Shown: in pieces, positions 1-64,000 of the stretch | How the letters are laid out: every line of letters begins with the position of its first letter | Numbering within the stretch: the first letter of the stretch is position 1 | Assembly: GCF_026000375.1 (NCBI RefSeq) | Contig: NZ_AP026708.1 | Coordinates: forward strand, 188,501 to 252,500 | Reading direction: 5' to 3' | DNA length: 64,000 nt | Origin: Pseudodesulfovibrio portus | GTDB taxonomy: Bacteria > Desulfobacterota > Desulfovibrionia > Desulfovibrionales > Desulfovibrionaceae | Translations under genes and position numbers: made by a program | The notes under the pieces: model-generated | The model's input: only the letters and a program-made list of their open reading frames with translations | The model's database searches: none | Told to the model about the DNA's origin: nothing

Positions 1-432
1 CGCCTTGGTCAGTACCGGGATGACCGGAATGCCCATGCTTCGCAGGTATGAGGTCAATTCCAGGTCGATCTTCTGCGGGGGAATCCGGGAATCGAGCAGC
101 ACGACCACGGCCTTGAGTTGTTCGGCGGTGGTTATGTACCGTTCGATGAGCTTGGCCCATTTGTCGCGTTCGGTCTTGGAGCATTTGGCATAGCCGTAGC
201 CGGGCAAATCGACGAGGAAATACCCGTCTGGATTGACTTTGTAGTAGTTGAGACTGCGCGTTTTGCCGGGCTTGGAGCTGATCTTGGCCAGTTGTTTCCG
301 CCCTGCCAGCCTGTTGACCAGGGAGGATTTGCCCACGTTGGAGCGTCCGGCCAGGGCTATCTGCGGCTCTTCGAATGTCTCAAGCTGCTTGATTTCGTAT
401 ATTGTTTTGACTAACTCGATGGTTCGGTTCAT
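1..432 (-). CDS. engB: Ribosome biogenesis GTPase EngB/YsxC (3' end outside window)
   Basis: The visible part is the first 144 codons of a TRAFAC-class GTPase of the EngB/YihA/YsxC family, which helps assemble the large ribosomal subunit in the cytoplasm. The reverse strand from ATG at 430-432 reads a short N-terminal arm, then the G1 P-loop GRSNVGKSS near residue 28, a G2-region [11 protein letters not shown], and the G3 motif DLPGYGYAK. The following stretch, VVVLLDSR, is typical of the family. The G4 and C-terminal parts are cut off by the window edge just after PVLTKA. It is transcribed divergently from aroQ, and the roughly 110 bp between them must hold both promoters. Family assignment is secure. 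Confidence 0.93.
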
Positions 433-543
433 AAAGGAGTACCGCTTTCGTCGTTGGTTTATGTTGGTTCCGAGTGTTCGCTTTTTTCCCATGGTACGTC
501 AAGAAATCGGGACGAACTAATTACATACGTCAAGGATATGATC

Positions 544-1002
544 ATGGCCAAACGCACCTTTCTCATACTGAACGGCCCGAATCTGGGGCACATCGGCAAA
601 CGCCAGCCCGAAATTTATGGTTCGCAGTCCATGGACGACATGGTCGGACTGCTCAAGCAGGTCATGGGCGACAGGGCGGACGATATCCGCCTGGTTCATT
701 TCCAGTCCAATTCCGAGGGCGCACTCATCGACCGGCTGGAAAAGGCCCGCGAGGAGGGCGTTGACGGTGTGGTCTTCAATGCCGGGGCGTACACGCATAC
801 CAGCTTGGCCATCGCCGACTGTCTGGCCTGGATAGGCGTTCCCTGCGTGGAGGTGCATATCAGCAACATCTGGGCGCGCACAGGCCAGCCGCTTCGGCAG
901 CAATCCCTCATGGGCGAGCAGTGCGTCGGCGTGATTGCCGGTTTCGGCATTCTGGGGTATGCCCTCGGTGTCCAGGCGCTGCATGCCCGTCTGGAAGATT
1001 GA
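544..1002 (+). CDS. aroQ: 3-dehydroquinate dehydratase, type II
   Basis: Converts 3-dehydroquinate to 3-dehydroshikimate, the third step of the shikimate pathway, in the cytoplasm. The protein is 152 aa, normal for the dodecameric type II enzyme. Visible landmarks are LNGPNLGHIGKRQPEIYG at the N-terminus (catalytic Arg20 and Tyr25), FQSNSEGALIDRL, FNAGAYTHTSLA and EVHISN with the catalytic His. The usual NLNLLG after the first motif is NLGHIG here. ATG 544 is preferred over in-frame upstream starts because AAGG at 532-535 gives a suitable ribosome binding site. It lies 50 bp upstream of efp and is likely co-transcribed with it, as in many proteobacteria. Confidence 0.95.
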   Translation: MAKRTFLILNGPNLGHIGKRQPEIYGSQSMDDMVGLLKQVMGDRADDIRLVHFQSNSEGALIDRLEKAREEGVDGVVFNAGAYTHTSLAIADCLAWIGVPCVEVHISNIWARTGQPLRQQSLMGEQCVGVIAGFGILGYALGVQALHARLED

Positions 1003-1052
1003 TATCAGCGGAACTTTGACCGGCCGACGCCGGGTAAAAATATGGAGTGTAT

Positions 1053-1610
1053 ATGATCTCGACCAAGGATTTCAGGACAGGCCTGAAAATAGAAATTGAT
1101 GAAAAGCCGTTTGAAATTATTGAATTTCAGCATTTCAAGCCCGGCAAGGGCGGCGCCATGGTTCGTACCAAGCTGCGTCAGATGAAGACCGGCCAGGTGC
1201 TGGACAAGACCTTTCGCTCCGGCGAAAAGGTCAAGAAGCCGGATATGGCCGTGACGGAAATGCAGTTCATTTACAAGGACGGCACCGACTTCGTGTTCAT
1301 GGATCTCGAAACCTATGAACAGATGCACGTTCCCGGCGACAACGTGGGTGAAAAGGGCGGCTTCGTCAAGGAAGGCGATACCGTGAAAGTGCTGCTGTAC
1401 AACGGAGAGCTGATCGGCGTGGACCTGCCCGCCAACGTCACCCTGGCCGTGGCCCAGACCGACCCCGGCATACAGGGCGACCGCGTGTCCAACGCCACCA
1501 AGCCCGCCACAATGGAAACCGGCCTGAAGATCAACGTGCCGTTGTTCATCAATGAAGGCGATAATATCAAGGTTGATACACGCAGCGGTGAGTATCTTGG
1601 ACGCGAATAA
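1053..1610 (+). CDS. efp: Elongation factor P
   Basis: A translation factor that enters the ribosomal E site and relieves stalling at polyproline stretches. The 185-aa length and three-domain beta-barrel layout are standard. The modifiable loop reads PGKGGA with Lys32 at the tip, the residue that in other bacteria carries beta-lysine or another modification. ATG 1053 is chosen over GTG 1047 because GGAG at 1044-1047 sits 5 nt ahead of it. The gene for the modifying enzyme is not in this window. A hairpin terminator follows about 35 bp after the stop, so aroQ-efp probably ends here. Confidence 0.97.
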
Positions 1611-1644
1611 AAAGCGGACTTGCAACTCGTTGTGAAAATTGCGT

Positions 1645-1683
1645 AAAAAGGTCGTGGACAGGTTGCTGTTCAGGACCTTTTTT
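1645..1683 (+). terminator. Intrinsic terminator after efp
   Basis: AAAAAGGTC at 1645-1653 pairs with GACCTTTTT in 1674-1683 around a 20-nt loop, and the right arm runs into a T-tract. The site separates efp from ftsK. Confidence 0.7.
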
Positions 1684-1699
1684 ATACAATGGGATATCT

Positions 1700-3916
1700 A
1701 TGGTGAAACGACGGAACACAGTGGCCCCAAAAGAGAAGGGCAAAGGACGCAGGACCGAGTTCGTTGGCCTGTTCTTTCTTTTCCTGTCAGCTTTTTTCTT
1801 CTTGAGCGTCCTGTCGTTCAGCCCGAGCGACCCCAGCTTCAATCAGGCCGTCACTCCCGGCCAGGCCGTGCAGAACGTGGTCGGCAGGGCCGGATCCTAC
1901 TGCGCCGGGTTCCTGGTGGACATATTCGGCATGGGGGCCGTTTTCTGGCCAGTCTATTTCCTCTATATCGGCCTGACCCGGTTCGTCTCCCGCATGAAGC
2001 TCTCTTTCGTCCGTTGGCTGGGCGTTGCCGGGCTGTTCATCGCATTCGAGGCGTGGGCCATGCACCCCTGGTTTTCCAATGTGCCCGATGACGCCTACGG
2101 GCTCATCGGCGGCGGCTATTTCGGTCGCGACATCATTACCCGATACACCATGCCGTACCTGCGGCCTGTGGGTACGTTCCTGCTCTGGGCTTTCGTGACC
2201 ATCATTTCCCTGCAGGGCGTACTCGGCTTTACCTGGACCTCGGTCTGGAACCGTTTGGTTGCGCTCTGGGAACGTTACAGGGAAGGAGCGATCCTGCGCA
2301 GCGAGGCCCGTTCCGAGCGCAAGGCGGCCAAGCGCGTTGAAAAAGGCGAAGACCCGGAAGCCATTGAAGAAGATATGGGCTTGCAGTTCGTTGACCTGGG
2401 TGACGAGCCCGCGAAGCCCGCTGCCCCGAAGCCCAAGGCCAAGCCCAAACCGGCGAACAAGGCTGTTTCCAGGCCTCCCATGATGAGCGGCGACCTGCCG
2501 GACACCGCGCTGCTGTCCGTGCCGGCGGGCCGGAAGACCAGCCAGACACCGGCGGTGTTGCAGCCGCTGGCTGACCGTCTCAAGGAATGTCTCAATGATT
2601 TCAATGTACAGGGTGAGATTCAGCAGGTAGTCCCCGGACCTGTGGTGACCATGTTCGAGTTCAAGCCCGCGCCGGGTATCAAGGTCAGCAAGATCGAGAA
2701 CCTGACCGACGATATTGCCTTGGCCTTACGGGCCGAATCTGTACGCATCGAGGCCCCGATTCCGGGCAAGGACAGCGTGGGCATCGAAATCCCGAACATT
2801 GACCGCGAAATGGTTTTCTTGCGGGAAGTGCTGGAATCAAAAGAATTTACCGGTTCAAAATCCCCGCTGACCCTGGCCCTTGGCAAGGATATTCACGGCG
2901 GCACCCGCGTGGCCGACCTGGCCAAGATGCCGCATTTGCTTGTGGCCGGGGCCACCGGCGCAGGCAAGTCCGTGGGCATCAACGGCTTTTTGCTGAGTCT
3001 TCTGTTCAAGGCCGGGCCCGAAGACGTCAAGCTGCTTCTGGTGGACCCCAAGCGTATCGAGCTGGCGCCGTATGCCGAACTGCCGCACCTGGTTCATCCC
3101 GTGGTCACGGACATGAATTTGGCCAAGTCCGCCCTGGAGTGGGCGGTATTCGAAATGGACTGCCGCTACCAGAAGATGGCCAAGCTCGGCGTGCGCAACA
3201 TCGAGGGCTACAACAAGAAGCTCAAGGAACTGGGCGAGCCGCTCCCCGAAGAATTCGAAGAGATGAAGCCCATGCCGTATCTGGTCATCATCATTGATGA
3301 ACTCGCAGACCTCATGATGACGGCCGCCAAGGATGTGGAGCAGTGCATCGTCCGGCTTGCCCAGCTCGCTCGCGCCGCCGGCATCCACATGATACTGGCC
3401 ACCCAGCGCCCCAGCGTGGACGTGGTCACAGGGTTGATCAAGGCCAACTTCCCCACGCGCATCTCCTTTTTCGTGACCTCCAAGTTCGACTCGAGGACCA
3501 TCCTCGACGCCGTGGGCGCGGAACGGTTGCTCGGTCGGGGCGACATGCTGTTCAAGCCGAGCGGCGGCAAGCTGAAACGGATGCATGGGGCGTACGTGGA
3601 CGAGACGGAAATTGCGCATGTCGTGGACTTCTGGAAGAACGCGGTGCCTCAGGAATTCGACCTCGACTTCACCGAGTGGAAGCAGGAAGCGAATAACGGT
3701 GGACCTTCCGGCGAAGTGGGCGAGTCCGATGATCCCGTGTACAACGAGGCGGTACAGTTCGTGCTTTCACAGGGCAAGGCCTCGATTTCGCTTTTGCAAC
3801 GACGCTTTCGAATCGGCTTCAATCGAGCCGCCCGGTTTATCGAGCAGATGGAAATGGACGGCATACTCGGTCCGCAGGAGGGCAGCAAGCCCCGTCAGGT
3901 CATCAAGCCGGAATAA
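1700..3916 (+). CDS. ftsK: DNA translocase FtsK/SpoIIIE
   Basis: A septum-anchored ATP-driven DNA pump that moves chromosome termini through the closing septum and activates Xer recombination at dif. The 738-aa protein has an N-terminal membrane region with about four hydrophobic segments (roughly residues 25-190), a short Pro/Lys/Ala linker (about 235-265), the alpha/beta RecA-like motor with Walker A GATGAGKS near residue 420 and Walker B LVIIIDELADLM near 530, and a C-terminal winged-helix gamma domain in the last 65 residues (QGKASISLLQRRFRIGFNRAA). The linker is much shorter than in Escherichia coli FtsK, as is usual outside the enterics. lolA follows after 11 bp, so the two are probably one transcript. 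Confidence 0.96.
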   Translation: MVKRRNTVAPKEKGKGRRTEFVGLFFLFLSAFFFLSVLSFSPSDPSFNQAVTPGQAVQNVVGRAGSYCAGFLVDIFGMGAVFWPVYFLYIGLTRFVSRMKLSFVRWLGVAGLFIAFEAWAMHPWFSNVPDDAYGLIGGGYFGRDIITRYTMPYLRPVGTFLLWAFVTIISLQGVLGFTWTSVWNRLVALWERYREGAILRSEARSERKAAKRVEKGEDPEAIEEDMGLQFVDLGDEPAKPAAPKPKAKPKPANKAVSRPPMMSGDLPDTALLSVPAGRKTSQTPAVLQPLADRLKECLNDFNVQGEIQQVVPGPVVTMFEFKPAPGIKVSKIENLTDDIALALRAESVRIEAPIPGKDSVGIEIPNIDREMVFLREVLESKEFTGSKSPLTLALGKDIHGGTRVADLAKMPHLLVAGATGAGKSVGINGFLLSLLFKAGPEDVKLLLVDPKRIELAPYAELPHLVHPVVTDMNLAKSALEWAVFEMDCRYQKMAKLGVRNIEGYNKKLKELGEPLPEEFEEMKPMPYLVIIIDELADLMMTAAKDVEQCIVRLAQLARAAGIHMILATQRPSVDVVTGLIKANFPTRISFFVTSKFDSRTILDAVGAERLLGRGDMLFKPSGGKLKRMHGAYVDETEIAHVVDFWKNAVPQEFDLDFTEWKQEANNGGPSGEVGESDDPVYNEAVQFVLSQGKASISLLQRRFRIGFNRAARFIEQMEMDGILGPQEGSKPRQVIKPE

Positions 3917-3927
3917 TGGAGTAGAAA

Positions 3928-4623
3928 ATGATGAAAAAGATATATTTCCCCCTGATCGCACTGTGCGCAATCCTGTTCATGGCGACCGTCTCCCCGGCCG
4001 CCGACCCCGTACCGACTGAGGATCTGCCGGACCTGATCCAGCAACGCTATGAGACGCTGAAGACGTTCCAGGCCGATTTCGAGCAGGAATTGACCAACGT
4101 GGCCAGCGGTGAGGTGGAAACGCGTCGGGGCAGAATCTGGTACAAGCAGCCTTCACAGGTCCGTTGGGAGACCACGGAGCCCATGAACGAACTGCTGGTG
4201 GTCGGTCCCGAATACGCTTGGGATTACATTGCGGATGAGGAAATAGCCCTCAAGTACGGTGTCGCAACCCTCCTTGATTCAAAGACTATTCTTCGCTTCA
4301 TCTCCGGCCAGGCCAATATCAAGGAAGATTTTGTGGTCAAGACCGAGTGGCAGGGTGCGGATGAGGTCCGGGCCAAGTGGGGAAAGGGCTTCACCGTGCT
4401 CCAGCTGATTCCCAAGGAAGCCGAGCCGGGCATGGTCCTGGCCTTTGTCGGCGTAGAGCCCGATACCGGTCTGCTCAGGCAGGTGATGATCGTGGATTTC
4501 TACGGCAACGGCAATGAGCTGCGGCTGTCCAACGTGGAAACCGACGTGGACCTGGCCGCATCGATGTTCACCTTCGAGCCCCCGGCCGGCGTTACCGTCG
4601 AGGACAACACTGAAGGCTTCTAG
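3928..4623 (+). CDS. lolA: Outer-membrane lipoprotein carrier protein LolA
   Basis: The periplasmic chaperone that ferries lipoproteins from LolCDE to the outer membrane. The 231-aa precursor opens with MMKKIYFPLIALCAILFMATVSPAAD, a Sec signal peptide cleaved near residue 25. The LolA beta-half-barrel follows, with RGRIWYKQPSQVRWE and a C-terminal LSNVETDVDLAASMFTFEPP, which match the family. It follows ftsK as in many proteobacteria. Its stop codon TAG overlaps the stop codon of convergent rluB within a single CTAG. Confidence 0.92.
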   Translation: MMKKIYFPLIALCAILFMATVSPAADPVPTEDLPDLIQQRYETLKTFQADFEQELTNVASGEVETRRGRIWYKQPSQVRWETTEPMNELLVVGPEYAWDYIADEEIALKYGVATLLDSKTILRFISGQANIKEDFVVKTEWQGADEVRAKWGKGFTVLQLIPKEAEPGMVLAFVGVEPDTGLLRQVMIVDFYGNGNELRLSNVETDVDLAASMFTFEPPAGVTVEDNTEGF

Positions 4624-5375
4624 GCCAGTTTGACGGCCTTCTTCAGGGCCAGCACTTCCTTCTCGTTCAGTTCGCGGAATTGGCCGTGCTTGAGGTTGCC
4701 CAGTGAGATGGGGCCCTGGCTGATGCGCGTGAGCCGAAGGATGGTCAACCCCAACTCGTCGCACATGCGCCGGATCTGCCGGTTGATGCCCTGAATGAGG
4801 GTGATCTCGAACTGTTGCGTTCCGGCAACGGGCTTATTTACCAGCACCTTGGCCGGGGCGAGCTTGTCACCTTCCCTGAGGGTCATTCCCTGGCGCATGG
4901 TCTTGACTGCCGAATCGGGAACGGAGCCGCGTACGGTCACCCGATACACCTTGGGCAGATGGAATTTGGGGTGGGTAAGCCGGTAACAGAGATCACCGTC
5001 CGTGGTCAGGAGCAGCAGCCCCTCGGAAAAGAAGTCCAGGCGTCCCACGGGAAAGGGGCGCAAATCCCTTAAGTCCTTGGGGAGCAGGTCGAGCACTGTC
5101 CTGCGGCCCTGCGGGTCGCTGGCTGTAGTGACCGTTTCCACGGGTTTGTGGAGCAGGATCGTCACGTCCCTGCCCTTGCCGGGCAGACCGATGGCTTTTC
5201 CGTTGACGGTCACCTTGTCGGAATCGGGATCGACCTTGAGGCCGGGCGAGTCGGCAACGGTGCCATTGACGGTCACTTTGCCGTCGAAAACGAGTTCATC
5301 GGCGCCGCGCCGGGAGGCGACGCCACACTGGGCGATATATTTGTTGAGCCGTATCAGGGCCGGTGTATCGGGCAT
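4620..5375 (-). CDS. rluB: 23S rRNA pseudouridine synthase, RluB/RsuA family
   Basis: Isomerises a uridine in ribosomal RNA; the E. coli homologue RluB acts at 23S U2605. The 251-aa protein has an N-terminal S4 RNA-binding domain (LNKYIAQCGVASRRGADELV, residues 8-60) and a pseudouridine synthase domain with GRLDFFSEGLLLLTTDGDL, where the Asp of GRLD is the catalytic residue. The late motif INRQIRRMCDELGL is also typical. RluB, RluE, RluF and RsuA are close paralogues, so the target base is inferred. It follows yedF by 9 bp on the same strand, with AGGG ahead of ATG 5375, so the two are probably one operon. Confidence 0.9.
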   Translation of the reverse strand: MPDTPALIRLNKYIAQCGVASRRGADELVFDGKVTVNGTVADSPGLKVDPDSDKVTVNGKAIGLPGKGRDVTILLHKPVETVTTASDPQGRRTVLDLLPKDLRDLRPFPVGRLDFFSEGLLLLTTDGDLCYRLTHPKFHLPKVYRVTVRGSVPDSAVKTMRQGMTLREGDKLAPAKVLVNKPVAGTQQFEITLIQGINRQIRRMCDELGLTILRLTRISQGPISLGNLKHGQFRELNEKEVLALKKAVKLA

Positions 5376-5384
5376 GCACCCTGT

Positions 5385-5999
5385 TTAGACGCGAATCGTC
5401 TTGGAAGCAAGCTGGAAACTGGTCACCACGTCGAGCATGTTGGTCACCTGGCCCGCGCCCTGTTTGCCGGTCAGGCCGAAGAACTCCAGGCAGGTGCCGC
5501 AGACCAGGAGGGAAACGCCGCTCTTTTCGAGCTTTTTGAGTTCCTCCATGCACCTGTTGTCGGATACGGCCAGCTTCACGCCTCCGTTGACCAGGATGAT
5601 GCGCCACAGGTCGGGACCGAGTTCCTTCAGCGTCACCAGGAAGTTGTACATGAGATTGCCGCCGAGTACGTCGTCACCGGAGCCGATGACGTCGGCGGCG
5701 ATGAAGACCAGAATCTTCTGCTGGTCGAGGTCGGCGACTTCCTGGCTGCTCATGGGCTGACACTCTTCGCATTCACCGTTTCCGGAACGGATGCCGGTTA
5801 CGGTGAACTCGTTGCCTTCGCCCTCGGACGAAACCGAGTACCCCTTGACCGTGAGAAAGCGGGACACGTTCTCCCTGGCCGGGTCGTTGTCCACGGTGAT
5901 CGTCAGTTTCACGGGGTTGCTTGTTTCTACGGCGTCCTTGCATTTCAGGACGGGCTGGGGGCAGGGCAGGCCTTTGCAGTCAAGTTTTATATCCGACAT
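5385..5999 (-). CDS. yedF: Sulfurtransferase-like selenium metabolism protein YedF
   Basis: A 204-aa two-domain protein. Residues 1-75 are a TusA/SirA domain with the CPxP motif GLPCPQPV, whose Cys carries sulfur or selenium in relatives. Residues 95-204 are a DsrE-like domain with ILVFIAADVIGSGDDVLG and VSLLVCGTCLEFFGL. This fusion is annotated in selenium-using anaerobes and often lies near selenocysteine genes; here selD and selAB are not in the window. The family role in selenium trafficking is inferred in the literature rather than proven in detail. It starts the yedF-rluB unit and has a clear GGAG ribosome binding site. Confidence 0.88.
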   Translation of the reverse strand: MSDIKLDCKGLPCPQPVLKCKDAVETSNPVKLTITVDNDPARENVSRFLTVKGYSVSSEGEGNEFTVTGIRSGNGECEECQPMSSQEVADLDQQKILVFIAADVIGSGDDVLGGNLMYNFLVTLKELGPDLWRIILVNGGVKLAVSDNRCMEELKKLEKSGVSLLVCGTCLEFFGLTGKQGAGQVTNMLDVVTSFQLASKTIRV

Positions 6000-6166
6000 G
6001 TAAACTCCTTATGATCCTGAAATTGTGCATAGATCAAATGGGTTGGTCAAATAGATATTGGCTATAAAAAAGCTGAGATCGATCGGCATTCGTTGATGGA
6101 GCTTGATGCTTGCCCTCCGGTGATTGACCATCTATAGCTAGTCAAAACAACTCGTGGTTATACAAG

Positions 6167-6817
6167 ATGAAATTGCCCATTGATCCGGCCTGGTTCGCGC
6201 CGCTCATTTCAGGATTGTTCCGATTGTGGATTCGGACGATCCGTTTCGAGTGCGTGGGCGAACCGAAAGAATTCCTGGAGATCAACAAGCGCGGCAAACC
6301 CGTCATCATTGCCCTGTGGCATGGCGAGATATTTCCGGTGACGGGCTTCGGGCACACCCTGACGGACAACCTGGTGACCTTTGTCAGCCAAAGCAAGGAC
6401 GGCGAAGTCATAGCCAAGGTGTTGGAGCGGATCGGACACAGCACGGTGCGCGGTTCCAGTTCAAGGGGGGGCGTCCGGGCCCTGTTGCAGGCCAAGCGGA
6501 TCATGGAGAAGGAGAACCGCATGGCCGTGTTTACCGTGGACGGGCCGCGCGGTCCCCGGCACAAGGCCAAGGGGGGCGTCATCTTTCTGGCCCAGCGGGC
6601 CGGAGCCAAGATCATTCCGATCAGGGCCTATCCGCGACGGTCCAAGGTGTTTGAAAAGTCCTGGGACAAATTCGTGGTGCCGTTTCCATTCACCCGCTGC
6701 AGGATATGCATCGGCGAGCCTTTCGAGGTCACCGGCGAGAAACTGGAAGGGGACATCCTCAAGCAGGAGCAGGAGCGGCTCGAGCAGCACATGCTGTCCC
6801 TGGATTCTTGCGAATAA
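6167..6817 (+). CDS. DUF374 lysophospholipid acyltransferase-like protein
   Basis: A 216-aa member of the DUF374 branch of the LPLAT/AGPAT acyltransferases. A hydrophobic N-terminus (WFAPLISGLFRLWI) probably associates with the inner membrane. The conserved histidine box is PVIIALWHGEIF, followed by VSQSKDGEVIAKVLE, a Gly/Ser/Arg-rich GSSSRGGVRALL, and VDGPRGPRHKAKGG. These match DUF374 proteins found near lipid A genes, where acyl or Kdo transfer has been suggested, but no substrate can be read from the sequence. It stands alone between divergent yedF and convergent gcvT. The stop codon lies inside the gcvT terminator. Confidence 0.82.
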   Translation: MKLPIDPAWFAPLISGLFRLWIRTIRFECVGEPKEFLEINKRGKPVIIALWHGEIFPVTGFGHTLTDNLVTFVSQSKDGEVIAKVLERIGHSTVRGSSSRGGVRALLQAKRIMEKENRMAVFTVDGPRGPRHKAKGGVIFLAQRAGAKIIPIRAYPRRSKVFEKSWDKFVVPFPFTRCRICIGEPFEVTGEKLEGDILKQEQERLEQHMLSLDSCE

Positions 6818-6840
6818 AAAAGGGACGCCGAAGCGTCCCC
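6815..6840 (-). terminator. Intrinsic terminator of gcvT
   Basis: Read on the minus strand, GGGACGC closes on GCGTCCC through a TTCG tetraloop (6822-6839), followed by six or more T (complement of 6815-6821). It lies just after the gcvT stop and overlaps the stop codon of the convergent DUF374 gene. Confidence 0.85.
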
Positions 6841-6846
6841 TGATTG

Positions 6847-7929
6847 CTAGTCGATCTTCATCCTCGCCGTCCCGTCCTTGTAGAAGGGCAGGGCTACTTT
6901 TTTTGCCTCAAGTTCGGCTCGGGCCGTCTTGACCGTGAAGGTGTCGTTGTCCGCGTCCTCGGCCCGCACATAGGCCAGGGCAATGCAATGGCCCAGGCTC
7001 GGCGCAAACGAACCGCTGGTGACCACGCCGGTCTTTTCGCCGTTCACATACACCTCGTCATGGTGACGGGCGGTGCGGCGGCCGTCGATGGACAGGGCCA
7101 CCAGGGATTCCCTGACTTCGGCCAGCCCGGACTTGCCTATGTAGTCGGTTTCCTTTTTCAGGAAGAATCCGGCGCCTGCCTCTTTGGGGGTGTGGTCCTC
7201 ATCGAGGTCCTGGCCGTAGAGCGGATAGCCGATCTCCAGCCGCAGGGTGTCGCGTGCGCCCAGGCCCACGGGTTCGACCCGCTGGTCGGCAGCCAGTTTT
7301 TCCCAGACCTGAAGGGCCTGGTCGGACGGCAGATAGAGTTCGTAGCCCAGTTCGCCCGTATAGCCGGTACGGCTGATGATCATGGGGAATCCGAGGCAAT
7401 CCGTCTGCTCGAAATTGAAATATTTCACATGATTCCATGAACCGCCCAGGACGTCGTTGATCACGTCGAGGGACTCCGGCCCCTGGACGTCGATCTTGCC
7501 CGTCTCGTCGCTGATGTCGGTCAGGGAGAGGGTGTCCGGCAGATTGGCCTTGATGTGGTCGAAATCCTTTTGACGGCACGCGCCGTTGACCACCAGCATG
7601 TATTCGTCTTCGGCCAAGCAGTAGATGATCAGGTCGTCATTGATGCCTCCGGATTCCTTGAGCAGGAAGCCGTATCGGCATTTGCCCGGGGCGAGGGTGT
7701 TCAGGTCGTGGCTGACCACCTTGTTCAGGGCGTCTTTGGCGCCTGTGCCGGAAAGGAAAAATTCACCCATGTGGCAGATATCGAATATGCCTGCTTTTTC
7801 ACGGGTATGCTTGTGCTCGACGATGATGCCTTTGTACTGGACCGGCATGTCGAATCCGGCGAACGGGGCCATCTTCGCACCGTTTTCTCGGTGCCATGCG
7901 GTCAGCGGGGTGGTTGCGAGATTATCCAC
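6847..7929 (-). CDS. gcvT: Glycine cleavage system aminomethyltransferase (T protein)
   Basis: Transfers the methylene group from the aminomethylated H protein to tetrahydrofolate and releases ammonia. The 360-aa protein shows the standard landmarks: PLTAWHRENGAKMAPFAGFDMPVQY, HMGEFFLSG, SGGINDDLIIYCL, VQGPESLDVI, SRTGYTGELGYEL and LGARDTLRLEIGYPLYGQDLD. The start is GTG 7929 with AAGGAG six bases ahead. No gcvH or gcvP is nearby, so the partner subunits must lie elsewhere. It follows a 580-aa unknown gene by 21 bp and ends in a strong terminator. Confidence 0.95.
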   Translation of the reverse strand: MDNLATTPLTAWHRENGAKMAPFAGFDMPVQYKGIIVEHKHTREKAGIFDICHMGEFFLSGTGAKDALNKVVSHDLNTLAPGKCRYGFLLKESGGINDDLIIYCLAEDEYMLVVNGACRQKDFDHIKANLPDTLSLTDISDETGKIDVQGPESLDVINDVLGGSWNHVKYFNFEQTDCLGFPMIISRTGYTGELGYELYLPSDQALQVWEKLAADQRVEPVGLGARDTLRLEIGYPLYGQDLDEDHTPKEAGAGFFLKKETDYIGKSGLAEVRESLVALSIDGRRTARHHDEVYVNGEKTGVVTSGSFAPSLGHCIALAYVRAEDADNDTFTVKTARAELEAKKVALPFYKDGTARMKID

Positions 7930-7950
7930 TGGATACTCCTTTTGAAGTGA

Positions 7951-9693
7951 CTAGGGCTGGTTGTGGGAGGTGCTGCTCGAGATTCTGGATTTCCGGATGG
8001 ACCGGAACTCGTCGAGCAGCATGACCAGCAGTTGATACATACGTTTGATGTCCCGTCCGTACGGGGAAAGTTTCTTGTCGTCCACGTTGACGTACTTGCG
8101 CTGCAAATAGGCGTCCGAGATCACGTCGTTGCCGATGATCAGGACTTTTACCACGAGGTTGTCGAAATAGTTTACGATTTCGTATTTCAGCTCGTTCATG
8201 ATCTGGGTCATGAGTTCCAGCATGCGGTAATAGGAGACCGGCTCGCCCCGGTATTTGCGGTACCTGAGGTCCTCGAGAATGCGCACCTTGCGCGCCTGCT
8301 GGATCTGACCGTACCGGGACCACACTTCCTGGTGCAGATCGTGATGCTCGTCGAACACGTCGTAATTGTCCGGGGAGAGCAGGTAACCGTCCAGAACCCG
8401 GACTATTTGGGAATAGTAGTCGTCGGAATAGTCCACGATGCGGTGCATGTGCTTGGAAAGCCAGACATACAACACCTTGAGCCGGTCCACGTGGGACTCC
8501 GTGCCGGTGATGATCTCGCTGCGTTTGTAGTTCACCGGAATCCGGTATTCCCCGCGAACGATGTCGTTGAGGCGCAGGATCATGTTGCGCACGTTCTGGA
8601 TGATGTTGAACCCTTCCTTTATTTGGCCGGTCAGGGGATGGATGATCTCCTGCCTGCGTACGGACAGGGCACGGTCCTCACGGACGTTTTTGGAGTTGTA
8701 ATCGTGCTGCTGGTAAATGACGCGGAGGATGACCACCCGTTTTTTCGCGTCCACGAAGAAGCCTTGGTCCTTGAGCAGTTCGATCAATTCCTTTTGATTT
8801 TCATGGACTTGTACCAGAGCGATTTTTTCCACCTGCGGATATTTGGTTCGCTTGCGCGATGCGCCCTTGGGCGGTGACATGAGCGTGGTGATGGTCCGGT
8901 CGCTCTGGCCGAGCACGCGCACGATGAACCGTTCGTTCTGACGCAGCAGGCGGATGGCGAACATGGCCGAAGAGGTGCGCCGTTCCGAAACGATGGGAAA
9001 TCCATGCAGCTCCATGAGGAACTGGTACACGAACAGCCGGTTGCACTCGTACATGATGGAGTTGCCCGGCTTGAATTTGCCGATTTTCAAACCGAACTGT
9101 TTGAGTTCGCTGTCCAGGTTGGACGGCAGGGAGGCATACATTCCTTGCAGGGTGAATTTGCCCGAGGAATCATGAGCCACGACGTGCGCCCGCTCCAACT
9201 CCAGCAGAAAGGGGAGGAGCTTCGGATAGTTCTGCATTGTGCAGACATCTTTTCCGTCAAATTTTTTTATAAATTCGGGATGATAGCGTCTCGGCAAGCG
9301 GCTTTGGAAAGTACGCAGGTTGGTGGCGATCATGTTGCTCTCCACCGAGCAGTCGCTGCGTTGAAGCATGCCTTCCCATTCCGACGGGGAATGCAGGGTG
9401 TCGTATTGGAATATTTCCTGGAAAGAGTTCAGCTGGCGCTCGAAGGCGACCATGGTGAAGCCGGGCAGGGCCTTGAATTCGTAGAGATCGACCTCAAAGG
9501 AGGGCAGCAGTTCACGAGCCTCGACCAGCGGGTATTTTTCGACTTCGAAATAGGGTTTGAGCAGACAGTGCTTGATGTGTTCGAAATCAATGAATTCCTT
9601 GAGCTCTTCAAGCGTGCGCAACTGAGGGCGACGGGATTTCCCCCGTTGCTTGCCCTTGTAGCCGGAAGCCTTGCTGAACGCTTTTTTCCACAT
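7951..9693 (-). CDS. Conserved hypothetical protein, 580 aa
   Basis: I do not recognise this family. The protein is soluble-looking, with no signal peptide or membrane segment. It begins with a very basic segment (KKAFSKASGYKGKQRGKSRRP), then a mixed alpha/beta region, and from about residue 330 a helix-rich half dense in Tyr, Arg and Asp. The C-terminus is Ser-rich. Codon use matches the backbone, so it is probably not recently acquired. It is cotranscribed with gcvT (21 bp gap). No Shine-Dalgarno is evident ahead of ATG 9693. The basic N-terminus could bind nucleic acid, but that is only a guess. Confidence 0.8.
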   Translation of the reverse strand: MWKKAFSKASGYKGKQRGKSRRPQLRTLEELKEFIDFEHIKHCLLKPYFEVEKYPLVEARELLPSFEVDLYEFKALPGFTMVAFERQLNSFQEIFQYDTLHSPSEWEGMLQRSDCSVESNMIATNLRTFQSRLPRRYHPEFIKKFDGKDVCTMQNYPKLLPFLLELERAHVVAHDSSGKFTLQGMYASLPSNLDSELKQFGLKIGKFKPGNSIMYECNRLFVYQFLMELHGFPIVSERRTSSAMFAIRLLRQNERFIVRVLGQSDRTITTLMSPPKGASRKRTKYPQVEKIALVQVHENQKELIELLKDQGFFVDAKKRVVILRVIYQQHDYNSKNVREDRALSVRRQEIIHPLTGQIKEGFNIIQNVRNMILRLNDIVRGEYRIPVNYKRSEIITGTESHVDRLKVLYVWLSKHMHRIVDYSDDYYSQIVRVLDGYLLSPDNYDVFDEHHDLHQEVWSRYGQIQQARKVRILEDLRYRKYRGEPVSYYRMLELMTQIMNELKYEIVNYFDNLVVKVLIIGNDVISDAYLQRKYVNVDDKKLSPYGRDIKRMYQLLVMLLDEFRSIRKSRISSSTSHNQP

Positions 9694-9961
9694 GAGTCTG
9701 GTCGATTTTGTAGGATGAAGTTGTTCTGAGAGATTTCCTGCACGTACTCAGTCTAAAAAGATACACCCTTACGATGCGGAATACAATGATTTGAACGTTG
9801 TAATCATTATTTGGAGCATCTCTCAAGAGAAGGTGGGAAGTGTTGTACACACAGGTTGTCATTTGATCAATGGTCTCGAATCATTGACACTCTCGAAGCA
9901 TTTCGCTAGTGTCTTCCAGCGTATCGAACAATCTTTATCTCGTGAGAACAGGGGAATCCGG

Positions 9962-10165
9962 ATGAAAAAGAAGGACCAGTGCCCACGCGCGAAAATCAAC
10001 GAGCAGTACTGTACGTGCTCTTATAGTTGCGACAAGCACGGGCTCTGCTGCGAATGTCTGCACTACCACCGGCAGCGGGGCGAGTTGCCTGCCTGTTATT
10101 TCACCGTAGAGGAAGAGAAAACCTACAACCGGTCCGTGGAGTTCTTCATCCAGCGCCGGTCATAG
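9962..10165 (+). CDS. DUF6485 family small cysteine-rich protein
   Basis: A 67-aa protein with a dense Cys/His cluster in its middle: C8, then [20 protein letters not shown], and a final PACYF. Seven or more Cys with adjacent His strongly suggest a small zinc- or iron-binding fold. The pattern matches my recollection of DUF6485, a family of unknown function common in anaerobes. The start at 9962 excludes about 170 bp of upstream in-frame sequence that does not resemble protein. It is monocistronic, ending at a terminator before the inositol monophosphatase gene. Confidence 0.8.
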
Positions 10166-10190
10166 TCGAAGTCGTTTTTCATTGTTCACC

Positions 10191-10215
10191 AAGGGCGGTT
10201 CATCCGCCCTTTTTC
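10191..10215 (+). terminator. Intrinsic terminator after the DUF6485 gene
   Basis: AAGGGCGG (10191-10198) pairs with CCGCCCTT around TTCAT, followed by a run of T. Confidence 0.85.
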
Positions 10216-10231
10216 TTGAGGAGGCTGCATC

Positions 10232-11020
10232 GTGTCCATTGATTATCGCGAGATAATGGCCGGTTTGAAGGTCGCGGCTGGCAAGGCCGGCGAAATCGTA
10301 AAGGATGGAGCTTCACGGACCAGAAAAGTCATGCACAAAGGGCGTATCGACCTGGTGACCGAGACGGACTTGTCTGTTGAGCGTATGCTGAAGGAGGAGT
10401 TGTCCGGCCTGCTTCCCGGTTCGGATTTTTTGGCCGAAGAAACAGCCAAGGATACTGAACCGGGGGAATTGACATGGATCATAGACCCGTTGGACGGCAC
10501 AACCAATTTTGCCCACGGCCTGCCTTTCGTGGCTAACTCAATCGCTCTGTGGCATCGGGACCGGATCGTTCTCGGCGTGATCAACCTGCCGCTTATGGGT
10601 GAATTGTTCACGGCCATTCGAGGGCAGGGAGCCTTTCTCAACGGCTTGCCCATTTCCGTGTCGGAGGAAGTCTCGCTGGAGCGGTGCCTGTTGGCTACGG
10701 GGTTTCCATATGACATCGAGACGTACCTGGAGCCCGTCCTGGCGCACTTGAAGCGCTTGCTGCCCCTGACACAGGGCATACGCCGTCCCGGGGCCGCTGC
10801 CCTGGATTTGGCCTATGTGGCCTGTGGTCGGTATGACGGTTTTTACGAAAACGCCCTCAACGCCTGGGATACGGCCGCCGGGTTGTTGCTGGTGCAGGAA
10901 GCCGGCGGACTCGTCAGCGAGTTCGACGCGACAAAACCGTATGCCTTCGGTGCCGACGAGATACTGGCCACCAATGGCCGTATCCATGAGGAGTTGAGCG
11001 GGCACTTGTGCGGGGATTAG
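10232..11020 (+). CDS. Inositol monophosphatase family protein
   Basis: A 262-aa Mg-dependent phosphatase of the IMPase/SuhB family. The metal-binding motifs are all present: FLAEETAKD with the first Glu, WIIDPLDGTTNFAHG, and AWDTAAGLLLVQEAGG. The family hydrolyses inositol-1-phosphate or related sugar phosphates; the substrate cannot be fixed here. The start is GTG 10232, preceded by AGGAGG at 10219-10224. It converges with the Nudix gene, and the two ends overlap by 4 bp (11017-11020). Confidence 0.92.
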   Translation: MSIDYREIMAGLKVAAGKAGEIVKDGASRTRKVMHKGRIDLVTETDLSVERMLKEELSGLLPGSDFLAEETAKDTEPGELTWIIDPLDGTTNFAHGLPFVANSIALWHRDRIVLGVINLPLMGELFTAIRGQGAFLNGLPISVSEEVSLERCLLATGFPYDIETYLEPVLAHLKRLLPLTQGIRRPGAAALDLAYVACGRYDGFYENALNAWDTAAGLLLVQEAGGLVSEFDATKPYAFGADEILATNGRIHEELSGHLCGD

Positions 11021-11556
11021 ACCGGAGAAAGCAGGCCCGATTCCCAGAGCACGACCAGATTTGGCGTCAGTAACTCCCTGAATTCCTTGACGAGACATGT
11101 CAGTTCTTCCTGGGAGTAATAGTACCCCTCGCTGACCTCGTCGCTGTTGGGGGTGATGGCCTGGGTGTTCTTCTGAACAGCGTAGAGGTAGACCCGCTCG
11201 AACCCGGTCACCGGGCCGGCGGGCAGTTCCCTGATCAGAATGGGGTGCTCGACTTCCAGATTCAGTTCGTATTCAAGTGCCCGCAGGGCCGCGTCATAGG
11301 TTGATTCTCCGGCATGGGGATGGGTCCGTGCGGAAATGTCCCAACGACCGGGGAAAAATTGTTTGTGCGGATTGCGTCGCTGGAGGTAGATTTTTCTTTC
11401 AGGATTAAACACCATCACCTGTACGGAACGGTGCATGAGCAACTGTCTGTGCACGTGGCGTTTCGACATGACGGCCAGGGGGCGGTTGTCGCTGTCGATG
11501 ACCTCGACGCTTTGATCGCCCTGCATGTTTTCCAAGATGGTGGTATCGAAGATCAT
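11017..11556 (-). CDS. Nudix hydrolase
   Basis: A 179-aa Nudix-fold protein. The core reads VFNPERKIYLQRRNPHKQFFPGRWDIS, then GESTYDAALRALEYELNLE. Compared with the consensus Nudix box (GX5EX7REUXEEXGU) the Glu after Arg is Ala and the first Glu of the EE pair is Tyr, so metal binding may be altered. The layout (RHVHRQLLMHRSVQVMVFN ahead of the box) is closest to the YfcD/isopentenyl-diphosphate isomerase-like group of Nudix proteins. ATG 11556 is chosen over an ATG 10 codons upstream because AAGGAT precedes it at a workable distance. Confidence 0.85.
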   Translation of the reverse strand: MIFDTTILENMQGDQSVEVIDSDNRPLAVMSKRHVHRQLLMHRSVQVMVFNPERKIYLQRRNPHKQFFPGRWDISARTHPHAGESTYDAALRALEYELNLEVEHPILIRELPAGPVTGFERVYLYAVQKNTQAITPNSDEVSEGYYYSQEELTCLVKEFRELLTPNLVVLWESGLLSPV

Positions 11557-11641
11557 GGTGTTCGGAATCCTTTGATTTGCCTGCACGGTCCATATACACT
11601 TGATGCTTCAATATTTCCAGCGTCATGAAGAGGATTATTTG

Positions 11642-12085
11642 ATGGAAAGTGAAGTGACCCCCCTGGGCGCGGAGCACGTCCGGGATTTGATGGCCCTTGA
11701 AGGAAAGTGTTTCGCCTATCACTGGACGCAGGAGCAGTTTCTCCTGGGGCTGGAAAGAAGCGCGTTTCAGGTGCTCGGCATATACCGGAAGGGAATCCTG
11801 GCCGGTTACATCGCTTTTTCGATCATCGAGGACGAGATGGAGATTCTCAATCTGGCCGTGCATCCGGATTTCAGGCGTCAGGGGCTGGGTGAAAAACTCT
11901 TGAAGGAAAGCTTTCGGGTATGTAACGAAAATAATGTCAGAAAGAGTTTTCTTGACGTCAAGGTTTCCAATGAGCCGGCGCTGGGATTGTATCGCAAATT
12001 CGGCTATAAAAAGATCGGCGTCAGAAAAAAATACTACCCGGACACACGGGAGGATGCGTTGTTGTTCCGGTATGATTTCACTTGA
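11642..12085 (+). CDS. rimI: Ribosomal protein S18-alanine N-acetyltransferase
   Basis: A 147-aa GNAT-fold acetyltransferase. The acetyl-CoA binding motif A is ILNLAVHPDFRRQGLGEKLL, preceded by GYIAFSIIEDEME and followed by FLDVKVSNEPALGLYRKFGYKKIGVRKKYY. This matches RimI, which acetylates the N-terminal Ala of ribosomal protein S18, though other N-acetyltransferases look similar. ATG 11642 is preferred over an in-frame ATG 42 bp upstream because AGAGGA lies 9 nt before it. pgk begins 22 bp downstream on the same strand. Confidence 0.85.
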   Translation: MESEVTPLGAEHVRDLMALEGKCFAYHWTQEQFLLGLERSAFQVLGIYRKGILAGYIAFSIIEDEMEILNLAVHPDFRRQGLGEKLLKESFRVCNENNVRKSFLDVKVSNEPALGLYRKFGYKKIGVRKKYYPDTREDALLFRYDFT

Positions 12086-12107
12086 CCACAAAGCAGGGGA
12101 TATCCAA

Positions 12108-13310
12108 ATGAACAGTATTGATCAGATTGATATAGCAGGGAAAAAACTGTTGTTTCGGGTGGATTTCAACGTGCCGCTCGAAGAGGGCATCATCACTGAC
12201 GACAACCGTATCAAGGCGGCTGTGCCGACCATCAGGTACGCCCTGGACAAGGGGGCGGCCGTCATCCTGTGCGCTCATCTGGGCAAACCCAAGGGGAAAG
12301 TCGTGCCCGAGCTGACTCTGGGGCCCGTGGCCAAGCGGACTGGCGAACTGTTGGGCGTGGCCGTTCCCCTGGTTCCCGGCGTGATCGACGACCAGGCCCG
12401 AATGATGGCGGAAATCCTTCAACCCGGTCAGGTCGTCATGCTGGACAACCTGCGTTTCAACCCCGAGGAAACAGGCAAGACGGTCGAAGAGCGGGGCGAT
12501 TTCGGAAAGAAGCTGGCCGACCTGGCGGACATATATGTGAATGACGCCTTTGGCGTGGCCCACCGCGAGAACGCTTCAGTGGTGGACGTGCCCCGGTATA
12601 TCAAGGGCGAATGCTGCGCAGGGTTCCTGCTCAAGCGGGAGAACGAATACCTGGGCGACGCTCTCGCGGACCCCAAGCGGCCGTATGTATGCGTTTCCGG
12701 CGGTGCCAAGGTTTCCTCCAAGCTGGGCATCCTGAACAATCTGCTCGGCAAGGTGGACGACATCATCATCGGCGGGGCCATGGCCAACACCTTCCTGCTG
12801 GCACAGGGCTACGGCATGGGTAAGTCGCTGGTGGAGAAGGACCTTGTCCAGGATGCCCTGTCCATCATGGAAAAGGCGGAGTCCATGGGATCGAAGCTCC
12901 ATCTGCCCGTTGATTTCGTCTATGCCAAGACGCACAAGGCGCAGAGCGCCGAGGGCGTGTGCAAGGCGGACAGCATGCCGTCCGACGCTTTGGCCCTTGA
13001 TATCGGACCGGAAACCATCAAGAATTTCGTCTCCGTGCTGAGCGGAGCCAAAACCGTGGTCTGGAACGGTCCCATGGGGCTTTTCGAAACCACGGCTTTT
13101 GCCAAGGGATCGTTGGACGTATGCAAGGCTATTGCCGGGCTTGAGGATGCGCTCACCATCGTGGGCGGCGGCGACACCGACGCCGTGGTGCATCTCATGA
13201 ATCTGGCCGACAAATTCAGCTTCATATCCACAGGCGGTGGATCCTTCCTAGAATTCCTGGAAGGCAAGGAGCTTCCCGCCTTCACGGCTTTAAAGGAGTG
13301 CATGAAATGA
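12108..13310 (+). CDS. pgk: Phosphoglycerate kinase
   Basis: Glycolytic enzyme that transfers phosphate between 1,3-bisphosphoglycerate and ADP. The 400-aa length is standard. Landmarks include LFRVDFNVPLEEG, LCAHLGKPKG, LDNLRFNPEE, NDAFGVAHRENASV, SGGAKVSSKLGIL, VVWNGPMGLFE and the nucleotide loop VGGGDTDAVV. The start is ATG 12108, preceded by AGGGGA; longer in-frame starts run back into rimI. It overlaps tpiA by four bases (ATGA at 13307-13310), so translation is probably coupled. Confidence 0.98.
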   Translation: MNSIDQIDIAGKKLLFRVDFNVPLEEGIITDDNRIKAAVPTIRYALDKGAAVILCAHLGKPKGKVVPELTLGPVAKRTGELLGVAVPLVPGVIDDQARMMAEILQPGQVVMLDNLRFNPEETGKTVEERGDFGKKLADLADIYVNDAFGVAHRENASVVDVPRYIKGECCAGFLLKRENEYLGDALADPKRPYVCVSGGAKVSSKLGILNNLLGKVDDIIIGGAMANTFLLAQGYGMGKSLVEKDLVQDALSIMEKAESMGSKLHLPVDFVYAKTHKAQSAEGVCKADSMPSDALALDIGPETIKNFVSVLSGAKTVVWNGPMGLFETTAFAKGSLDVCKAIAGLEDALTIVGGGDTDAVVHLMNLADKFSFISTGGGSFLEFLEGKELPAFTALKECMK

Positions 13311-14059
13311 AAAAATTGATGGCTGCCAACTGGAAGATGTACAAGACCTGGGACCAGGCCGTGGATACGGCCGAAGGTCTGGTCGGGCTGACGGCCGACA
13401 AGCTGCCCGATGACCGCGAGGTCCTTGTTTTCCCTCCGTTCACGGCGTTGAAGGGGGTAGCCCAGGCCCTGTCGGCGGACGGTTTCTCTGCAGGCGGCCA
13501 GGACTATTATATAGATCAAGAGGGTGCCTTCACCGGCGAGATATCTCCCATGATGCTCAAGGACGCCGGAGCGGCTTACGGTCTGACCGGTCATTCCGAG
13601 CGTCGCCACGTGTTGGGCGAGACCGACGAGTTCGTGGGCCAGAAGACCGCCTACGGTTTGGAATGCGGCCTCAAGGTCGTTCTGTGCGTGGGTGAGAAAA
13701 TCGATGAACGCAAGTCCGGCAAGGTCGAAGAGGTGCTGGAGCATCAATTGCGCGTTGGACTGAAGGACGTTCCCCGCGATGTCGCGCCCGACCGTCTGTC
13801 CATCGCCTATGAACCGGTCTGGGCCATCGGCACAGGCGAGGTCGCCGGTCCCGGTGAAATCGTGGATGCGCACACTTTCGTCAGAAAAATCCTCGTTTCG
13901 GTCTTTGGAGAAAAAGGTAATGAAATGAGGATATTGTATGGCGGCAGCGTCAAGCCCGCGAACTGCGGCGAGATTATTGCGCTTGACAATGTCGACGGTG
14001 TGCTGGTAGGAGGCGCGAGCTTGGAGAGTGAAAGCTTTTCGCAGATCGTGCTGGCCTGA
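13307..14059 (+). CDS. tpiA: Triosephosphate isomerase
   Basis: Interconverts dihydroxyacetone phosphate and glyceraldehyde 3-phosphate. The 250-aa TIM barrel has the N-terminal Asn/Lys pair (AANWKMYKT), the catalytic His in GLTGHSERRHV, the catalytic Glu in AYEPVWAIGTG, and the phosphate loops YGGSVKP and GVLVGGASL. ATG 13307 fits AAAGGAG at 13292-13298; GTG 13298 overlaps that site and is less likely. With pgk and secG it forms a common proteobacterial cluster. Confidence 0.98.
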   Translation: MKKLMAANWKMYKTWDQAVDTAEGLVGLTADKLPDDREVLVFPPFTALKGVAQALSADGFSAGGQDYYIDQEGAFTGEISPMMLKDAGAAYGLTGHSERRHVLGETDEFVGQKTAYGLECGLKVVLCVGEKIDERKSGKVEEVLEHQLRVGLKDVPRDVAPDRLSIAYEPVWAIGTGEVAGPGEIVDAHTFVRKILVSVFGEKGNEMRILYGGSVKPANCGEIIALDNVDGVLVGGASLESESFSQIVLA

Positions 14060-14099
14060 TTCTTCAAGTGATAATAAGGTATAACAAAAGGGAATAATT

Positions 14100-14447
14100 G
14101 TGGAAACTTTCGTCATCGTCATTCATGTTTTGGCTTGCATCTTTCTGATCGGCGCTGTAATGCTTCAGTCCGGCCACGAGGGGATGGGAGTCATCTTTGG
14201 CGGCGGCAGCAGCACCATGTTCGGCTCCACCGGCGCCGGCGGACTTCTGGTGAAGATCACTGCCGGCCTGGCAACGATCTTCCTGGTTACCTCCCTTGGT
14301 TACAATATCCTGACCGGCAACAAGGTCTCCGATGAGGGGTCCATCATGTTGAACAGTGACGCCGCTGTGGAAACCACGGCACCGGCCGAACCGGCAAAGC
14401 CCGGGATCACCTTTCAGGATGCCGGCGACGAAGCCAAGAGCGAATAA
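14100..14447 (+). CDS. secG: Preprotein translocase subunit SecG
   Basis: A small inner-membrane subunit of the SecYEG channel. The 115-aa protein has two transmembrane helices (about residues 2-22 and 53-72) joined by the family loop SGHEGMGVIFGGGSSTMFGSTGAGG, then an Ala/Glu/Pro-rich cytoplasmic tail typical of deltaproteobacterial SecG. The start is GTG 14100 with an AGGGAA ahead. It sits directly before the tRNA-Leu gene that carries the island. Confidence 0.94.
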   Translation: METFVIVIHVLACIFLIGAVMLQSGHEGMGVIFGGGSSTMFGSTGAGGLLVKITAGLATIFLVTSLGYNILTGNKVSDEGSIMLNSDAAVETTAPAEPAKPGITFQDAGDEAKSE

Positions 14448-14463
14448 GCTCAAAGCATATCGT

Positions 14464-14550
14464 GCCGAGGTGGTGGAATTGGTAGACACGCTGTCTTGAG
14501 GGGGCAGTGGAAGAAATTCCGTGGGGGTTCGAATCCCCCCCTCGGCACCA
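14464..14550 (+). tRNA. tRNA-Leu (anticodon GAG)
   Basis: An 87-nt class II tRNA. The acceptor stem GCCGAGG pairs with CCTCGGC, and CCA is encoded at 14548-14550. The anticodon stem CTGTC/GGCAG closes a 7-nt loop TTGAGGG with anticodon GAG, reading CUC and CUU. A long variable arm (about 14507-14521) and the T-arm with GTTCGAATCC follow. The 3' 21 nt are repeated at the far end of the island, so this gene is the integration target and was kept intact by the insertion. Confidence 0.95.
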
Positions 14551-14553
14551 CGA
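14530..14553. repeat. attL: left copy of the 24-bp island direct repeat
   Basis: These 24 bases, covering the last 21 nt of tRNA-Leu including CCA plus CGA, are identical to 36114-36137. Similarity continues with mismatches through the hairpin that follows. Confidence 0.88.
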
Positions 14554-14559
14554 AATCAA

Positions 14560-14600
14560 AAGGGTTGTAGCTAACAAGCTGCAACCCTTCCTCTTTTTTT
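14560..14600 (+). terminator. Intrinsic terminator after tRNA-Leu (island copy)
   Basis: A 13-bp stem (14560-14572 with 14577-14589, one G-U pair) is followed by CCTCTTTTTTT. It ends transcription of secG/tRNA-Leu before the island. A near-copy lies outside the right end at 36147-36180. Confidence 0.85.
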
Positions 14601-14660
14601 GCGACAGGTTACAGCTAAATGGTCCGAAATGCCGTGGTTGAGCCAAGTGTGCCAATCTGG

Positions 14661-14671
14661 TGGGTCAAACT
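14661..14671 (+). repeat. TGGGTCAAACT box, left end of island
   Basis: The same 11-mer recurs at 36011 and 36024 just inside the right end. This is consistent with integrase arm-type binding sites. Confidence 0.6.
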
Positions 14672-14708
14672 CTCTTGAAAACCAGGGGGTAGATGAGGCT
14701 GTTTCCAT

Positions 14709-16514
14709 ATGAATCTAACGCCATTGTGTTCCCTCGGCACCGTCGTTACACTCCCTCCAAAGATTTCTACCCAGAATCGTCACTTTCCCAGATCTTCTAG
14801 AAGAGAGCGGCGATCGCCTTCGTACCTTTACCTGCGCGGTAGTCTGTACTATTTTCGCTATGCATTCTCGGATATTGAGAGGGAGCAGGTTAGGCGATCC
14901 GAGATCAGGATCAGCTTGCGCACAGGTTATAGACGAGAAGCTCACCCGTTAGCATCCGCTTTGTATACTGAAATTCAGCATTTAATGAGGACTAGCCAAT
15001 TGGATTACATGGAAATCAGACGGCGGATGAATGAGGTGCTGTGCCGACTCTTGGAACAGGATTCGCGAGACACATCCCCGAGAGAGAATTATGAAATTGA
15101 AGGAATGGAGCCCATCACCCCGGTGGGCGTTGCGAATGCTTATGCCATGATGAACCAGTTCTCGATCAATTCGCCAGAGTTCAGGGAAAATCATGGCCCA
15201 AGAATTATGATTGAGCTGATTAGGAGTGGGGTTGTGGATCTGCAAGAAGTAACCCCTGACAATATCCATTTGATTATTAATGAATATATCAAAATTCAGC
15301 AGACTTACCAGAAGGTCATCCAGCATAGACTTAAGGGGGATCATTCTTTTGAAGCCCCCATTTTTGCCGAAAGGGCTGCAAATCAGCGGGCCCAGCAGTC
15401 CATAGTATTGCAAGATGTAGAGCCCAAAGCAAAACCAAATATCCCGGTCTCCGAGTTCATCAAAAAGTATGTGCAGACAAAGATCAAAGACGGTAATTGG
15501 CGGTTGAATGGAGTTGAGACCCATGAAAATAGGCTAGCCAATCTTGTCGATATACTTGGAGATATCAATATTCATTCAATCACTCGTGAGGACATGCGAG
15601 CAGTCCGAGATACTCTCAGGAAGTTACCGCCCAATAGGCAGCGATCAAAAGAGTACAAAGGGAAAACCGTCGATGAGTTGTTGGCATTAAAGCCAGCCAA
15701 AGTTTTATCTGTAAAAACAGTCAATATGACTTTAGAAGCTATTTCAAGCCTTTTTGAGTGGGGCATCCGCGAAGGAGAATTGAGTGCAAATCCAGCTAAG
15801 GGTTTACAGTTGAAGGATACTCGCCAAGCGATTACTTTACGAGATCCGTTTTCTTTAGAAGATATACAAACCATCTTTTCTTCACCATATTTCATCGAAG
15901 ACAAATACAAGAATGCAGGCTACTTTTGGATTCCTTTGATTGCTTTGTATTCCGGCATGAGACTTGAGGAAATTGCTCAATTATATCTGGGAGATATTTA
16001 CCAGGATGAAGATGGGGTTTGGGTTTTTGATATCAACGACAATCCCGATAGAACAGGCCAGATTGACAAGCAGGTGAAGAATATCAATGCAAAAAGGTTA
16101 GTTCCCTTACACCACGACCTGATTGAGATAGGTTTACTTAAGTATTACGATAGAATGATCTCAAAAGGAGAGGCTCGTCTTTTCCCGCTGCTGAATAAGA
16201 CTGAAAAGGTGAAGAAGTATGGAAAGCAGCCGGGTAAGAAGTTAGGCGACCTAGTCAAGTCGCTGGATTTGACGGGCAAGAAGTCATTTCACTCATTCAG
16301 ACATACATTTAGTGACTATTTCAAACAACGCGGTGAGCATACAGATATTTTCCGCCAAGTTTATGGGCATGAGATTCCGGGCCTAGCTGGTAACCAGTAT
16401 GGTTCGAAATTCCCGCCCCAAAAATGTTTGGATGAAGTGGTGTCTAAATTGATTTTTAATTTGAATTTAAGTCAGTTGCGAAAGTCAAAGCATGCTCTTG
16501 GGCATGAGGGATAA
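14709..16514 (+). CDS. int: Tyrosine-type site-specific integrase (island integrase)
   Basis: A 601-aa phage-type integrase. The N-terminal region has a DUF6538-like stretch (PSYLYLRGSLYYFRYAF, about residues 36-52). A SAM-like core-binding domain follows (about 250-350), then the catalytic domain with the first Arg in YSGMRLEEIAQLYLGD, a conserved beta-hairpin Lys region, the HxxR box HSFRHTFSDYF, HEI in YGHEIPG, and a probable nucleophile Tyr in GNQYGSKFP. It lies next to attL and reads into the island. The start at 14709 has only a weak GATGAGG ahead. Its stop is 10 bp before the preferred start of the primase-helicase gene, so the two are likely coupled. Confidence 0.92.
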   Translation: MNLTPLCSLGTVVTLPPKISTQNRHFPRSSRRERRSPSYLYLRGSLYYFRYAFSDIEREQVRRSEIRISLRTGYRREAHPLASALYTEIQHLMRTSQLDYMEIRRRMNEVLCRLLEQDSRDTSPRENYEIEGMEPITPVGVANAYAMMNQFSINSPEFRENHGPRIMIELIRSGVVDLQEVTPDNIHLIINEYIKIQQTYQKVIQHRLKGDHSFEAPIFAERAANQRAQQSIVLQDVEPKAKPNIPVSEFIKKYVQTKIKDGNWRLNGVETHENRLANLVDILGDINIHSITREDMRAVRDTLRKLPPNRQRSKEYKGKTVDELLALKPAKVLSVKTVNMTLEAISSLFEWGIREGELSANPAKGLQLKDTRQAITLRDPFSLEDIQTIFSSPYFIEDKYKNAGYFWIPLIALYSGMRLEEIAQLYLGDIYQDEDGVWVFDINDNPDRTGQIDKQVKNINAKRLVPLHHDLIEIGLLKYYDRMISKGEARLFPLLNKTEKVKKYGKQPGKKLGDLVKSLDLTGKKSFHSFRHTFSDYFKQRGEHTDIFRQVYGHEIPGLAGNQYGSKFPPQKCLDEVVSKLIFNLNLSQLRKSKHALGHEG

Positions 16515-16524
16515 GGAATGGAAG

Positions 16525-18621
16525 ATGGATTATTGCCCTGTAGAAACAGATCGAATTAGCGTTTTGCGATATCATGTACTCAAGAAGATCACCGAAAACC
16601 CACTTTCCTTTTTAAAGAGGATTTTGCCAAATGGGCGAATTGCCGGAGGCGGTGTGTTTCATGATAAAGAATTACGATTTCGTGTCTTTTTTGAGCATGG
16701 CAGGAATAGCCACGGAAACATCGGCAGGTGGGATCGAGACGATGATCTGTTCGCGCCATTCAGTGAGAGCGGCATCGGACAAGACTTCGGCCAGGATTTT
16801 ATTTCACTTTACGCAAAAGTGCGGGGGGCAAGCTTGTCTGGCGGGATGAGCGAGATGCAGGCAATAGAGGAACTGGCTGGGGACTATGCCGTTCCATGTG
16901 AGGCCCTGGATAATGAGGTCGTAGGTTGGAAACAGGTTGAGATTGATGATCTGGAAATTTCCAATTCAATCTACGACGTGAAGGGATATCATCAGCTAAG
17001 TCCGCAGGAGACTGAGTTGCGGAAGTACAGCTATTCAAACAAATTACATGAGATTTATAACCGTCCGAACGATTTTCATAGGGGAGCCCGCCGAATGTAT
17101 GATCGTGACGGAAAGCTCATGGGACTCATGTTTGTTGGCAATAATGGTCAAGCGGCCTTGAAAACGCGGTGGGTGAAAAAGCGAAATGGCAGAAATGGCG
17201 AGTGGCATTACTCGAATTTCGAGAAGAATCCATACCCATTCGACAAGACTCACCTGGCTGCTCAATCAAAGGGAAAGACCGTTTACGTAATCAGTGATCC
17301 GGTTTTGGCTGACCAATTTGAAAAGTGGCAAGGGGAGGGCATTACCGGCCTTAAAGGGGCTCTCCTTCAAACATGGTTCGGCGGGAAAGAGACCGTCGTT
17401 GATTTGGATTGGGAGGCCCTTAAGCACCACGCCCTACGGGTTGTTGTTCGTGAGACAAAGGAAGATCTTCTGCTCGCCCAGGCTATCCTTGAACAAGTAG
17501 TAGGGCAGCACGGTCTGAAGTCTATCTCGTTTTTCCGTTATGGGACCGAGGCTGTTTACACAGATTCCGTACTCTATTCATTTGATGATAGCCGAGCTTT
17601 CAACCTTGCCGATGATGCCTTCCTGTTCCAACTCACCAAAGAAGACATTTACGTCGGACTCGGCCTGGAAGAACGTGTCGAGGTTCCCGAAGGAGAGATC
17701 GATGAGCAGAGTGACTCCCTTGTGTGTATTGAGGGCGTGCTTGAACGCGAAATCGCAACCATGCTGTACGCCTACGATGGCGTGGGAAAAAGCATGATCG
17801 CGCTGAGCGTGGGCTATGCCCTTGCAAGCGGTGAAAACGTCTTCGGTGCGACGTGGAAGGTCCCTGTACGGCGAAGAGTTTTGTATGTCGATGGAGAGAA
17901 TCCCCAGAAGGTTCTAGATCGACGTGAAGCAGCTTTTCGTCGCTGCTATGACCTGGAGGAATCGTCACCGTATTTTCGGATGATGTCATCAAGCAAAGAA
18001 GGAAAGTCCTTCGATCTGACCGACAAGGAGTTTCGAGACAGGCTGTTGAGCGAGTTGTTCACACCATCTGGCAAGCGAAAAGTGGACGTACTGATTCTTG
18101 ACAACTGGAGTGCATTATACTCCGGTCAGGAGGAAAGAGCATGGCGAGAAGTTAATGAATTCCTGGCCGAATTGAAGCGTGCCAGAATAGCCATCCTGTT
18201 CGTGCATCACGCAGACGACGCCGGTCCGAGTAAACCAGATGGTTACCGTAAGAAGAATCGTTTTTTCGATAATCGATTTTGTGCGCTGAAAAGTGAAACG
18301 AAGTTCAAACGGTTTCACAACAAAGATCGTCTGACCTGGCTGAGTGTGAGCATCCATAACCCAAAAGCCAGAGGGGAGGCTGAGGATGGTGAGTTCACCT
18401 TGTGGATGTCGTTCGTCAAGAATCAGTCCGGTGAAGAGCGAGCCTTTTGGCTTGTAGATGCCGACGACCGAGCAAAGAGCATTTTTGAGCTTCGTGCGCT
18501 TGGGATGAGCTACGAAGACATTGGCAAAGACAAGAAGGTTGATTGCAGCAAAAACACTGCCAATGACAGCATCAAGGAAAACGGACACCCTGACCCAGGA
18601 AAGTGGGCAAAATCCAAATAA
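16525..18621 (+). CDS. Primase/RepA-like helicase (AAA_25) protein
   Basis: A 698-aa replication-type protein. The N-terminal part (to about 100) resembles the DnaG-like zinc-domain region without the Cys ligands (GRWDRDDDLFAPFSESGIG, DFISLYAKV). Residues 240-350 could be a Toprim-like domain (KTVYVISDPVLADQFEKW). The C-terminal part is a RecA-like hexameric helicase of the RSF1010 RepA/AAA_25 type: Walker A YDGVGKSM near 422, Walker B VDVLILDN near 530, then ILFVHHADDAG. It probably primes and unwinds the excised element. ATG 16525 has AAGGA 7 nt ahead; ATG 16504 overlaps int. Composition is AT-richer than the backbone. Confidence 0.78.
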   Translation: MDYCPVETDRISVLRYHVLKKITENPLSFLKRILPNGRIAGGGVFHDKELRFRVFFEHGRNSHGNIGRWDRDDDLFAPFSESGIGQDFGQDFISLYAKVRGASLSGGMSEMQAIEELAGDYAVPCEALDNEVVGWKQVEIDDLEISNSIYDVKGYHQLSPQETELRKYSYSNKLHEIYNRPNDFHRGARRMYDRDGKLMGLMFVGNNGQAALKTRWVKKRNGRNGEWHYSNFEKNPYPFDKTHLAAQSKGKTVYVISDPVLADQFEKWQGEGITGLKGALLQTWFGGKETVVDLDWEALKHHALRVVVRETKEDLLLAQAILEQVVGQHGLKSISFFRYGTEAVYTDSVLYSFDDSRAFNLADDAFLFQLTKEDIYVGLGLEERVEVPEGEIDEQSDSLVCIEGVLEREIATMLYAYDGVGKSMIALSVGYALASGENVFGATWKVPVRRRVLYVDGENPQKVLDRREAAFRRCYDLEESSPYFRMMSSSKEGKSFDLTDKEFRDRLLSELFTPSGKRKVDVLILDNWSALYSGQEERAWREVNEFLAELKRARIAILFVHHADDAGPSKPDGYRKKNRFFDNRFCALKSETKFKRFHNKDRLTWLSVSIHNPKARGEAEDGEFTLWMSFVKNQSGEERAFWLVDADDRAKSIFELRALGMSYEDIGKDKKVDCSKNTANDSIKENGHPDPGKWAKSK

Positions 18622-19076
18622 TCAAGCAAGTTAAATTGCCATCCCAATCCGTCCCAGCGAGTGAACCGAAAAACGCCTGTTTCTGGGGCGGCTCTTTATT
18701 TTTTACTTTTATATTAGCTAGTTAGTTTTATGTTTTTCATCCCAGTCTTCCCCTCGGTACAGCCCTATGGTCAGGCTGTTAACGTGGGTCTAGATTTCCG
18801 CTTAACACATTGATATTATGTTTAAAATATTAAGAATTGGGATACTGGGATGGAGGGCGCTCAAAAATAGCGGATATTGAGATATTCAATGATTTATGTA
18901 TGTTGTTATGACAAAGAGGCGGGAGTGCCAAGGGGGTAGGCCATCAAGACTGGCTATCGCCCTTGCAAAAGCTGCAAACTTTGCATCGAAGGCTGTGTCC
19001 ATGCAAGGGCAAAATCCGGGCTTTCAGCGTCCATTTTTCTCCGGTTTAAGGGGGCTAAAATCGGCGATTGCTTTCG
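18622..19076. other. 455-bp gene-free stretch with nested inverted repeats
   Basis: No convincing gene. The first 100 bp are AT-rich and contain a weak GC hairpin followed by TTTATTTTTTA that could terminate the primase-helicase transcript. Further on, GCCCTTGCA (18959-18967) and TGCAAGGGC (19002-19010) form a 9-bp perfect inverted repeat, which encloses a second one (TGCAAA at 18964-18969, TTTGCA at 18980-18985). This could be a structured RNA, an operator or part of a replication origin. A 76-codon plus-strand reading frame here looks random. Confidence 0.5.
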
Positions 19077-19337
19077 TCACCTTTTCTGGCGTCGAAGTCG
19101 ATCTGAATCGAGGCCCATGGACTTGAGCAGCATATCTGCGTGTGCTTCATCCCAGAGTTCATCGATGATCTCGTCCGGGGCAAGCTGTAGGGTCTTTTCA
19201 AATTCCTGACGCGAGATGCCTGCGCTTTTCCATGGCTTGCTGGCTAGGTACTGTTGCCGGGAGATGCGCAGCTTCGCCCAAGGTTTGTCGGTTTGAAACT
19301 TTGTTGCCAGACTGCTTCTGTTTTTCATGACCAGCAT
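19077..19337 (-). CDS. Small hypothetical protein with a duplicated KPW-ISRQ motif
   Basis: An 86-aa protein of unknown function. Two consecutive units share a pattern: KPWAKLRISRQQYL (about 19-32) and KPWKSAGISRQEFE (about 39-52). Similar PW-x-GISR motifs occur in small phage and plasmid proteins, where they look like short helix-turn-helix recognition elements. The rest is acidic (APDEIIDELWDEAHAD) with a basic tail. ATG 19337 has AGGAT 4-5 nt ahead. The internal repeat argues that it is a real gene. It may be the last gene of a minus-strand group starting at 20563. Confidence 0.55.
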   Translation of the reverse strand: MLVMKNRSSLATKFQTDKPWAKLRISRQQYLASKPWKSAGISRQEFEKTLQLAPDEIIDELWDEAHADMLLKSMGLDSDRLRRQKR

Positions 19338-19434
19338 ATTAATCCTATTTGGGAATCATGAGCAAGAGCAAGGACATGGCGACAGCCTGTGGGGCTCCTC
19401 CTAAGAATTAGCCATCGCCATGCCCAGGTTGGTG

Positions 19435-19827
19435 TTAATGGAAGCTCGAAGCTTGAGGAACAGGCTCAAACTGTAATGCAGCATATCCCCGAGGGTTGTC
19501 GATGACCGTAATTCTGGTCAACTGATTTTCTAGAGGGATGTTGCGAGAGTTGAGCAGCTTCAGATAGGGCTTGAAAGCATGCTGCACTGCCCCATCATGG
19601 ATGGTCAGCCTGTAGAGCACGTTGTCCAACTCAAGGTCGAGATCGTACGCTAGAGTCCAGCCATGAGGAAGCTGCCTTTCGTCATAACAGATCCGTTCCC
19701 CTACCAGTCCATTGGGGGTCCATTGTAGAAATCGCTTACCGGCAAGGATAATACGAGATTCGATGATTGGTCCGATAGTTTTGTTGGCGAAGGTGAATTC
19801 CCCATTACGAATATTCAAGTATCTCAT
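19435..19827 (-). CDS. Hypothetical protein, 130 aa
   Basis: Not recognised. The sequence is beta-rich and soluble (RNGEFTFANKTIGPIIESRIILAG, WTLAYDLDLELDNVLYRLTIHDG), without Cys clusters, signal peptide or membrane segment. No strong ribosome binding site is visible ahead of ATG 19827. It lies between the KPW-ISRQ protein and the YagK/YfjJ-type gene on the same strand and is AT-rich like the rest of the left half of the island. Confidence 0.6.
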   Translation of the reverse strand: MRYLNIRNGEFTFANKTIGPIIESRIILAGKRFLQWTPNGLVGERICYDERQLPHGWTLAYDLDLELDNVLYRLTIHDGAVQHAFKPYLKLLNSRNIPLENQLTRITVIDNPRGYAALQFEPVPQASSFH

Positions 19828-19849
19828 TTTTATCTCAACAGGTTAAAGG

Positions 19850-19888
19850 AAAATGAAAGGCCATGAGTGATGTTTCACACCCATGGCC
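19850..19888 (-). terminator. Probable terminator downstream of the YagK/YfjJ-type gene
   Basis: GGCCATG (19859-19865) pairs with CATGGCC (19882-19888), with an inner GTG/CAC pairing. On the minus strand the hairpin is followed by TTTCATTTTCC. It lies about 100 bp after the stop at 19985 and just before the 130-aa gene. Confidence 0.55.
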
Positions 19889-19984
19889 TATCTGCCGTCA
19901 GTCATACAATTTCTCTTGTGTTTTTCTGTCTATATTATAGGGGGTAACAATAGAGGATAAAAGAGCTTTTTAGACTTTTAGCCG

Positions 19985-20563
19985 TCACTTTTTCTTCACT
20001 CTCGTTCCACCGTGTTCATGTTGTCCTTTCGGAGAGTTGCCCCTGTCTCGGTCTTTGGCCAAGTAGCTGGTACGGTAGATCCAGTCGCCCTTGACCTGCT
20101 CAAAGTTGGGGTCATCCTTTCTCATCCGATATCCGGTCTTGCAGATGTGGATACGGGCATTGTCTTCACCAACCTGTCGCTTCCAGTTTTCTTCCAGTTT
20201 ATTTTTGATTCGTTCTGGGGCCATGATCTTGTTCCCATCCACCATGACCGCGACATGACCATGGGGGAGGCATTTGTCATTTTCTTCCAGTCTCCAACTG
20301 AAGCTGGTATCAGTTTCATGCCTTTTGAAGTATTTTCTGGTTGCAGCGATAGTGTCAGAAATATCCTTGTTCTTCCTGTCCCGGTCCGGCATCTGTCGAT
20401 ACCCTAGATCAATCCTGAAACAGAAGACTTTGTTGTGGCGTTTGGTCATGTCTTCTGTCCGTTCGATGTGGCGATCAAGGATCTCAGTATCACAACCTTG
20501 TTTTGCTTCTTCGTCAGTCATGATGGGGTAGCCGTTGTAATTTTCGTCGTAAGTGATTGGCAT
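19985..20563 (-). CDS. YagK/YfjJ-type (inovirus Gp2-like) protein
   Basis: A 192-aa protein resembling the YagK/YfjJ C-terminal domain, a family shared with inovirus Gp2 and common in phage satellites and integrated elements. Visible features are KVFCFRIDLGYRQ near residue 46, FSWRLEENDKCLPHGHVAVMVDG near 95-117 with a HGH pair resembling an HUH-endonuclease motif, a central KNKLEENWKRQVG, and WIYRTSYLAKDRDRG near 165-180 with candidate nucleophile Tyr residues. By analogy it could nick DNA to start rolling-circle replication, but that is inference. GGAG precedes ATG 20563. Two palindromes lie just upstream. Confidence 0.68.
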   Translation of the reverse strand: MPITYDENYNGYPIMTDEEAKQGCDTEILDRHIERTEDMTKRHNKVFCFRIDLGYRQMPDRDRKNKDISDTIAATRKYFKRHETDTSFSWRLEENDKCLPHGHVAVMVDGNKIMAPERIKNKLEENWKRQVGEDNARIHICKTGYRMRKDDPNFEQVKGDWIYRTSYLAKDRDRGNSPKGQHEHGGTRVKKK

Positions 20564-20904
20564 GATAGTTCTCCTGCCTGTTAAATGTTTAACCTGTATG
20601 ATTGTTTTCGAATGTTAAGTTTAACATTTGTGTGAGTATGGGAAGTGTTTTATGGTATTTATTAATCATATTAATAAGATACAATTACCAAGCCTAGTAA
20701 AAGTGAGGAGGGTGGGACGAACTGTAGCCCTGAAAAAGAAGGGATTGGGAAGGTGTATGTTCGCTATATGATAGTGACCGATTTGTTTAATAAATTTAAT
20801 AATCTTAGTTGGATGTCTTAAAATGTGTATCGTACATACAAATTACCATACGTTCGTTGCGCGGAGAGCTTGCTCGTAATGCTTTTTGTATATACGATAG
20901 TTCC
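20564..20904. other. 341-bp divergent control region with two palindromes
   Basis: AT-rich region between two divergent genes. GTTAAATGTTTAAC (20580-20593) is a perfect 6-bp-arm palindrome, and AATGTTAAGTTTAACATT (20611-20628) a perfect 8-bp-arm palindrome with a 2-nt spacer. Both lie 17-65 bp ahead of the YagK/YfjJ-type gene and look like operator sites. No other gene is seen. Confidence 0.55.
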
Positions 20905-21306
20905 ATGTCACCAAAAAACCTTATAGTTCATGAATCCGATCCAGAGGAGCAGGCTGCGAAGTTCGCCAAGAAGGCTCTTGAGGCGTTGACGTTCAAAAAA
21001 AACCAAAAAGCCCCTCTTTCCATCCGCCTGGATACCGATGTGCTTGAATACCTAAAGTTGATGACGAACGGGAAGTACCAACCAGCGATCAACACGATCT
21101 TGCGAGTTTATATGGAGTATCCACTGGACAGGCTGGCTGAGGCCTTGGGGGAAGACACTCATCCTTTACAGCATTCAAAAAAACCGACAAGCATCCGACT
21201 AGATGAAGACGTGCTCAGCTGGTTTAAAAATGGTGGAGATGGCTACCAGACTCGCATCAATCAGGTTCTGCGGGCCTTCATAGTGTTCTCAAAGGCGGAT
21301 GGGTAG
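20905..21306 (+). CDS. Tandem BrnA-like ribbon-helix-helix protein
   Basis: A 133-aa protein with two copies of the BrnA antitoxin-type DNA-binding unit: KAPLSIRLDTDVLEYLKLMTNG and following helix (about residues 34-68), and KKPTSIRLDEDVLSWFK followed by GYQTRINQVLRAFI (about 93-128). The second copy matches the BrnA consensus closely; the first has diverged. Ribbon-helix-helix proteins normally work as dimers, so one chain may form its own two-fold unit. No BrnT toxin lies beside it, so it is more likely an element regulator, possibly of the nearby palindromes. ATG 20905 has no clear ribosome binding site; a TTG 32 codons upstream is possible. Confidence 0.7.
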   Translation: MSPKNLIVHESDPEEQAAKFAKKALEALTFKKNQKAPLSIRLDTDVLEYLKLMTNGKYQPAINTILRVYMEYPLDRLAEALGEDTHPLQHSKKPTSIRLDEDVLSWFKNGGDGYQTRINQVLRAFIVFSKADG

Positions 21307-21573
21307 GGCATTGGCTTAGTACGCCCAAATACGATGTAGAAGGTCAATTGCTTGTTACTGCAAATATGAGTAAATCAGTTTGAAGTCTTCAAAGCTCATT
21401 GGAATCTTCATCAAATTTGATTTCCCGTTAAATTTGACGGGTGTCCTCTGGCTGGTGCGGTAGTCACAGAAGATTGTAGAGAACGTTGAGCTGAAACTAG
21501 ATATTCAATGGCGACAGAATTAACGATCATCTCTTGAGCCTGATAGGAAAACGAGCAGCAAGGAATGAATGAA

Positions 21574-24231
21574 ATGTCAAAGAGCTACACCAAAGCCCAA
21601 TTTTGGAAATGTGCTATGCAGGTTAACCCCGTTGGCTACATCAGCTACCGGGGGGATGATCATGGCATGACGCAGGATGACTATAATCAGGCACTCCTGA
21701 AGTATGCTCAGGAACAGAACATAAAAGTCCTAGGCTTGGCTGATCATGGCAATGTCGATGGTGTGGATGCTATTCGCACCCTCATGAATGACCATGAAAT
21801 CTTAGTCTTTCCCGGATTTGAGATTGCTTCCAGCGAAAAAGTGCATTTTGTTTGTCTGTACCCGGAGGAAACCACAACAGTCGAACTGCATAGATATTTA
21901 GGCGACTTAAAGCTTCTTGACCCTGAAGATGGGATTCGCCCATCGCGGCTTAGCGGCGAGCAACTATTGCGAGTTGTAGACGACCACGGAGGGCTAGTCT
22001 ACGCGGCTCACTGCATAGACGATAGTGGCTTATTGCAAAAAAGGTTAAGTCACATCTGGCAAAATCCATTGCTTAAAGCCGCTCAGATTCCATCTACGAT
22101 CGAAGCTCTTAAAGGCATTGATGGTGATTTTTATCGGAGAGTGATCCTCAATAAAGATCCAGCCTACCAACGGGAAAGCCCTGTTGCTGTAATTAACGCC
22201 AAGGATGTTGCCATGCCTGAAGACTTGGCCAACCCCAAAGCCTCTTGTTTGATCAAGATGACCAATCCCAGTTTCGAGGCGTTTAAATTAGCCTTTCAAG
22301 ACCCTGAATCCCGTGTCCGTCTCAATAGCGACATTTCAGAATCCTACTACTCAAGACTTGAACGGTTGCGGGTTACGGGTGGGTACCTTGATGGCTTAGA
22401 TATTGGTTTTTCTGAGCATCTCAATGCCATTATTGGTGGTCGCGGCACAGGAAAATCAACTTTGTTGGAATGCATACGATACGTGCTTGATTTGCGTCCC
22501 ATCGGAAAGAATGCTCAGAAGCAGCATGATGAGATCATTAAAGAAAATTTCGGAAAATCAAAAGCAAGGGTAGAGTTGGCCATTCGCTCCTCAAAGATGA
22601 ATGGCAGACGATTCACGCTGTCCCGCCGATACGGGGAAAGCACCAGTATTCAGGATGAACAGGGGCAACCCTCAAGCTTTACCCCCAGAGATTTGTTGCC
22701 GGAAGTTGAAATCTTCGGCCAAAATGAGATTTATGAAATTGCCCAAGACCCGGTCGGGCAAGGCCAGTTGCTTGAGCGTTTCTTGGAATCGGGGCAGTCA
22801 GATGCCGAACGAGCCATTCAAGAAGCCATCACAAAGCTGTCAGAAAACCGTGTAAAAGTTGTCGATGCATTAAAGGGAGTCTCGGAAATCGAAGATGAAG
22901 TTGCTCGTCTTCCCAAGCTCGAAGAACAGCTTGAACAGTTCAACAGTTTGGGGATTGGCGAAAAGCTGAAGATCATTCCTCACCTTGAACAGGCAAAGAG
23001 AATTATCAAGCGTACGAATGAGCAAGAAGGGCCAAGCCTTGAAAGAAGTGTTAACGCTGTTCGCGACAATCTGCCCGACACAATATTTTTGAGCGATACA
23101 GCTATTGAAAAACTCCCTGGGGTGGAAATTTTCAAAAAAATTCGCGCAGAATTGGATTCTATGCGAAATGAAACTGAGGCTTTGCTCCAGGAATGGCAAA
23201 AGAAATACGACGGTCGTGCCCGCCAAATCGAAATCCTTTCAAGTCAACTTCTTGAGGTTGTAAAAAATGAAGAAGAAGTCTTAGAGAAAAACTTCAAAGC
23301 ACTTCCCTCTTGTGAAGGGAAAACAGGACAGCAAGTAGGTGAGGAGTATCAGCGATTGATGCGAGATATAGAAAAGATTCGTCCCCAAAAGGCGATGATT
23401 GCATCTCGCGAACAGTTCCATGCCTCGCTTCTTAAACGACGAAAGGCTATTTTGCAGGACCTTTCCATTCAACGTTCAGAGAGATCGGCGTATTTTGAAC
23501 GAAGTCTCAAGAAACTGAATAAACGACTTGCAGGGAAACTTCGTCTACAGGTTCAGACCGAGGCTGACAGACAACCCGTCGTGAATTTCCTTTTAAATTG
23601 TAAACTGGAAGGCGTTGGAGAAAAACGTTTGGCCTGGATCAATGAAAATGATGATTTTTCACCAGTACGGTTGGCTGAACTTATTCGGCTTGGAGCGGAT
23701 TCGTTGCGAGAAGCGAATTGGGGGATAACTCCAACAGTAGCTGATGCTCTGGTGAAATTATCCCCTGCTCAAGCCTTGCAACTGGAGGAAATTGAGCAGC
23801 CAGACATGATTATCATTGAACTTAATACAGCTCATGAGGGGGCGGAAAAGTTCCGTATACTTAACAGGTTGTCAACGGGGCAGCAATGCACAGCAATTTT
23901 GCACTTGCTTCTTTTAGAGAATAAAGACCCGTTACTGATGGACCAGCCAGAGGATAATCTAGACAATGCCTTTATCGCTGACCGTATTGTGACTGAATTG
24001 CGACGTGCTAAAATTGCAAGGCAATTTATCTTTGCTACACACAACGCAAATATCCCCGTCTTTGGTGATGCGGAATGGATTGGAGTGTTTGAGGCGTCAG
24101 ACAACCAAGCTATCATGCGAAACGAAGCACAAGGTGCGATTGACGTACCGCATGTACGAGACCAAGCCGCAGCAATCCTCGAAGGGGGTAAGGCTGCATT
24201 CAACCAGCGCAGACTTAAGTATGGGTACTAA
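21574..24231 (+). CDS. PHP-SMC ATPase, TrlF/Ppl-like (candidate defence protein)
   Basis: An 885-aa fusion of an N-terminal PHP phosphoesterase domain (about 10-240) and an SMC/ABC-type ATPase. The PHP domain keeps LGLADHGN (D57, H58), FPGFEI (E83), VHFVCLY (H91) and VYAAHC, but the first HxH is QVN (16-18) and the final SDAH region reads INAKD, so catalysis may be lost or altered. The ATPase has Walker A GGRGTGKST near 288-296, a long coiled-coil middle (about 400-690), signature LSTGQQ near 767, Walker B LLMDQPEDN near 788, and FATHNANIP. PHP-ATPase proteins of this build include the Ppl defence protein. ATG 21574 has AAGGA 9 nt ahead; ATG 21565 abuts it. The next gene starts 9 bp after the stop. 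Confidence 0.82.
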   Translation: MSKSYTKAQFWKCAMQVNPVGYISYRGDDHGMTQDDYNQALLKYAQEQNIKVLGLADHGNVDGVDAIRTLMNDHEILVFPGFEIASSEKVHFVCLYPEETTTVELHRYLGDLKLLDPEDGIRPSRLSGEQLLRVVDDHGGLVYAAHCIDDSGLLQKRLSHIWQNPLLKAAQIPSTIEALKGIDGDFYRRVILNKDPAYQRESPVAVINAKDVAMPEDLANPKASCLIKMTNPSFEAFKLAFQDPESRVRLNSDISESYYSRLERLRVTGGYLDGLDIGFSEHLNAIIGGRGTGKSTLLECIRYVLDLRPIGKNAQKQHDEIIKENFGKSKARVELAIRSSKMNGRRFTLSRRYGESTSIQDEQGQPSSFTPRDLLPEVEIFGQNEIYEIAQDPVGQGQLLERFLESGQSDAERAIQEAITKLSENRVKVVDALKGVSEIEDEVARLPKLEEQLEQFNSLGIGEKLKIIPHLEQAKRIIKRTNEQEGPSLERSVNAVRDNLPDTIFLSDTAIEKLPGVEIFKKIRAELDSMRNETEALLQEWQKKYDGRARQIEILSSQLLEVVKNEEEVLEKNFKALPSCEGKTGQQVGEEYQRLMRDIEKIRPQKAMIASREQFHASLLKRRKAILQDLSIQRSERSAYFERSLKKLNKRLAGKLRLQVQTEADRQPVVNFLLNCKLEGVGEKRLAWINENDDFSPVRLAELIRLGADSLREANWGITPTVADALVKLSPAQALQLEEIEQPDMIIIELNTAHEGAEKFRILNRLSTGQQCTAILHLLLLENKDPLLMDQPEDNLDNAFIADRIVTELRRAKIARQFIFATHNANIPVFGDAEWIGVFEASDNQAIMRNEAQGAIDVPHVRDQAAAILEGGKAAFNQRRLKYGY

Positions 24232-24240
24232 GGTGACTTC

Positions 24241-25479
24241 ATGTTGAAATCAGAGCTTCTAGAAATAATTGCCAACGGTGAAAATTCAGGAGTGGAATTC
24301 AAGCGAGATGACATTCGTCCTGAACAGTTGGGCAAGGAAATTGTTGCCTTAGCCAATTTGATGGGGGGGCGGATTTTGCTTGGTGTGGAAGATGATGGGA
24401 GCATCACAGGTCTTCACAGGGATAATCTACAGGAATGGGTGTTGAATGTCTTTCGCGACAAGGTGCACCCACAACTTATTCCTTTTTATGAAGAGGTTGT
24501 TGTCGAGTCCGACCTTCGTGTAGCGGTTATTACTCTTTCCCAAGGGGTGTCTAAACCATATGTCCTTAGGCACAATAATCGTGAGGATACGTATATTCGT
24601 TTAGGTGATCGTTCAGAGTTGGCAACACGAGAGCAGCAGATACGATTATTCGAATCAGGAGGACTTCTTCATGTTGAAGTCCTCCCTGTGGCAGGAACAT
24701 CAATTGCCAGCCTTGATTTAGACAGATTGGAATATTACCTGCGGCGGGTCATTTCTGACCCTGAAGTTCCTTCGAATGATGATGAATGGATTGAACGGCT
24801 AACCGGGATGGGGCTGATGGTCGCTGATGGCATCGGCAACACCGTTTGTTCCATTGCTGGACTTCTGTGCTTTGGCATCAATCCTAGACGATTCCTTCGA
24901 CAAGCAGGTATACGCGTGATGGTTTTTGATAGCGATGACAAAGAATATCAAGCCGTTTTAGACAGACATCTTGATGGTCCACTTGTGGCTCGTTGGCAGG
25001 AAGACGACACAGGTGGAAAACAATTGGTAGATGAAGGGTTGATTGAAAAATTCGTGGCAACTATTTTAGCTTTCGTAACTAGTGAAGATAGTGAAATCGA
25101 CGATGGACTTCGTAGGGATAAAGATTGGCACTACCCAAAAGAGGCCATCCGCGAAACAGTTCTCAATGCATTGGCTCATCGCGACTGGACACGTTCTGTT
25201 GAGATTGAAGTGTCTATATTTTTCAATCGGTTGGAAGTTATAAGCCCTGGAAGGCTCCAAAATTCAATGACAGTAACAAAAATGAAGGCGGGCCAGCGTT
25301 CTCCGAGGAATCCTTTGATTATGGATATATTGCGCGACTATGGCTATGTTGACTCCAGAGGAATGGGGATTCGCACTAAAGTTATCCCGTTAATGCGAAA
25401 GCTAAACAACACTGAGCCTGTATTTGATGCCACAGATGATTATTTAAAAACAGTGCTGCTTAAACAAGGTGCCGAATGA
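24241..25479 (+). CDS. AlbA_2 (Schlafen-type) plus RecG-like HATPase protein
   Basis: A 412-aa two-domain protein. Residues 5-130 are an AlbA_2/Schlafen domain (GVEFKRDDIRPEQLGKEIVALANLMGGRILLGVEDDGSITG, as separate family motifs EFK, ALAN, GG and GVEDDG). Residues 285-405 resemble the HATPase_c_4 domain of RecG-like transcription factors (AIRETVLNALAHRDW, LEVISPGRL, GYVDSRGMGI). Such proteins are annotated as DNA-binding regulators, and Schlafen domains can also be RNases, so the role is open. Its ribosome binding site AAGGTGA overlaps the stop of the PHP-SMC gene, indicating one operon. It could be the sensor, regulator or effector partner of that ATPase. Confidence 0.82.
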   Translation: MLKSELLEIIANGENSGVEFKRDDIRPEQLGKEIVALANLMGGRILLGVEDDGSITGLHRDNLQEWVLNVFRDKVHPQLIPFYEEVVVESDLRVAVITLSQGVSKPYVLRHNNREDTYIRLGDRSELATREQQIRLFESGGLLHVEVLPVAGTSIASLDLDRLEYYLRRVISDPEVPSNDDEWIERLTGMGLMVADGIGNTVCSIAGLLCFGINPRRFLRQAGIRVMVFDSDDKEYQAVLDRHLDGPLVARWQEDDTGGKQLVDEGLIEKFVATILAFVTSEDSEIDDGLRRDKDWHYPKEAIRETVLNALAHRDWTRSVEIEVSIFFNRLEVISPGRLQNSMTVTKMKAGQRSPRNPLIMDILRDYGYVDSRGMGIRTKVIPLMRKLNNTEPVFDATDDYLKTVLLKQGAE

Positions 25480-25537
25480 GCAGTTAATTATGGGGCTGAA
25501 CTAAAACTAAACAGTAAGACCATACGCTTTGTTGGAG

Positions 25538-25571
25538 GTAATCCCCCTCTTTTTTTTGGGGGGGGGATTAC
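25538..25571. repeat. Homopolymer-rich hairpin between two convergent genes
   Basis: GTAATCCCCC (25538-25547) pairs perfectly with GGGGGATTAC (25562-25571). The loop contains T8 followed by G9. The hairpin sits 59 bp after the AlbA_2 gene and 4 bp before the stop of the convergent recombinase. It could block transcription from both sides. Homopolymer lengths here should be treated with caution. Confidence 0.6.
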
Positions 25572-25574
25572 TGG

Positions 25575-26177
25575 TTAAAGTTCGTTTTCATATACGCTTT
25601 TGATTTCCTCTGGTTGAATTCCCAAGTAGGTTAATGTTTGTTTTTGTGACGAGTGGTTAAAGCACTCCATAAGCACAGGGATGTCAACTTTGTGGGTCAT
25701 TCTTTGGTGGTACCCCCAAGTCTTTCTGAGGCTATGGCTACCGTAGTTCCCCTTAAGGTTGATTGATCTACACCATTGCTTCACGAGTCTGTTTACGGAA
25801 GGGACCGTCAAAGCATGGCCATGCCTCTGTTGGCTCTGGAAGAGTGGGGCGGTATCATCAGTATCAACTCCATCCAGGTACCCACGCAGGGCAGTTGTGA
25901 CTGTCTTGTTGAGGGTAATCCTTCGTTCTTTTCCCGTTTTTTTCTCCTTCAGAACAAGCTCATCACCAGGTTCAAGATCTCTGACCATACCAATTTTAAT
26001 CTGCAAGAGATCTGAAGCTCGGAGATTCGTATTGATTCCCATAGTGAATAGAGCCAAGTCGCGAGGCTTGCTCGTAAGGATGGCTTTGATTGCCTTCACG
26101 TCTCGCAGCTTACGAATAGGATCGACAGTAATTCGAGAGCCCGGCTTGGGATGATTTGAGTTCATTCCTTTCTGCAT
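25575..26177 (-). CDS. Short tyrosine recombinase (catalytic domain only)
   Basis: A 200-aa tyrosine recombinase without an arm- or core-binding N-terminal domain. All catalytic residues are visible: Arg in TNLRASDLLQI, Lys in KEKKTGKERRI, the HxxR box in HSLRKTWGYH, the later His in FNHSSQKQ, and a nucleophile Tyr in TLTYLGIQ. Relatives of this size are annotated as integrases or as inversion/resolution enzymes. ATG 26177 has AAAGGTGA six bases ahead; GTG 26186 is possible. It is convergent to the PHP-SMC/AlbA_2 operon. Four GTTAAC sites lie in its upstream region. It may resolve, invert or integrate a nested sub-element. Confidence 0.82.
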   Translation of the reverse strand: MQKGMNSNHPKPGSRITVDPIRKLRDVKAIKAILTSKPRDLALFTMGINTNLRASDLLQIKIGMVRDLEPGDELVLKEKKTGKERRITLNKTVTTALRGYLDGVDTDDTAPLFQSQQRHGHALTVPSVNRLVKQWCRSINLKGNYGSHSLRKTWGYHQRMTHKVDIPVLMECFNHSSQKQTLTYLGIQPEEIKSVYENEL

Positions 26178-26518
26178 AACAATCACCTTTCACAGTTAGT
26201 TAACTTCTGTTAAAAAATAATCAATAGTTAACAAATGTCAAGGGCGTTTTTGGGTGGATTGGGCTGGATTTAGGCTTAACTAATTAAAATTGCAGGAAAA
26301 GATGAATGGCGACACTCGTTAACTTTTAGATAATAGTTAACAAGATCGCTTCAACCCAATTAACTACATTGTTTTTCAGTCTATTGGATATAGTGCTTTG
26401 CGTGGAATCCCAAGTTATGTGATATGTAGAACGCCTCCCGACTAATGAGAATCCGTCGGGAGGCGTTTTTATGTATTGTTAGCTGAATAGTTCAGTATCG
26501 ACCTTAAGCATTCAAATT
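26178..26518. other. 341-bp AT-rich region with four GTTAAC sites and a terminator
   Basis: GTTAAC occurs at 26199, 26227, 26318 and 26336, three of them in the context TAGTTAAC. A strong plus-strand terminator lies at 26430-26470 without a recognised plus-strand gene ahead of it. No protein gene is seen. Confidence 0.55.
26430..26470 (+). terminator. Strong intrinsic terminator with no assigned gene
   Basis: AACGCCTCCCGAC (26430-26442) pairs perfectly with GTCGGGAGGCGTT (26455-26467) and is followed by TTTTTA on the plus strand. The nearest plus-strand gene ends about 950 bp upstream, so a small RNA could end here. It may also serve the minus-strand oxidoreductase gene, though that side lacks a T-tract. 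Confidence 0.75.
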
Positions 26519-28699
26519 CTATTCTCTTTCAACTTTGCACATGAGCGCTGAGTGGGGCCAGCTGCCGATTTCCGGGCTACAGAATTCCGGCGAGTCGGGG
26601 CAGAGCATGTTGGTGTTCGACTCGAAGACGCCGAAGAGATCGGGAAGCTTCTCGTTGCGCTCTGGGAACCACCAGGAGTGCTGGGCGTCCACCATCTTCG
26701 GGTGCATGGCATCGGTGATGTGGACGCGCTGGCGGATGGAGCCGTGCGGTGAGGATATAACGGCCCAGTCGCCCTCAGACAGTCCCAGTTCCGCAGCCGT
26801 GTCCGGGTGGATCGAAAGCAATGGGTCGGGCACCTTCTTGCGCGCCTTTTCGATCTGCCGCTGTTCGGAGTGGTACATGGGCATGTACCGGCTGCCGGTG
26901 ATGAGGATGAGCGGATACTCTTCCGTTATCTCGGATTTGTCGCTCTTCGGGCTCCAGACAGGCTCCTTGTATACAGGGAGCGGGTCAGCACCCAGTTCCT
27001 CGAAGATCGAGGACTTGAGCTCGACCTTGCCCGACGGTGTCCCGAACCCGTCCTTCTCGTAGCGGCGGAATTCCCGCTCCCCGAAAAGGCCGTTCTGTTC
27101 GGCGAGCTTGTCGAAGTTCAGGCCGACCGGTTCCAGGCAATGGTCATAGACATCCTTGACGGTCTCCCACGGCCAGTACTCTTCCTGGCCGAGGCGCAGT
27201 CCCAGTTGCCTGTAGAAGTAATAGCTGTCCTTACGTTCCTCGATGGGGTCGATACCCTGCGGGCAGGCGACGCAGAAGCCGCCGGTCAGCCACAGCTCGG
27301 GCTGCTCCACGGTGGTGGACGCCGGGAAGACGTAGTCGGCCATGGCTGCGGACGGGGTCATGTAGTATTCCATGACCACATACAGATCGAGGGCCTTGAG
27401 CGCCTCGAACACCTGCTGCGTGTTGGGCAGGGAGAGCAGCGGATTGCTCGCCAGTGTGATGGCCGCCTTCACGGGATAGGGCTTGCCGGTGATGATGGCG
27501 TTCATGACCTCACGGGCGTGGGCGAGGTTGGACTGCCATGCCTCGGGGGGCATACAGTATCCTCTGGGCAGCTTCTGGTTGGCGGCGTAGTTGCGTTCCC
27601 AGCCGGGGAAACCGAAGAACGGGTACTTGTCCGCACCGAGCTGCTTGGCCTTCTGGCTCTCGGGCATCATGTCGTTGCACTCAAGGTATTCCCAGTCGTG
27701 AACCAAGCCGACGTTGGCCGCCTGGCTGAAGATGTCGCCGCCGGGAATTTCCAGGTTGCCCGTGATGGCGCGCAGGATCGCCCGACCGCGAGCGCACTGG
27801 GTGGAGTTGACGCCCTGCTTGTCCAGTCCAAGGCCGAAGGGGATCACGGCAGAAGCCGCAGTCGCGTACATGGTAGCGGATTCGACCACGAGGGCGGCCG
27901 GGATCGAGGTGATCTCCTCGACCTTTTCCGGCGTGTAGGATTCGACGGCGACTTTGAGTTCGTCAAATCCCACGGTGTGGTTGGCGACGAAATCCTTGTC
28001 GTAGAGATCGGTGACGATGATGTGCCGAATCCATCCCAGCATCAGCGCGAGGTCGGTGCCGGGGCGAATCTGCAGCCACAGGTCGGCCTTTTCGGCTTCG
28101 GGTGTTTTGCGCGGATCAACGACCATGAGCTTGGCGCCGTTCTTCCGTGCCGCAGCGACCATGGGGGCGACACCCATCGGGTTCGATTTGGAAGGATTGC
28201 ATCCCCACATGACGACGCATTGGGAATGTACGATATCGCTGCCCATGGCCATGCCGCCGTAAGTGGCGTACTCGGTGGCGCAGCTCGGACACATGCAGAT
28301 GGTGTTCACGCCGCAGGTGTTGGGGGAGCCGAAGAGGTTGAAGAAGCGGCGACAATCCCAGTGGTAGGTTCGTTTCGTTCCGTGGGTGAAGGTCAGGGTC
28401 TCGGCCCCGAACTCGTCGCGCAGCTTCGAGAGCTTCTCAGCCACTTCATCCAAGGCCTGCTCCCAGCTGATCCGCTCCCACTTGCCTTCGCCGCGCGCGC
28501 CGACCCGCTTCAGCGGGTAGTTCAGCCTATCGGGATGATAAATGTGGTCCAGCATCAAGCGGCCGCGCTCGCAGAGCGCTCCGTGGGTGATCGGATGATC
28601 GGGATCGCCGGTGATCTTCACAACCTTGCCGTTGTCGATATGTAGCAGCATGCCGCAGCGGGGATGACACAGTCCGCAATAACTTCTTCGTGTTTCCAT
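26519..28699 (-). CDS. Molybdopterin-dependent oxidoreductase, DMSO-reductase family
   Basis: A 726-aa catalytic subunit of the Mo/W-bisMGD family. The N-terminal 4Fe-4S motif is CGLCHPRC (Cys8, 11, 15) with a fourth Cys in ALCERG. The Mo-ligand region reads NTICMCPSCATEY near residues 130-142, with several candidate Cys ligands. Pterin-binding segments follow (VMWGCNPSKSNP, VVDPRKTPEAEKADLWLQIRPGTD) and a C-terminal molydopterin-dinucleotide domain (LITGSRYMPMYHSEQRQIEKARKK). There is no Tat signal, so it is probably cytoplasmic. No electron-transfer or membrane subunit gene is adjacent. The substrate is unknown. A DUF169 gene lies upstream on the same strand after 63 bp. Composition is host-like although it is inside the island. 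Confidence 0.88.
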   Translation of the reverse strand: METRRSYCGLCHPRCGMLLHIDNGKVVKITGDPDHPITHGALCERGRLMLDHIYHPDRLNYPLKRVGARGEGKWERISWEQALDEVAEKLSKLRDEFGAETLTFTHGTKRTYHWDCRRFFNLFGSPNTCGVNTICMCPSCATEYATYGGMAMGSDIVHSQCVVMWGCNPSKSNPMGVAPMVAAARKNGAKLMVVDPRKTPEAEKADLWLQIRPGTDLALMLGWIRHIIVTDLYDKDFVANHTVGFDELKVAVESYTPEKVEEITSIPAALVVESATMYATAASAVIPFGLGLDKQGVNSTQCARGRAILRAITGNLEIPGGDIFSQAANVGLVHDWEYLECNDMMPESQKAKQLGADKYPFFGFPGWERNYAANQKLPRGYCMPPEAWQSNLAHAREVMNAIITGKPYPVKAAITLASNPLLSLPNTQQVFEALKALDLYVVMEYYMTPSAAMADYVFPASTTVEQPELWLTGGFCVACPQGIDPIEERKDSYYFYRQLGLRLGQEEYWPWETVKDVYDHCLEPVGLNFDKLAEQNGLFGEREFRRYEKDGFGTPSGKVELKSSIFEELGADPLPVYKEPVWSPKSDKSEITEEYPLILITGSRYMPMYHSEQRQIEKARKKVPDPLLSIHPDTAAELGLSEGDWAVISSPHGSIRQRVHITDAMHPKMVDAQHSWWFPERNEKLPDLFGVFESNTNMLCPDSPEFCSPEIGSWPHSALMCKVERE

Positions 28700-28762
28700 C
28701 GTACACCTCTCCTATCCCTTGTAGGGACATGGCATTGGTTCGAGTAGTATTAATAGGTTTGG

Positions 28763-29608
28763 TTAGCTGTCTTCGCCCCAGGCCTTGGCGCTGCGTTCGA
28801 CCTTCTTGCGCACGCCCTTCCAGTCGGTTTCGTGGGCGAACATGGAATCGGGCAGGGCGGCCAGCATCTTCTCATAGAGGTCTAGAGAGACGGTGAACGT
28901 CAGCTCGTCGGTCTTCATGAACTTGCGGGCCGAAGGGTCGAAGCCGCCGATGACGGCCTTCTCCAATCCCTTGCCCTTGTAGTAGAGAGGCCAGCTGATC
29001 ATGTTGGTACAGCCCGCGCCAAAGGGGGAAACGACGCATTCCATGTCGCCGGTGGTGAAGGTGGCCTGGGTGAAGAGGCCGCTCAGCACTTCGGGCCGGG
29101 CAAAGAAGATGACGAACTCCGGCGGCACCTCGTCGGTGAACTGGGACAGCGGCTTGAAGATGCAGTACTTGCCGGTGGCTTCGCGCGGGTTCACCTCTTC
29201 CATGAACTTGCGCATGGCGTCGGGGTTGGGCATGTAGCGTTCGCCGTGCAAGGGCGTGCCTTCGAACCCGGTGGACACGTAATGCTCGATGAACCGCAGG
29301 TGGGGCTTCATCATCGAACAGTAGTACACGCCGCCGGGACAGCCGTATTCTTCGGCGGAAATATAGGCCGCGCCGCCCTTCTTCCGGGCCAGCCAGACGT
29401 TGCCCATGACGCAGGAGAACGACTTCATGACCTCCTGCATGTCCAGCTCGTGCTTATCTTCCAATTCCCGTGAGATGGGCGTGCCCGTTTTCGGTCCATA
29501 TGCGTTCTCCGGCAGGGTGTCGGCGTAGTAGACGCCGAAAGGCTCTTCGGCCAGGGCGAGATATTCGAGGAAGGTGGCGGTGCCGTCGAGTATGGTTTGC
29601 ATCGACAT
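28763..29608 (-). CDS. DUF169 domain protein
   Basis: A 281-aa soluble protein of the DUF169 family, whose function is unknown; members are common in methanogens and sulfate reducers. Visible motifs are LALAEEPFGVYYADTLPE near the N-terminus, GGAAYISAEEYGCPGGVYYCSM (Cys pair) around residue 80-100, FFARPEVLSGL, and SPFGAGCTNMISWPLYYKGKG. Conserved Cys residues might hold a metal or cofactor. GGAG precedes ATG 29608. It is the first gene of a pair with the molybdoenzyme and is divergent from the LysR gene, which probably controls both. Confidence 0.85.
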   Translation of the reverse strand: MSMQTILDGTATFLEYLALAEEPFGVYYADTLPENAYGPKTGTPISRELEDKHELDMQEVMKSFSCVMGNVWLARKKGGAAYISAEEYGCPGGVYYCSMMKPHLRFIEHYVSTGFEGTPLHGERYMPNPDAMRKFMEEVNPREATGKYCIFKPLSQFTDEVPPEFVIFFARPEVLSGLFTQATFTTGDMECVVSPFGAGCTNMISWPLYYKGKGLEKAVIGGFDPSARKFMKTDELTFTVSLDLYEKMLAALPDSMFAHETDWKGVRKKVERSAKAWGEDS

Positions 29609-29743
29609 GTCTGTCTCCTTTGGTAGGTCGTCTTGTGTCCACTCTCAGGCGGACGGGTTGCCTTTAGACTTACCTTCTCATACCATGCTCACAGATAAAA
29701 TAAACACGGCTGAATGGAAAATTCTATTCCTCTGGTGGGCATA

Positions 29744-30628
29744 ATGGTGCAAGAATTCCTGAATGACGTTCCCTTGCTGGTAGAGGTGGCCAGGCAGAAA
29801 AGTTTCACCAAGGCTGCGGATGCATTGGGGATCGGGGTCTCGACCCTTTCCAGACGCATCAAGCTGCTGGAAGAACGGATGGGGGTGCTGCTGTTTTACC
29901 GGGATACCCGGAACGTCGAGCTGACGGACAACGGCGCTTACCTCCTGGACCGCTGCGGCTTTATCCTTGAGGAGACTCAGAAGGCCTACGACTCGGTGGT
30001 CATGAACATGCAGAAGCCGTCCGGGCTGATCCGGGTCTGCATGTTTCGGGACCTCTATGAACGGCTACTGAGAGACGCGATATTGGATTTTGCGGCACAG
30101 TGGCCGGACATACAGATCGAACTGACCTTCGTGGAGCACCCCGTGGACATGCGCACGGACCCGTATGACGTGGCGTTTCTCATCGGCTCATCCGTGGCCC
30201 CGTCGCTGGTCGCCAGGAGGCTGCTCACTATTGAACCGCATCTCTACGCGGCTCCGGCCCTGCTTGAACGGTTCCCCACTCCCGAGGAACCGAACGACCT
30301 CCACAAACTCCCGTGCATCGCCTTGCAGCGGTTCGGGAATAGATGGCCCATGCACAACGGCAATAGGCAGGTCGTCGTCGAAGTGCAGCCCCAATACAGT
30401 TTCAGTTCGGTGGGAGTCTGTCTCGATTTTGCCTTGGCAGGACATGGCGTCGCCATGATCCGCGAGGGTGACGCCGAGCCGGACGAGAAGGCCGGACGCC
30501 TCGTGCGCGTGCTGCCGGATTGGAGCGCCGGGTTTGTGCATGACGTGAGCATGGTGACCGGTTCCAGCCAGCTCCCGCGAAGGGTCAGGCTGTTCATGGA
30601 CCACATCCTCGCCTCTGTTGCGCTGTGA
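29744..30628 (+). CDS. LysR family transcriptional regulator
   Basis: A 294-aa LysR-type regulator. The winged helix-turn-helix is at residues 5-62 (VARQKSFTKAADALGIGVSTLSRRIKLLEERMGVLLFYR), followed by an effector-binding domain of the periplasmic-binding-protein fold (LIRVCMFRDLYERLL onward). ATG 29744 fits the family N-terminus better than an in-frame ATG 30 bp upstream. It is divergent from the DUF169-molybdoenzyme pair, the classical arrangement for a LysR protein controlling its neighbours. The inducer is unknown. Confidence 0.9.
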   Translation: MVQEFLNDVPLLVEVARQKSFTKAADALGIGVSTLSRRIKLLEERMGVLLFYRDTRNVELTDNGAYLLDRCGFILEETQKAYDSVVMNMQKPSGLIRVCMFRDLYERLLRDAILDFAAQWPDIQIELTFVEHPVDMRTDPYDVAFLIGSSVAPSLVARRLLTIEPHLYAAPALLERFPTPEEPNDLHKLPCIALQRFGNRWPMHNGNRQVVVEVQPQYSFSSVGVCLDFALAGHGVAMIREGDAEPDEKAGRLVRVLPDWSAGFVHDVSMVTGSSQLPRRVRLFMDHILASVAL

Positions 30629-30634
30629 TCGCCC

Positions 30635-30829
30635 TTAGTTCGAGCGGATCTCCCGCATGATCTCCGCCGGGCTCTGCCCGAAGTGGCGTTTGAACTCGCG
30701 GCTGAACTGAGACGGGCTTTCATACCCCACGGCGTCGGCGGCGAGGTACGCCTTCATGTTTTCCTGCACCATCAGGTCGCGGGCACGGGCGAGGCGTATC
30801 TTCTTGAGGTACTGCAGCGGCGAGTCGGG
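30635..30829 (-). pseudogene. AraC family regulator, 3' remnant
   Basis: Only the C-terminal helix-turn-helix of an AraC-type regulator remains: SPLQYLKKIRLARARDLM, a diverged second helix-turn-helix AADAVGYESPSQFSREFKRHFGQSPAE, and the tail. The homology begins at SPLQY (about 30822); further upstream codons belong to a different gene on the other strand. The N-terminal ligand domain and first helix-turn-helix half are gone. It was evidently divergent from the flavoprotein that is also truncated at the same point. A 72-codon frame remains open by chance past the junction. Confidence 0.85.
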
Positions 30830-31184
30830 AAAATGCGTCCAGGCCGACGACATGAACGAAATTCTGGAGAAGATCCTGGCCGCCGACGTCCTGGTCCTGG
30901 CCAGCCCGGTCTATTTCCATTCCTTCAACGCCCACATGAAGACCTTCATGGACAGGGTCTGCCCCATCTACCCCCTGATTCACGACAAGGACGTCTATTT
31001 CATGGTGGCCGCTGCGGGCGGTAACCTGCCCGTTGGAAATGCGTTCAAAACGTTCAGGATTTTCACCGACTGCCTGGATGTGACGGAGAAGGGCACCCTC
31101 GCCGTGACCGGCGTCTGGGATGCCGGTGGAGTGAAGGGCAAAAGCGTCTGCAAGGACGCCTACGCAATGGGTCAGGCCGTCTGA
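30825..31184 (+). pseudogene. Flavodoxin/NADPH-dependent FMN reductase family, 5'-truncated
   Basis: The C-terminal two thirds of an iron-sulfur-flavoprotein-like or NADPH-dependent FMN reductase: GKCVQADDMNEILEKILAADVLVLASPVYF is the typical middle of the family (with the last of its Cys cluster), then MKTFMDRV and VAAAGGN. The N-terminal FMN phosphate loop (GSPR-type) and the first Cys residues are missing. The reading frame breaks from family homology at about 30825, where an AraC gene fragment on the opposite strand also ends. It is followed closely by the Tat cyclophilin-like gene, presumably once its operon partner. Confidence 0.82.
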
Positions 31185-31201
31185 TTCGATCGAGAGGCGA
31201 C

Positions 31202-31687
31202 ATGAAGAAGATACTCTCGCGTCGGGATTTCATGGTAAAAGGGGCTGTAGGTCTCGGAGCCGCATTCATCATGATTGGTGCTGCCGGTATACCGGGCACT
31301 GAAGCCTTGGCCGCTGAAGAAATGGAGGGAGAATCCATGCAGATAACAGTGAGCGCAAACGGAAAGACCATCGTTTATGAACTCAACGACAGCCAGGCCG
31401 CCAAGGACCTGTACGCCCAGTTGCCGCTGAGCATAGAAGTGGAAAACTACGGCGGCATCGAGAAGATATACTATCCACCGAAAAAGCTCGGTACCGGCAA
31501 CACCCCGCTGGTGAAAGCCGCCAAGCCCGGCACTCTCGCCTACTATGAACCCTGGGGTGATGTAGTGATGTTTTATGGCCGTTTTGGCTCAGCGTCGGGA
31601 TTGTATGAATTAGGACATGTGATTAAGGGAGGCGACCTTATCCATTACTTATCTGGTAATATTCATATCGAGGCTGACAATAATTAA
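31202..31687 (+). CDS. Cyclophilin-like fold protein with Tat signal
   Basis: A 161-aa precursor. The N-terminus has a twin-arginine signal (LSRRDFMVKGAVGLGAAFIM) ending near EALAAE at residue 38. The mature part is a cyclophilin-like (DUF-type, non-proline-isomerase) barrel: ITVSANGKTIVYELNDSQAAKDLYAQLPLSIEV as separate strands, IEKIYYPPKKLGTG, and PGTLAYYEPWGDVVMFYGRFG. Such proteins often sit beside flavoproteins and AraC regulators, matching the two remnants upstream. Its function is unknown; a ligand-binding or electron-transfer accessory role in the periplasm is only a guess. Composition drops in GC toward the 3' end. Confidence 0.8.
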   Translation: MKKILSRRDFMVKGAVGLGAAFIMIGAAGIPGTEALAAEEMEGESMQITVSANGKTIVYELNDSQAAKDLYAQLPLSIEVENYGGIEKIYYPPKKLGTGNTPLVKAAKPGTLAYYEPWGDVVMFYGRFGSASGLYELGHVIKGGDLIHYLSGNIHIEADNN

Positions 31688-31775
31688 TAGTGCAATTATT
31701 AATGCTGTTCGTTCTGCTTTGAATATATATTATTACCCTGGAATCTAAGGATTTTTAGGCTAGAGGAATTGAATC

Positions 31776-31816
31776 AGCCCCTGCTCCCGATTGGAGCAGG
31801 GGCTTTCGTATTTTTT
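31776..31816 (+). terminator. Intrinsic terminator between the cyclophilin-like gene and the AAA operon
   Basis: AGCCCCTGCTCC (31776-31787) pairs perfectly with GGAGCAGGGGCT (31793-31804), followed by TTCGTATTTTTT. It separates the two units and shows that the AAA gene starts after it. Confidence 0.85.
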
Positions 31817-31831
31817 AGGGAGAAAAAAATT

Positions 31832-32815
31832 ATGGGCGAAGTTTTGACAGAATTGAAAATATTACAACCTTCGGACCTCGACGCCGGAGAAGTCTTCAGT
31901 GGCAAGAAATCCAAGCGAAAGGTGCGTGGTTTCGCCTTGCCGTGCTCATTCACCCCAGACCTCAATCAGGAGTACCTTTTTCACGACTCCAGCCGCGATG
32001 TCGTCGTATGGTTTATGGATTCGTCAGATCCGCTGTACGTGTTCGGGCCTGCAGGAAGCGGAAAGACCAGCCTGATTAAGCAGCTTGCGGCGAAACTGAA
32101 CTACCCCGTCTTCGATATCACCGGCCATGGTCGCTTGGAGTTTCCGGATATGGTCGGCCATTTGACCGTGGAGGACTCGAATATGAGTTTTCAATACGGC
32201 CCGCTTGCGCTCGCCATGAAATTCGGCGGCCTTTTCCTGCTCAACGAGATCGACCTGCTTGATCCGGCTACCGCTGCCGGTCTGAACGGTATCCTGGACG
32301 GTGATCCCCTGTGCATCCCCGAGAACGGAGGCGAGGTCATCAAGCCGCATCCGCTGTTCCGGTTTGCGGCCACGGCCAATACCAATGGCGGGACCGACGA
32401 AACCGGTCTGTACCAAGGCACGCTCAGGCAGAACCTTGCATTCATGGACCGGTTTTGGCTCTGCGAAATCGGCTACCCAAGCCCCAAGGCGGAGCGGGAG
32501 TTGCTGCATCGCAAAGCTCCGGGGCTTCCCAAGGACGTGCGGACCAAGATGGTGGAATACGCCAACGAGGTCCGCAAGCTGTTTATGGGCCATGCCGACG
32601 GCAGCTTTCGCGACACCATCGAGGTAACGTTTTCGACCCGCACTCTCATTCGCTGGGCAGACCTAACCGTCCGTTTTCAACCGTTGGCCCGGCAGGGCAT
32701 CCAACCCGTGACCTATGCGCTCGACCGCGCCCTCGGCTATCGAGCCACTCCGGAGACCCGGACGGTGCTGCATGAGCTGGCGCAACGCATCTTCCCCCAA
32801 GAAACAAAGGAGTAA
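31832..32815 (+). CDS. AAA ATPase, MoxR/CobS-like
   Basis: A 327-aa AAA+ ATPase related to MoxR, NorQ/CbbQ and the cobaltochelatase subunit CobS. Walker A is GPAGSGKTS (72-80); Walker B is LFLLNEID (134-141); sensor-1 lies in FRFAATANTNGG; and arginine-finger region residues are in FMDRFWLCEIGYP. Such ATPases act as chaperone motors with a VWA-domain partner, encoded two genes downstream. ATG 31832 has AGGGAG 9 nt ahead and follows a terminator, so it begins the operon. The next gene starts 2 bp after the stop. No cobN or nor/cbb genes are nearby, so a cobalt-chelatase role is unlikely. Confidence 0.87.
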   Translation: MGEVLTELKILQPSDLDAGEVFSGKKSKRKVRGFALPCSFTPDLNQEYLFHDSSRDVVVWFMDSSDPLYVFGPAGSGKTSLIKQLAAKLNYPVFDITGHGRLEFPDMVGHLTVEDSNMSFQYGPLALAMKFGGLFLLNEIDLLDPATAAGLNGILDGDPLCIPENGGEVIKPHPLFRFAATANTNGGTDETGLYQGTLRQNLAFMDRFWLCEIGYPSPKAERELLHRKAPGLPKDVRTKMVEYANEVRKLFMGHADGSFRDTIEVTFSTRTLIRWADLTVRFQPLARQGIQPVTYALDRALGYRATPETRTVLHELAQRIFPQETKE

Positions 32816-32817
32816 CC

Positions 32818-33786
32818 ATGGACACTCAGACTGATATCACCGTGCTCGACAATTTAATGGCCATTAATCTGGACGTGAGCATCTGGACCGCCCGCAAGAA
32901 GTTGACGCCCGCCGATTTCGGTGGCGCTGCATTGCCGCCCGATGACCTGGCGTCGCTGGGCAGCAAAAAGGTTTGTGACCCCAGAGAGCTGCGCATTTTC
33001 GGCACGCTCAAGGCCCGCGCCGTGAATCTTCTGGACCGGACCGGTGTTCGTTTTCTCGGAGGCTGGGGCATCCCGGAGGGCAAGGCCGACGACATCGTGG
33101 CCGAGTTGACCGTCATCCGCGACGACTTCCTGTCGGCGAAGGAGCAGTTCCTCAATCGCTACGACGAAGCGGTGAAGGACTGGATATCCCTACATCCCGG
33201 TTGGGAAAGCCTGATCGGCGGCTCCACCGTCGGTGCGGATTACGTCCGCAGTCGGTTGGACTTCCGCTGGCAGCTTTTCAAGCTTGTCCCGCCCACGGAT
33301 AACGCTGTCGGGTATGGTCTGCAAGACGAGGTGAAGGAACTTGGCGGCACGCTGTTCGACGAGGTCGCCAAGGCCGCCGCCGACGCCTGGAAACGTTGCT
33401 TCGAGGGCAAGGACAAGGTGACGCACAAGGCGCTCTCGCCCCTGCGCTCCATCCATGCCAAGCTGGCCGGGCTGAGCTTCGTGGAGCCCCGCGTCGTGCC
33501 GGTCGTCGATCTGCTGGATACGGCGTTCAACCGCATGCCCAAGCGCGGACACATTGAGGGAAGTGAACTGGTCATGCTCCAGGGCGTGGTTTCGCTCCTG
33601 CGCGATCCTGCGACACTCGTTGCGCATGGTCAGAAGATCATCAAGGGCCAGGATGCCAGCGACATCCTGGCCGGGTTGGTGGCGGGAACGCTCCCGGTTC
33701 CGCCGGAGGAAAAGCCTTCGGCCAAGACCCGGTTTGTTCCCGAGGCGGTGCATACGCACTCAATTGACAGCCAGGGACTCTGGTGA
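32818..33786 (+). CDS. DUF3150 family protein
   Basis: A 322-aa soluble protein matching DUF3150, a family of unknown function that I associate with AAA and VWA genes on plasmids and integrated elements. It opens with LMAINLDVSIWTARKKLTPADFG, has a central helical part (ELTVIRDDFLSAKEQFLNRYDEAVKDWISLHPGW as separate helices) and a C-terminal region that may be disordered (PPEEKPSAKTRF). No catalytic motif is apparent; an adaptor between ATPase and VWA protein, or a substrate protein, is possible. It is packed tightly between them and shares GTGA with the next gene. Confidence 0.85.
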   Translation: MDTQTDITVLDNLMAINLDVSIWTARKKLTPADFGGAALPPDDLASLGSKKVCDPRELRIFGTLKARAVNLLDRTGVRFLGGWGIPEGKADDIVAELTVIRDDFLSAKEQFLNRYDEAVKDWISLHPGWESLIGGSTVGADYVRSRLDFRWQLFKLVPPTDNAVGYGLQDEVKELGGTLFDEVAKAAADAWKRCFEGKDKVTHKALSPLRSIHAKLAGLSFVEPRVVPVVDLLDTAFNRMPKRGHIEGSELVMLQGVVSLLRDPATLVAHGQKIIKGQDASDILAGLVAGTLPVPPEEKPSAKTRFVPEAVHTHSIDSQGLW

Positions 33787-35357
33787 TTGCCATGACGAAC
33801 AATCTCATCATGAAATCCCTGCCCATGGTGGCGTCGGTTCTTGGGCGCAAGTACGGCGTGAAGGTCGCCATCGGCGGCAAGGACGCTTACACGGACGGCA
33901 ATACTATCCACTTGCCTGCATTGCCGCTGGAATGCAGCGAGACGCTCATAGGCCTAGCTCGCGGGTACATCGATCACGAGGCCGCCCACATCCGAGAAAC
34001 GAGGTTCGATTGGTTGCGCCTGGCGAACCTGCCCCCGCTGGAGATGCACGTATGGAACACCTTTGAAGACTGGCGCGTGGAGCATCGGCTGGCCAGGTTG
34101 TTCCCCGGTTGTCGGTCGAACTTCAACTGGCTGATCCGGCATCTCTTAGGGGACGCATCGAAGAACACGACCGATCCGGCCATGGCCATACTAAACTGGC
34201 TGTTGCTGTCGGTCCGGGCGTGGGACGTGCCGTCTCTGAACGGGCAACGGGACGATGTTGGTAACTTCGTTGAGTCCCATTATCCCGGCCTGATCGGGCG
34301 GTTGAACCATGTCTTGAAAAAGGTGCATGCCTATTGCGATTCCACTCAGGATTGTATCCTCTATGCGCGGGAAGTCGTTTCGATCCTCAAGGAGAAAGTG
34401 GCTTCTTTTCCCCAGCAAAATGGGGAATCGAAAACGGGTAAATCGGGTAAAAATGGAGTGTCTGATGAACTCCCTTCGGACGCTTTGAATAGGTTGATAC
34501 ATGCCGACGAAAATGATCTACCCGATGATCTGGGCGATGCCTTGGCGGCCCACCTGCGCAAGGAAACGCCCAGGGAGCTGAATGAATCCCTTCGCGTGGC
34601 GCAACTCGGCACCAAGACTGTGAAGCCGCTCGATTCGGAAGATGTGGCCGCAACCAAGCGGGTATCGATCGCCCTGCGGACACAGCTTCAGGGGCTACTG
34701 CAATCGTCCGTACTGACGCGGAGCAAGGTTGGCCGTCATGGCAGACTGGATGCCCGGCAATTGCACAGGGTCTCGGTGGCGGATGCTCGCGTCTTCAAGC
34801 GGGCCGGTCGCAAGGTCGGCATCAATACCGCCGTGCACATCCTGCTTGATTGCTCAGGCTCCATGAGGCGGCGGATAAAACTGACCACACAGGTGTGTCA
34901 TGCCGTGACCACGGCCCTGGATGCCATTGTCGGCATCAACGTGGCTGTGACGGCCTTCCCGGCTGGAACGCCGACTGACGGTGGCAATGAGAACGATCAA
35001 AGCCCGACAGTCTGCCCGATCCTGAGGCATGGCGAGCGCATGCATCCGAACTTCGGCGTGAACGCTACCGGCTGCACCCCGCTCGGCGAGGCGCTCTGGT
35101 GGACATTGCAGCAAGTCGTGCCGCTCTTCGAATCCAGAAAGATTATCCTGATCCTGACGGACGGAGATCCGGACTCCTTCAACCTGGCTCTCGATGCCAT
35201 TGAAGGGGGGAGACGCTTTGGCGTTGAAATATACGGCCTGGGCATCACCTCCGAAGCCATCACCAAGCTGCTCCCCGATCACAGCCGCACCATCAACGAC
35301 TTGTCCGAGTTGGCCCCGGCCATGTTTGGCATGCTTCGCGGTGCGCTCGTCAAATAG
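33783..35357 (+). CDS. VWA-domain protein with N-terminal HEXXH motif (CobT-like)
   Basis: A 524-aa protein. The N-terminal part contains HEAAH (residues 65-69, in GYIDHEAAHIRETRF) and a downstream NTFEDWRVEHRL, the arrangement of a zincin-type metallopeptidase with a possible third Glu ligand. A variable middle contains low-complexity GKSGKNG. The C-terminal 180 residues are a von Willebrand A domain with intact MIDAS: DCSGSM near 358, TGCTPLG, and LTDGDPD. The fold order recalls CobT and the DUF2201-type VWA peptidases that partner with MoxR ATPases. GTG 33783 overlaps the DUF3150 stop (GTGA); ATG 33792 is an alternative. With the AAA protein it probably forms a ring-plus-VWA machine that remodels or cleaves an unknown target. 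Confidence 0.85.
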   Translation: MIAMTNNLIMKSLPMVASVLGRKYGVKVAIGGKDAYTDGNTIHLPALPLECSETLIGLARGYIDHEAAHIRETRFDWLRLANLPPLEMHVWNTFEDWRVEHRLARLFPGCRSNFNWLIRHLLGDASKNTTDPAMAILNWLLLSVRAWDVPSLNGQRDDVGNFVESHYPGLIGRLNHVLKKVHAYCDSTQDCILYAREVVSILKEKVASFPQQNGESKTGKSGKNGVSDELPSDALNRLIHADENDLPDDLGDALAAHLRKETPRELNESLRVAQLGTKTVKPLDSEDVAATKRVSIALRTQLQGLLQSSVLTRSKVGRHGRLDARQLHRVSVADARVFKRAGRKVGINTAVHILLDCSGSMRRRIKLTTQVCHAVTTALDAIVGINVAVTAFPAGTPTDGGNENDQSPTVCPILRHGERMHPNFGVNATGCTPLGEALWWTLQQVVPLFESRKIILILTDGDPDSFNLALDAIEGGRRFGVEIYGLGITSEAITKLLPDHSRTINDLSELAPAMFGMLRGALVK

Positions 35358-35380
35358 TCACCAATAATCCCGAGGTAAAT

Positions 35381-35716
35381 ATGGATAATGAGATCCCCAA
35401 ATGCCCGAACTGCGACAGTTCGGAGCACGTCGCATTGATCAACACCAACCAAAAGATCGGTACCGCAGTCGGCGGCGTGGCCGGTGGCGCAGCCGGATAC
35501 TGGGGTGCGTCCTCCGGTGCCGTAACGGGTGCAACCATCGGTTCGGTTGTTCCGGTCGTAGGCACGGGCATCGGCATCCTCGCCGGAGGCTTGGCCGGAG
35601 CGCTCGCAGGCTTCTTCGCCGGTTCAGCTGTAGGCAACCAGGTCGGCGAGCATATCGACCGTCACATTATCAGCGAATGGCGCTGCAACCAGTGCGGCAC
35701 TGAATTCGAAACTTAA
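35381..35716 (+). CDS. Glycine-zipper protein flanked by two CxxC knuckles
   Basis: A 111-aa protein of unusual build. It begins with CPNC (residues 8-11) and ends with CNQC (about 102-105). The 75 residues between are a glycine-zipper region of two hydrophobic helices (VGGVAGGAAGYWGASSGAVTG and IGILAGGLAGALAGFFAGSAVG). The two CxxC pairs probably come together as one split zinc ribbon if both ends face the same side of a membrane. It follows the VWA gene by 23 bp and has GAGG ahead, so it belongs to the same operon. Function unknown. Confidence 0.75.
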   Translation: MDNEIPKCPNCDSSEHVALINTNQKIGTAVGGVAGGAAGYWGASSGAVTGATIGSVVPVVGTGIGILAGGLAGALAGFFAGSAVGNQVGEHIDRHIISEWRCNQCGTEFET

Positions 35717-35728
35717 AAGGAGAAAACA

Positions 35729-35914
35729 ATGAGAGACTTTTGGACCTTTATTGGCGGCGTGGCCGTTGGCATCCTGGCCATGACCGGCGTTTTCGCCATG
35801 GAAGAGGAAGACAAGCCTCGTTCTGTAGAATGCAATGAGGACGAGTTAGAAGAACTGGAGGAGGAAATTGAAGAGGAGGCTGACGACGAGAGATTGATCG
35901 TTCGGGCCTCGTAA
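35729..35914 (+). CDS. Small membrane protein with acidic tail
   Basis: A 61-aa protein: one transmembrane helix (TFIGGVAVGILAMTGVFAM, about residues 5-23) and a very acidic C-terminus (DELEELEEEIEEEADDE). AAAGGAG sits 6-7 nt before ATG 35729, and it follows the glycine-zipper gene by 12 bp, so it is likely the last gene of the AAA-DUF3150-VWA operon. No family is recognised. Confidence 0.7.
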   Translation: MRDFWTFIGGVAVGILAMTGVFAMEEEDKPRSVECNEDELEELEEEIEEEADDERLIVRAS

Positions 35915-35920
35915 TAACAA

Positions 35921-35951
35921 GAGAGCCGCTGGCGGAATGCTGGCGGCTCTC
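35921..35951 (+). terminator. Hairpin at the end of the AAA-VWA operon
   Basis: GAGAGCCGC (35921-35929) pairs perfectly with GCGGCTCTC (35943-35951). The T-tract is poor (AATAAATTAA follows), so termination is likely but not certain. Confidence 0.6.
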
Positions 35952-36010
35952 AATAAATTAATGAGTTGAAGTAGACTTTGAAGTTGCGTAGGGTAGGGAA
36001 GTCATTCAAC

Positions 36011-36034
36011 TGGGTCAAACTGCTGGGTCAAACT
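36011..36034 (+). repeat. Two TGGGTCAAACT boxes, right end of island
   Basis: The 11-mer is at 36011-36021 and 36024-36034, one start every 13 bp, and matches the single box at 14661-14671. These are probable integrase arm sites. Confidence 0.62.
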
Positions 36035-36113
36035 CGAAACCCATATTTTGAGACAGCGTTGAGTTGTCATTAAAATTTAATTAGTTAGCGCAATTTTCTT
36101 TTGAGTAAAAAAC

Positions 36114-36137
36114 CGAATCCCCCCCTCGGCACCACGA
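36114..36137. repeat. attR: right copy of the 24-bp island direct repeat
   Basis: Identical over 24 bp to 14530-14553 (3' end of tRNA-Leu plus CGA). It is not part of a second tRNA gene, because the sequence to its left is unrelated to tRNA. Confidence 0.88.
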
Positions 36138-36146
36138 TATCAAAGG

Positions 36147-36180
36147 GTTGTAGCTGAAAAGCTGCAGCCCTTCCTCTTTT
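36147..36180 (+). terminator. Original tRNA-Leu terminator, displaced by the island
   Basis: AAGGGTTGTAGCT pairs with AGCTGCAGCCCTT and is followed by CCTCTTTT. It matches the hairpin at 14560-14600 with a few differences. Confidence 0.6.
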
Positions 36181-36310
36181 CCAATTATTGCCCGTGCCGC
36201 CTGTTCCCGTCCCGACACCATTCGGGGCTTTGGTTGCTCTTTATGGTCCGTACGGTTAATGACTGTGATCGGTATCCATAACGATTACTTACGGCAGGGA
36301 CTGACGTGCG

Positions 36311-36934
36311 ATGACTCATTACCTTTTTCTCGGGATCGTGTTGGGGTTGTCCGCCGGGTTTGCACCCGGGCCGCTTCTGGCGCTGGTCATTTCCGAGACC
36401 CTTCGTCATGGCATCGGTGCCGGTATCAGGGTAGCGCTCTCGCCCTTGATCACGGATACGCTCATCATACTGCTGACCCTATTCGCTCTATCCCAATTGT
36501 CCGACTTCAAGGGCATACTCGGTGTAATCTCTCTGATCGGCGGAATTTTCATCCTGTACATGGGATATGAGAGTCTCAGGCCCAAGGCGGTTGTGATGAA
36601 TATTACGGACGTCAGGCCCAATTCTCTGCTCAAGGGTGTCCTGGCCAACATGCTGAGCCCGCATCCGTACCTGTTCTGGTTGAGCGTGGGCGGGTCGATC
36701 ATGGCCGGAGCCCTGGAAGTGGGCGTGATCGCGCTTCTCGCGTTTCTTTTCGGCTTCTATGCGAGCCTCGTGGGCGCAAAGATCACCACGGCTCTTCTGG
36801 TGGCCCAATCAAAAGCTTTTCTGCAGGGCAGGGCATACACCTGGATCATGCGTATTCTTGGTTGTGCTCTGTGCCTGCTGGCCGTCCTTCTTTTCCGGGA
36901 CGGGCTGTCGTTACTGGGAATAGCCGTTTTTTAA
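36311..36934 (+). CDS. LysE family translocator
   Basis: A 207-aa inner-membrane exporter of the LysE/RhtB superfamily. It starts with FLGIVLGLSAGFAPGPLLALVISETLRHG, the family N-terminus with the GPL motif, and has about six hydrophobic segments. Relatives export amino acids such as lysine, threonine or homoserine; the substrate here cannot be told. It stands alone, just right of the island, and is probably the gene that originally followed tRNA-Leu. Confidence 0.88.
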   Translation: MTHYLFLGIVLGLSAGFAPGPLLALVISETLRHGIGAGIRVALSPLITDTLIILLTLFALSQLSDFKGILGVISLIGGIFILYMGYESLRPKAVVMNITDVRPNSLLKGVLANMLSPHPYLFWLSVGGSIMAGALEVGVIALLAFLFGFYASLVGAKITTALLVAQSKAFLQGRAYTWIMRILGCALCLLAVLLFRDGLSLLGIAVF

Positions 36935-37074
36935 GGGCTGAGCGTAACGGTGTATTTTTGTTTTACTATTTGAAATCAATGTCCTTTATCATGCACGGCA
37001 TTGAATAATCCGGCACGGTGTGCGAATAGAATATCTCATAACGGTGCGAGAATTTGGTTCAATCAGGGGACGGC

Positions 37075-37545
37075 ATGAAAGAAATCAAGAATATTGCTGT
37101 AGTGGCTCATGACAATTGCAAGAAAGAGCTTTTGGACTTCATTGCTTGTAATTATGATGTGTTGCGACAACACAACCTGATGGCGACCGGCACGACCGGC
37201 GGATTGGTCGAGGAACTGCTCGAGGACTTGGCAGTCAAGTCGGGGTCAGGCGAGGTCAAGAAAGTCCATCGGTTGAAATCCGGTCCCCTGGGGGGTGACC
37301 AGCAGCTCGGAGCATCCATCGCCGAGGGCAAGGTCGATGTTCTCTTCTTTTTCTGGGATCCCATGCAGCCGCAGCCGCATGACGTGGACGTCAAGGCGCT
37401 GTTGCGCATTGCAGTATTGTACAATCTGCCCACGGCCAGCAACCGGTCGTCGGCGGAGTTCCTGATCTCGTCGCCTTTTTTCAGCAGGGAGTTCGTCATC
37501 CACAAGATGGACTTTTCCGGTTACGTCCAGCGCGATCTGCCGTAA
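37075..37545 (+). CDS. mgsA: Methylglyoxal synthase
   Basis: Converts dihydroxyacetone phosphate to methylglyoxal and phosphate, a glycolytic bypass. The 156-aa protein has IAVVAHDNCKKELLDF, ATGTTGGLVEE, the phosphate and catalytic region SGPLGGDQQLGA, FFWDPMQPQPHDVDVKALLR and NLPTASNRSSAEFLI, all family signatures. ATG 37075 with GGGGA ahead is chosen over GTG/ATG frames further upstream. A strong terminator follows. Confidence 0.96.
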   Translation: MKEIKNIAVVAHDNCKKELLDFIACNYDVLRQHNLMATGTTGGLVEELLEDLAVKSGSGEVKKVHRLKSGPLGGDQQLGASIAEGKVDVLFFFWDPMQPQPHDVDVKALLRIAVLYNLPTASNRSSAEFLISSPFFSREFVIHKMDFSGYVQRDLP

Positions 37546-37573
37546 GCGGTGGCCCGATATCTTAGAAGTACAT

Positions 37574-37605
37574 ATCCGAGAGTGAAGGCTCTCGGATTTT
37601 TTCTT
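37574..37605 (+). terminator. Intrinsic terminator after mgsA
   Basis: ATCCGAGAG (37574-37582) pairs perfectly with CTCTCGGAT (37589-37597) around TGAAGG, followed by TTTTTCTTTT. Confidence 0.88.
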
Positions 37606-37621
37606 TTAATAACGAATGGTT

Positions 37622-37918
37622 CTAGATGATATGCCGGATGAGGACCAGTGATCCAACGCCTGCAATCAGGGCGAGCGGCATATTGCGGAACTTGAGTGAG
37701 ACCAGCAGGGTGATAGCCGAGGCCATGGCTTCAGCCGAGCCCACGGCAAAAACCAGTGGAGCGAGCAGGGCGGCCAGGATGGAGCCCGGCAACCGGGACA
37801 AACACGCCTCCACGCGGTGGTTGCCCTGGACCAGGCGCACGAGCCACGGGCCGCTGATGCGCGTCAGGTAGGTGACCACGGCCATGCCGATGATGGCCAG
37901 CAGGCTATCCGTCTGCAT
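37622..37918 (-). CDS. azlD: AzlD family branched-chain amino acid exporter subunit
   Basis: A 98-aa protein with three hydrophobic segments and the AzlD pattern (IIGMAVVTYLTRISGPWL, RLPGSILAALLAPLVF). AzlC and AzlD together form a branched-chain amino acid exporter in the inner membrane. The start at 37918 overlaps the end of azlC by 14 bp. Confidence 0.88.
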   Translation of the reverse strand: MQTDSLLAIIGMAVVTYLTRISGPWLVRLVQGNHRVEACLSRLPGSILAALLAPLVFAVGSAEAMASAITLLVSLKFRNMPLALIAGVGSLVLIRHII

Positions 37919-38600
37919 GGGCCCCCCACAATCCGGTCAGGCTGCCGGCCAGGCCACCGGCTACTATGTACCACTTTCCGGGAACGAAATGGTACACGCA
38001 CAAGGCGGTAACCGCAGCCACGGTCCAGGCCGGAATATCGCTCTTTCCCTTCCACAGACCGGCCAGCAGGGCCAAGAACACGGCGGTAAAGGCGAAATCC
38101 AGGCCGAACGCCTCGGGGTGGGGGATGATCGCCCCGACCATGCGTCCTGTTATGGTCGCTCCCATCCATGCGCACCACATCATGATCCCGGCTCCCAACA
38201 GGAATCCCATGTCCGCCTTGCCCTTGTGGACCGCGCCATAGGTCAGGGCCCAGCTTTCGTCCACCAGCAGGAAGAGCAGGGTGTAACGGTAGCGGCGGGG
38301 CAGTGGGGTCAGCCAGGGCGTCAGGGAGGCGCTCATGAGCACATGGCGCAAATTAACGATGAAAGCGGTGAGAATCAGGGCGGTTATCTGAAGAGGGTGG
38401 GTCCACATGTCCAGGGCCACGAACTGGGACGACCCGGCGAATATGATGCCGCTGGACAGGATGGCTTCCAAAAACGTCAGGTCGGCTTCCCGTGTCAGCA
38501 GCCCGTAAACCATGCCGTAGGCAAAGACGGACAGGGCCACAGGCAGCGCCTGGATGGCCCCGAACCGGGCTGATTCAAGGCTCATGGCAGGTTCGCGCAT
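37905..38600 (-). CDS. azlC: AzlC family branched-chain amino acid permease
   Basis: A 231-aa inner-membrane protein, the large subunit of the AzlCD exporter. Visible features are ALPVALSVFAYGMVYGLL, FAGSSQFVALDMW and NLRHVLMSASLTPWL, which are hallmark AzlC motifs. ATG 38600 lies one base after the stop of the upstream TPR gene, so it is probably translated from a long minus-strand transcript; ATG 38585 is an alternative. Longer frames would run into the TPR gene. Confidence 0.88.
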   Translation of the reverse strand: MREPAMSLESARFGAIQALPVALSVFAYGMVYGLLTREADLTFLEAILSSGIIFAGSSQFVALDMWTHPLQITALILTAFIVNLRHVLMSASLTPWLTPLPRRYRYTLLFLLVDESWALTYGAVHKGKADMGFLLGAGIMMWCAWMGATITGRMVGAIIPHPEAFGLDFAFTAVFLALLAGLWKGKSDIPAWTVAAVTALCVYHFVPGKWYIVAGGLAGSLTGLWGAHADG

Positions 38601-38601
38601 T

Positions 38602-40704
38602 CTAGAACGGGTACACGAGAGTGCTTTGACTTTCCTGTTTTTCCTCGCCCATCTTCTTGTCGATGGCGTCGATGCGCGCCTTGGCTGCCTCGCGCTGTTC
38701 CTTGCGGGCGGCATTTCGGACCACGGTGCCGAGCAGCTTCTTGGCTGTCCGGTACTTGCCACGTTTTTCGTAGATCAGGGAGGCGCGGTACATCGCAGTC
38801 AGGCACCAGATGTTTTCCTGAGGATACATCCAGGCCAATTTAAGGTAATAATCCAGTGCCTTGTCGGCATCTCCCATGGCATATTCCCCCTCTCCAAGCC
38901 AGAACAGGGTCTCGGCCTGCAGGGCGGTTGTCATGGATGCGCGCTGGTCCCACATGGTCAACAACTCGGCCTGGGCGGACTTGTATTCCTTGCGCTGCTG
39001 ATAGAGCAGGGCCATGCGCAGTCGTGTCATGACCGGGAGGGGCTCTTTGGTGGCCACCATCTGCTGATAGGTCTCCAATGCAGCCCCCTGCCTGCCTGAA
39101 TCCAGTTCCAGCCGGGTCTTGATGTCCAGCCAGGAAACCTTGAGGTTGGGAGGCAGGGTGGTTTCGTCGATGCGGTTCAGGTAGTAGGCGCTGAGCTGCA
39201 GTTTTTTGGCGTGAGCCGCATGGTCCGCCAGGTAGATCATGCTTTGGATTCCAAAGGACGAATCATCAAAGAGAAAGGCGACCCGTTTGGCCAGATCCGG
39301 GGACGGGGTCTTTTCGAAGTATTGTTGCCAGTAGGCGAGAAGGAGCAGCCGGTCCAGAGGATATTCTTCCTTGGCGAGCCGACGCAGCTTCGAAGGTTCA
39401 GCTGTCGTCCAGAAGGGGGCGTCGGTCTTTTCGTGAACATCCTGGCCGGCAGCGCCGGACAAGGCGGAGAGAACCGGATACAGCCGGTAGGCTTCGGCGG
39501 GTTGATCCGGCAGCACGTTCTTAAAGTCTTCCTTGAAGGCCAACAGCCCGGCCAATCGCAGAGTAATGGGCAGGCTCTTTTTATTCAAGTTATTCCAGAT
39601 TGTTGACGAAGACAAAAATTCCCCATTGGCAAGGGACAGGGCGAGTTTGAAATTGTTCAGCAGGGCGGCGGTCTGTTCGGAAATGAGCATGGACCCCAGC
39701 TCGTTGTCGATGGCCTTCGTGGCGTCGGTGAAGTCCATGTTCAGGATGTTGTTCCGAAAATGCGTCCACGGTCCGGAATCCGGGTTGCCCAGATACCATT
39801 GGCTGCGTGAAAGTGAGTGCGCGGCCAGGATGTTCCCAGCCCAAAAAGCGTTAGCTTTCAAATAGTTGCCTTCAAGGAATACATCAAGGTTGCTGGGCAG
39901 GCTGCCGTTTTCGACAAAAATTACGATGGAAGTCCAGAAGGTGCGGGCAGGTATGGATGATATTTCGCTAACAGCGGTGTAAGCGTCACTGAATTTTTCC
40001 AATGAAACAAGGGCCATGGCCTTGGCAATCAAGCGAGTGTCCTGGGCCGTCAGAACCGGGATGGTTTGATCGGTACCGGCTGCAGCGGCAGGGGGCGGTG
40101 AGGCCGCAGCCAGCGGGTCGATCGGGGCGGGATTGAGCAGTGCGCCAGCCGTATCCCAGAACTTGGTTTGCCAGACCTTTTGTCCGGTTGCCAGTACTTG
40201 GTCCAAAGCCGTTTTTTGAGTGTCCCTGGAAAGGGTGTAGTTGGATTCGTATGACCAATACATCTTGAGCCAGACATCCTGCCAGATGGTATCCAGGTCG
40301 GGTTCATCCTTGAATTGGCGGCGCATGGCCGAATCTTCCATGAAAGTAGCTGCTTGCGTGAACCACAGGACCGCCTTTGAAAGCGCTCCCAAGCCGCGCT
40401 GGGCCTGTCCGCCCATCCATAACCGGCGCGCTTCCAGTACCGGGTCGGTAAAAGCGGGCGTCATTTCAATGATTTCAAGTGCTTTTGCGGGCGAGTTGAG
40501 GTTGAGATAGACCTCGGCACGCTTCAGGATCGTATCAGGAGAGTCCTGCGAGGGTGCTTGAGCTATTTCCTGTTCGAGCCGGTCCCAGGCCCCGTAGTGT
40601 TCGAGCCATTCCGGGAAGGTCTGGTCAGAGGCGGCCAAGGCCGTTCCAAGACTGCATTGAAGGAGAATGGCCAGGCAAAGGGAGGTCGAGATAAGTGATT
40701 TCAT
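38602..40704 (-). CDS. Secreted tetratricopeptide-repeat protein
   Basis: A 700-aa protein with an N-terminal signal peptide (MKSLISTSLCLAILLQCSLG, cleaved near ALAA at 24). It is otherwise helix-rich with scattered tetratricopeptide motifs: EVYLNLNSPAKALEIIEM near 50, QKEYKSAQAELLTMW-like units near 600, and FWLGEGEYAMGDADKALDYYLKLAWMYPQ near 640. Full-length families of this kind are found in Desulfovibrio as periplasmic scaffolds, but no function is established here. It is the first gene of the unit with azlC. Confidence 0.82.
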   Translation of the reverse strand: MKSLISTSLCLAILLQCSLGTALAASDQTFPEWLEHYGAWDRLEQEIAQAPSQDSPDTILKRAEVYLNLNSPAKALEIIEMTPAFTDPVLEARRLWMGGQAQRGLGALSKAVLWFTQAATFMEDSAMRRQFKDEPDLDTIWQDVWLKMYWSYESNYTLSRDTQKTALDQVLATGQKVWQTKFWDTAGALLNPAPIDPLAAASPPPAAAAGTDQTIPVLTAQDTRLIAKAMALVSLEKFSDAYTAVSEISSIPARTFWTSIVIFVENGSLPSNLDVFLEGNYLKANAFWAGNILAAHSLSRSQWYLGNPDSGPWTHFRNNILNMDFTDATKAIDNELGSMLISEQTAALLNNFKLALSLANGEFLSSSTIWNNLNKKSLPITLRLAGLLAFKEDFKNVLPDQPAEAYRLYPVLSALSGAAGQDVHEKTDAPFWTTAEPSKLRRLAKEEYPLDRLLLLAYWQQYFEKTPSPDLAKRVAFLFDDSSFGIQSMIYLADHAAHAKKLQLSAYYLNRIDETTLPPNLKVSWLDIKTRLELDSGRQGAALETYQQMVATKEPLPVMTRLRMALLYQQRKEYKSAQAELLTMWDQRASMTTALQAETLFWLGEGEYAMGDADKALDYYLKLAWMYPQENIWCLTAMYRASLIYEKRGKYRTAKKLLGTVVRNAARKEQREAAKARIDAIDKKMGEEKQESQSTLVYPF

Positions 40705-41145
40705 TTTTCCTCAAACGCCGCAGGAGCGATTTTTCATTGTTTCCGATGAAGAACCATTACCAGCCTCCAAAGAAACTCTCAATGCCGTTTCATCGATTAC
40801 TTGAAGTGAAGACGTCAAAACAGGGTAGGCAAAACCTGATGGTTTTCCGACCCCGCATTTCACGCTCTATTTGTTAAAAGTTTACATAATTTACATTATG
40901 AGACAAACATATAAGTTGCTAAAATCATGATGTTTAATTTGTATCGTCTCGTAAAGAGTTGCTGCCCTTCGTGCAGTTATCGGTGAGAGTCGAAATTGAG
41001 ATGGCGTATTTTGATTGTGCAGCATCCTGACGGCATTTCCGGGATCGGGGTCAGGCTCTCAGTGAAAAACCGATCTGGATGGGTTCTGGGCAAAAAGAAA
41101 GACCCATTGCAGGGCCTTTCAAGTGGAATCGTATGGAGATGAAGT
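40705..41145. other. 441-bp gene-free stretch
   Basis: No convincing gene. The left part must hold the promoter of the TPR gene and contains an AT-rich patch at about 40870-40950. The right end holds the terminator at 41091-41119. Confidence 0.6.
41091..41119 (-). terminator. Terminator of the YHS-like gene unit
   Basis: On the minus strand AAGGCCC pairs with GGGTCTT (41099-41118, one G-U pair) and is followed by TCTTTTTG. Confidence 0.65.
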
Positions 41146-41427
41146 CTAATCGTCGGCTTTTTCGATGGTCGTGGCACCAATTTGCTTGAGGTATTTGTCC
41201 CGGCATTCGTATGAGCAGAATACGCGGACCTTCTCCCCTTCCCGGACGCGGATGGAACCGTCCCGCTCGACGTAGGTGCCGCAGATGGGGTCCTTGACCA
41301 TTTCACCGGCAGCGACTTTCTGTTTGACGACCTTCTCGCTCTGCATGCTTTTTTTCTTCTTGTCGCCCATGAAGAGCTTGTAGACGATGAAAATCGCCAC
41401 GCCGATGATGATGAACTTCAACAACAT
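41146..41427 (-). CDS. Membrane-anchored YHS/TRASH-like protein
   Basis: A 93-aa protein: one transmembrane helix (FIIIGVAIFIVYKLFM, residues 5-20), a basic linker (DKKKKS), and a metal-binding-type domain with DPICGTYV and VFCSYECRDKYL, the Cys pattern of YHS/TRASH domains. Small proteins of this kind are common and uncharacterised; a metal-sensing or chaperone role is possible. It is 23 bp after folK on the same strand. Confidence 0.83.
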   Translation of the reverse strand: MLLKFIIIGVAIFIVYKLFMGDKKKKSMQSEKVVKQKVAAGEMVKDPICGTYVERDGSIRVREGEKVRVFCSYECRDKYLKQIGATTIEKADD

Positions 41428-41450
41428 GATAAGCCTCGCTCCGGTTGCGG

Positions 41451-41954
41451 TTAGGAATCCTGCCAGATCTTGTTGCCTTCAACCCGATAGTCGATGGCGT
41501 CGAGCGCCTCGTCAATGGTCGTGCCGTCGGGAAAGACGAAATCGGGTGCCAGTTCCCTGAGGGGGATCAACACAAACGCCCTTTCCTTGGCTCGCGGGTG
41601 CGGCAGGGTCAGGAAATCCATGTCCATCTCGACATCGCCCCAGGCAATGATGTCCATGTCCAGCGGCCTGGGGCCGCCGGGGACGGCCCGGGTTCGGCCC
41701 ATCTTGGCTTCAATGGCCGTGCAGGTGGACAGGAAGCCCGGCGCCGACCAGATTTCCGCGTCGATTTCCAGTTTGATCACCTGGTTGGTGAACCACGGCT
41801 GATCCTTGATCTCGCCCTGGGGTTCTGTCTCGTAATACTCGGACACGCCCCTGAGCTTGATCTCGTCGCCGTAGTCCTCCAGCAGGACCAGTGCCTCGTG
41901 GATATTGTCTTCGGTGTCTCCCACGTTGGAGCCGAGGCTCACGTAGCAGATCAC
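41451..41954 (-). CDS. folK: 2-amino-4-hydroxy-6-hydroxymethyldihydropteridine pyrophosphokinase
   Basis: Transfers pyrophosphate from ATP to 6-hydroxymethyl-7,8-dihydropterin in folate biosynthesis. The 167-aa length is typical. Signatures are YVSLGSNVGDTEDNI, YETEP and the ATP/pterin motif GPRPLDMDIIAWG, then PHPRAKERAFVLIPL. ATG 41954 overlaps the stop of the upstream aminotransferase by four bases (ATGA), so the pair is coupled. Confidence 0.95.
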   Translation of the reverse strand: MICYVSLGSNVGDTEDNIHEALVLLEDYGDEIKLRGVSEYYETEPQGEIKDQPWFTNQVIKLEIDAEIWSAPGFLSTCTAIEAKMGRTRAVPGGPRPLDMDIIAWGDVEMDMDFLTLPHPRAKERAFVLIPLRELAPDFVFPDGTTIDEALDAIDYRVEGNKIWQDS

Positions 41955-43117
41955 AGTTTCGAAATTCTGGATACCGCCTCCTGGAGCAGATCGTTATTCA
42001 CGGTGAGGGAGATGCGGAAGTACCCTTCTCCCGGAGTCCCGAAGCCGTTGCCGGGGGTGAGCACGACGCCTGTCTGTTTCAGGACGTTGGTCACGAATTC
42101 CGACGACTTGTAGCCTTCGGGGGTGTTGCACCAGATGTAGAAGGATGCGTCCGGCACACGGTGCCTGATCCCTGCCTGTTGCAGTGCGGCGCACATGACG
42201 TCGCGGCGTTCCTTGTAGATGGCGCGGAACTTTTCGGCATGGGGCTCGCCGTTTTTCAATGCGGCTATGCCCGCTTCCTGGACGGCCTGGAAAATGCCGG
42301 AGTCCACGTTTTCCTTGATCTTGCCCAGGCCGGTGATGAGGCTCGCGTTGCCCACGGCCATGCCCACGCGCCAGCCGGTCATGTTGTAGGTCTTGGACAG
42401 GGAATGGAACTCGATGGCCACGTCCTTGGCGCCCTCGCATTCCATGATGGAAATGGGCTTGTTGGACGGATCATAGTAGATTTCAGTGTAGGCTGCGTCG
42501 GAAATGACGATCACGTCGAATTCTTTGGCCTTTTCGATAAGGCGGTCATAGAATTCCTTGGTGGCCGTGGCTGCTGTCGGGTTGTTCGGGTAGCAGACGA
42601 AGATCATCTTGGCCTTGGCCCAGGTATCGTTGCTCACCGCGTCGAGATCGACCAGGAAGTCGTTTTCCTCGAGCAGCGGCAGGTATTCCACGGTGCCGCC
42701 CGCGAATTCGGTGGCGACGCCGTAGACAGGATAGTTGGGCGTGGCCACCAGGACCGTGTCGCCGGGATTGACGAACGCCAGCGGGAAATGTGCGATGCCT
42801 TCCTTGGAGCCGATGAGGCTGACGACTTCCGTGTCGGCATTCAGATCGACATTGAAGCGCTGCTTGTACCAGTCGGCCACGGCCTGTCGATAGGCGGGCA
42901 TGCCGACATAGGAAGGATACTGGTGGTTTTTCGGCTTCTTGGCCCCTTCGCACAGGGCCTCGATGATGAAGTCCGGGGTCGGCAGATCGGGATCGCCGAT
43001 GCCCAGGCTGATGATGTCCATGCCGCTGGCGGCCACTTCGGCCTTGGCCTTGTCGATTGCCGCAAACAGATAGGGCGGCAGGGTGGAAAGGCGATCAGCT
43101 AACTTGAAATCGGACAT
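41951..43117 (-). CDS. dapL: LL-diaminopimelate aminotransferase (class I/II aminotransferase)
   Basis: A 388-aa PLP-dependent aminotransferase. The Schiff-base lysine is in HSLSKTYNMTGWRVG; other signatures are LGIGDPDLPTP, NYPVYG, YPNNPT (PLP-binding Asn) and the C-terminal FRISLTV Arg that binds the substrate carboxylate. Close match to the DapL branch that converts tetrahydrodipicolinate to LL-diaminopimelate in one step, consistent with lysA elsewhere in the window. Exact specificity is inferred. ATG 43117 has GGAG ahead; the longer frame to 43174 has no support. Confidence 0.87.
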   Translation of the reverse strand: MSDFKLADRLSTLPPYLFAAIDKAKAEVAASGMDIISLGIGDPDLPTPDFIIEALCEGAKKPKNHQYPSYVGMPAYRQAVADWYKQRFNVDLNADTEVVSLIGSKEGIAHFPLAFVNPGDTVLVATPNYPVYGVATEFAGGTVEYLPLLEENDFLVDLDAVSNDTWAKAKMIFVCYPNNPTAATATKEFYDRLIEKAKEFDVIVISDAAYTEIYYDPSNKPISIMECEGAKDVAIEFHSLSKTYNMTGWRVGMAVGNASLITGLGKIKENVDSGIFQAVQEAGIAALKNGEPHAEKFRAIYKERRDVMCAALQQAGIRHRVPDASFYIWCNTPEGYKSSEFVTNVLKQTGVVLTPGNGFGTPGEGYFRISLTVNNDLLQEAVSRISKL

Positions 43118-43264
43118 GGTTGGTGTCTCCTTGAATTCACTTTGGAAAAACTTACATAATGGGGGCCTGTGCAACTGTCAACGCGAACCGTTGCTCTTTG
43201 ACCCTACCCTTGGTAGCTAGATGGTACGGGATGCGATCCCGGGCGTTGACTACCCTTTTATTGA

Positions 43265-43292
43265 TGATATCATCCAATACTTTTCTTATATC
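43265..43292. repeat. 28-bp intergenic motif, copy 1
   Basis: Matches the reverse complement of 52176-52203 at 27 of 28 positions; contains ATCCAATACTTTTCTT. It lies 22 bp before the recombinase start codon. Confidence 0.7.
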
Positions 43293-43314
43293 AAAGTGTG
43301 ATCCCGTCGTGATC

Positions 43315-44238
43315 ATGGAGCAGAAAAAAGCAGTGAAATCAAAGGATAATCCCAATCACCCCTGGGTGGACCGCTATCTCGAGCACCTTCTTATAGAAAA
43401 GGGACTGTCGGAAAACAGCCTGGCCGGGTACGCCGCCGACCTGGCCTCCCTGCTCGGCTTTCTCAGGGACAAGTCCTTTTCTCTCAAGGACCTGACCGAC
43501 CAGACGCTTTTTCTCTACCTCACCTACCTGCGTGCCAGGGGATTGAAGAGCCGATCCCTTGCGCGCCACCTCTCCTCCCTTCGCGGTTTCTTTGCCTATG
43601 CCCTGGACGAAAAGTGGTACAAGGAGGACCCGGGGCATTTGCTGGAGAATCCCAAGCTGCCGAAAAAACTTCCGGAATTTCTGACCCGCGAGGAGATCGG
43701 CCGTGTGCTCGCCCTGCCCGACACCTCGACCAAACTCGGCATGCGCGACAAGGTCATGCTGGAGTTGCTCTATGCCGCAGGGCTGCGCGTTTCAGAACTG
43801 ATCGACATGAAGGTCCTGGATTTCGATCCCCAGACCGGCGTCCTCCGGGTCTTCGGCAAGGGAGCCAAGGAGCGTCTGGTGCCCATCCACTACACGGCCC
43901 AGGACTACCTGAACAGATATCTTGAATTCACCCGCCCCGGTTTCAAGCCCGTGCAGGACTTCATGTTCCTCAACCGATCCGGCAAGGGGCTGACCCGTCA
44001 GGGCGTATGGAAACTGATCAAAAAATTCGCCATGATGGCGGGCATTAAGAGATCGATTTCGCCGCACACGTTTCGGCATTCCTTTGCCACTCACCTTCTT
44101 GAGGGCGGCGCGGACTTGCGGACCGTCCAGATATTGTTGGGGCATGCCGATATCAGCGCGACTGAAATATACACCCACGTGGAATCCGAGCGGTTGCGGA
44201 ACATGCACCGTCAGTTTCACCCGAGATCATCCTTTTGA
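43315..44238 (+). CDS. xerD: Tyrosine recombinase XerC/XerD
   Basis: A 307-aa Xer-type recombinase of normal length. The N-terminal core-binding domain (WVDRYLEHLLIEKGLSENSLAGYAADL) is followed by the catalytic domain with Arg in AAGLRVSELIDMK, Lys in FGKGAKERLVPI, HxxR in HTFRHSFATHLLEGGADLRTVQ, His in LGHADISATEIYTHV and nucleophile Tyr in that last motif. It probably resolves chromosome dimers with FtsK, encoded at 1700-3916. Which Xer paralogue it is cannot be fixed from sequence alone. ATG 43315 is chosen; longer frames have no support. Confidence 0.92.
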   Translation: MEQKKAVKSKDNPNHPWVDRYLEHLLIEKGLSENSLAGYAADLASLLGFLRDKSFSLKDLTDQTLFLYLTYLRARGLKSRSLARHLSSLRGFFAYALDEKWYKEDPGHLLENPKLPKKLPEFLTREEIGRVLALPDTSTKLGMRDKVMLELLYAAGLRVSELIDMKVLDFDPQTGVLRVFGKGAKERLVPIHYTAQDYLNRYLEFTRPGFKPVQDFMFLNRSGKGLTRQGVWKLIKKFAMMAGIKRSISPHTFRHSFATHLLEGGADLRTVQILLGHADISATEIYTHVESERLRNMHRQFHPRSSF

Positions 44239-44261
44239 CACCAGCAATAGGCTGACATCAT

Positions 44262-46943
44262 ATGAAAAAGAAGACGGAAAAACTGGCCGCTCCCATTGTT
44301 ATCACGGCCCATGCCAACGCGGATTTCGACGCCTTGGGCGCCATGGTCGCCGCCTCCAAGCTCTATCCGGGTGCGGTGCTCATCTTCCCGGGCAGCCAGG
44401 AGACGAGTCTGCGCCATTTTTTTATCGAAAGCACCACATACCTGTTTAATTTCAAAGCGTTCAAGGACATAGACCCCGAATCCGTGGAATTGCTCGTGGT
44501 GGTGGACACCCGGCAGCGGTCGCGCATTCCGCATGTACGGCCCGTGCTCGGAAACCCCGGTCTGCGAATCCATACCTATGACCACCATCCGGACACGGAG
44601 GAGGACCTGCCCGCCGAAAAAAGCGTGGTCCGGGACTGGGGGTCCACGGTGACCATCATCACCCACGAACTCATGGAGCAGGGGATATCCCTTAACGGCG
44701 AGGAAGCCACCCTTCTCGGCCTGGGCATCTATGAAGACACCGGCGGGTTCGCCTTCAACTCCATCACCCCGCAGGACTTCGCGGCTGCCGGTTGGCTCAA
44801 GTCCCAGGGGATGGACATCGAGGCCATCAACGATATTTTGTCCCACGAGTTGTCCACCGAACAGGTCACTTACCTGGGTGAACTTCTTAAAAATGCGCAG
44901 ACATACGACATTCACGGCATCGACGTGATCATCGCCGAGATATCCACGGACAAGTTTGTTCCCGACTTCGCCCTGCTGGTGCACAAGCTCATGGACATGG
45001 AGAAGATAGACGTCTGTTTCGCTCTCGGCCGCATGGCCGATCGCATCCACGTCATTTCCCGGTCCCGTAATCCGGACGTAAACGTGGGCAAGATATGCGC
45101 CTCCCTCGGCGGGGGCGGCCATGGGGCGGCGGCTTCGGCAACGGTCAAGGACAAGACCCTGGCCGAGGTGCGTGACGACCTGTTCGCCCTGCTCTATTCC
45201 CAGATCAACCCGCAGATCGTGGTGGACAACCTCATGTCCCGCCCGGCCGTGTTCATTGAAGGCGACAAGACCATTGCCGACGCCGTCGAACTCATGACCC
45301 GGTACGGACTCAAGGACGTGCCCGTGGTTCGCCCCGGCAGCAAGCAGTGCATCGGCATTATGGGCCACAAGACCGCTGACAAAGCGGTTTCCCACCATTT
45401 GGGCAGCGTGGGCCTGAGCGAATACATGACACGGAAGTTCGAAACCGTGGAGGCCAGGACCGATCTGTACCGGGTCATGGAGATCATTCTGAGCAACCGC
45501 CAGCGAATGCTGCCCGTCATCGAAGATGGCGACCTGATCGGCGTCATCACCCGCACGGACCTCATGAACATGCTCATCGAGGAACCGGCCCGCATTCCGG
45601 ATTCCCTGCTGCCCGACCGGCGGACGGAACGGAACATTGCCGCGCAGGTCAAAAACCGGCTGCCGCAGGCCATGCTCGACCTGCTCAAGGCGGCCGGCGA
45701 CCTCGGACAGGAGCTGGGCTGGGAAGTCTACGCCGTGGGGGGCTTTGTCCGCGACATCCTGCTCGGCAGGCCCAACCTCGATCTCGATCTGGTCGTGGAG
45801 GGAGACGGCATACTGTTCGCCCGCAAATTCGCGGAGAAACTCGGCGGTCGCGTCAAGGCGCACACCAAGTTCAAGACCGCAGTGGTCATTCTGGATGACG
45901 GCCGGCGGGTGGATGTGGCCACGGCCCGGCTCGAGTATTACGAATACCCGGCCGCCCTGCCCACCGTTGAGCTTTCTTCCATTAAAATGGACCTTTACCG
46001 CCGCGACTTCACGGTCAATGCCCTGGCCCTGCGCATCAATCCCGGACGGTTCGGCCAGTTGGTGGATTTCTTCGGTGCCGAGCGCGACATCCGCAACAGG
46101 ACCATTCGCGTACTCCATTCACTGAGCTTCGTGGAAGACCCGACCCGTATCTTGCGGGCCATCCGCTTTGAGCGGCGTTTTGATTTTCAGATCGGTGGTC
46201 AGACCATGCGGCTGATCAAGAATGCCCTGAACCTCGAGCTGTTCAGCAAACTTTCCGGCACGCGGGTCATGCACGAGCTGCAGTGGATCATGAACGAGGA
46301 AGACCCGCTGGCCTGCCTGATGCGCATGGAGGAACTGGGCATCATGGAGGCAATCCATCCCCTGCTCAAGCTGAGCAGGGACCGTGTCCAGGTTCTGACG
46401 GAGTTGGTCAAGGTGCACAACTGGTACAAGCTCCTTTACCTCGAACATGAGATCACGCCGTGGAAGCTCTACGTGCTCGGCATGACCATGGGCATCAAGC
46501 GGGATCAGATACAAAAGATCACCCAGCGGCTGCACTTCACCAGGCGGGAGGAGCGGGAGTTCCTGCAACTTCGCGACATGATTGGCGATGCACTCATGAA
46601 ATTGATGGGCTGGCGAGAAGGCCGCTCCAAGTTGAGCCGCCTCTACTCCATCCTGCATCCCATCCCGGTGGAGGGCATCCTTTTTCTCATGGCGCGCAGC
46701 CGCAAGGAGCACATCCGACGCAATATTTCACAGTACCTGTCCCGGCTGCGTTACCTGACCATAGAGGTGAACGGCAATGATCTCGAGGAGATGGGCATCG
46801 AGCCCGGTCCCATTTACACCCGCATCCTCTCCAGGCTCACGGACGCCATGATCGACGGCCGTGCCACGACGCGCAAAAAGCAGTTGAAACTGGCCCAAAA
46901 ACTCCATAAGGACCTGAGTTCACACGAGGAAGATTCCGAGTGA
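44262..46943 (+). CDS. DHH-CBS-tRNA nucleotidyltransferase fusion
   Basis: An 893-aa fusion. Residues 10-190 are a DHH phosphoesterase (ANADFDALGAMVAAS, VVVDTRQ, YDHHPDTEED); 200-310 a DHHA1 domain ending in LGGGGHGAAASATV; 320-445 a pair of CBS domains (DNLMSRPAVFIEGDKTIADAVELM, VIEDGDLIGVITRTDLM). From 480 on comes a class II CCA-adding/poly(A) polymerase head with GGFVRDILLGRPNLDLDLVVEGDG and an RNA-binding tail. The order is found in deltaproteobacteria and Aquificae, where it acts as an A- or CCA-adding enzyme; the DHH part may be a nanoRNase. The CBS pair may sense adenine nucleotides. It is 23 bp downstream of the recombinase. Confidence 0.93.
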   Translation: MKKKTEKLAAPIVITAHANADFDALGAMVAASKLYPGAVLIFPGSQETSLRHFFIESTTYLFNFKAFKDIDPESVELLVVVDTRQRSRIPHVRPVLGNPGLRIHTYDHHPDTEEDLPAEKSVVRDWGSTVTIITHELMEQGISLNGEEATLLGLGIYEDTGGFAFNSITPQDFAAAGWLKSQGMDIEAINDILSHELSTEQVTYLGELLKNAQTYDIHGIDVIIAEISTDKFVPDFALLVHKLMDMEKIDVCFALGRMADRIHVISRSRNPDVNVGKICASLGGGGHGAAASATVKDKTLAEVRDDLFALLYSQINPQIVVDNLMSRPAVFIEGDKTIADAVELMTRYGLKDVPVVRPGSKQCIGIMGHKTADKAVSHHLGSVGLSEYMTRKFETVEARTDLYRVMEIILSNRQRMLPVIEDGDLIGVITRTDLMNMLIEEPARIPDSLLPDRRTERNIAAQVKNRLPQAMLDLLKAAGDLGQELGWEVYAVGGFVRDILLGRPNLDLDLVVEGDGILFARKFAEKLGGRVKAHTKFKTAVVILDDGRRVDVATARLEYYEYPAALPTVELSSIKMDLYRRDFTVNALALRINPGRFGQLVDFFGAERDIRNRTIRVLHSLSFVEDPTRILRAIRFERRFDFQIGGQTMRLIKNALNLELFSKLSGTRVMHELQWIMNEEDPLACLMRMEELGIMEAIHPLLKLSRDRVQVLTELVKVHNWYKLLYLEHEITPWKLYVLGMTMGIKRDQIQKITQRLHFTRREEREFLQLRDMIGDALMKLMGWREGRSKLSRLYSILHPIPVEGILFLMARSRKEHIRRNISQYLSRLRYLTIEVNGNDLEEMGIEPGPIYTRILSRLTDAMIDGRATTRKKQLKLAQKLHKDLSSHEEDSE

Positions 46944-47043
46944 CCGGCCATGTTTCCCGCTTGCCCTTGATGGACAAGCCGTGTAGATAAATCAGGGTGT
47001 TGGGGTGTGTGTAATCCCGGCCAAAAAACAACGGATTTGTTCT

Positions 47044-47532
47044 ATGGAAGTGCTCTGGGCGCCCTGGCGTCTCAATTATATACTTGGCCCCAAGCCCGAG
47101 GAATGTGTATTCTGCATTCCCGAGGACACGACCGAGGATGAGGAACGGTGCGTCCTGGCGCGCGGCAAGCATTGTTTCGTGATCATGAACAAGTTCCCCT
47201 ACAACAACGGGCATCTCATGATCTGCCCGTACCGCCACGTTTCAAACCTCACTGACCTGTCCCTCGAGGAGTCCGAGGACTGTATGCTGTGGCTTCGCCA
47301 TTGCACTGCGATACTGGAAAAAGCTTTTAATCCTCAAGGGATAAACGTTGGTCTCAATCTTGGAGAGGCTGCCGGGGCGGGGATAGCCCAACACCTCCAT
47401 TTCCAGATTGTTCCCCGCTGGAACGGCGATGCCTCCTTTATGGCCGTTTTCGGGGAAACCACGGTCATCCCCGAACATCTGTCTTCAACGTACAACCGGC
47501 TCAAGCCGTTGTTCGATGAAATAACCGTTTAA
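47044..47532 (+). CDS. HIT family hydrolase (Ap4A phosphorylase-like)
   Basis: A 162-aa histidine-triad protein. A CxxC pair (CVFC, probably zinc) precedes the core NKFPYNNGHLMICPYRHV, and the active-site motif is QHLHFQIVPRW, with Gln in place of the third His as in Ap4A phosphorylases and GalT. It probably cleaves diadenosine polyphosphates or related nucleotides. ATG 47044 fits the family N-terminus EVLWAPWRLNYI. It starts the run lapA-lapB-mutS. Confidence 0.9.
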   Translation: MEVLWAPWRLNYILGPKPEECVFCIPEDTTEDEERCVLARGKHCFVIMNKFPYNNGHLMICPYRHVSNLTDLSLEESEDCMLWLRHCTAILEKAFNPQGINVGLNLGEAAGAGIAQHLHFQIVPRWNGDASFMAVFGETTVIPEHLSSTYNRLKPLFDEITV

Positions 47533-47542
47533 GGAGAAATCA

Positions 47543-47896
47543 ATGCGTTTTATCAAGGTCTTGTTTCTTTTGTTTCTTTTCGTTTTTTCGATCTTTTTCT
47601 TCACAAACAACTCCGCTACGCTGACGCAGGAGTTGCAGCTGGTGCTCGACATTCCCTACGTTGCCACCCTCCACTCCATCCCCTTGCCCTTCGGCTTCAT
47701 CGTCCTGGTCGCGTTCACTGCCGGATGTCTGTTGACCATCGTCTATTTCGCGGTTGACAAATTCCGCTCCGCCTCCAAGCTCCGCGAGTGTCGGACCCGT
47801 ATGGCCAGCCTTGAGCAGGAGTTGAACTCTCTGCGCAATATGCCCATTGACGAGGCCCAGCCGTATTCCGAGGTCAAGGAAGAGGAAAAAGTCTAA
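47543..47896 (+). CDS. lapA: LapA domain (DUF1049) membrane protein
   Basis: A 117-aa inner-membrane protein with two transmembrane helices (residues 3-22 and about 47-70), then a coiled-coil tail (RTRMASLEQELNSLRN). The DUF1049/LapA family works with LapB in regulating lipopolysaccharide synthesis through LpxC turnover. It is 10 bp after the HIT gene and 9 bp before lapB, so the genes form one operon. Confidence 0.85.
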   Translation: MRFIKVLFLLFLFVFSIFFFTNNSATLTQELQLVLDIPYVATLHSIPLPFGFIVLVAFTAGCLLTIVYFAVDKFRSASKLRECRTRMASLEQELNSLRNMPIDEAQPYSEVKEEEKV

Positions 47897-47905
47897 GGAG
47901 TATGC

Positions 47906-49054
47906 ATGGCTTGGAAGTGGTTCAATCGCAAAAAAAATTCCTTCAATAGGAATCTGAAGGCGGTGCGTGAGGCCGGCGGCGGGGTTTCCCTGCCGGTCCA
48001 GGATACCCGTGCGGCCATCGAGGAACTCAGCAAGGTCGTCAAGAACGACCCTGAGGCGGTTGAAATCTACCTTGCCCTCGGCAGCCTCTATCGCTCCCAG
48101 GGCGAAATAGAGCGCGCCATCCAGATCCGAAACAGCCTTATCGTCAGGCCGGGCCTTGATCGCGAATTCAAGGCCCGCGCCTGGTTCGAGTTGGGCCGCG
48201 ATTTTCGCCGGGCCGGGTTTCTCGACCGGGCACAGAAAGCCTTTGACGAGGCCCGTTCCCTCGGGCACCCCGCGAATTGCATTCTTGATGAAACGGCACG
48301 GTTGGCCGCCGAGCGCGGCGACTATGAAAAAGCCGCCGAATCCTATGGCCAGCTTGACCTTCCCCTGCCCCAGGCCCATTACCTGGTCCGCCTCGCCTCG
48401 GACCATTTTGCCGAGGGCAACACTTCCCAGGCCAACCGGGCGCTCAGACACGCCATCCGCGCCTATCCCGGCGCTGTGGAGGCCTGGCTCGAACAGATAG
48501 TCCAGGCTTACAAGGCAGGCAATGCGGGCAAGGTGGCGGACATTCTCGAAGACGCCCTGCAGAGCGTTCAGCCGGAGTTGCGCTTTGTCCTGTTCGAAGG
48601 ATTGCTTCATGCGGCGGACAAGGCCGAAAAGGCCAAGCAGTCCGCCTTCGGGGAAGAGACCGAGTGGAGCCGGGTGTGCAAGGATGAGCCGTTGACCAAG
48701 GCCCTGCTTCCGGTCATTGAGAAACAGGAGCCTGACGTTCTCCTGCTCTACTACGGGGCCACATTCCTTCTGCGCATCGACGATATCGAGGAGGCCAGGG
48801 CCTGGCTGGAAAAAGCGCTGGTCATGCAGTCCGACTTCTGGCTTGCCCGCCTGGAGCTCTTTGAGCTGTCGCGGTCCGACCAGACGCTGACGCCCTTCTA
48901 CAAGGAACAACTCACGTTTTTCATTGACCGGGCCCGTCGTGTGCGCCGGTTCTATTGTCGTTCCTGCGGCCTCAAGCGCGACCAGCTTTTTTTCAATTGC
49001 CCCCGGTGCCGCAGCTGGCATTCCATCGCATTCAGAACGGACATTTCCGAGTAA
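47906..49054 (+). CDS. lapB: TPR/rubredoxin-like protein LapB
   Basis: A 382-aa protein with TPR repeats across most of its length (VEIYLALGSLYRSQGEIERAIQI and AWFELGRDFRRAGFLDRAQKAFDEA) and a C-terminal zinc knuckle CRSCGLKRDQLFFNCPRC, the rubredoxin-like end of LapB/YciM. LapB is the heat-shock-linked adaptor that promotes FtsH degradation of LpxC in E. coli. Unlike E. coli LapB it has no obvious N-terminal membrane anchor, so membrane binding may come via LapA. Confidence 0.88.
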   Translation: MAWKWFNRKKNSFNRNLKAVREAGGGVSLPVQDTRAAIEELSKVVKNDPEAVEIYLALGSLYRSQGEIERAIQIRNSLIVRPGLDREFKARAWFELGRDFRRAGFLDRAQKAFDEARSLGHPANCILDETARLAAERGDYEKAAESYGQLDLPLPQAHYLVRLASDHFAEGNTSQANRALRHAIRAYPGAVEAWLEQIVQAYKAGNAGKVADILEDALQSVQPELRFVLFEGLLHAADKAEKAKQSAFGEETEWSRVCKDEPLTKALLPVIEKQEPDVLLLYYGATFLLRIDDIEEARAWLEKALVMQSDFWLARLELFELSRSDQTLTPFYKEQLTFFIDRARRVRRFYCRSCGLKRDQLFFNCPRCRSWHSIAFRTDISE

Positions 49055-49075
49055 TCCGAGACAATTAGACATATC

Positions 49076-51706
49076 GTGGCCAAAAGAAAACTGACTCCCA
49101 TGCTCGAGCAGTACCTCCATTTCAAGGAGGAGCATCCCGGATGCCTGCTCTTCTTCCGCATGGGCGACTTTTACGAGCTCTTCTTTGAAGATGCCGAGAC
49201 CGTGGCCAGGGCCGTGCAGATCGCCCTGACAAGCCGCAATCCCAACGACGAGAACCCCATCCCCATGTGCGGAATGCCCCACCATTCCGTGGAGCCGTAC
49301 CTGAGCCAGCTTCTGGACAAGGGCTACAAGATCGCCATCTGCGATCAGGTGGAAGACCCCAAGGAAGCCAAGGGGTTGGTCAAGCGCGACGTGACCCGGG
49401 TGCTCACGCCCGGTACTGTTGTCGAGGACTCCAACCTGAACAGCAAGGCCAACAACTACCTCGGCGCGTTCTTTTTCGACGCGGCCAAGGACGCAGGCGG
49501 CATCGCCTGGGTGGATTTTTCCACCGGCCAGTGGTCGGGACTGCATTCTCGGCGGGAAACCGAGTTGTGGCAGTGGATGGCCAAGATCAATCCCAGCGAA
49601 TTGCTGCTTCCCCAGGGTGCCAAGGTTCCGCCGCAGTTCAGCGAGTTGTCCTCCCAGGTGACCTTTGTCGCCCCGGGCGCGTTCTACGATCTCTCCTCAG
49701 CCACCAATAGATTGCTGGAATCCCAGTCGGTTGCAGACCTCGACAGTCTTGGGTTGGCCGGCAAAGGCGAGTTGGTCCGGGCCTGCGGAGCGCTGCTCAC
49801 CTACCTCGAACAGACCCAAAAGGGCGAGTTCGGGCATCTGGGTGAATTCAAGCCGCTGAACCTTGGCAAGCATCTGCTGCTCGACGAGATTACTGAGCGT
49901 AATCTCGAGATATTCCGTCGACTTGACGGCAAAACCGGCATCGGCACACTGTGGCGCGTTCTGGACCGGACCATGACCCCCATGGGCGGGCGGCTTCTGG
50001 AAGCCCGACTGCGCCAGCCATGGCGGCACCTTGCGCCCATCGAGAAGACGCTCGACTGCGTGACCTTTTTTTATGAGCGTGACCAGCTCCGCGTCGATAT
50101 CCGGCACAGTCTGGATTCGGTATACGATCTGGAACGCCTCTCCACCCGCATATTTCTCGGCAGGGCCACGCCCAAGGATTTCGTGGCCCTGCGCCAGAGT
50201 CTGAAAACCCTCCCTTTGCTCAAGGCGCGGCTTGACGGCCAGGATTTTTCGTCGGCTCCCGACTTGGGAAAAATCGTCAATAAATGGGATGGGATGGACG
50301 ATCTTGCCGAAGTGCTCGACAAGGCCCTGGTGGACAGCCCGCCCCCGGTGATCACGGACGGCGGTTTGTTCCGCAAGGGATTCGACCCCGTGCTGGACGA
50401 ATTGATCGAACTGCACGAGCACGGCGAGGACCGGCTCAAGGAGCTGCACCAGAAAGAGTTGGCCGAAACCCATATCCCCAAGCTCAAGCTCGGGTTCAAC
50501 AAGGTCTTCGGCTATTACTTCGAGGTGTCCAAGGCATACAAGGGTCAGGTTCCGGATCATTTCATCCGCCGTCAGACACTGGTCAACAGCGAGCGTTACA
50601 TCACCCCCGCCCTCAAGGAGATGGAGGACCGCATCCTGTCCGCTTCCGAGGAACGCAAGGCACTGGAATACAAATTGTTCCAGGAACTGCGCGAACGGCT
50701 CGCCGCGGCTCGCAGCCGATTCCTGTACATGGCGGACGCCGTGGCCCTCCTGGACTACTGTCAGGGACTGGCCGAGGCCGCCCGGGTCAATGAGTGGTGC
50801 CGTCCGGACATGCATGAAGGCATGGAGATCGAGATCGAAGCGGGCCGTCACCCCGTGGTCGAAGACGCTCTGGGCGCGTCCAATTACATTCCGGGTGACC
50901 TGCGCATGGATCAGGAACGTCGCATCCTGCTCATCACCGGCCCGAACATGGCCGGTAAATCCACCGTGTTGCGTCAAGTCGCCATCCTGACCATCATGGC
51001 CCAGATCGGCTCTTTCGTCCCGGCCCGCTCCGCCCGCCTCGGCCTGGCCGACCGTGTGTTTTCCCGCGTCGGTGCTTCCGACAACCTGGCCCAGGGCCAT
51101 TCCACCTTCATGGTCGAGATGACCGAGACCGCCCGTATTTTGCGACAGGCCACCAAGCGGAGCCTGGTCATCCTGGATGAGATCGGGCGCGGCACCAGCA
51201 CGTACGACGGATTGTCCCTGGCCTGGGCCGTGGTCGAGGAACTTTCCGCACGCGCCGGGGGCGGCATTCGCACCCTGTTCGCCACCCACTACCACGAGCT
51301 GACCAGCCTTGAAGGCAAGATCGAGGGATTGCGGAATCTCAACATCGCAGTCAAGGAGTGGAAGGGGGATATCGTGTTTTTACGGCGGCTTGTGCCCGGC
51401 CCGGCTGACCGAAGCTACGGCATCGAGGTGGCCAAGCTGGCCGGTGTTCCTCGTCCCGTGGTGGACCGGGCCCGGGAAATCCTTGCGAAGCTTGAGGAAA
51501 AATCGCAGGATAACGGTTCGAAACGGGCCGTGGATCGGGCGTCGCAAACCCTGCTGCCCGGTTTCGGCGCTCCGCCCATTGAGATCAGCGGGGAGTTGAC
51601 CGAACACCCGATCATCACGCAACTGACCGACCTCGACGTGGACGGTATGACGCCCATCCAGGCGCTGATGCTGCTCAACCAGTGGAAGGACATGATCAAG
51701 GAATAG
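49076..51706 (+). CDS. mutS: DNA mismatch repair protein MutS
   Basis: An 876-aa MutS1-type protein that recognises mismatches. The N-terminal mismatch-binding Phe-x-Glu is in GDFYELFFEDAETVA. Other features are the connector and lever domains, Walker A GPNMAGKSTVLRQVA near 626, signature-region DNLAQGHSTFMVEM, Walker B LVILDEIGRGTSTYDG and FATHYHELTSLE. A C-terminal dimer/tetramer region follows. The start is GTG 49076. It lies 21 bp after lapB, and the lipoprotein gene follows after 2 bp. Confidence 0.98.
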   Translation: MAKRKLTPMLEQYLHFKEEHPGCLLFFRMGDFYELFFEDAETVARAVQIALTSRNPNDENPIPMCGMPHHSVEPYLSQLLDKGYKIAICDQVEDPKEAKGLVKRDVTRVLTPGTVVEDSNLNSKANNYLGAFFFDAAKDAGGIAWVDFSTGQWSGLHSRRETELWQWMAKINPSELLLPQGAKVPPQFSELSSQVTFVAPGAFYDLSSATNRLLESQSVADLDSLGLAGKGELVRACGALLTYLEQTQKGEFGHLGEFKPLNLGKHLLLDEITERNLEIFRRLDGKTGIGTLWRVLDRTMTPMGGRLLEARLRQPWRHLAPIEKTLDCVTFFYERDQLRVDIRHSLDSVYDLERLSTRIFLGRATPKDFVALRQSLKTLPLLKARLDGQDFSSAPDLGKIVNKWDGMDDLAEVLDKALVDSPPPVITDGGLFRKGFDPVLDELIELHEHGEDRLKELHQKELAETHIPKLKLGFNKVFGYYFEVSKAYKGQVPDHFIRRQTLVNSERYITPALKEMEDRILSASEERKALEYKLFQELRERLAAARSRFLYMADAVALLDYCQGLAEAARVNEWCRPDMHEGMEIEIEAGRHPVVEDALGASNYIPGDLRMDQERRILLITGPNMAGKSTVLRQVAILTIMAQIGSFVPARSARLGLADRVFSRVGASDNLAQGHSTFMVEMTETARILRQATKRSLVILDEIGRGTSTYDGLSLAWAVVEELSARAGGGIRTLFATHYHELTSLEGKIEGLRNLNIAVKEWKGDIVFLRRLVPGPADRSYGIEVAKLAGVPRPVVDRAREILAKLEEKSQDNGSKRAVDRASQTLLPGFGAPPIEISGELTEHPIITQLTDLDVDGMTPIQALMLLNQWKDMIKE

Positions 51707-51708
51707 TC

Positions 51709-52152
51709 ATGCGCAAGTTTCTCATTGTCGCCACCCTGCTTTTTGTCGCCCAGACGCTGCTTGGCTGTGCCCTGGGGCGCAAGGAATGGCCCTCAGCCCA
51801 GAAGAGTGAAGACCGTTTTTCGCTGGAATTGCTGAACGGCATTCGGCAGGACGGGTGCCTGCTGCTGGACATCGCCGTGCACGGGGCCGCGAACCGTTTG
51901 TGGCGTATTGCCATCCAATACGAATCCGTTGGCAGCGAAGAAGGCCAGGGGTGTTCAGGTTGCCCGTTCGTGCCGAGGGAAGTCAAGGAATTCACCCGCG
52001 AGAGCGGAGAGTTCAACCTGCAAGGCTCCATTCTCAAATTGGGCCTGTGCGGTCTCGAGTCGGGGGTGGAATACCGCTTCCGCGTAATGGGCACCAGCGA
52101 ACTGCCGGCCATGCCCCTCGAGTCCACCGACGTGTACGAGTCCCTTCCGTAA
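51709..52152 (+). CDS. Hypothetical lipoprotein
   Basis: A 147-aa protein with a lipoprotein signal (MRKFLIVATLLFVAQTLLGC; the lipobox LLGC gives lipid-modified Cys20). The mature part is beta-rich with four more Cys (GCLLLDIA, GCSGCPFVPREV, LGLCGLESG). No family is recognised. ATG 51709 starts 2 bp after mutS; a longer frame inside mutS is rejected. The residue after the Cys is Ala, which suggests sorting to the outer membrane. Confidence 0.83.
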   Translation: MRKFLIVATLLFVAQTLLGCALGRKEWPSAQKSEDRFSLELLNGIRQDGCLLLDIAVHGAANRLWRIAIQYESVGSEEGQGCSGCPFVPREVKEFTRESGEFNLQGSILKLGLCGLESGVEYRFRVMGTSELPAMPLESTDVYESLP

Positions 52153-52175
52153 CCGATTGCCCGCCCCTTTCATTC

Positions 52176-52203
52176 GATACAAGAAAAGTATTGGATGATA
52201 TCA
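52176..52203. repeat. 28-bp intergenic motif, copy 2
   Basis: Inverted relative to the copy at 43265-43292, one mismatch. It lies 51 bp before lysA. Confidence 0.7.
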
Positions 52204-52254
52204 GGTGAATCAGTGTAGATATCGATCCGATACCTACCCCGAGGAGATTGAACC

Positions 52255-53493
52255 ATGCATCATTTCGAATACAGAGACGGCGTGCTGTTCGCCGAAGAGG
52301 TCAGCGTCACCAAGCTGACCGAGAATTACGGCACCCCGCTCTACATCTATTCCGCAGCAACGTTTCGCAGGCATTTCAAGGCCTTCGACTCTGCTTTTGA
52401 CGGATTGGACCACCTGACCTGCTTTTCGGTCAAGGCCAACTCGAACCTGTCGGTCCTGCGCATGCTGGCCGAAGAAGGCGCGGGCATGGACATCGTATCC
52501 GGCGGAGAACTCTATCGCGCTCTCAAGGCGGGCGTGGCTCCGGAAAAAATCGTCTACTCCGGAGTGGGCAAGCGCGAATCCGAAATTCGCGACGCCCTGA
52601 GCGCCGGGATTCTGATGTTCAACGTGGAGTCCGTTGCCGAGCTGATCAAGATCGACGAGGTTGCGGGGCTCAAGGGCGTCAAGGCGCAGGTCAGCTTCCG
52701 CATCAACCCGGATGTGGACCCGCAGACACACCCTTATATTTCCACCGGCATGGCCAAGAACAAGTTCGGCCTGGACATCGAGAATTCTTTCAAGGCCTAC
52801 GAGATGGCCGCCAAGCTCGACAATATCGAGCCTGTGGGCATGGACTGCCACATCGGCTCCCAGCTGACGAGCATCGAGCCTTTCCTGGAGGCGCTGGATA
52901 AGCTCCTCGATTTTTATGAAAAACTGAAAGGAATCGGCATCAAAATCAAGTATCTCGATCTGGGGGGCGGCCTTGGCATTCCCTACGACGAAGAACAGCC
53001 GCCCCACCCCACCGAGTTCGGCCAGGCTTTGAGCGCCAAGCTCAAGGGACTGCCGCTCAAGGTGATCCTGGAACCGGGACGGGTCATCGCAGGCAACGCG
53101 GGCATCATGGTCACCAAGGTGCTTTACACCAAGTCCAACCCGACCAAGAATTTCCTTATTGTGGACGCGGCCATGAACGATCTGGTCCGGCCCAGCCTGT
53201 ACGGCTCTTACCACCGCATCGGCGAGGTCGAGGAACACGGTCGTGCGCCGATGGTCTATGACGTGGTCGGTCCCATTTGCGAATCCGGCGACTTCCTGGC
53301 CAGGGATCGCGAGCTGCCCGGCATAAAGCAAGGGGAACGCCTCGTGCTTTACTCTGCCGGAGCCTACGGGTTCACCATGTCTTCCAACTACAATACGCGG
53401 CCGCGGGCCTGCGAGTTGATCGTTGACGACGACAAGGTTATAGTCGCCAGGAAACGTGAGACATATGAAGATATTGTAGCCAACGAACTGTAG
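52255..53493 (+). CDS. lysA: Diaminopimelate decarboxylase
   Basis: Final enzyme of lysine biosynthesis, decarboxylating meso-diaminopimelate with PLP. The 412-aa fold-type III protein has the PLP lysine in FSVKANSNLSVLR, GGELYRAL, HIGSQLT, YLDLGGGLGIPY and EPGRVIAGNAG, and the second-subunit Cys in GPICESGDFLA. It fits with the DapL-type aminotransferase at 41951. A strong GAGGAG precedes the ATG, and a terminator follows. Confidence 0.97.
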   Translation: MHHFEYRDGVLFAEEVSVTKLTENYGTPLYIYSAATFRRHFKAFDSAFDGLDHLTCFSVKANSNLSVLRMLAEEGAGMDIVSGGELYRALKAGVAPEKIVYSGVGKRESEIRDALSAGILMFNVESVAELIKIDEVAGLKGVKAQVSFRINPDVDPQTHPYISTGMAKNKFGLDIENSFKAYEMAAKLDNIEPVGMDCHIGSQLTSIEPFLEALDKLLDFYEKLKGIGIKIKYLDLGGGLGIPYDEEQPPHPTEFGQALSAKLKGLPLKVILEPGRVIAGNAGIMVTKVLYTKSNPTKNFLIVDAAMNDLVRPSLYGSYHRIGEVEEHGRAPMVYDVVGPICESGDFLARDRELPGIKQGERLVLYSAGAYGFTMSSNYNTRPRACELIVDDDKVIVARKRETYEDIVANEL

Positions 53494-53501
53494 CTGAAAC
53501 A

Positions 53502-53530
53502 GGGTCGGGGGTTCGCCTCCGGCCCTTTTT
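53502..53530 (+). terminator. Intrinsic terminator after lysA
   Basis: A 10-bp stem (GGGTCGGGGG with CCTCCGGCCC, two G-U pairs) closes a TTCG loop and is followed by TTTTT. Confidence 0.85.
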
Positions 53531-53545
53531 GATCGGGATGTGATC

Positions 53546-54286
53546 ATGACCAGACTGAACTCTTTCTACCTCGCCCCGGACCAGTGGCCCGTCGCTCCCG
53601 GCGACGCGGTGGCGCTTGTCGGCCCCGAAGCGCGTCACATGACCACTGTCCTGCGCACAGAGAAGGGACGGGAGGTCCGGCTGTTCGACGGCATGGGCCG
53701 GACCGGCCTGTTCACGGTCATTGAGATCAAGAAAACCCGAGCTCTCCTGGAAACGGTCAGCCTGGACGAAATTCCGGCGCCGACTTCAGGGGTGACCTTG
53801 GCCATAGGCTGGAGCAAGTCCAAACGCCGCACGTATCTTTTCGAGAAGACGGTGGAATTGAAGGGAGCGGGCCTCATTTTCTGGCAGGCGACCCGAAGTC
53901 AGGGGCGTGTCCCAGCCGAACCGAAGGAAACCTGGCTGGAAAAGTGCATCCAGGCGGCCAAACAGTGCGGCAACCCCCACCTCCCGGTTCTGGAGACCAT
54001 CCCGGCCGGAATCCCCGGCCTGATCGAACGGGGGGCCGGGTTCGACCACTGCTATTTGGCCTGGGAGTCGGATGAGGTTTCCACGCCGCTGACGCCTTCC
54101 ATGCTTTCCAAAGGGCGCACACTTGTAGTAGTCGGTCCTGAAGGCGGCTTCGACCGCCAGGAGGCCGTAAAATTGGTGGAATCCGGGTTTGAGCCCGTCA
54201 CCCTGGGCGAATCGGTGCTCCGCTGGGAAACCGCCGCCACCTATTGCCTGAGTCTCGCATTCTTTAGCGGACAGGAAACGTCATGA
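53546..54286 (+). CDS. rsmE: 16S rRNA (uracil-1498-N3)-methyltransferase RsmE
   Basis: A 246-aa SPOUT-class methyltransferase. An N-terminal PUA-like part (LVGPEARHMTTVLRTEKGREVRLFDG) is followed by the knotted SAM-binding region with EKTVELKGAGLIF, WLEKCIQAAKQCGNPHLP, VVGPEGGFDRQEAVKLVE and LGESVLRWETAATYCL. Normal length for RsmE. It overlaps rarA by four bases (ATGA). ATG 53546 is preferred to GTG 53540. Confidence 0.93.
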   Translation: MTRLNSFYLAPDQWPVAPGDAVALVGPEARHMTTVLRTEKGREVRLFDGMGRTGLFTVIEIKKTRALLETVSLDEIPAPTSGVTLAIGWSKSKRRTYLFEKTVELKGAGLIFWQATRSQGRVPAEPKETWLEKCIQAAKQCGNPHLPVLETIPAGIPGLIERGAGFDHCYLAWESDEVSTPLTPSMLSKGRTLVVVGPEGGFDRQEAVKLVESGFEPVTLGESVLRWETAATYCLSLAFFSGQETS

Positions 54287-55506
54287 AGCTGGAAATTGAA
54301 GAAACCCACCCTCTTGCGGACAGGATTCGCCCCACGACCCTGGACGATTTCGTGGGCCAGACCCATATCCGCAACCGCATTGAAGCGTTCTCCCAATCCA
54401 AGCGCATGCCGAGTCTGCTTCTGTTCGGACCGCCCGGCTGCGGTAAGTCCACCCTTGCCCTGCTCCTGGCTTCCATGACAGGTAAAAAATTTCTGCGTGT
54501 GAGCGCACCCGAAGCGGGGTTGACTGCCCTGCGCAAGATGTTGCCGGGACAGGACATTCTCATTCTCGACGAGCTGCACCGTTTCTCCAAGGCGCAACAG
54601 GATTTTTTCCTGCCGATCCTGGAATCCGGTGAGATCACCCTGCTGGCCACCACCACTGAGAATCCGTCCTTCAGCGTCACCCGCCAACTTCTCTCCCGCC
54701 TCCATGTCCTGCGGCTGCGCCAGTTGAGCCGTGAGGAGTTGGTGGACGTCAGCCATCGCGGAGCCCGGGAACTCAGCGTTGAATTGGAAGAGGATAGCCA
54801 CAAGATGCTGGCTGCCATGGCTGGCGGCGACGCTCGTACCCTTTTGAATTTACTTGAATACACCGCAGAACTGCCCAAGGAAAAACGATGCCCGGAATGT
54901 TTGCGCGAGTCCCTGCCCGAGATAGTGGTCCGGGGGGATCGTGACGGCGATTCACATTACGAACTGGCCTCGGCGCTGATCAAGTCCATCCGCGGCAGCG
55001 ACCCGGACGCGGCCTTGTACTATCTCGCCTGCCTGATTGAGAGCGGTGAAGACCCGCGTTTCGTAACCCGCCGACTGATCATTTCCGCCTCAGAGGACAT
55101 CGGCCTGGGTGACCCGGATGCCCTTGGCCGGGCCATGGCCTGCCACCAGGCCATTGAAACCATCGGAATGCCTGAAGGTTTCATCCCCATGGCCCAGACT
55201 GTGGTCTATCTGGCCCTGTGCCCGAAATCCAATTCCACCTATGCCGCCTACCGTACCGCGCAAAAGGAAATCCGTGAAAACGGACCCCAGCCCGTGCCGT
55301 TGCACCTGCGCAACGCGACCAGCTCGCTGCAGCGGGAATGGGGCTACGGGCGCGGCTATCTGTACCCCCACAACTTCCCCAAGGGGTGGGCGGACCAGGA
55401 TTACCTGCCAAACGAACTGGCGGGCCGCAAATTCTATCATCCCAAGGATCAGGGAGAGGAGCCCAGGCTTCTGTCCTGGATAAGGCAGTTCAAGCGGCAG
55501 AGATGA
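54283..55506 (+). CDS. rarA: Replication-associated recombination protein RarA (MgsA)
   Basis: A 407-aa AAA+ clamp-loader-like ATPase that acts at stalled replication forks. N-terminal LADRIRPTTLDDFVGQTHI, Walker A FGPPGCGKSTLALLLA, Walker B LILDELHRF and sensor-1 LLATTTENPSF are followed by the RarA-specific C-terminal regions (IKSIRGSDPDAALYYLACLIESGEDPRF, EDIGLGDPDAL). It is coupled to rsmE. A hairpin follows after the stop. Confidence 0.95.
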   Translation: MKLEIEETHPLADRIRPTTLDDFVGQTHIRNRIEAFSQSKRMPSLLLFGPPGCGKSTLALLLASMTGKKFLRVSAPEAGLTALRKMLPGQDILILDELHRFSKAQQDFFLPILESGEITLLATTTENPSFSVTRQLLSRLHVLRLRQLSREELVDVSHRGARELSVELEEDSHKMLAAMAGGDARTLLNLLEYTAELPKEKRCPECLRESLPEIVVRGDRDGDSHYELASALIKSIRGSDPDAALYYLACLIESGEDPRFVTRRLIISASEDIGLGDPDALGRAMACHQAIETIGMPEGFIPMAQTVVYLALCPKSNSTYAAYRTAQKEIRENGPQPVPLHLRNATSSLQREWGYGRGYLYPHNFPKGWADQDYLPNELAGRKFYHPKDQGEEPRLLSWIRQFKRQR

Positions 55507-55518
55507 AGGCAAAAGAAC

Positions 55519-55556
55519 ACGGCTCCACAGCATACCTGTAGAGCCGTTTATCTTTT
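55519..55556 (+). terminator. Hairpin after rarA
   Basis: ACGGCTC (55519-55525) pairs with GAGCCGT (55541-55547), with an inner ACAG/CTGT extension, followed by TTATCTTTTAA. It lies between convergent rarA and the glycosyltransferase genes. Confidence 0.7.
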
Positions 55557-55568
55557 AATTTCGAATTG

Positions 55569-56840
55569 TTAATTTCTTTTCCCGTAGAGCTTCCGCCACT
55601 CGTCCAGAAAGAGGATGGCCGTGTCCAGGGAAGACAGTTTTCCCTGTTGTTCGCGGACCGCCCAGACCAGGTCTTCGAATGAAACGTCCTCGGGCAACCC
55701 GAGACTGCTTATGCGGTCGCGGATGTCCTTCTCCAGTTCGGGCGGGAAATCGTCGCCGAATACAGAGGACGCTGACCGGGGCTTGGGCCAGCCGGGAATG
55801 CGCTCGGCCGTGAACTCAAGCAGTGTCCGCATGCGGTGGGCATAGGTGTGGTCTTTGAGCACCCGCTCCCGGCATTTGGCTGCATAAGCCTTGCGTTCGT
55901 CGGGATGGGCCGAGAAATAGTCCATCTTTTCAATCAGGTCTTTCATGGATGTGAATGTGGCCAGTTCGTCGCCGGCAAAGACCTCGTCCATGAGCGAGCG
56001 CTTGTCCACCAACTGGAACGCACCGCATGCGGCCAGCTCGAAGGTGCGCGGGTTGACGAAGTCGCCGCCGGTGACAAGCTGATCAACCTGGACGCTGGAG
56101 TGAAGATTCAGGTTGATCCTGGTGGCGTTGAAAATCTTGACGCATTCCTCGGGCGTAACCCGTGCGCCCTTGAGCTGAAGAAGCGGGGCCAGGACGTGGT
56201 CGCCGTCCCACTCGTTCCCCCAAATCTTGAAATCGCGTGATACAAGCTCGCGGAAGGCCACTCGCCGGTTGGGATACCCGGCCCCCATGAAGGATATCTC
56301 GGAACCGAACTTGCGCTGTTCAACGGGCGAAAGCTCCGTGGGTTTGTGGAAGTCCGGATCGGCGGCCAGGGGCAGATAGAGCCCGTTCGGCTGGCCGATT
56401 GCTTCGAGATCGTTGATGAACTGCCCCTTCTGGATGACAGCGAAAATGTCGTACAGCGGCGCGTACCCTTTCCAGTAGGTGAACAGGTTGGAGTCCTCCA
56501 CAAACCACATGGCCGTGACCACGCCGTCCCGCTTCAGCCGTTTCAGGGCCTGTCGATTGAGCGGGGCCTGGGCCATGGACAACACCATGTCCGGCTCAAA
56601 GGTTTCCGCCTTGGCCAGCACGGACTGGCTGAGTACGTTGAGGAAGGAATTCTGCAAATAATCCAGTCGGTCGGTCGTTACCTTGAGGTTGTCGAGGGAC
56701 TCGTAGGCAGGATAGAAATCCGGGGCCTCGAAAACCTCCACCAGATGGCCGTCCTTCTTGAGGGCGGAGGCCACGTATCTTCCGATGGGCAGTGAGCCGC
56801 CATACAGGGGCAGGACAACGAGTATGCGCAGGCTGTTCAT
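55569..56840 (-). CDS. CgeB-like glycosyltransferase family protein
   Basis: A 423-aa protein of the GT-B fold with the C-terminal glycosyltransferase-1-2 domain seen in CgeB/DUF3880 proteins. It opens with SLRILVVLPLYGGSLPIGRYVASAL, then VVTAMWFVEDSNLFTYWKGY, LPLAADPDFHKP, ISFMGAGYPNRRVAF and the nucleotide-sugar region FVNPRTFELAACGAFQLVDKRS. The donor and acceptor are unknown. It follows the GT9 gene by 6 bp on the same strand; together they probably act in surface or flagellin glycan assembly. Confidence 0.85.
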   Translation of the reverse strand: MNSLRILVVLPLYGGSLPIGRYVASALKKDGHLVEVFEAPDFYPAYESLDNLKVTTDRLDYLQNSFLNVLSQSVLAKAETFEPDMVLSMAQAPLNRQALKRLKRDGVVTAMWFVEDSNLFTYWKGYAPLYDIFAVIQKGQFINDLEAIGQPNGLYLPLAADPDFHKPTELSPVEQRKFGSEISFMGAGYPNRRVAFRELVSRDFKIWGNEWDGDHVLAPLLQLKGARVTPEECVKIFNATRINLNLHSSVQVDQLVTGGDFVNPRTFELAACGAFQLVDKRSLMDEVFAGDELATFTSMKDLIEKMDYFSAHPDERKAYAAKCRERVLKDHTYAHRMRTLLEFTAERIPGWPKPRSASSVFGDDFPPELEKDIRDRISSLGLPEDVSFEDLVWAVREQQGKLSSLDTAILFLDEWRKLYGKRN

Positions 56841-56846
56841 GGTAAA

Positions 56847-58097
56847 TTATCCAATGGAATTGACATGTTGTTTGTCCGCCATCCAATCCTTTTCCATGAA
56901 GAACTGGTGGGCGAACACGTGGTCGGCATGGGTGACGCCGAGGTTTTCGCCGGACTGGTATTGATGCAGGAACCTGCGGAATTCATTGCGCTGAGGCGCG
57001 TTGACGTCTTCCCCGGCAAAGGGGACGTACAATTGGCCCAGATTATCGAAATAGGAGTCGAAGCCGATGATTCCTTCCGGCACTCTCGAGGGGTTGCGCG
57101 TGGCCAGCAGGCGCTGGAATCCGGGATCGGCAAAACCGCCCAGACAGGCAATGTCCAAGGGGCACGGCGCGCTCTCCAGGCACGGCAGGCAATCGCGAAC
57201 GGCCTGGTATACGGTATGTCCCCTGCCATAGGGGCCGGTCTCGAAGCACCAGGCCGAGGACAGGAAAAAGGCCGTCACAGGCGTACCGAGATGGGCCGCC
57301 AGGTGCATGGTGCCCGTGTCCGGAGTCAAAAGCACGTCCAGTGAACCGACGATGTCCGTCAGTGAGTGCCAGTCGGTCTTGCCCGCCAGGTTTTCCGTTT
57401 TGTCGCTCAACCCGGTCGGCAGATTCTTGAGCACCTCCTGTCCGGCCTTGTGCTCGGATTGGCCGCCCAAAAGGACGATCCTATTGCTGGCACGGATTCC
57501 GGCCATGGTGGAGGTCATGCGGGCCAGAAGCGGCGCGGGCAGGGAACGACGGGATTCGCGACCGGCCAGGACCACGCCGATGCCGCCCCCTTTGGGTGTC
57601 GCCTCGGGGTTGACCGTGTCGGGTGCGATCCTGTCCGGGCAGTACCCTGCCCAGAAATCCACGAGGTTCATGCCGATTCGGCGGTAATTGGTCCAGCGCA
57701 TGGCCATGGCAGGCCAGGTGGTCGTCATCTCCTGGCCGTTCTTCCAGGCGTATCCCTCCACCCTGTCCGGGTCGAAGAGCGCGGCCAGCCTGAAGTTGAG
57801 ACCCGAAAAATTGAGATTGTACACAGTCTCGAAATCCGTGGATGCCAGCGCGTCAAAGGTTCTTCTGTTGTTCGTGAGCACCCGCAACGTCGCCTCGCGC
57901 CCGTTCAACCCGGTGCCGTGGGCCATGATCGGGTGCACTTCGACGCCGGGATAGACCAGCCGCGCCAACGCTTCCAGGGAGGCGTCCACACACAGGTGGA
58001 CGGTCGCGTCCTCGCGGGCGCAAAGCGTTGCCAGAAGACGTTTTGTCTGGATGAGGTCGCCGAACCGGGCGAGCTGTATGACGAGGTAGTGCTTCAT
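56847..58097 (-). CDS. Glycosyltransferase family 9 protein (heptosyltransferase-like)
   Basis: A 416-aa GT9 protein related to ADP-heptose:LPS heptosyltransferases. The N-terminus HYLVIQLARFGDLIQTKRLLATL is diagnostic, and the C-terminal donor-binding part has VVLAGRESRRSLP, IVLLGGQSEHKAG, LTPDTGTMHLAAHLGTPVTAFF and a Cys-rich CLPCLESAPCPLDIACLGGF that recalls a metal-binding insertion in other heptosyltransferases. ATG 58097 is chosen over a longer frame to 58196. The true acceptor is unknown. Confidence 0.88.
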   Translation of the reverse strand: MKHYLVIQLARFGDLIQTKRLLATLCAREDATVHLCVDASLEALARLVYPGVEVHPIMAHGTGLNGREATLRVLTNNRRTFDALASTDFETVYNLNFSGLNFRLAALFDPDRVEGYAWKNGQEMTTTWPAMAMRWTNYRRIGMNLVDFWAGYCPDRIAPDTVNPEATPKGGGIGVVLAGRESRRSLPAPLLARMTSTMAGIRASNRIVLLGGQSEHKAGQEVLKNLPTGLSDKTENLAGKTDWHSLTDIVGSLDVLLTPDTGTMHLAAHLGTPVTAFFLSSAWCFETGPYGRGHTVYQAVRDCLPCLESAPCPLDIACLGGFADPGFQRLLATRNPSRVPEGIIGFDSYFDNLGQLYVPFAGEDVNAPQRNEFRRFLHQYQSGENLGVTHADHVFAHQFFMEKDWMADKQHVNSIG

Positions 58098-58201
58098 GTC
58101 TGTTTCAGGACCGTCAAGATTCGAACGTAATTCCAATGATTCTTGCAAGAACCGGGCAAATTGGCATTTTACATGGTGGCCCGCATTGGTTATCAAGGCA
58201 C

Positions 58202-58879
58202 ATGCGGTATTACCCCATCTTCGTGAATTTGGAAAACAGGTCCTGCCTCGTGGTTGGCGCGGGCGCGGTCGGAAAGCGGAAAATCAAGTCCCTGCTCGAT
58301 TCCGGCGCCGGTCGGGTGACGGTCGTTGATACCTGCCAACCCGCTCCAGGCTTCGAACATGTTCTGGATCAGGACAACGTGACGTTTCTTTGTCGCGAAT
58401 TCCGTGCCCAAGACCTGGACGGACAGTTCCTGGTTATGGCCTGCACGTCCAGCGAAAAGGTCAACAAGAACATCGGCGACCTGTGCAAGCAGCGGAATAT
58501 TCTCTGCAATATAGCAGACATGCCGGAACAGTGCAGCTTCATCGTCCCGGCCGTTGTCAGCCGCGGCGACCTGACCATAGCCGTATCAACTGGGGGCCGG
58601 AGCCCGGCCATGGCCAAACGCATCCGCAGGGACCTGCAGGAAAGTTTCGGCCAGGAATATGCCGACCTGCTCACGGTCATGGGCCGCATTCGGCCACTCA
58701 TGCTCGGCCAGGGGCTGGAAACACCGGAAAACACCGATGTCTTCCGCACGCTGGTCAACTCTGATTTGTTGGCTGCCATCAAGGCTCACGACCTTGACGC
58801 CGCCACGGAAATACTTAAAGAATCATTGCCCGAACCGTTGCACGCCAATATACCGGAGCTGCTCGATGGATTTGTTTGA
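58202..58879 (+). CDS. Precorrin-2 dehydrogenase/sirohydrochlorin ferrochelatase (CysG N-terminal type)
   Basis: A 225-aa protein equivalent to the NAD-dependent half of CysG. RYYPIFVNLENRSCLVVGAGAVGKRKIKSLL contains the nucleotide-binding GxGxxG, followed by CNIADMPEQCSFIVPAVVSRGDLTIAVSTGGRSPAMAKRIR, both typical. It oxidises precorrin-2 and may insert iron to make sirohaem, needed for dissimilatory sulfite reductase and, in these bacteria, as a haem precursor. ATG 58202 has AAGG ahead. Its end overlaps ccsA by 14 bp. Confidence 0.92.
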   Translation: MRYYPIFVNLENRSCLVVGAGAVGKRKIKSLLDSGAGRVTVVDTCQPAPGFEHVLDQDNVTFLCREFRAQDLDGQFLVMACTSSEKVNKNIGDLCKQRNILCNIADMPEQCSFIVPAVVSRGDLTIAVSTGGRSPAMAKRIRRDLQESFGQEYADLLTVMGRIRPLMLGQGLETPENTDVFRTLVNSDLLAAIKAHDLDAATEILKESLPEPLHANIPELLDGFV

Positions 58880-59678
58880 TTCCATACATATCTGCATTAT
58901 CGCTCTTTATGCCCTCGGCACCATCCTGTTCCTGACCGGCACATGCACCGGCAACGACAGGCTGCGGCGTATGTCGATCTGGGTTGCGGTCATCGGTTTT
59001 TCTTTGAATACCATTGATTTGAGTTTGTTGTTGGCCCGTGACCCGGCGGCCTTGAGCGAAGGCACCTTCTATTTCAACATCCTGGCCTGGTCCGTACTCG
59101 GGGTGTATTTCTTCATGTGGTGGCGCCTGCGCCTTGAATTCCTGGCCATCACCGCCCTGCCCCTGGCCTTGCTGCTTTTCGTGGCTTCCATGGCCCTGGG
59201 CGGCATCAAGGTGATCATGCCCCCGCAGCTGACGGCCCTGTTTTTCGGCCTGCACATCGGCTCCCTGGTTCTGACGCTCGGGGTGCTCATGCTGGCATTC
59301 GGCGCGGCTTTGGCCTTTCTGTATTACAACCGCCAGCTCAAGACCAAGGCCGGGCTGACGCATATGGGCGACTCCATCCCGTCGCTGAACAAGTTCGATT
59401 CCGTCAACCGGTGGGCGGTCGCCCTGGGCTTCCCGCTGTACACCCTGGGCCTGTTTTCGACATTTTTTTGGTACTGGATCGCCCCTGAAAAGCAATTTAC
59501 CTGGGATATCATGAAGATAGGTTCACTGACAGTCTGGTTTCTCTACGCCTTCCTGTTCCACCAGCGGATGGTTCTTGGTTGGCGCGGCCGCAAACCCGCC
59601 ATCCTGACCCTGTGGGTCTTTGCAGGCATGTGCATCTCCCTTATCCATCACACCATTACTTTCAGGGTGATGCCATGA
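58866..59678 (+). CDS. CcsA/HemX-like cytochrome c assembly protein
   Basis: A 270-aa inner-membrane protein with eight or so transmembrane helices. It matches the CcsA/ResC/HemX family: SALFFGLHIGSLVLTLGVLMLAF-like helix (LHIG histidine), a WWRLRLEF loop, and a C-terminal SLIHHTITF. CcsA proteins handle haem in cytochrome c maturation; HemX paralogues sit next to hemA and may regulate haem synthesis, as the position here suggests. It overlaps hemA by ATGA (59675-59678). Confidence 0.87.
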   Translation: MDLFDSIHICIIALYALGTILFLTGTCTGNDRLRRMSIWVAVIGFSLNTIDLSLLLARDPAALSEGTFYFNILAWSVLGVYFFMWWRLRLEFLAITALPLALLLFVASMALGGIKVIMPPQLTALFFGLHIGSLVLTLGVLMLAFGAALAFLYYNRQLKTKAGLTHMGDSIPSLNKFDSVNRWAVALGFPLYTLGLFSTFFWYWIAPEKQFTWDIMKIGSLTVWFLYAFLFHQRMVLGWRGRKPAILTLWVFAGMCISLIHHTITFRVMP

Positions 59679-61045
59679 ACAAGCAGATCATCCTCATAGG
59701 CCTGAACCACAAGACCGCCGGGGTGGACGTGCGCGAGAAGTTCGCCCTGACCGATGTCGAGAATTTCGAACAGGGTCTCATGGCCCACTGTCCCGTGCAG
59801 GAATGTATGGCCTTGTCCACCTGCAACAGGGTGGAGATTGTGGCCGTGGCCAAGCAGGTGCCCGAGCGCGAGGTCATGGACTCGCTGATCCAGTACTGGG
59901 CGAGCGTGTGCAAGGGAGCCCCGGAATTGCTGCTGGACAACACGTACCGGTACACCGGCCTTGAGGCGGTCAAACACGTCTTCACCGTGGCCTCCAGCCT
60001 CGATTCCATGGTCATGGGCGAGCCGCAGATTCTCGGCCAACTCAAGGACGCCTACCGCTCCTCCGTGGACAACGGTACGGCCAGGACCATTGTAAACAGG
60101 CTTCTTCACAAGTCTTTTTCCGTCGCTAAACGCATCCGAACCGAGACGGCCATCGCATCCAGCGCCGTGTCCATCTCATTTGCGGCAGTTGAACTGGCGC
60201 GCAAGATATTCGGCGACCTGCAAGGCACCAAGGCCATGCTGGTGGGCGCGGGCGAGATGGCCGAACTGGCCGCCACCCACCTGCTGCGCAACGGCGTTGA
60301 GGACATCATCATCGCCAACCGCACCCTTTCCCGGGCCAAGACCCTGGCCGAAAGCCTTGGCGGCGAGCCCATCCAGATCGAGAACATGCCGGACCGACTG
60401 CACGAAGTGGACATAGTCATCAGTTCCACGGGTTCGCCGGTATCCGTGATCAGCACGAAAGACGTCAAGGTTGTGCTCAAGAAGCGCAAGCACCGTCCCA
60501 TGTTCTTCATCGACATCGCCGTGCCCCGCGACATCGACCCGGACGTCAACAGCCTGGACAACGTCTATCTCTATGACATCGACGATCTCAAGGACGTGGT
60601 GGACGAGAATATGGCCCAGCGCCAGGAAGAGGCGACCAAGGCCCACGCCGTGGTGGAACTGGAAACCCAGACATTCGGCAATTGGCTGAATTCGCTCAAT
60701 ATCCAGCCGACCATTGCGGACCTCGTGGACAAGGCTGAAGAAGTGGCCGTACGCGAGTTGAACAAGACCCTCAGGAAACTCGGCCCGGTGGATGAAAATA
60801 CGCGCAAGTCCCTGCAGACGCTGGTCCTGTCAGTGGCCCGCAAGACTTTGCATGAGCCCATCTGCTTCCTGAAACGGCGCACCCAGGAGGAAGGATCGGC
60901 CGAACGGTTCATCGATCTCGCCCGCCGCATGTACAACCTGGACGACGAGGTCGTTCCGGACACCGCGCATCTGGACCGCAAGCCGGGCATGTGTTCGCCG
61001 GAAGACATTGAAAATCTCATTGAGTCATCGAAAAAGGAACAATAA
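59675..61045 (+). CDS. hemA: Glutamyl-tRNA reductase
   Basis: First committed enzyme of tetrapyrrole synthesis by the C5 pathway. The 456-aa protein has LIGLNHKTAGVDVREKFAL, the catalytic Cys in LSTCNRVEIVAV, MVMGEPQILGQLKDAYRSS, the NADPH fold LVGAGEMAELAATHLL, and DIAVPRDIDPDV. The C-terminal dimer helix is present. ATG 59675 overlaps the ccsA stop. In Desulfovibrio species haem is made from uroporphyrinogen via sirohaem, so the grouping with the sirohaem gene is meaningful. Confidence 0.97.
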   Translation: MNKQIILIGLNHKTAGVDVREKFALTDVENFEQGLMAHCPVQECMALSTCNRVEIVAVAKQVPEREVMDSLIQYWASVCKGAPELLLDNTYRYTGLEAVKHVFTVASSLDSMVMGEPQILGQLKDAYRSSVDNGTARTIVNRLLHKSFSVAKRIRTETAIASSAVSISFAAVELARKIFGDLQGTKAMLVGAGEMAELAATHLLRNGVEDIIIANRTLSRAKTLAESLGGEPIQIENMPDRLHEVDIVISSTGSPVSVISTKDVKVVLKKRKHRPMFFIDIAVPRDIDPDVNSLDNVYLYDIDDLKDVVDENMAQRQEEATKAHAVVELETQTFGNWLNSLNIQPTIADLVDKAEEVAVRELNKTLRKLGPVDENTRKSLQTLVLSVARKTLHEPICFLKRRTQEEGSAERFIDLARRMYNLDDEVVPDTAHLDRKPGMCSPEDIENLIESSKKEQ

Positions 61046-61401
61046 TGCGCAGTTATCTCATAGAAGACCTTGTTGAGAACGATCTCAAGAAAATCGCGGA
61101 CGCCCTGAACGAGTTGGAAATGCGGGGGCCCCTGGACGGCATCTACTATCTTCCGCTCCCCGTGGAACTGCTGCAGCAGGAACAGAAAAACCATCTGGAT
61201 GAATGCGGTCCCTATTTCATGGCCCTTGAGCTTGTCGAGGGACCGTCCGACATGTCCGAATGCCAGGTCAAGCTGGAACTGCTGGTCCGCGCCCGAAACA
61301 AGATCCGGTGCTCGTGCGTGACCTACGCCACCTCTCCGCAACGCAAACACATGATCGAGTACCTCGACCAGTTCATCGAGGAACTTGAAATCTCGGTCTA
61401 G
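61045..61401 (+). CDS. Conserved hypothetical protein, 118 aa
   Basis: A small soluble alpha/beta protein without Cys motifs of note. It starts with SYLIEDLVENDLKKIADALNELEMRGPLDGIYYLPLP and ends with an amphipathic helix (HMIEYLDQFIEELE). The family is unknown to me. Its ATG overlaps the hemA stop (TAATG at 61043-61047), and tilS begins 1 bp after its stop, so it is translationally coupled on both sides and probably expressed with haem synthesis. A role linked to tRNA-Glu/Lys use or haem regulation would only be a guess. Confidence 0.82.
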   Translation: MRSYLIEDLVENDLKKIADALNELEMRGPLDGIYYLPLPVELLQQEQKNHLDECGPYFMALELVEGPSDMSECQVKLELLVRARNKIRCSCVTYATSPQRKHMIEYLDQFIEELEISV

Positions 61402-61402
61402 C

Positions 61403-62413
61403 ATGTCCGATGCGCCTGTGAACATTCCGCAATCCCTGCAGGAACTGCTTCCGAAGTGGGCGCACTTTTGCCTGTACACCGAAAAATTCATCACCGATGA
61501 GCTCGGGCTCGACCTGTCCGGCAAGCGGATAGTGGTCGGCCTTTCCGGCGGCGCGGACTCCACCGCCCTGCTTCTGGTCCTGCATTATCTCTGTCCCCGC
61601 AATGACTGTCACGTCGTGGCCGTTCATCTCAACCATATGCTGCGCGAGGAAGCGGACGCCGAGGAAGCTTGGTGCCGCACCCTTTGCGAATCACTGTCCA
61701 TCGAATTCATAAGTGAATCCAAAGAGATCAAGCAGTCCGCGCAGGAGGCCGAAGTCGGTCTTGAAGAGGCGGGCCGCAACGCCCGATACGAGTTGTTCCA
61801 GCGTGTCCTCAATGAGAAACAGGCCGATTTCGTCGCTCTGGGCCACCACCGGGACGACCTCAGCGAGGACGTGCTCATGCGTTTCATTCGCGGAACGGGG
61901 TGGCCCGGCCTCTCGGGCATGGCCGGATTTGACCCGGACCGGAACCTGATCCGTCCCTTCCTCATGTTGCCGAAGTCCACGCTCAAGGCCTTCCTTGCCC
62001 ATACAGGCGTCAAATGGCTTGAAGATGCTTCCAATGATGATCCGAAGTGGACCAGAAATCGCATTCGGAAAAACATCCTTCCCCTCATCCTGCAGGAGAA
62101 CCCAAATTTCGGGGACGCTGTTGCCCGATTGTGGAAGATCGGTCGTATCGAGACGGATTATTGGGACGACATGACCCGATCCCTGCCGAAAACCCTCGGC
62201 AATGACCTGCTGGAAGGCACACATAAGGCAGCCCGGTTGCGCATGTACAAGGCGTGCCTCGACAATCTGGGCCCAGCCCAGGTTCTGGCCCATAGCCTGT
62301 TCAAGCTCGACGAAGCTTGGGAAGAAAAGCGCGTGGGTTCGGTCTTCCAGTTCCCCGGCGAAAAGACAGCAACAATCACTGCTTCCGGCGTTGTTTTCTC
62401 CGTCAGCCATTGA
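61403..62413 (+). CDS. tilS: tRNA(Ile)-lysidine synthetase
   Basis: Modifies the CAU anticodon of tRNA-Ile2 to lysidine using ATP and lysine. The 336-aa protein has the PP-loop VVGLSGGADSTALLL near residue 45, VHLNHMLR, the catalytic ALGHHRDDLSEDVLMRFIRGTG and PFL with KSTLKAFL, and WLEDASNDDPKWTRNRIRKNILPL. It lacks the long C-terminal domain of E. coli TilS, as is usual in this group. ATG 61403 is preferred to a frame six codons longer that overlaps the upstream gene. Confidence 0.95.
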   Translation: MSDAPVNIPQSLQELLPKWAHFCLYTEKFITDELGLDLSGKRIVVGLSGGADSTALLLVLHYLCPRNDCHVVAVHLNHMLREEADAEEAWCRTLCESLSIEFISESKEIKQSAQEAEVGLEEAGRNARYELFQRVLNEKQADFVALGHHRDDLSEDVLMRFIRGTGWPGLSGMAGFDPDRNLIRPFLMLPKSTLKAFLAHTGVKWLEDASNDDPKWTRNRIRKNILPLILQENPNFGDAVARLWKIGRIETDYWDDMTRSLPKTLGNDLLEGTHKAARLRMYKACLDNLGPAQVLAHSLFKLDEAWEEKRVGSVFQFPGEKTATITASGVVFSVSH

Positions 62414-62509
62414 CTTCCGGCACTCCCCGGTATAAGAGCATGTGATCTTTTGCACAAAGTGCAGAAACCCTTGTCAGGCGTTTCTGTGTATTATCATCAG
62501 GAGGAATGT

Positions 62510-63175
62510 ATGAATATTCTGATTTTCGGCCCCAACGGCTCCGGTAAAGGCACCCAGGGCGACATCGCCAAGGACAAGTACAACCTGGATCACATCGAAT
62601 CCGGCGCCATCTTCCGCAAGCACATCGGCGGCGGCACCGAGCTCGGCATGAAGGCCAAAGAGTACATCAACAAGGGCGAGCTCGTTCCTGATGATATCAC
62701 CATCCCCATGGTTCTCGACGTTCTGGCCAGCTCCACTGCCGGTTGGCTGCTCGACGGTTTCCCCCGCTCCCTGGTTCAGGGCGAAAAGCTCTGGGAAGCC
62801 CTGCAGAAAGACGGCGTGAAACTCGACTACGTCATCGAAATCAAGCTGCCCCGCGAAATCGCCAAGGCCCGCATCATGGGTCGTCGCCTCTGCGAAAACA
62901 ACCCGAACCACCCCAACAACGTCGGTATCCCGGTCATCGCCCCTGACGGCGACAAGTGCCGCGTCTGTGGTGGTGCCCTGACCGCTCGTGACGACGACCA
63001 GGACGAAGGCGCCATCGACGTCCGTCACAACATCTACTATGATGAAAAAACCGGCACCATGGCTGCCTGCAACTTCTTCAAGAACCTTGACGGCGCCGAC
63101 TTCAAGTTCATCGAACTGAACGGCGAAGACTCCATCCAGGAGATCAAGGATTACCTGATCAGCCAGCTCGATTAA
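62510..63175 (+). CDS. adk: Adenylate kinase
   Basis: Interconverts AMP, ADP and ATP. A 221-aa protein of the long type. P-loop FGPNGSGKGTQG near residue 7, the AMP-binding SGAIFRKH and DGFPRSLVQGE, and a LID region with CRVCGG (Cys pair, probably zinc with flanking residues) and DDDQDEGAIDVR. AGGAGG lies 5 nt before ATG 62510; the longer frame to 62450 has no support. Codon bias is strong, as expected for high expression. A strong terminator follows. Confidence 0.94.
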   Translation: MNILIFGPNGSGKGTQGDIAKDKYNLDHIESGAIFRKHIGGGTELGMKAKEYINKGELVPDDITIPMVLDVLASSTAGWLLDGFPRSLVQGEKLWEALQKDGVKLDYVIEIKLPREIAKARIMGRRLCENNPNHPNNVGIPVIAPDGDKCRVCGGALTARDDDQDEGAIDVRHNIYYDEKTGTMAACNFFKNLDGADFKFIELNGEDSIQEIKDYLISQLD

Positions 63176-63191
63176 TTCGACGCACTCCTAA

Positions 63192-63227
63192 AGGGCCTCT
63201 CCGATAATCGGAGAGGCCCTTTTTTTG
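63192..63227 (+). terminator. Intrinsic terminator after adk
   Basis: A 13-bp perfect stem (63192-63204 with 63208-63220) with a TAA loop is followed by a seven-T run. Confidence 0.93.
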
Positions 63228-63313
63228 TTGTATTCCGACTGAGGAATGGCTTGCTGCTTATTGACCAATGCCTGAAACAGGCATACCCCTTTCGCTCCTT
63301 ACGATCTTGCCTC

Positions 63314-63342
63314 TTGATGCGTTCCAGGCTGTCGTGTTATTT
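63314..63342 (+). promoter_or_regulatory. Possible sigma-70 promoter of the methyltransferase gene
   Basis: TTGATG at 63314-63319, then 17 nt, then TTATTT at 63337-63342, about 30 bp before the start codon. Read by eye only. Confidence 0.35.
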
Positions 63343-63373
63343 TTTGTAAAACAGTAATACACAAAGGAATGAT

Positions 63374-63931
63374 ATGGCACGACATACGAAACGGTTTACC
63401 GAAGGCATGCTGGATACCCGGGAGATAATTCGAAAATTGGAACTTCGCCCCGGACTGACTATCGTCGATGCGGGTTGCGGCAACGGATACATGTCCATGC
63501 TGTTCAGTGAGGCAGTAGGACCTGAGGGACTGGTTTACGCATTGGACGTGAACGCACAGTTCATCAAGGAAATCCGAGAGGAAATTACCGCCGACAACAT
63601 CCGGCCCATGGTGGCCGATATATTACAGCCCACTCCCCTGGCTGACGGGTGCGCTGATGTTGTCTATACCGCCACCGTCCTTCACTCCGTGGGACGGGAG
63701 AAGATGCCAGGCGTTGCCGATGAGGTCCGCCGACTGCTCACTCCCGGAGGATTGTTCGGGGTCGTGGAGATTGCCAAGCACGCCACCCGGTTCGGGCCCC
63801 CGCAAGCCCAACGTTACGCGCCGGAGGAACTGCGGGCCGCTTTGCCCTTCACGCCTGTCAGCCTGACATACGTGGCCGAGCATTTTTATCTGCAGGTGTT
63901 CAAGGTCTGGCCTTTCGCCCATCAGATATGA
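63374..63931 (+). CDS. Class I SAM-dependent methyltransferase
   Basis: A 185-aa Rossmann-fold methyltransferase of the UbiE/Methyltransf_11 or _31 type. Motif I is IVDAGCGNGYMSMLF near residue 34, then VYALDVNAQFI, ADILQPTPLADGCADVVYTATVLHSV and a post-core LLTPGGLFGVVEIAKH. No substrate-specific domain is seen. AAAGGA lies ahead of ATG 63374. It is monocistronic, bounded by terminators. Confidence 0.85.
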   Translation: MARHTKRFTEGMLDTREIIRKLELRPGLTIVDAGCGNGYMSMLFSEAVGPEGLVYALDVNAQFIKEIREEITADNIRPMVADILQPTPLADGCADVVYTATVLHSVGREKMPGVADEVRRLLTPGGLFGVVEIAKHATRFGPPQAQRYAPEELRAALPFTPVSLTYVAEHFYLQVFKVWPFAHQI

Positions 63932-63969
63932 AAAAGGGGAGGACCATACGGCCCTCCCCTTTGTCTTTT
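63931..63969 (+). terminator. Intrinsic terminator after the methyltransferase gene
   Basis: AAAAAGGGGAGG pairs with CCTCCCCTTT around a loop with ACCATACGG, followed by GTCTTTTCC. Confidence 0.75.
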
Positions 63970-64000
63970 CCATGTGTCTGCCGGACTATGCGTCCGCAGG

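What the first reader, a model, noticed from the sequence alone, without database searches (positions are those of the whole stretch)
21574..25479. PHP-SMC ATPase paired with an AlbA_2/HATPase protein: candidate two-gene defence system
The first protein (885 aa) joins a PHP domain to an SMC/ABC-like ATPase with complete Walker A, signature, Walker B and His-switch, as in TrlF/Ppl-type proteins; Ppl is a reported anti-phage protein (from memory of published screens). The second starts 9 bp later with its ribosome binding site overlapping the first stop codon, and joins a Schlafen-type AlbA_2 domain to a RecG-like HATPase. Single-gene Ppl is known; this coupled pair on an integrase-bearing island is not one I can name. 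A plausible model is an ATPase that senses foreign DNA or RNA and a nuclease or regulator partner.
Basis: partly seen in the sequence, partly recalled or inferred. Interest (0 to 1): 0.85.

Follow-up and report, generated by a model that had tools for sequence, protein, structure and literature searches.

The report
TrlF–TrlG pair, altered-active-site branch
Two neighbouring genes on a mobile island encode a DNA-repair-like ATPase and a Schlafen-type (probably RNA-cutting) protein; the pair is already known as a locus that stops growth of an insect-killing bacterium when warmed, but relatives sit inside virus-defence operons, and this branch and the studied branch seem to have each lost a different one of the two active sites.

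Summary
The two genes are real, as described, 9 bp apart. Protein 1 is a TrlF-family ATPase (NCBIfam NF045780, 572.7 bits, cut-off 350); protein 2 joins Schlafen/AlbA_2 and HATPase domains. The pair is not nameless: it has the architecture of trlF-trlG of the Photorhabdus temperature restricting locus (PMC7554251). TrlG directly follows TrlF for 55 of 72 decidable TrlF genes in the named set. Relatives lie inside or beside type I and III restriction, BREX, Hma and Wadjet genes, so a defence-accessory role is likely, but untested. New here: the window belongs to a supported branch whose PHP metal motif HxH reads QxN (79 of 81 rows). TrlG partners of QxN TrlF keep the Schlafen catalytic Glu or Asp (Gln in 0 of 55). 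In the branch fitting the published locus, PHP is intact but that Glu is Gln (9 of 9 with data, plus 4 of 4 added later). The branches thus lack opposite sites. This is only two evolutionary events, and 22 of 77 decidable QxN TrlF have no TrlG. Best model: an SMC-like ATPase restrains a Schlafen RNase that stops growth when primary defence fails. New variant of a known kind.

The parts
21574..24231 (+). trlF homologue (885 aa): PHP-like domain with Q16-x-N18 in place of HxH, joined to an SMC/Rad50-like ABC ATPase with a short coiled coil
   Evidence: (NF045780 572.7 bits)
24241..25479 (+). trlG homologue (412 aa): Schlafen/AlbA_2 domain with E14, E19, D51 kept, joined to a GHKL-type HATPase domain
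14530..14553 (+). attL: 3' end of tRNA-Leu (gag) and the next bases
36114..36137 (+). attR: exact 24-nt copy of the tRNA-Leu 3' end, followed by a diverged copy of the region behind the tRNA
14709..16514 (+). tyrosine integrase (DUF6538 + Phage_integrase) next to the tRNA
16492..18621 (+). AAA_25 ATPase of the island

Best explanation
The pair is a trlF-trlG (TRL-type) module of the branch whose PHP motif I reads QxN, carried as cargo on a tRNA-Leu integrative island. Most likely it is a two-gene defence accessory that stops growth of the infected cell. TrlF, an SMC/Rad50-like ATPase, senses invader DNA or failure of the primary DNA-targeting system and holds TrlG in check; released TrlG, a Schlafen-type RNase with its own GHKL ATP switch, cuts tRNA or other RNA. 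Shown here: gene pair, domain content, conserved ATPase motifs, kept Schlafen residues, loss of HxH, frequent adjacency, defence genes as neighbours of relatives. Inferred: sensing, restraint, RNA cleavage, growth arrest. The temperature arrest of Photorhabdus TRL would then be accidental triggering of such a module.
For: TrlF family membership. Schlafen fold match of TrlG (Foldseek E about 1e-4) and, weakly, kinase ATPase fold (VanSA, E 0.012); E19 aligns with the residue that differs between the SLFN14 chains ESTHVEFK and ESTHVAFK, the latter titled E211A. Adjacency: 55 of 72 decidable TrlF genes in the named set, 76 of 110 in all. Embedding: hsdM-hsdS-trlF-trlG-hsdR, pglX-trlF-trlG-pglZ-brxL, hsdR-trlF-trlG-hsdS; Hma, Wadjet and type III neighbours of QxN-branch pairs; 18 of 108 further loci hold two type I components (10) or BrxL/PglZ (8) by a narrow reference search. 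PMC7554251: trlG mutations and operon deletion relieve growth arrest and a plasmid with the whole operon restores it. PMC12839542 (passages): Schlafen RNases fused to a minimal histidine kinase beside BREX and related systems in at least 1017 taxa, among nucleases called backup suicidal effectors.
Against: None of the 8 island proteins scanned in the window is an R-M or BREX component. 22 of 77 decidable QxN TrlF have no TrlG, so TrlF may work alone. TrlG occurs in a BREX-like operon without TrlF (L140). In the branch that fits the published locus, where TrlG was genetically shown to be needed, aligned TrlG carry Gln at the catalytic Glu, so arrest there may not be Schlafen catalysis. The genome-level methylase and PglZ proximity came from HxH TrlF only, not from QxN ones.
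Confidence: 0.55

Rival explanations
1. TrlF is the effector and TrlG an optional regulator or nucleic-acid-binding partner. The QxN PHP-like domain, though changed, still acts (H58, E83, H91, H146, D211 are kept), with the ATPase as gate.
For: QxN stands in 79 of the 81 rows of the branch and the block around it is nearly fixed among those 79 (C13 73, A14 77, L15 76, V17 76, P19 75), which looks like selection, not decay; 22 of 77 decidable QxN TrlF lack TrlG, some right after hsdMSR or brxL.
Against: Both motif I histidines are replaced. In Photorhabdus no trlF mutation was found among suppressors while trlG was hit repeatedly (PMC7554251).
Confidence: 0.25
2. The pair is a stress or temperature growth-control switch, as proposed for Photorhabdus TRL, with no primary defence role.
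For: Published induction and growth arrest at 36 C (PMC7554251).
Against: Embedding among R-M, BREX, Hma and Wadjet genes and on plasmids and islands; patchy presence, 4 of 25 same-genus genomes over the TrlF cut-off, own included.
Confidence: 0.12
3. A selfish stabiliser: a toxin-antitoxin-like unit that keeps its island or plasmid.
For: TrlG-like matches in 107 plasmid records, 82 of them over at least 80% of the query; trlG-dependent arrest in Photorhabdus.
Against: Loss of the whole operon is tolerated in Photorhabdus; TrlF without TrlG and TrlG without TrlF both occur.
Confidence: 0.08

Closest known systems
Temperature Restricting Locus trlR-trlF-trlG of Photorhabdus laumondii (PMC7554251)
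   Same: TrlF followed by an AlbA_2 + HATPase_c_4 TrlG; same order and coupling.
   Different: Window pair lies in the QxN branch. Published TrlG wild-type residues fit HxH-branch TrlG (8 of 13 at one offset in L009, L010, L120) but at most 4 of 13 at any single offset in the window, 3 at offset 0. The window TrlG is 29-30% identical to the TrlG of pYR3 and IncC. No adjacent trlR-like gene was found by one search.
Ppl (NCBIfam NF042955; PADLOC Ppl)
   Same: Partial HMM match, best stretch in the C-terminal ATPase part.
   Different: 154.7 bits against a cut-off of 1000.
Schlafen RNase + minimal histidine kinase 'backup' effectors of BREX (PMC12839542, passages seen)
   Same: Domain make-up of TrlG; neighbourhood of BREX relatives.
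   Different: The main text has no hit for PHP or TrlF; the window pair is not beside BREX.
PARIS (AriA/AriB) and type I-linked anticodon nucleases such as PrrC/RloC (the latter recalled)
   Same: Works-like comparison: an ATPase restrains a tRNase that backs up R-M or BREX.
   Different: Different nuclease folds (recalled); TrlF matches AriA only in parts of the ATPase.

Membership tests
TrlF family (NCBIfam NF045780) | score above the curated cut-off of 350 bits | tested here: met
   572.7 bits, residues 8-884
TRL operon (trlRFG) | trlF directly followed by an AlbA_2 + HATPase_c_4 gene | tested here: met
   9 bp gap; Pfam hits
TRL operon (trlRFG) | small trlR gene upstream | tested here: inconclusive
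   phmmer with one TrlR-like protein from L023 marked none beside the window pair; the published TrlR itself was not available
TRL operon (trlRFG) | HxH PHP and Gln at TrlG position 19, as in its best-fitting aligned relatives | tested here: not met
   window has Q16-x-N18 and E19; residue 19 of the P. laumondii protein itself was not seen
PHP phosphoesterase | motif I HxH metal ligands | tested here: not met
   QxN in the window
PHP phosphoesterase | remaining metal-ligand positions | tested here: met
   H58, E83, H91, H146, D211 kept; their role is recalled from PHP proteins
Schlafen/AlbA_2 nuclease | fold and catalytic acidic residues | tested here: met
   Foldseek to SLFN14, SLFN13, SAMD9 tRNase, E about 1e-4; E14 and E19 align with SLFN14 ESTHVEFK
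Schlafen/AlbA_2 nuclease | RNA cleavage | not testable with these tools
   needs biochemistry
Ppl | score above the curated cut-off of 1000 bits | tested here: not met
   154.7 bits
Anti-phage defence system | protection against phage or plasmid | not testable with these tools
   no experiment possible; neighbourhood evidence only

The most novel reading that the evidence does not exclude
One two-protein defence module has moved its catalytic job between its subunits. From an ancestor with both sites intact (HxH TrlF with E19 TrlG still exists), the window branch retired the PHP site of TrlF and kept the Schlafen site of TrlG, while the branch of the published TRL kept the PHP site and retired the Schlafen Glu. 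The Photorhabdus temperature arrest is then autoimmunity of this module.
Probability: 0.25. Interest if true: 0.75.

Novelty: new variant of a known kind. Interest (0 to 1): 0.5.

Why it matters
If right, it turns an unexplained published phenotype (growth arrest of Photorhabdus at 36 C) into a testable case of a defence module misfiring, and gives two natural variants of one ATPase-nuclease pair with opposite active sites, so one can ask directly which subunit acts. It also adds a module found inside or beside five kinds of DNA-targeting defence genes (type I restriction and BREX repeatedly; Hma, Wadjet and type III restriction in one or two loci each).

Tried and rejected
Ppl and Spaf_1101 membership: rejected, below cut-offs. 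RecG helicase: rejected, only the HATPase_c_4 domain named after RecG C-termini is present. A common second partner behind solo QxN TrlF: ten chosen downstream neighbours gave mixed hits (GH18 chitinase, AAA_5, SWIB, peptidase S11, WYL, TIR) and 4 of 10 none; two further ones (L011, L013) are annotated as relaxase and transposase. In one search I tabulated the wrong motif columns (20 and 22); one search replaced them. PHP by Pfam: no hit in the window protein. Foldseek of TrlF listed SMC, Rad50, RecN and RecF-type ATPases and no PHP structure in its first 50 rows; a PHP query from L073 found nothing among PDB sequences at E 0.1. Phages: no megablast match to the pYR3 pair; TrlG matches in 21 phage records, each under 60% identity. 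Rows left out of the 114-row TrlF table: ORFs under 700 aa, L001-L006 and L095-L110 (repeats of loci taken again or not TrlF). L031 (no N-terminus) was left out of the tree; L038 (HVN) and L075 (N-terminus not alignable) are unclassified. L092's TrlG is poorly aligned at position 19 and is counted as E. L116 has a TrlG-like ORF overlapping TrlF by 128 bp and counts as no TrlG under my gap limit. One search stopped with a script error after printing the residue table; one search built the tree but failed at display, repeated.

Papers: PMC7554251 seen as abstract, passages, section 9 and part 1 of section 10; PMC12839542 as passages only; others as search listings. Searches for earlier description: (38 papers hold the word TrlF, 20 listed); several listings were capped. 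The 2025 preprint on bacterial Schlafens and Krishnan 2020 on ABC ATPases (PMC7544218), both cited in PMC12839542, are not held; either may describe this pair.
Full report
Two ORFs lie at 21574-24231 and 24241-25479, separated by 9 bp, the second gene's ribosome site overlapping the first stop. They sit in a stretch of G+C 0.43-0.50 (15-26 kb); the 1-kb windows elsewhere are 0.50-0.63. The stretch begins right behind tRNA-Leu(gag) and an integrase. An exact 24-nt copy of the tRNA 3' end recurs at 36114-36137, so an att-bounded element would span about 14.55-36.13 kb. In two same-genus relatives the same tRNA is followed after 262 bp (G400) or 1,191 bp (G401) by a short match (154-157 bp) to sequence that in the window lies at 38.6 kb (distances worked out), as expected of an insertion hotspot. 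TrlF above the family cut-off occurs in 4 of 25 same-genus genomes, own included.

Identity. Protein 1 scores 572.7 bits against NCBIfam TrlF (cut-off 350) and stays below the Ppl and Spaf_1101 cut-offs. Protein 2 has SLFN_AlbA_2 and HATPase_c_4. This is the architecture of trlF and trlG in the temperature restricting locus of Photorhabdus laumondii (PMC7554251). There, spontaneous trlG mutations and deletion of the operon allow growth at 36 C, and a plasmid with the whole operon restores arrest; no trlF mutation was found. In the parts I read (section 9 and part 1 of section 10, and passages) the authors suggest life-cycle timing or protection from IS elements, not phage defence.

Adjacency. 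I collected TrlF homologues from plasmids, from named genomes (best 80 of 583 confirmed) and from a sample of 395 genomes of the window's phylum (29 TrlF over the cut-off in 27 genomes). Of 114 TrlF of 700 aa or more, 76 have a TrlG homologue directly downstream, 34 do not, and 4 end at a contig edge. In the named set (75 TrlF) it is 55 with, 17 without, 3 at an edge. In the phylum sample it is 17 with, 11 without (one of these, L116, has a TrlG-like ORF overlapping by 128 bp) and 1 at an edge. 72 of the 76 gaps lie between -47 and +37 bp.

Neighbourhood. Annotated relatives read hsdM-hsdS-trlF-trlG-hsdR, pglX-trlF-trlG-pglZ-brxL, hsdR-trlF-trlG-hsdS. With a narrow reference set taken from these, 18 of 108 further loci hold at least two type I components (10) or BrxL/PglZ (8). 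PADLOC on immediate same-strand neighbours, the reference loci included, finds a PglX model matched by 8 of 61 upstream genes and a PglZ model by 7 of 62 downstream genes. In 52 outer genes of the same loci neither is among the first 25 of 191 families, the last of which has 2 members; but that control also holds defence-type methylases (2 of 52 each for several models) and mad2 (3 of 52). Of ten further chosen neighbours, Hma (L046 both sides, L039), Wadjet JetB (L016, L017), type III restriction (L021) and a helicase resembling GajB (L123) were found; two gave no hit and one only a weak one. As a genome-level control, 75 N6_Mtase matches of 100 bits or more lie in 27 TrlF-bearing genomes of about 91.5 Mb (my count); 5 fall within 10 kb of the 29 TrlF against 0.54 expected, P about 2e-4. 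Of 8 PglZ matches in those genomes 2 lie within 10 kb of a TrlF. All of these are beside HxH TrlF, so this control says nothing about the window's own branch, for which the evidence is the embedded loci. The window pair itself has no such neighbour among the 8 island proteins scanned.

Two branches and the active sites. Among 113 TrlF on a maximum-likelihood tree, 79 have QxN at PHP motif I (window Q16, N18), 32 have HxH, and 2 are unclassified (L038 reads HVN; L075 is not alignable there). The QxN rows are one side of a branch (SH-aLRT 99, one change), with the two unclassified rows inside, so 79 of 81; the motif columns were among the 876 columns used. Around the motif the block CALQVNP is nearly fixed in the 79, and H58, E83, H91, H146 and D211 are kept in 78 or 79 of 79. 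In TrlG, E14 and E19 align with ESTHVEFK of SLFN14, E19 with the residue that is Ala in the chain titled E211A. Position 19 in QxN pairs: E in 52 (one of them poorly aligned), D in 3, Q in 0 of 55. In HxH pairs: E in 9, Q in 9, no data in 1 of 19. The nine Q cases lie in one branch of ten TrlF, with the pYR3 and IncC pairs. That is also the branch that the published Photorhabdus mutations fit best: 8 of 13 wild-type residues at one offset in L009, L010 and L120, against at most 4 of 13 at any single offset in the window. Four more plasmid pairs of that kind all have HxH and Q19. Thus the two branches lack opposite sites. This is one change each on the tree, so it is a pattern to test, not a statistical result. 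Photorhabdus akhurstii carries a QxN pair (L023), so both kinds occur in one genus if the published locus is of the HxH kind as the fit suggests; the P. laumondii sequence itself was not available.

Structures. The TrlG model (mean pLDDT 89.8) matches DIP2311 (3lmm, E 3e-20, TM 0.43 of the query), SLFN13/14 and SAMD9 tRNase structures (E 1e-4 to 9e-4) and, weakly, the VanSA kinase ATPase domain (E 0.012). The TrlF model (89.9) matches SMC, MukB, JetC and Rad50 heads; no PHP structure was among the first 50 rows.

Mechanism. The simplest reading is an SMC-like ATPase controlling a Schlafen RNase, comparable to PARIS or to type I-linked anticodon nucleases (the latter recalled). Against it stand 22 of 77 decidable QxN TrlF without TrlG, and the Gln in the very branch that fits the locus where TrlG was shown by genetics to be needed. 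The rival in which TrlF acts and TrlG helps is therefore kept at 0.25.

Novelty. The pair is published as a temperature locus; Schlafen-kinase proteins are published as BREX neighbours (PMC12839542, passages). I saw no mention of the QxN branch or of the opposite losses in the listings of searches, several of them capped, and two likely sources could not be opened. New variant of a known kind.

Noticed in passing
window 26519-36113: The right half of the att-bounded stretch has host-like G+C and carries what look by eye like a molybdopterin oxidoreductase, a LysR-type regulator, a MoxR-like ATPase and a VWA-type protein, so the element looks composite or the right repeat belongs to another integration.
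   Followed up: partly
window 25575-26186: A second, short tyrosine-recombinase ORF (203 aa, Phage_integrase 5.7e-18) lies in reverse right behind trlG.
   Followed up: no
window 20809-21306: A 165-aa protein with two BrnA-antitoxin matches upstream of trlF; no BrnT partner was among the 8 island proteins scanned.
   Followed up: no
L117 4330-10136: One BREX-like locus holds two different TrlG homologues: a window-like one (646 bits) after a 1194-aa gene, and a distant one (131 bits) after an HxH TrlF.
   Followed up: partly
L140 6269-7807: A window-like TrlG (550 bits, 512-aa frame) sits between a 1167-aa and a 777-aa gene in what looks like a BREX operon, with no TrlF.
   Followed up: partly
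L143 5391-6632: A TrlG-like gene (319 bits) lies in what looks by eye like a CRISPR-Cas locus (Cas1-like gene, then repeat-like reading frames).
   Followed up: no
L023 8615-12893: Photorhabdus akhurstii carries a QxN-type trlF-trlG preceded by a small TrlR-like gene; its neighbours (by eye trmE- and yidC-like downstream, selA/selB-like upstream) are not those of the published polA-dsbA site.
   Followed up: partly
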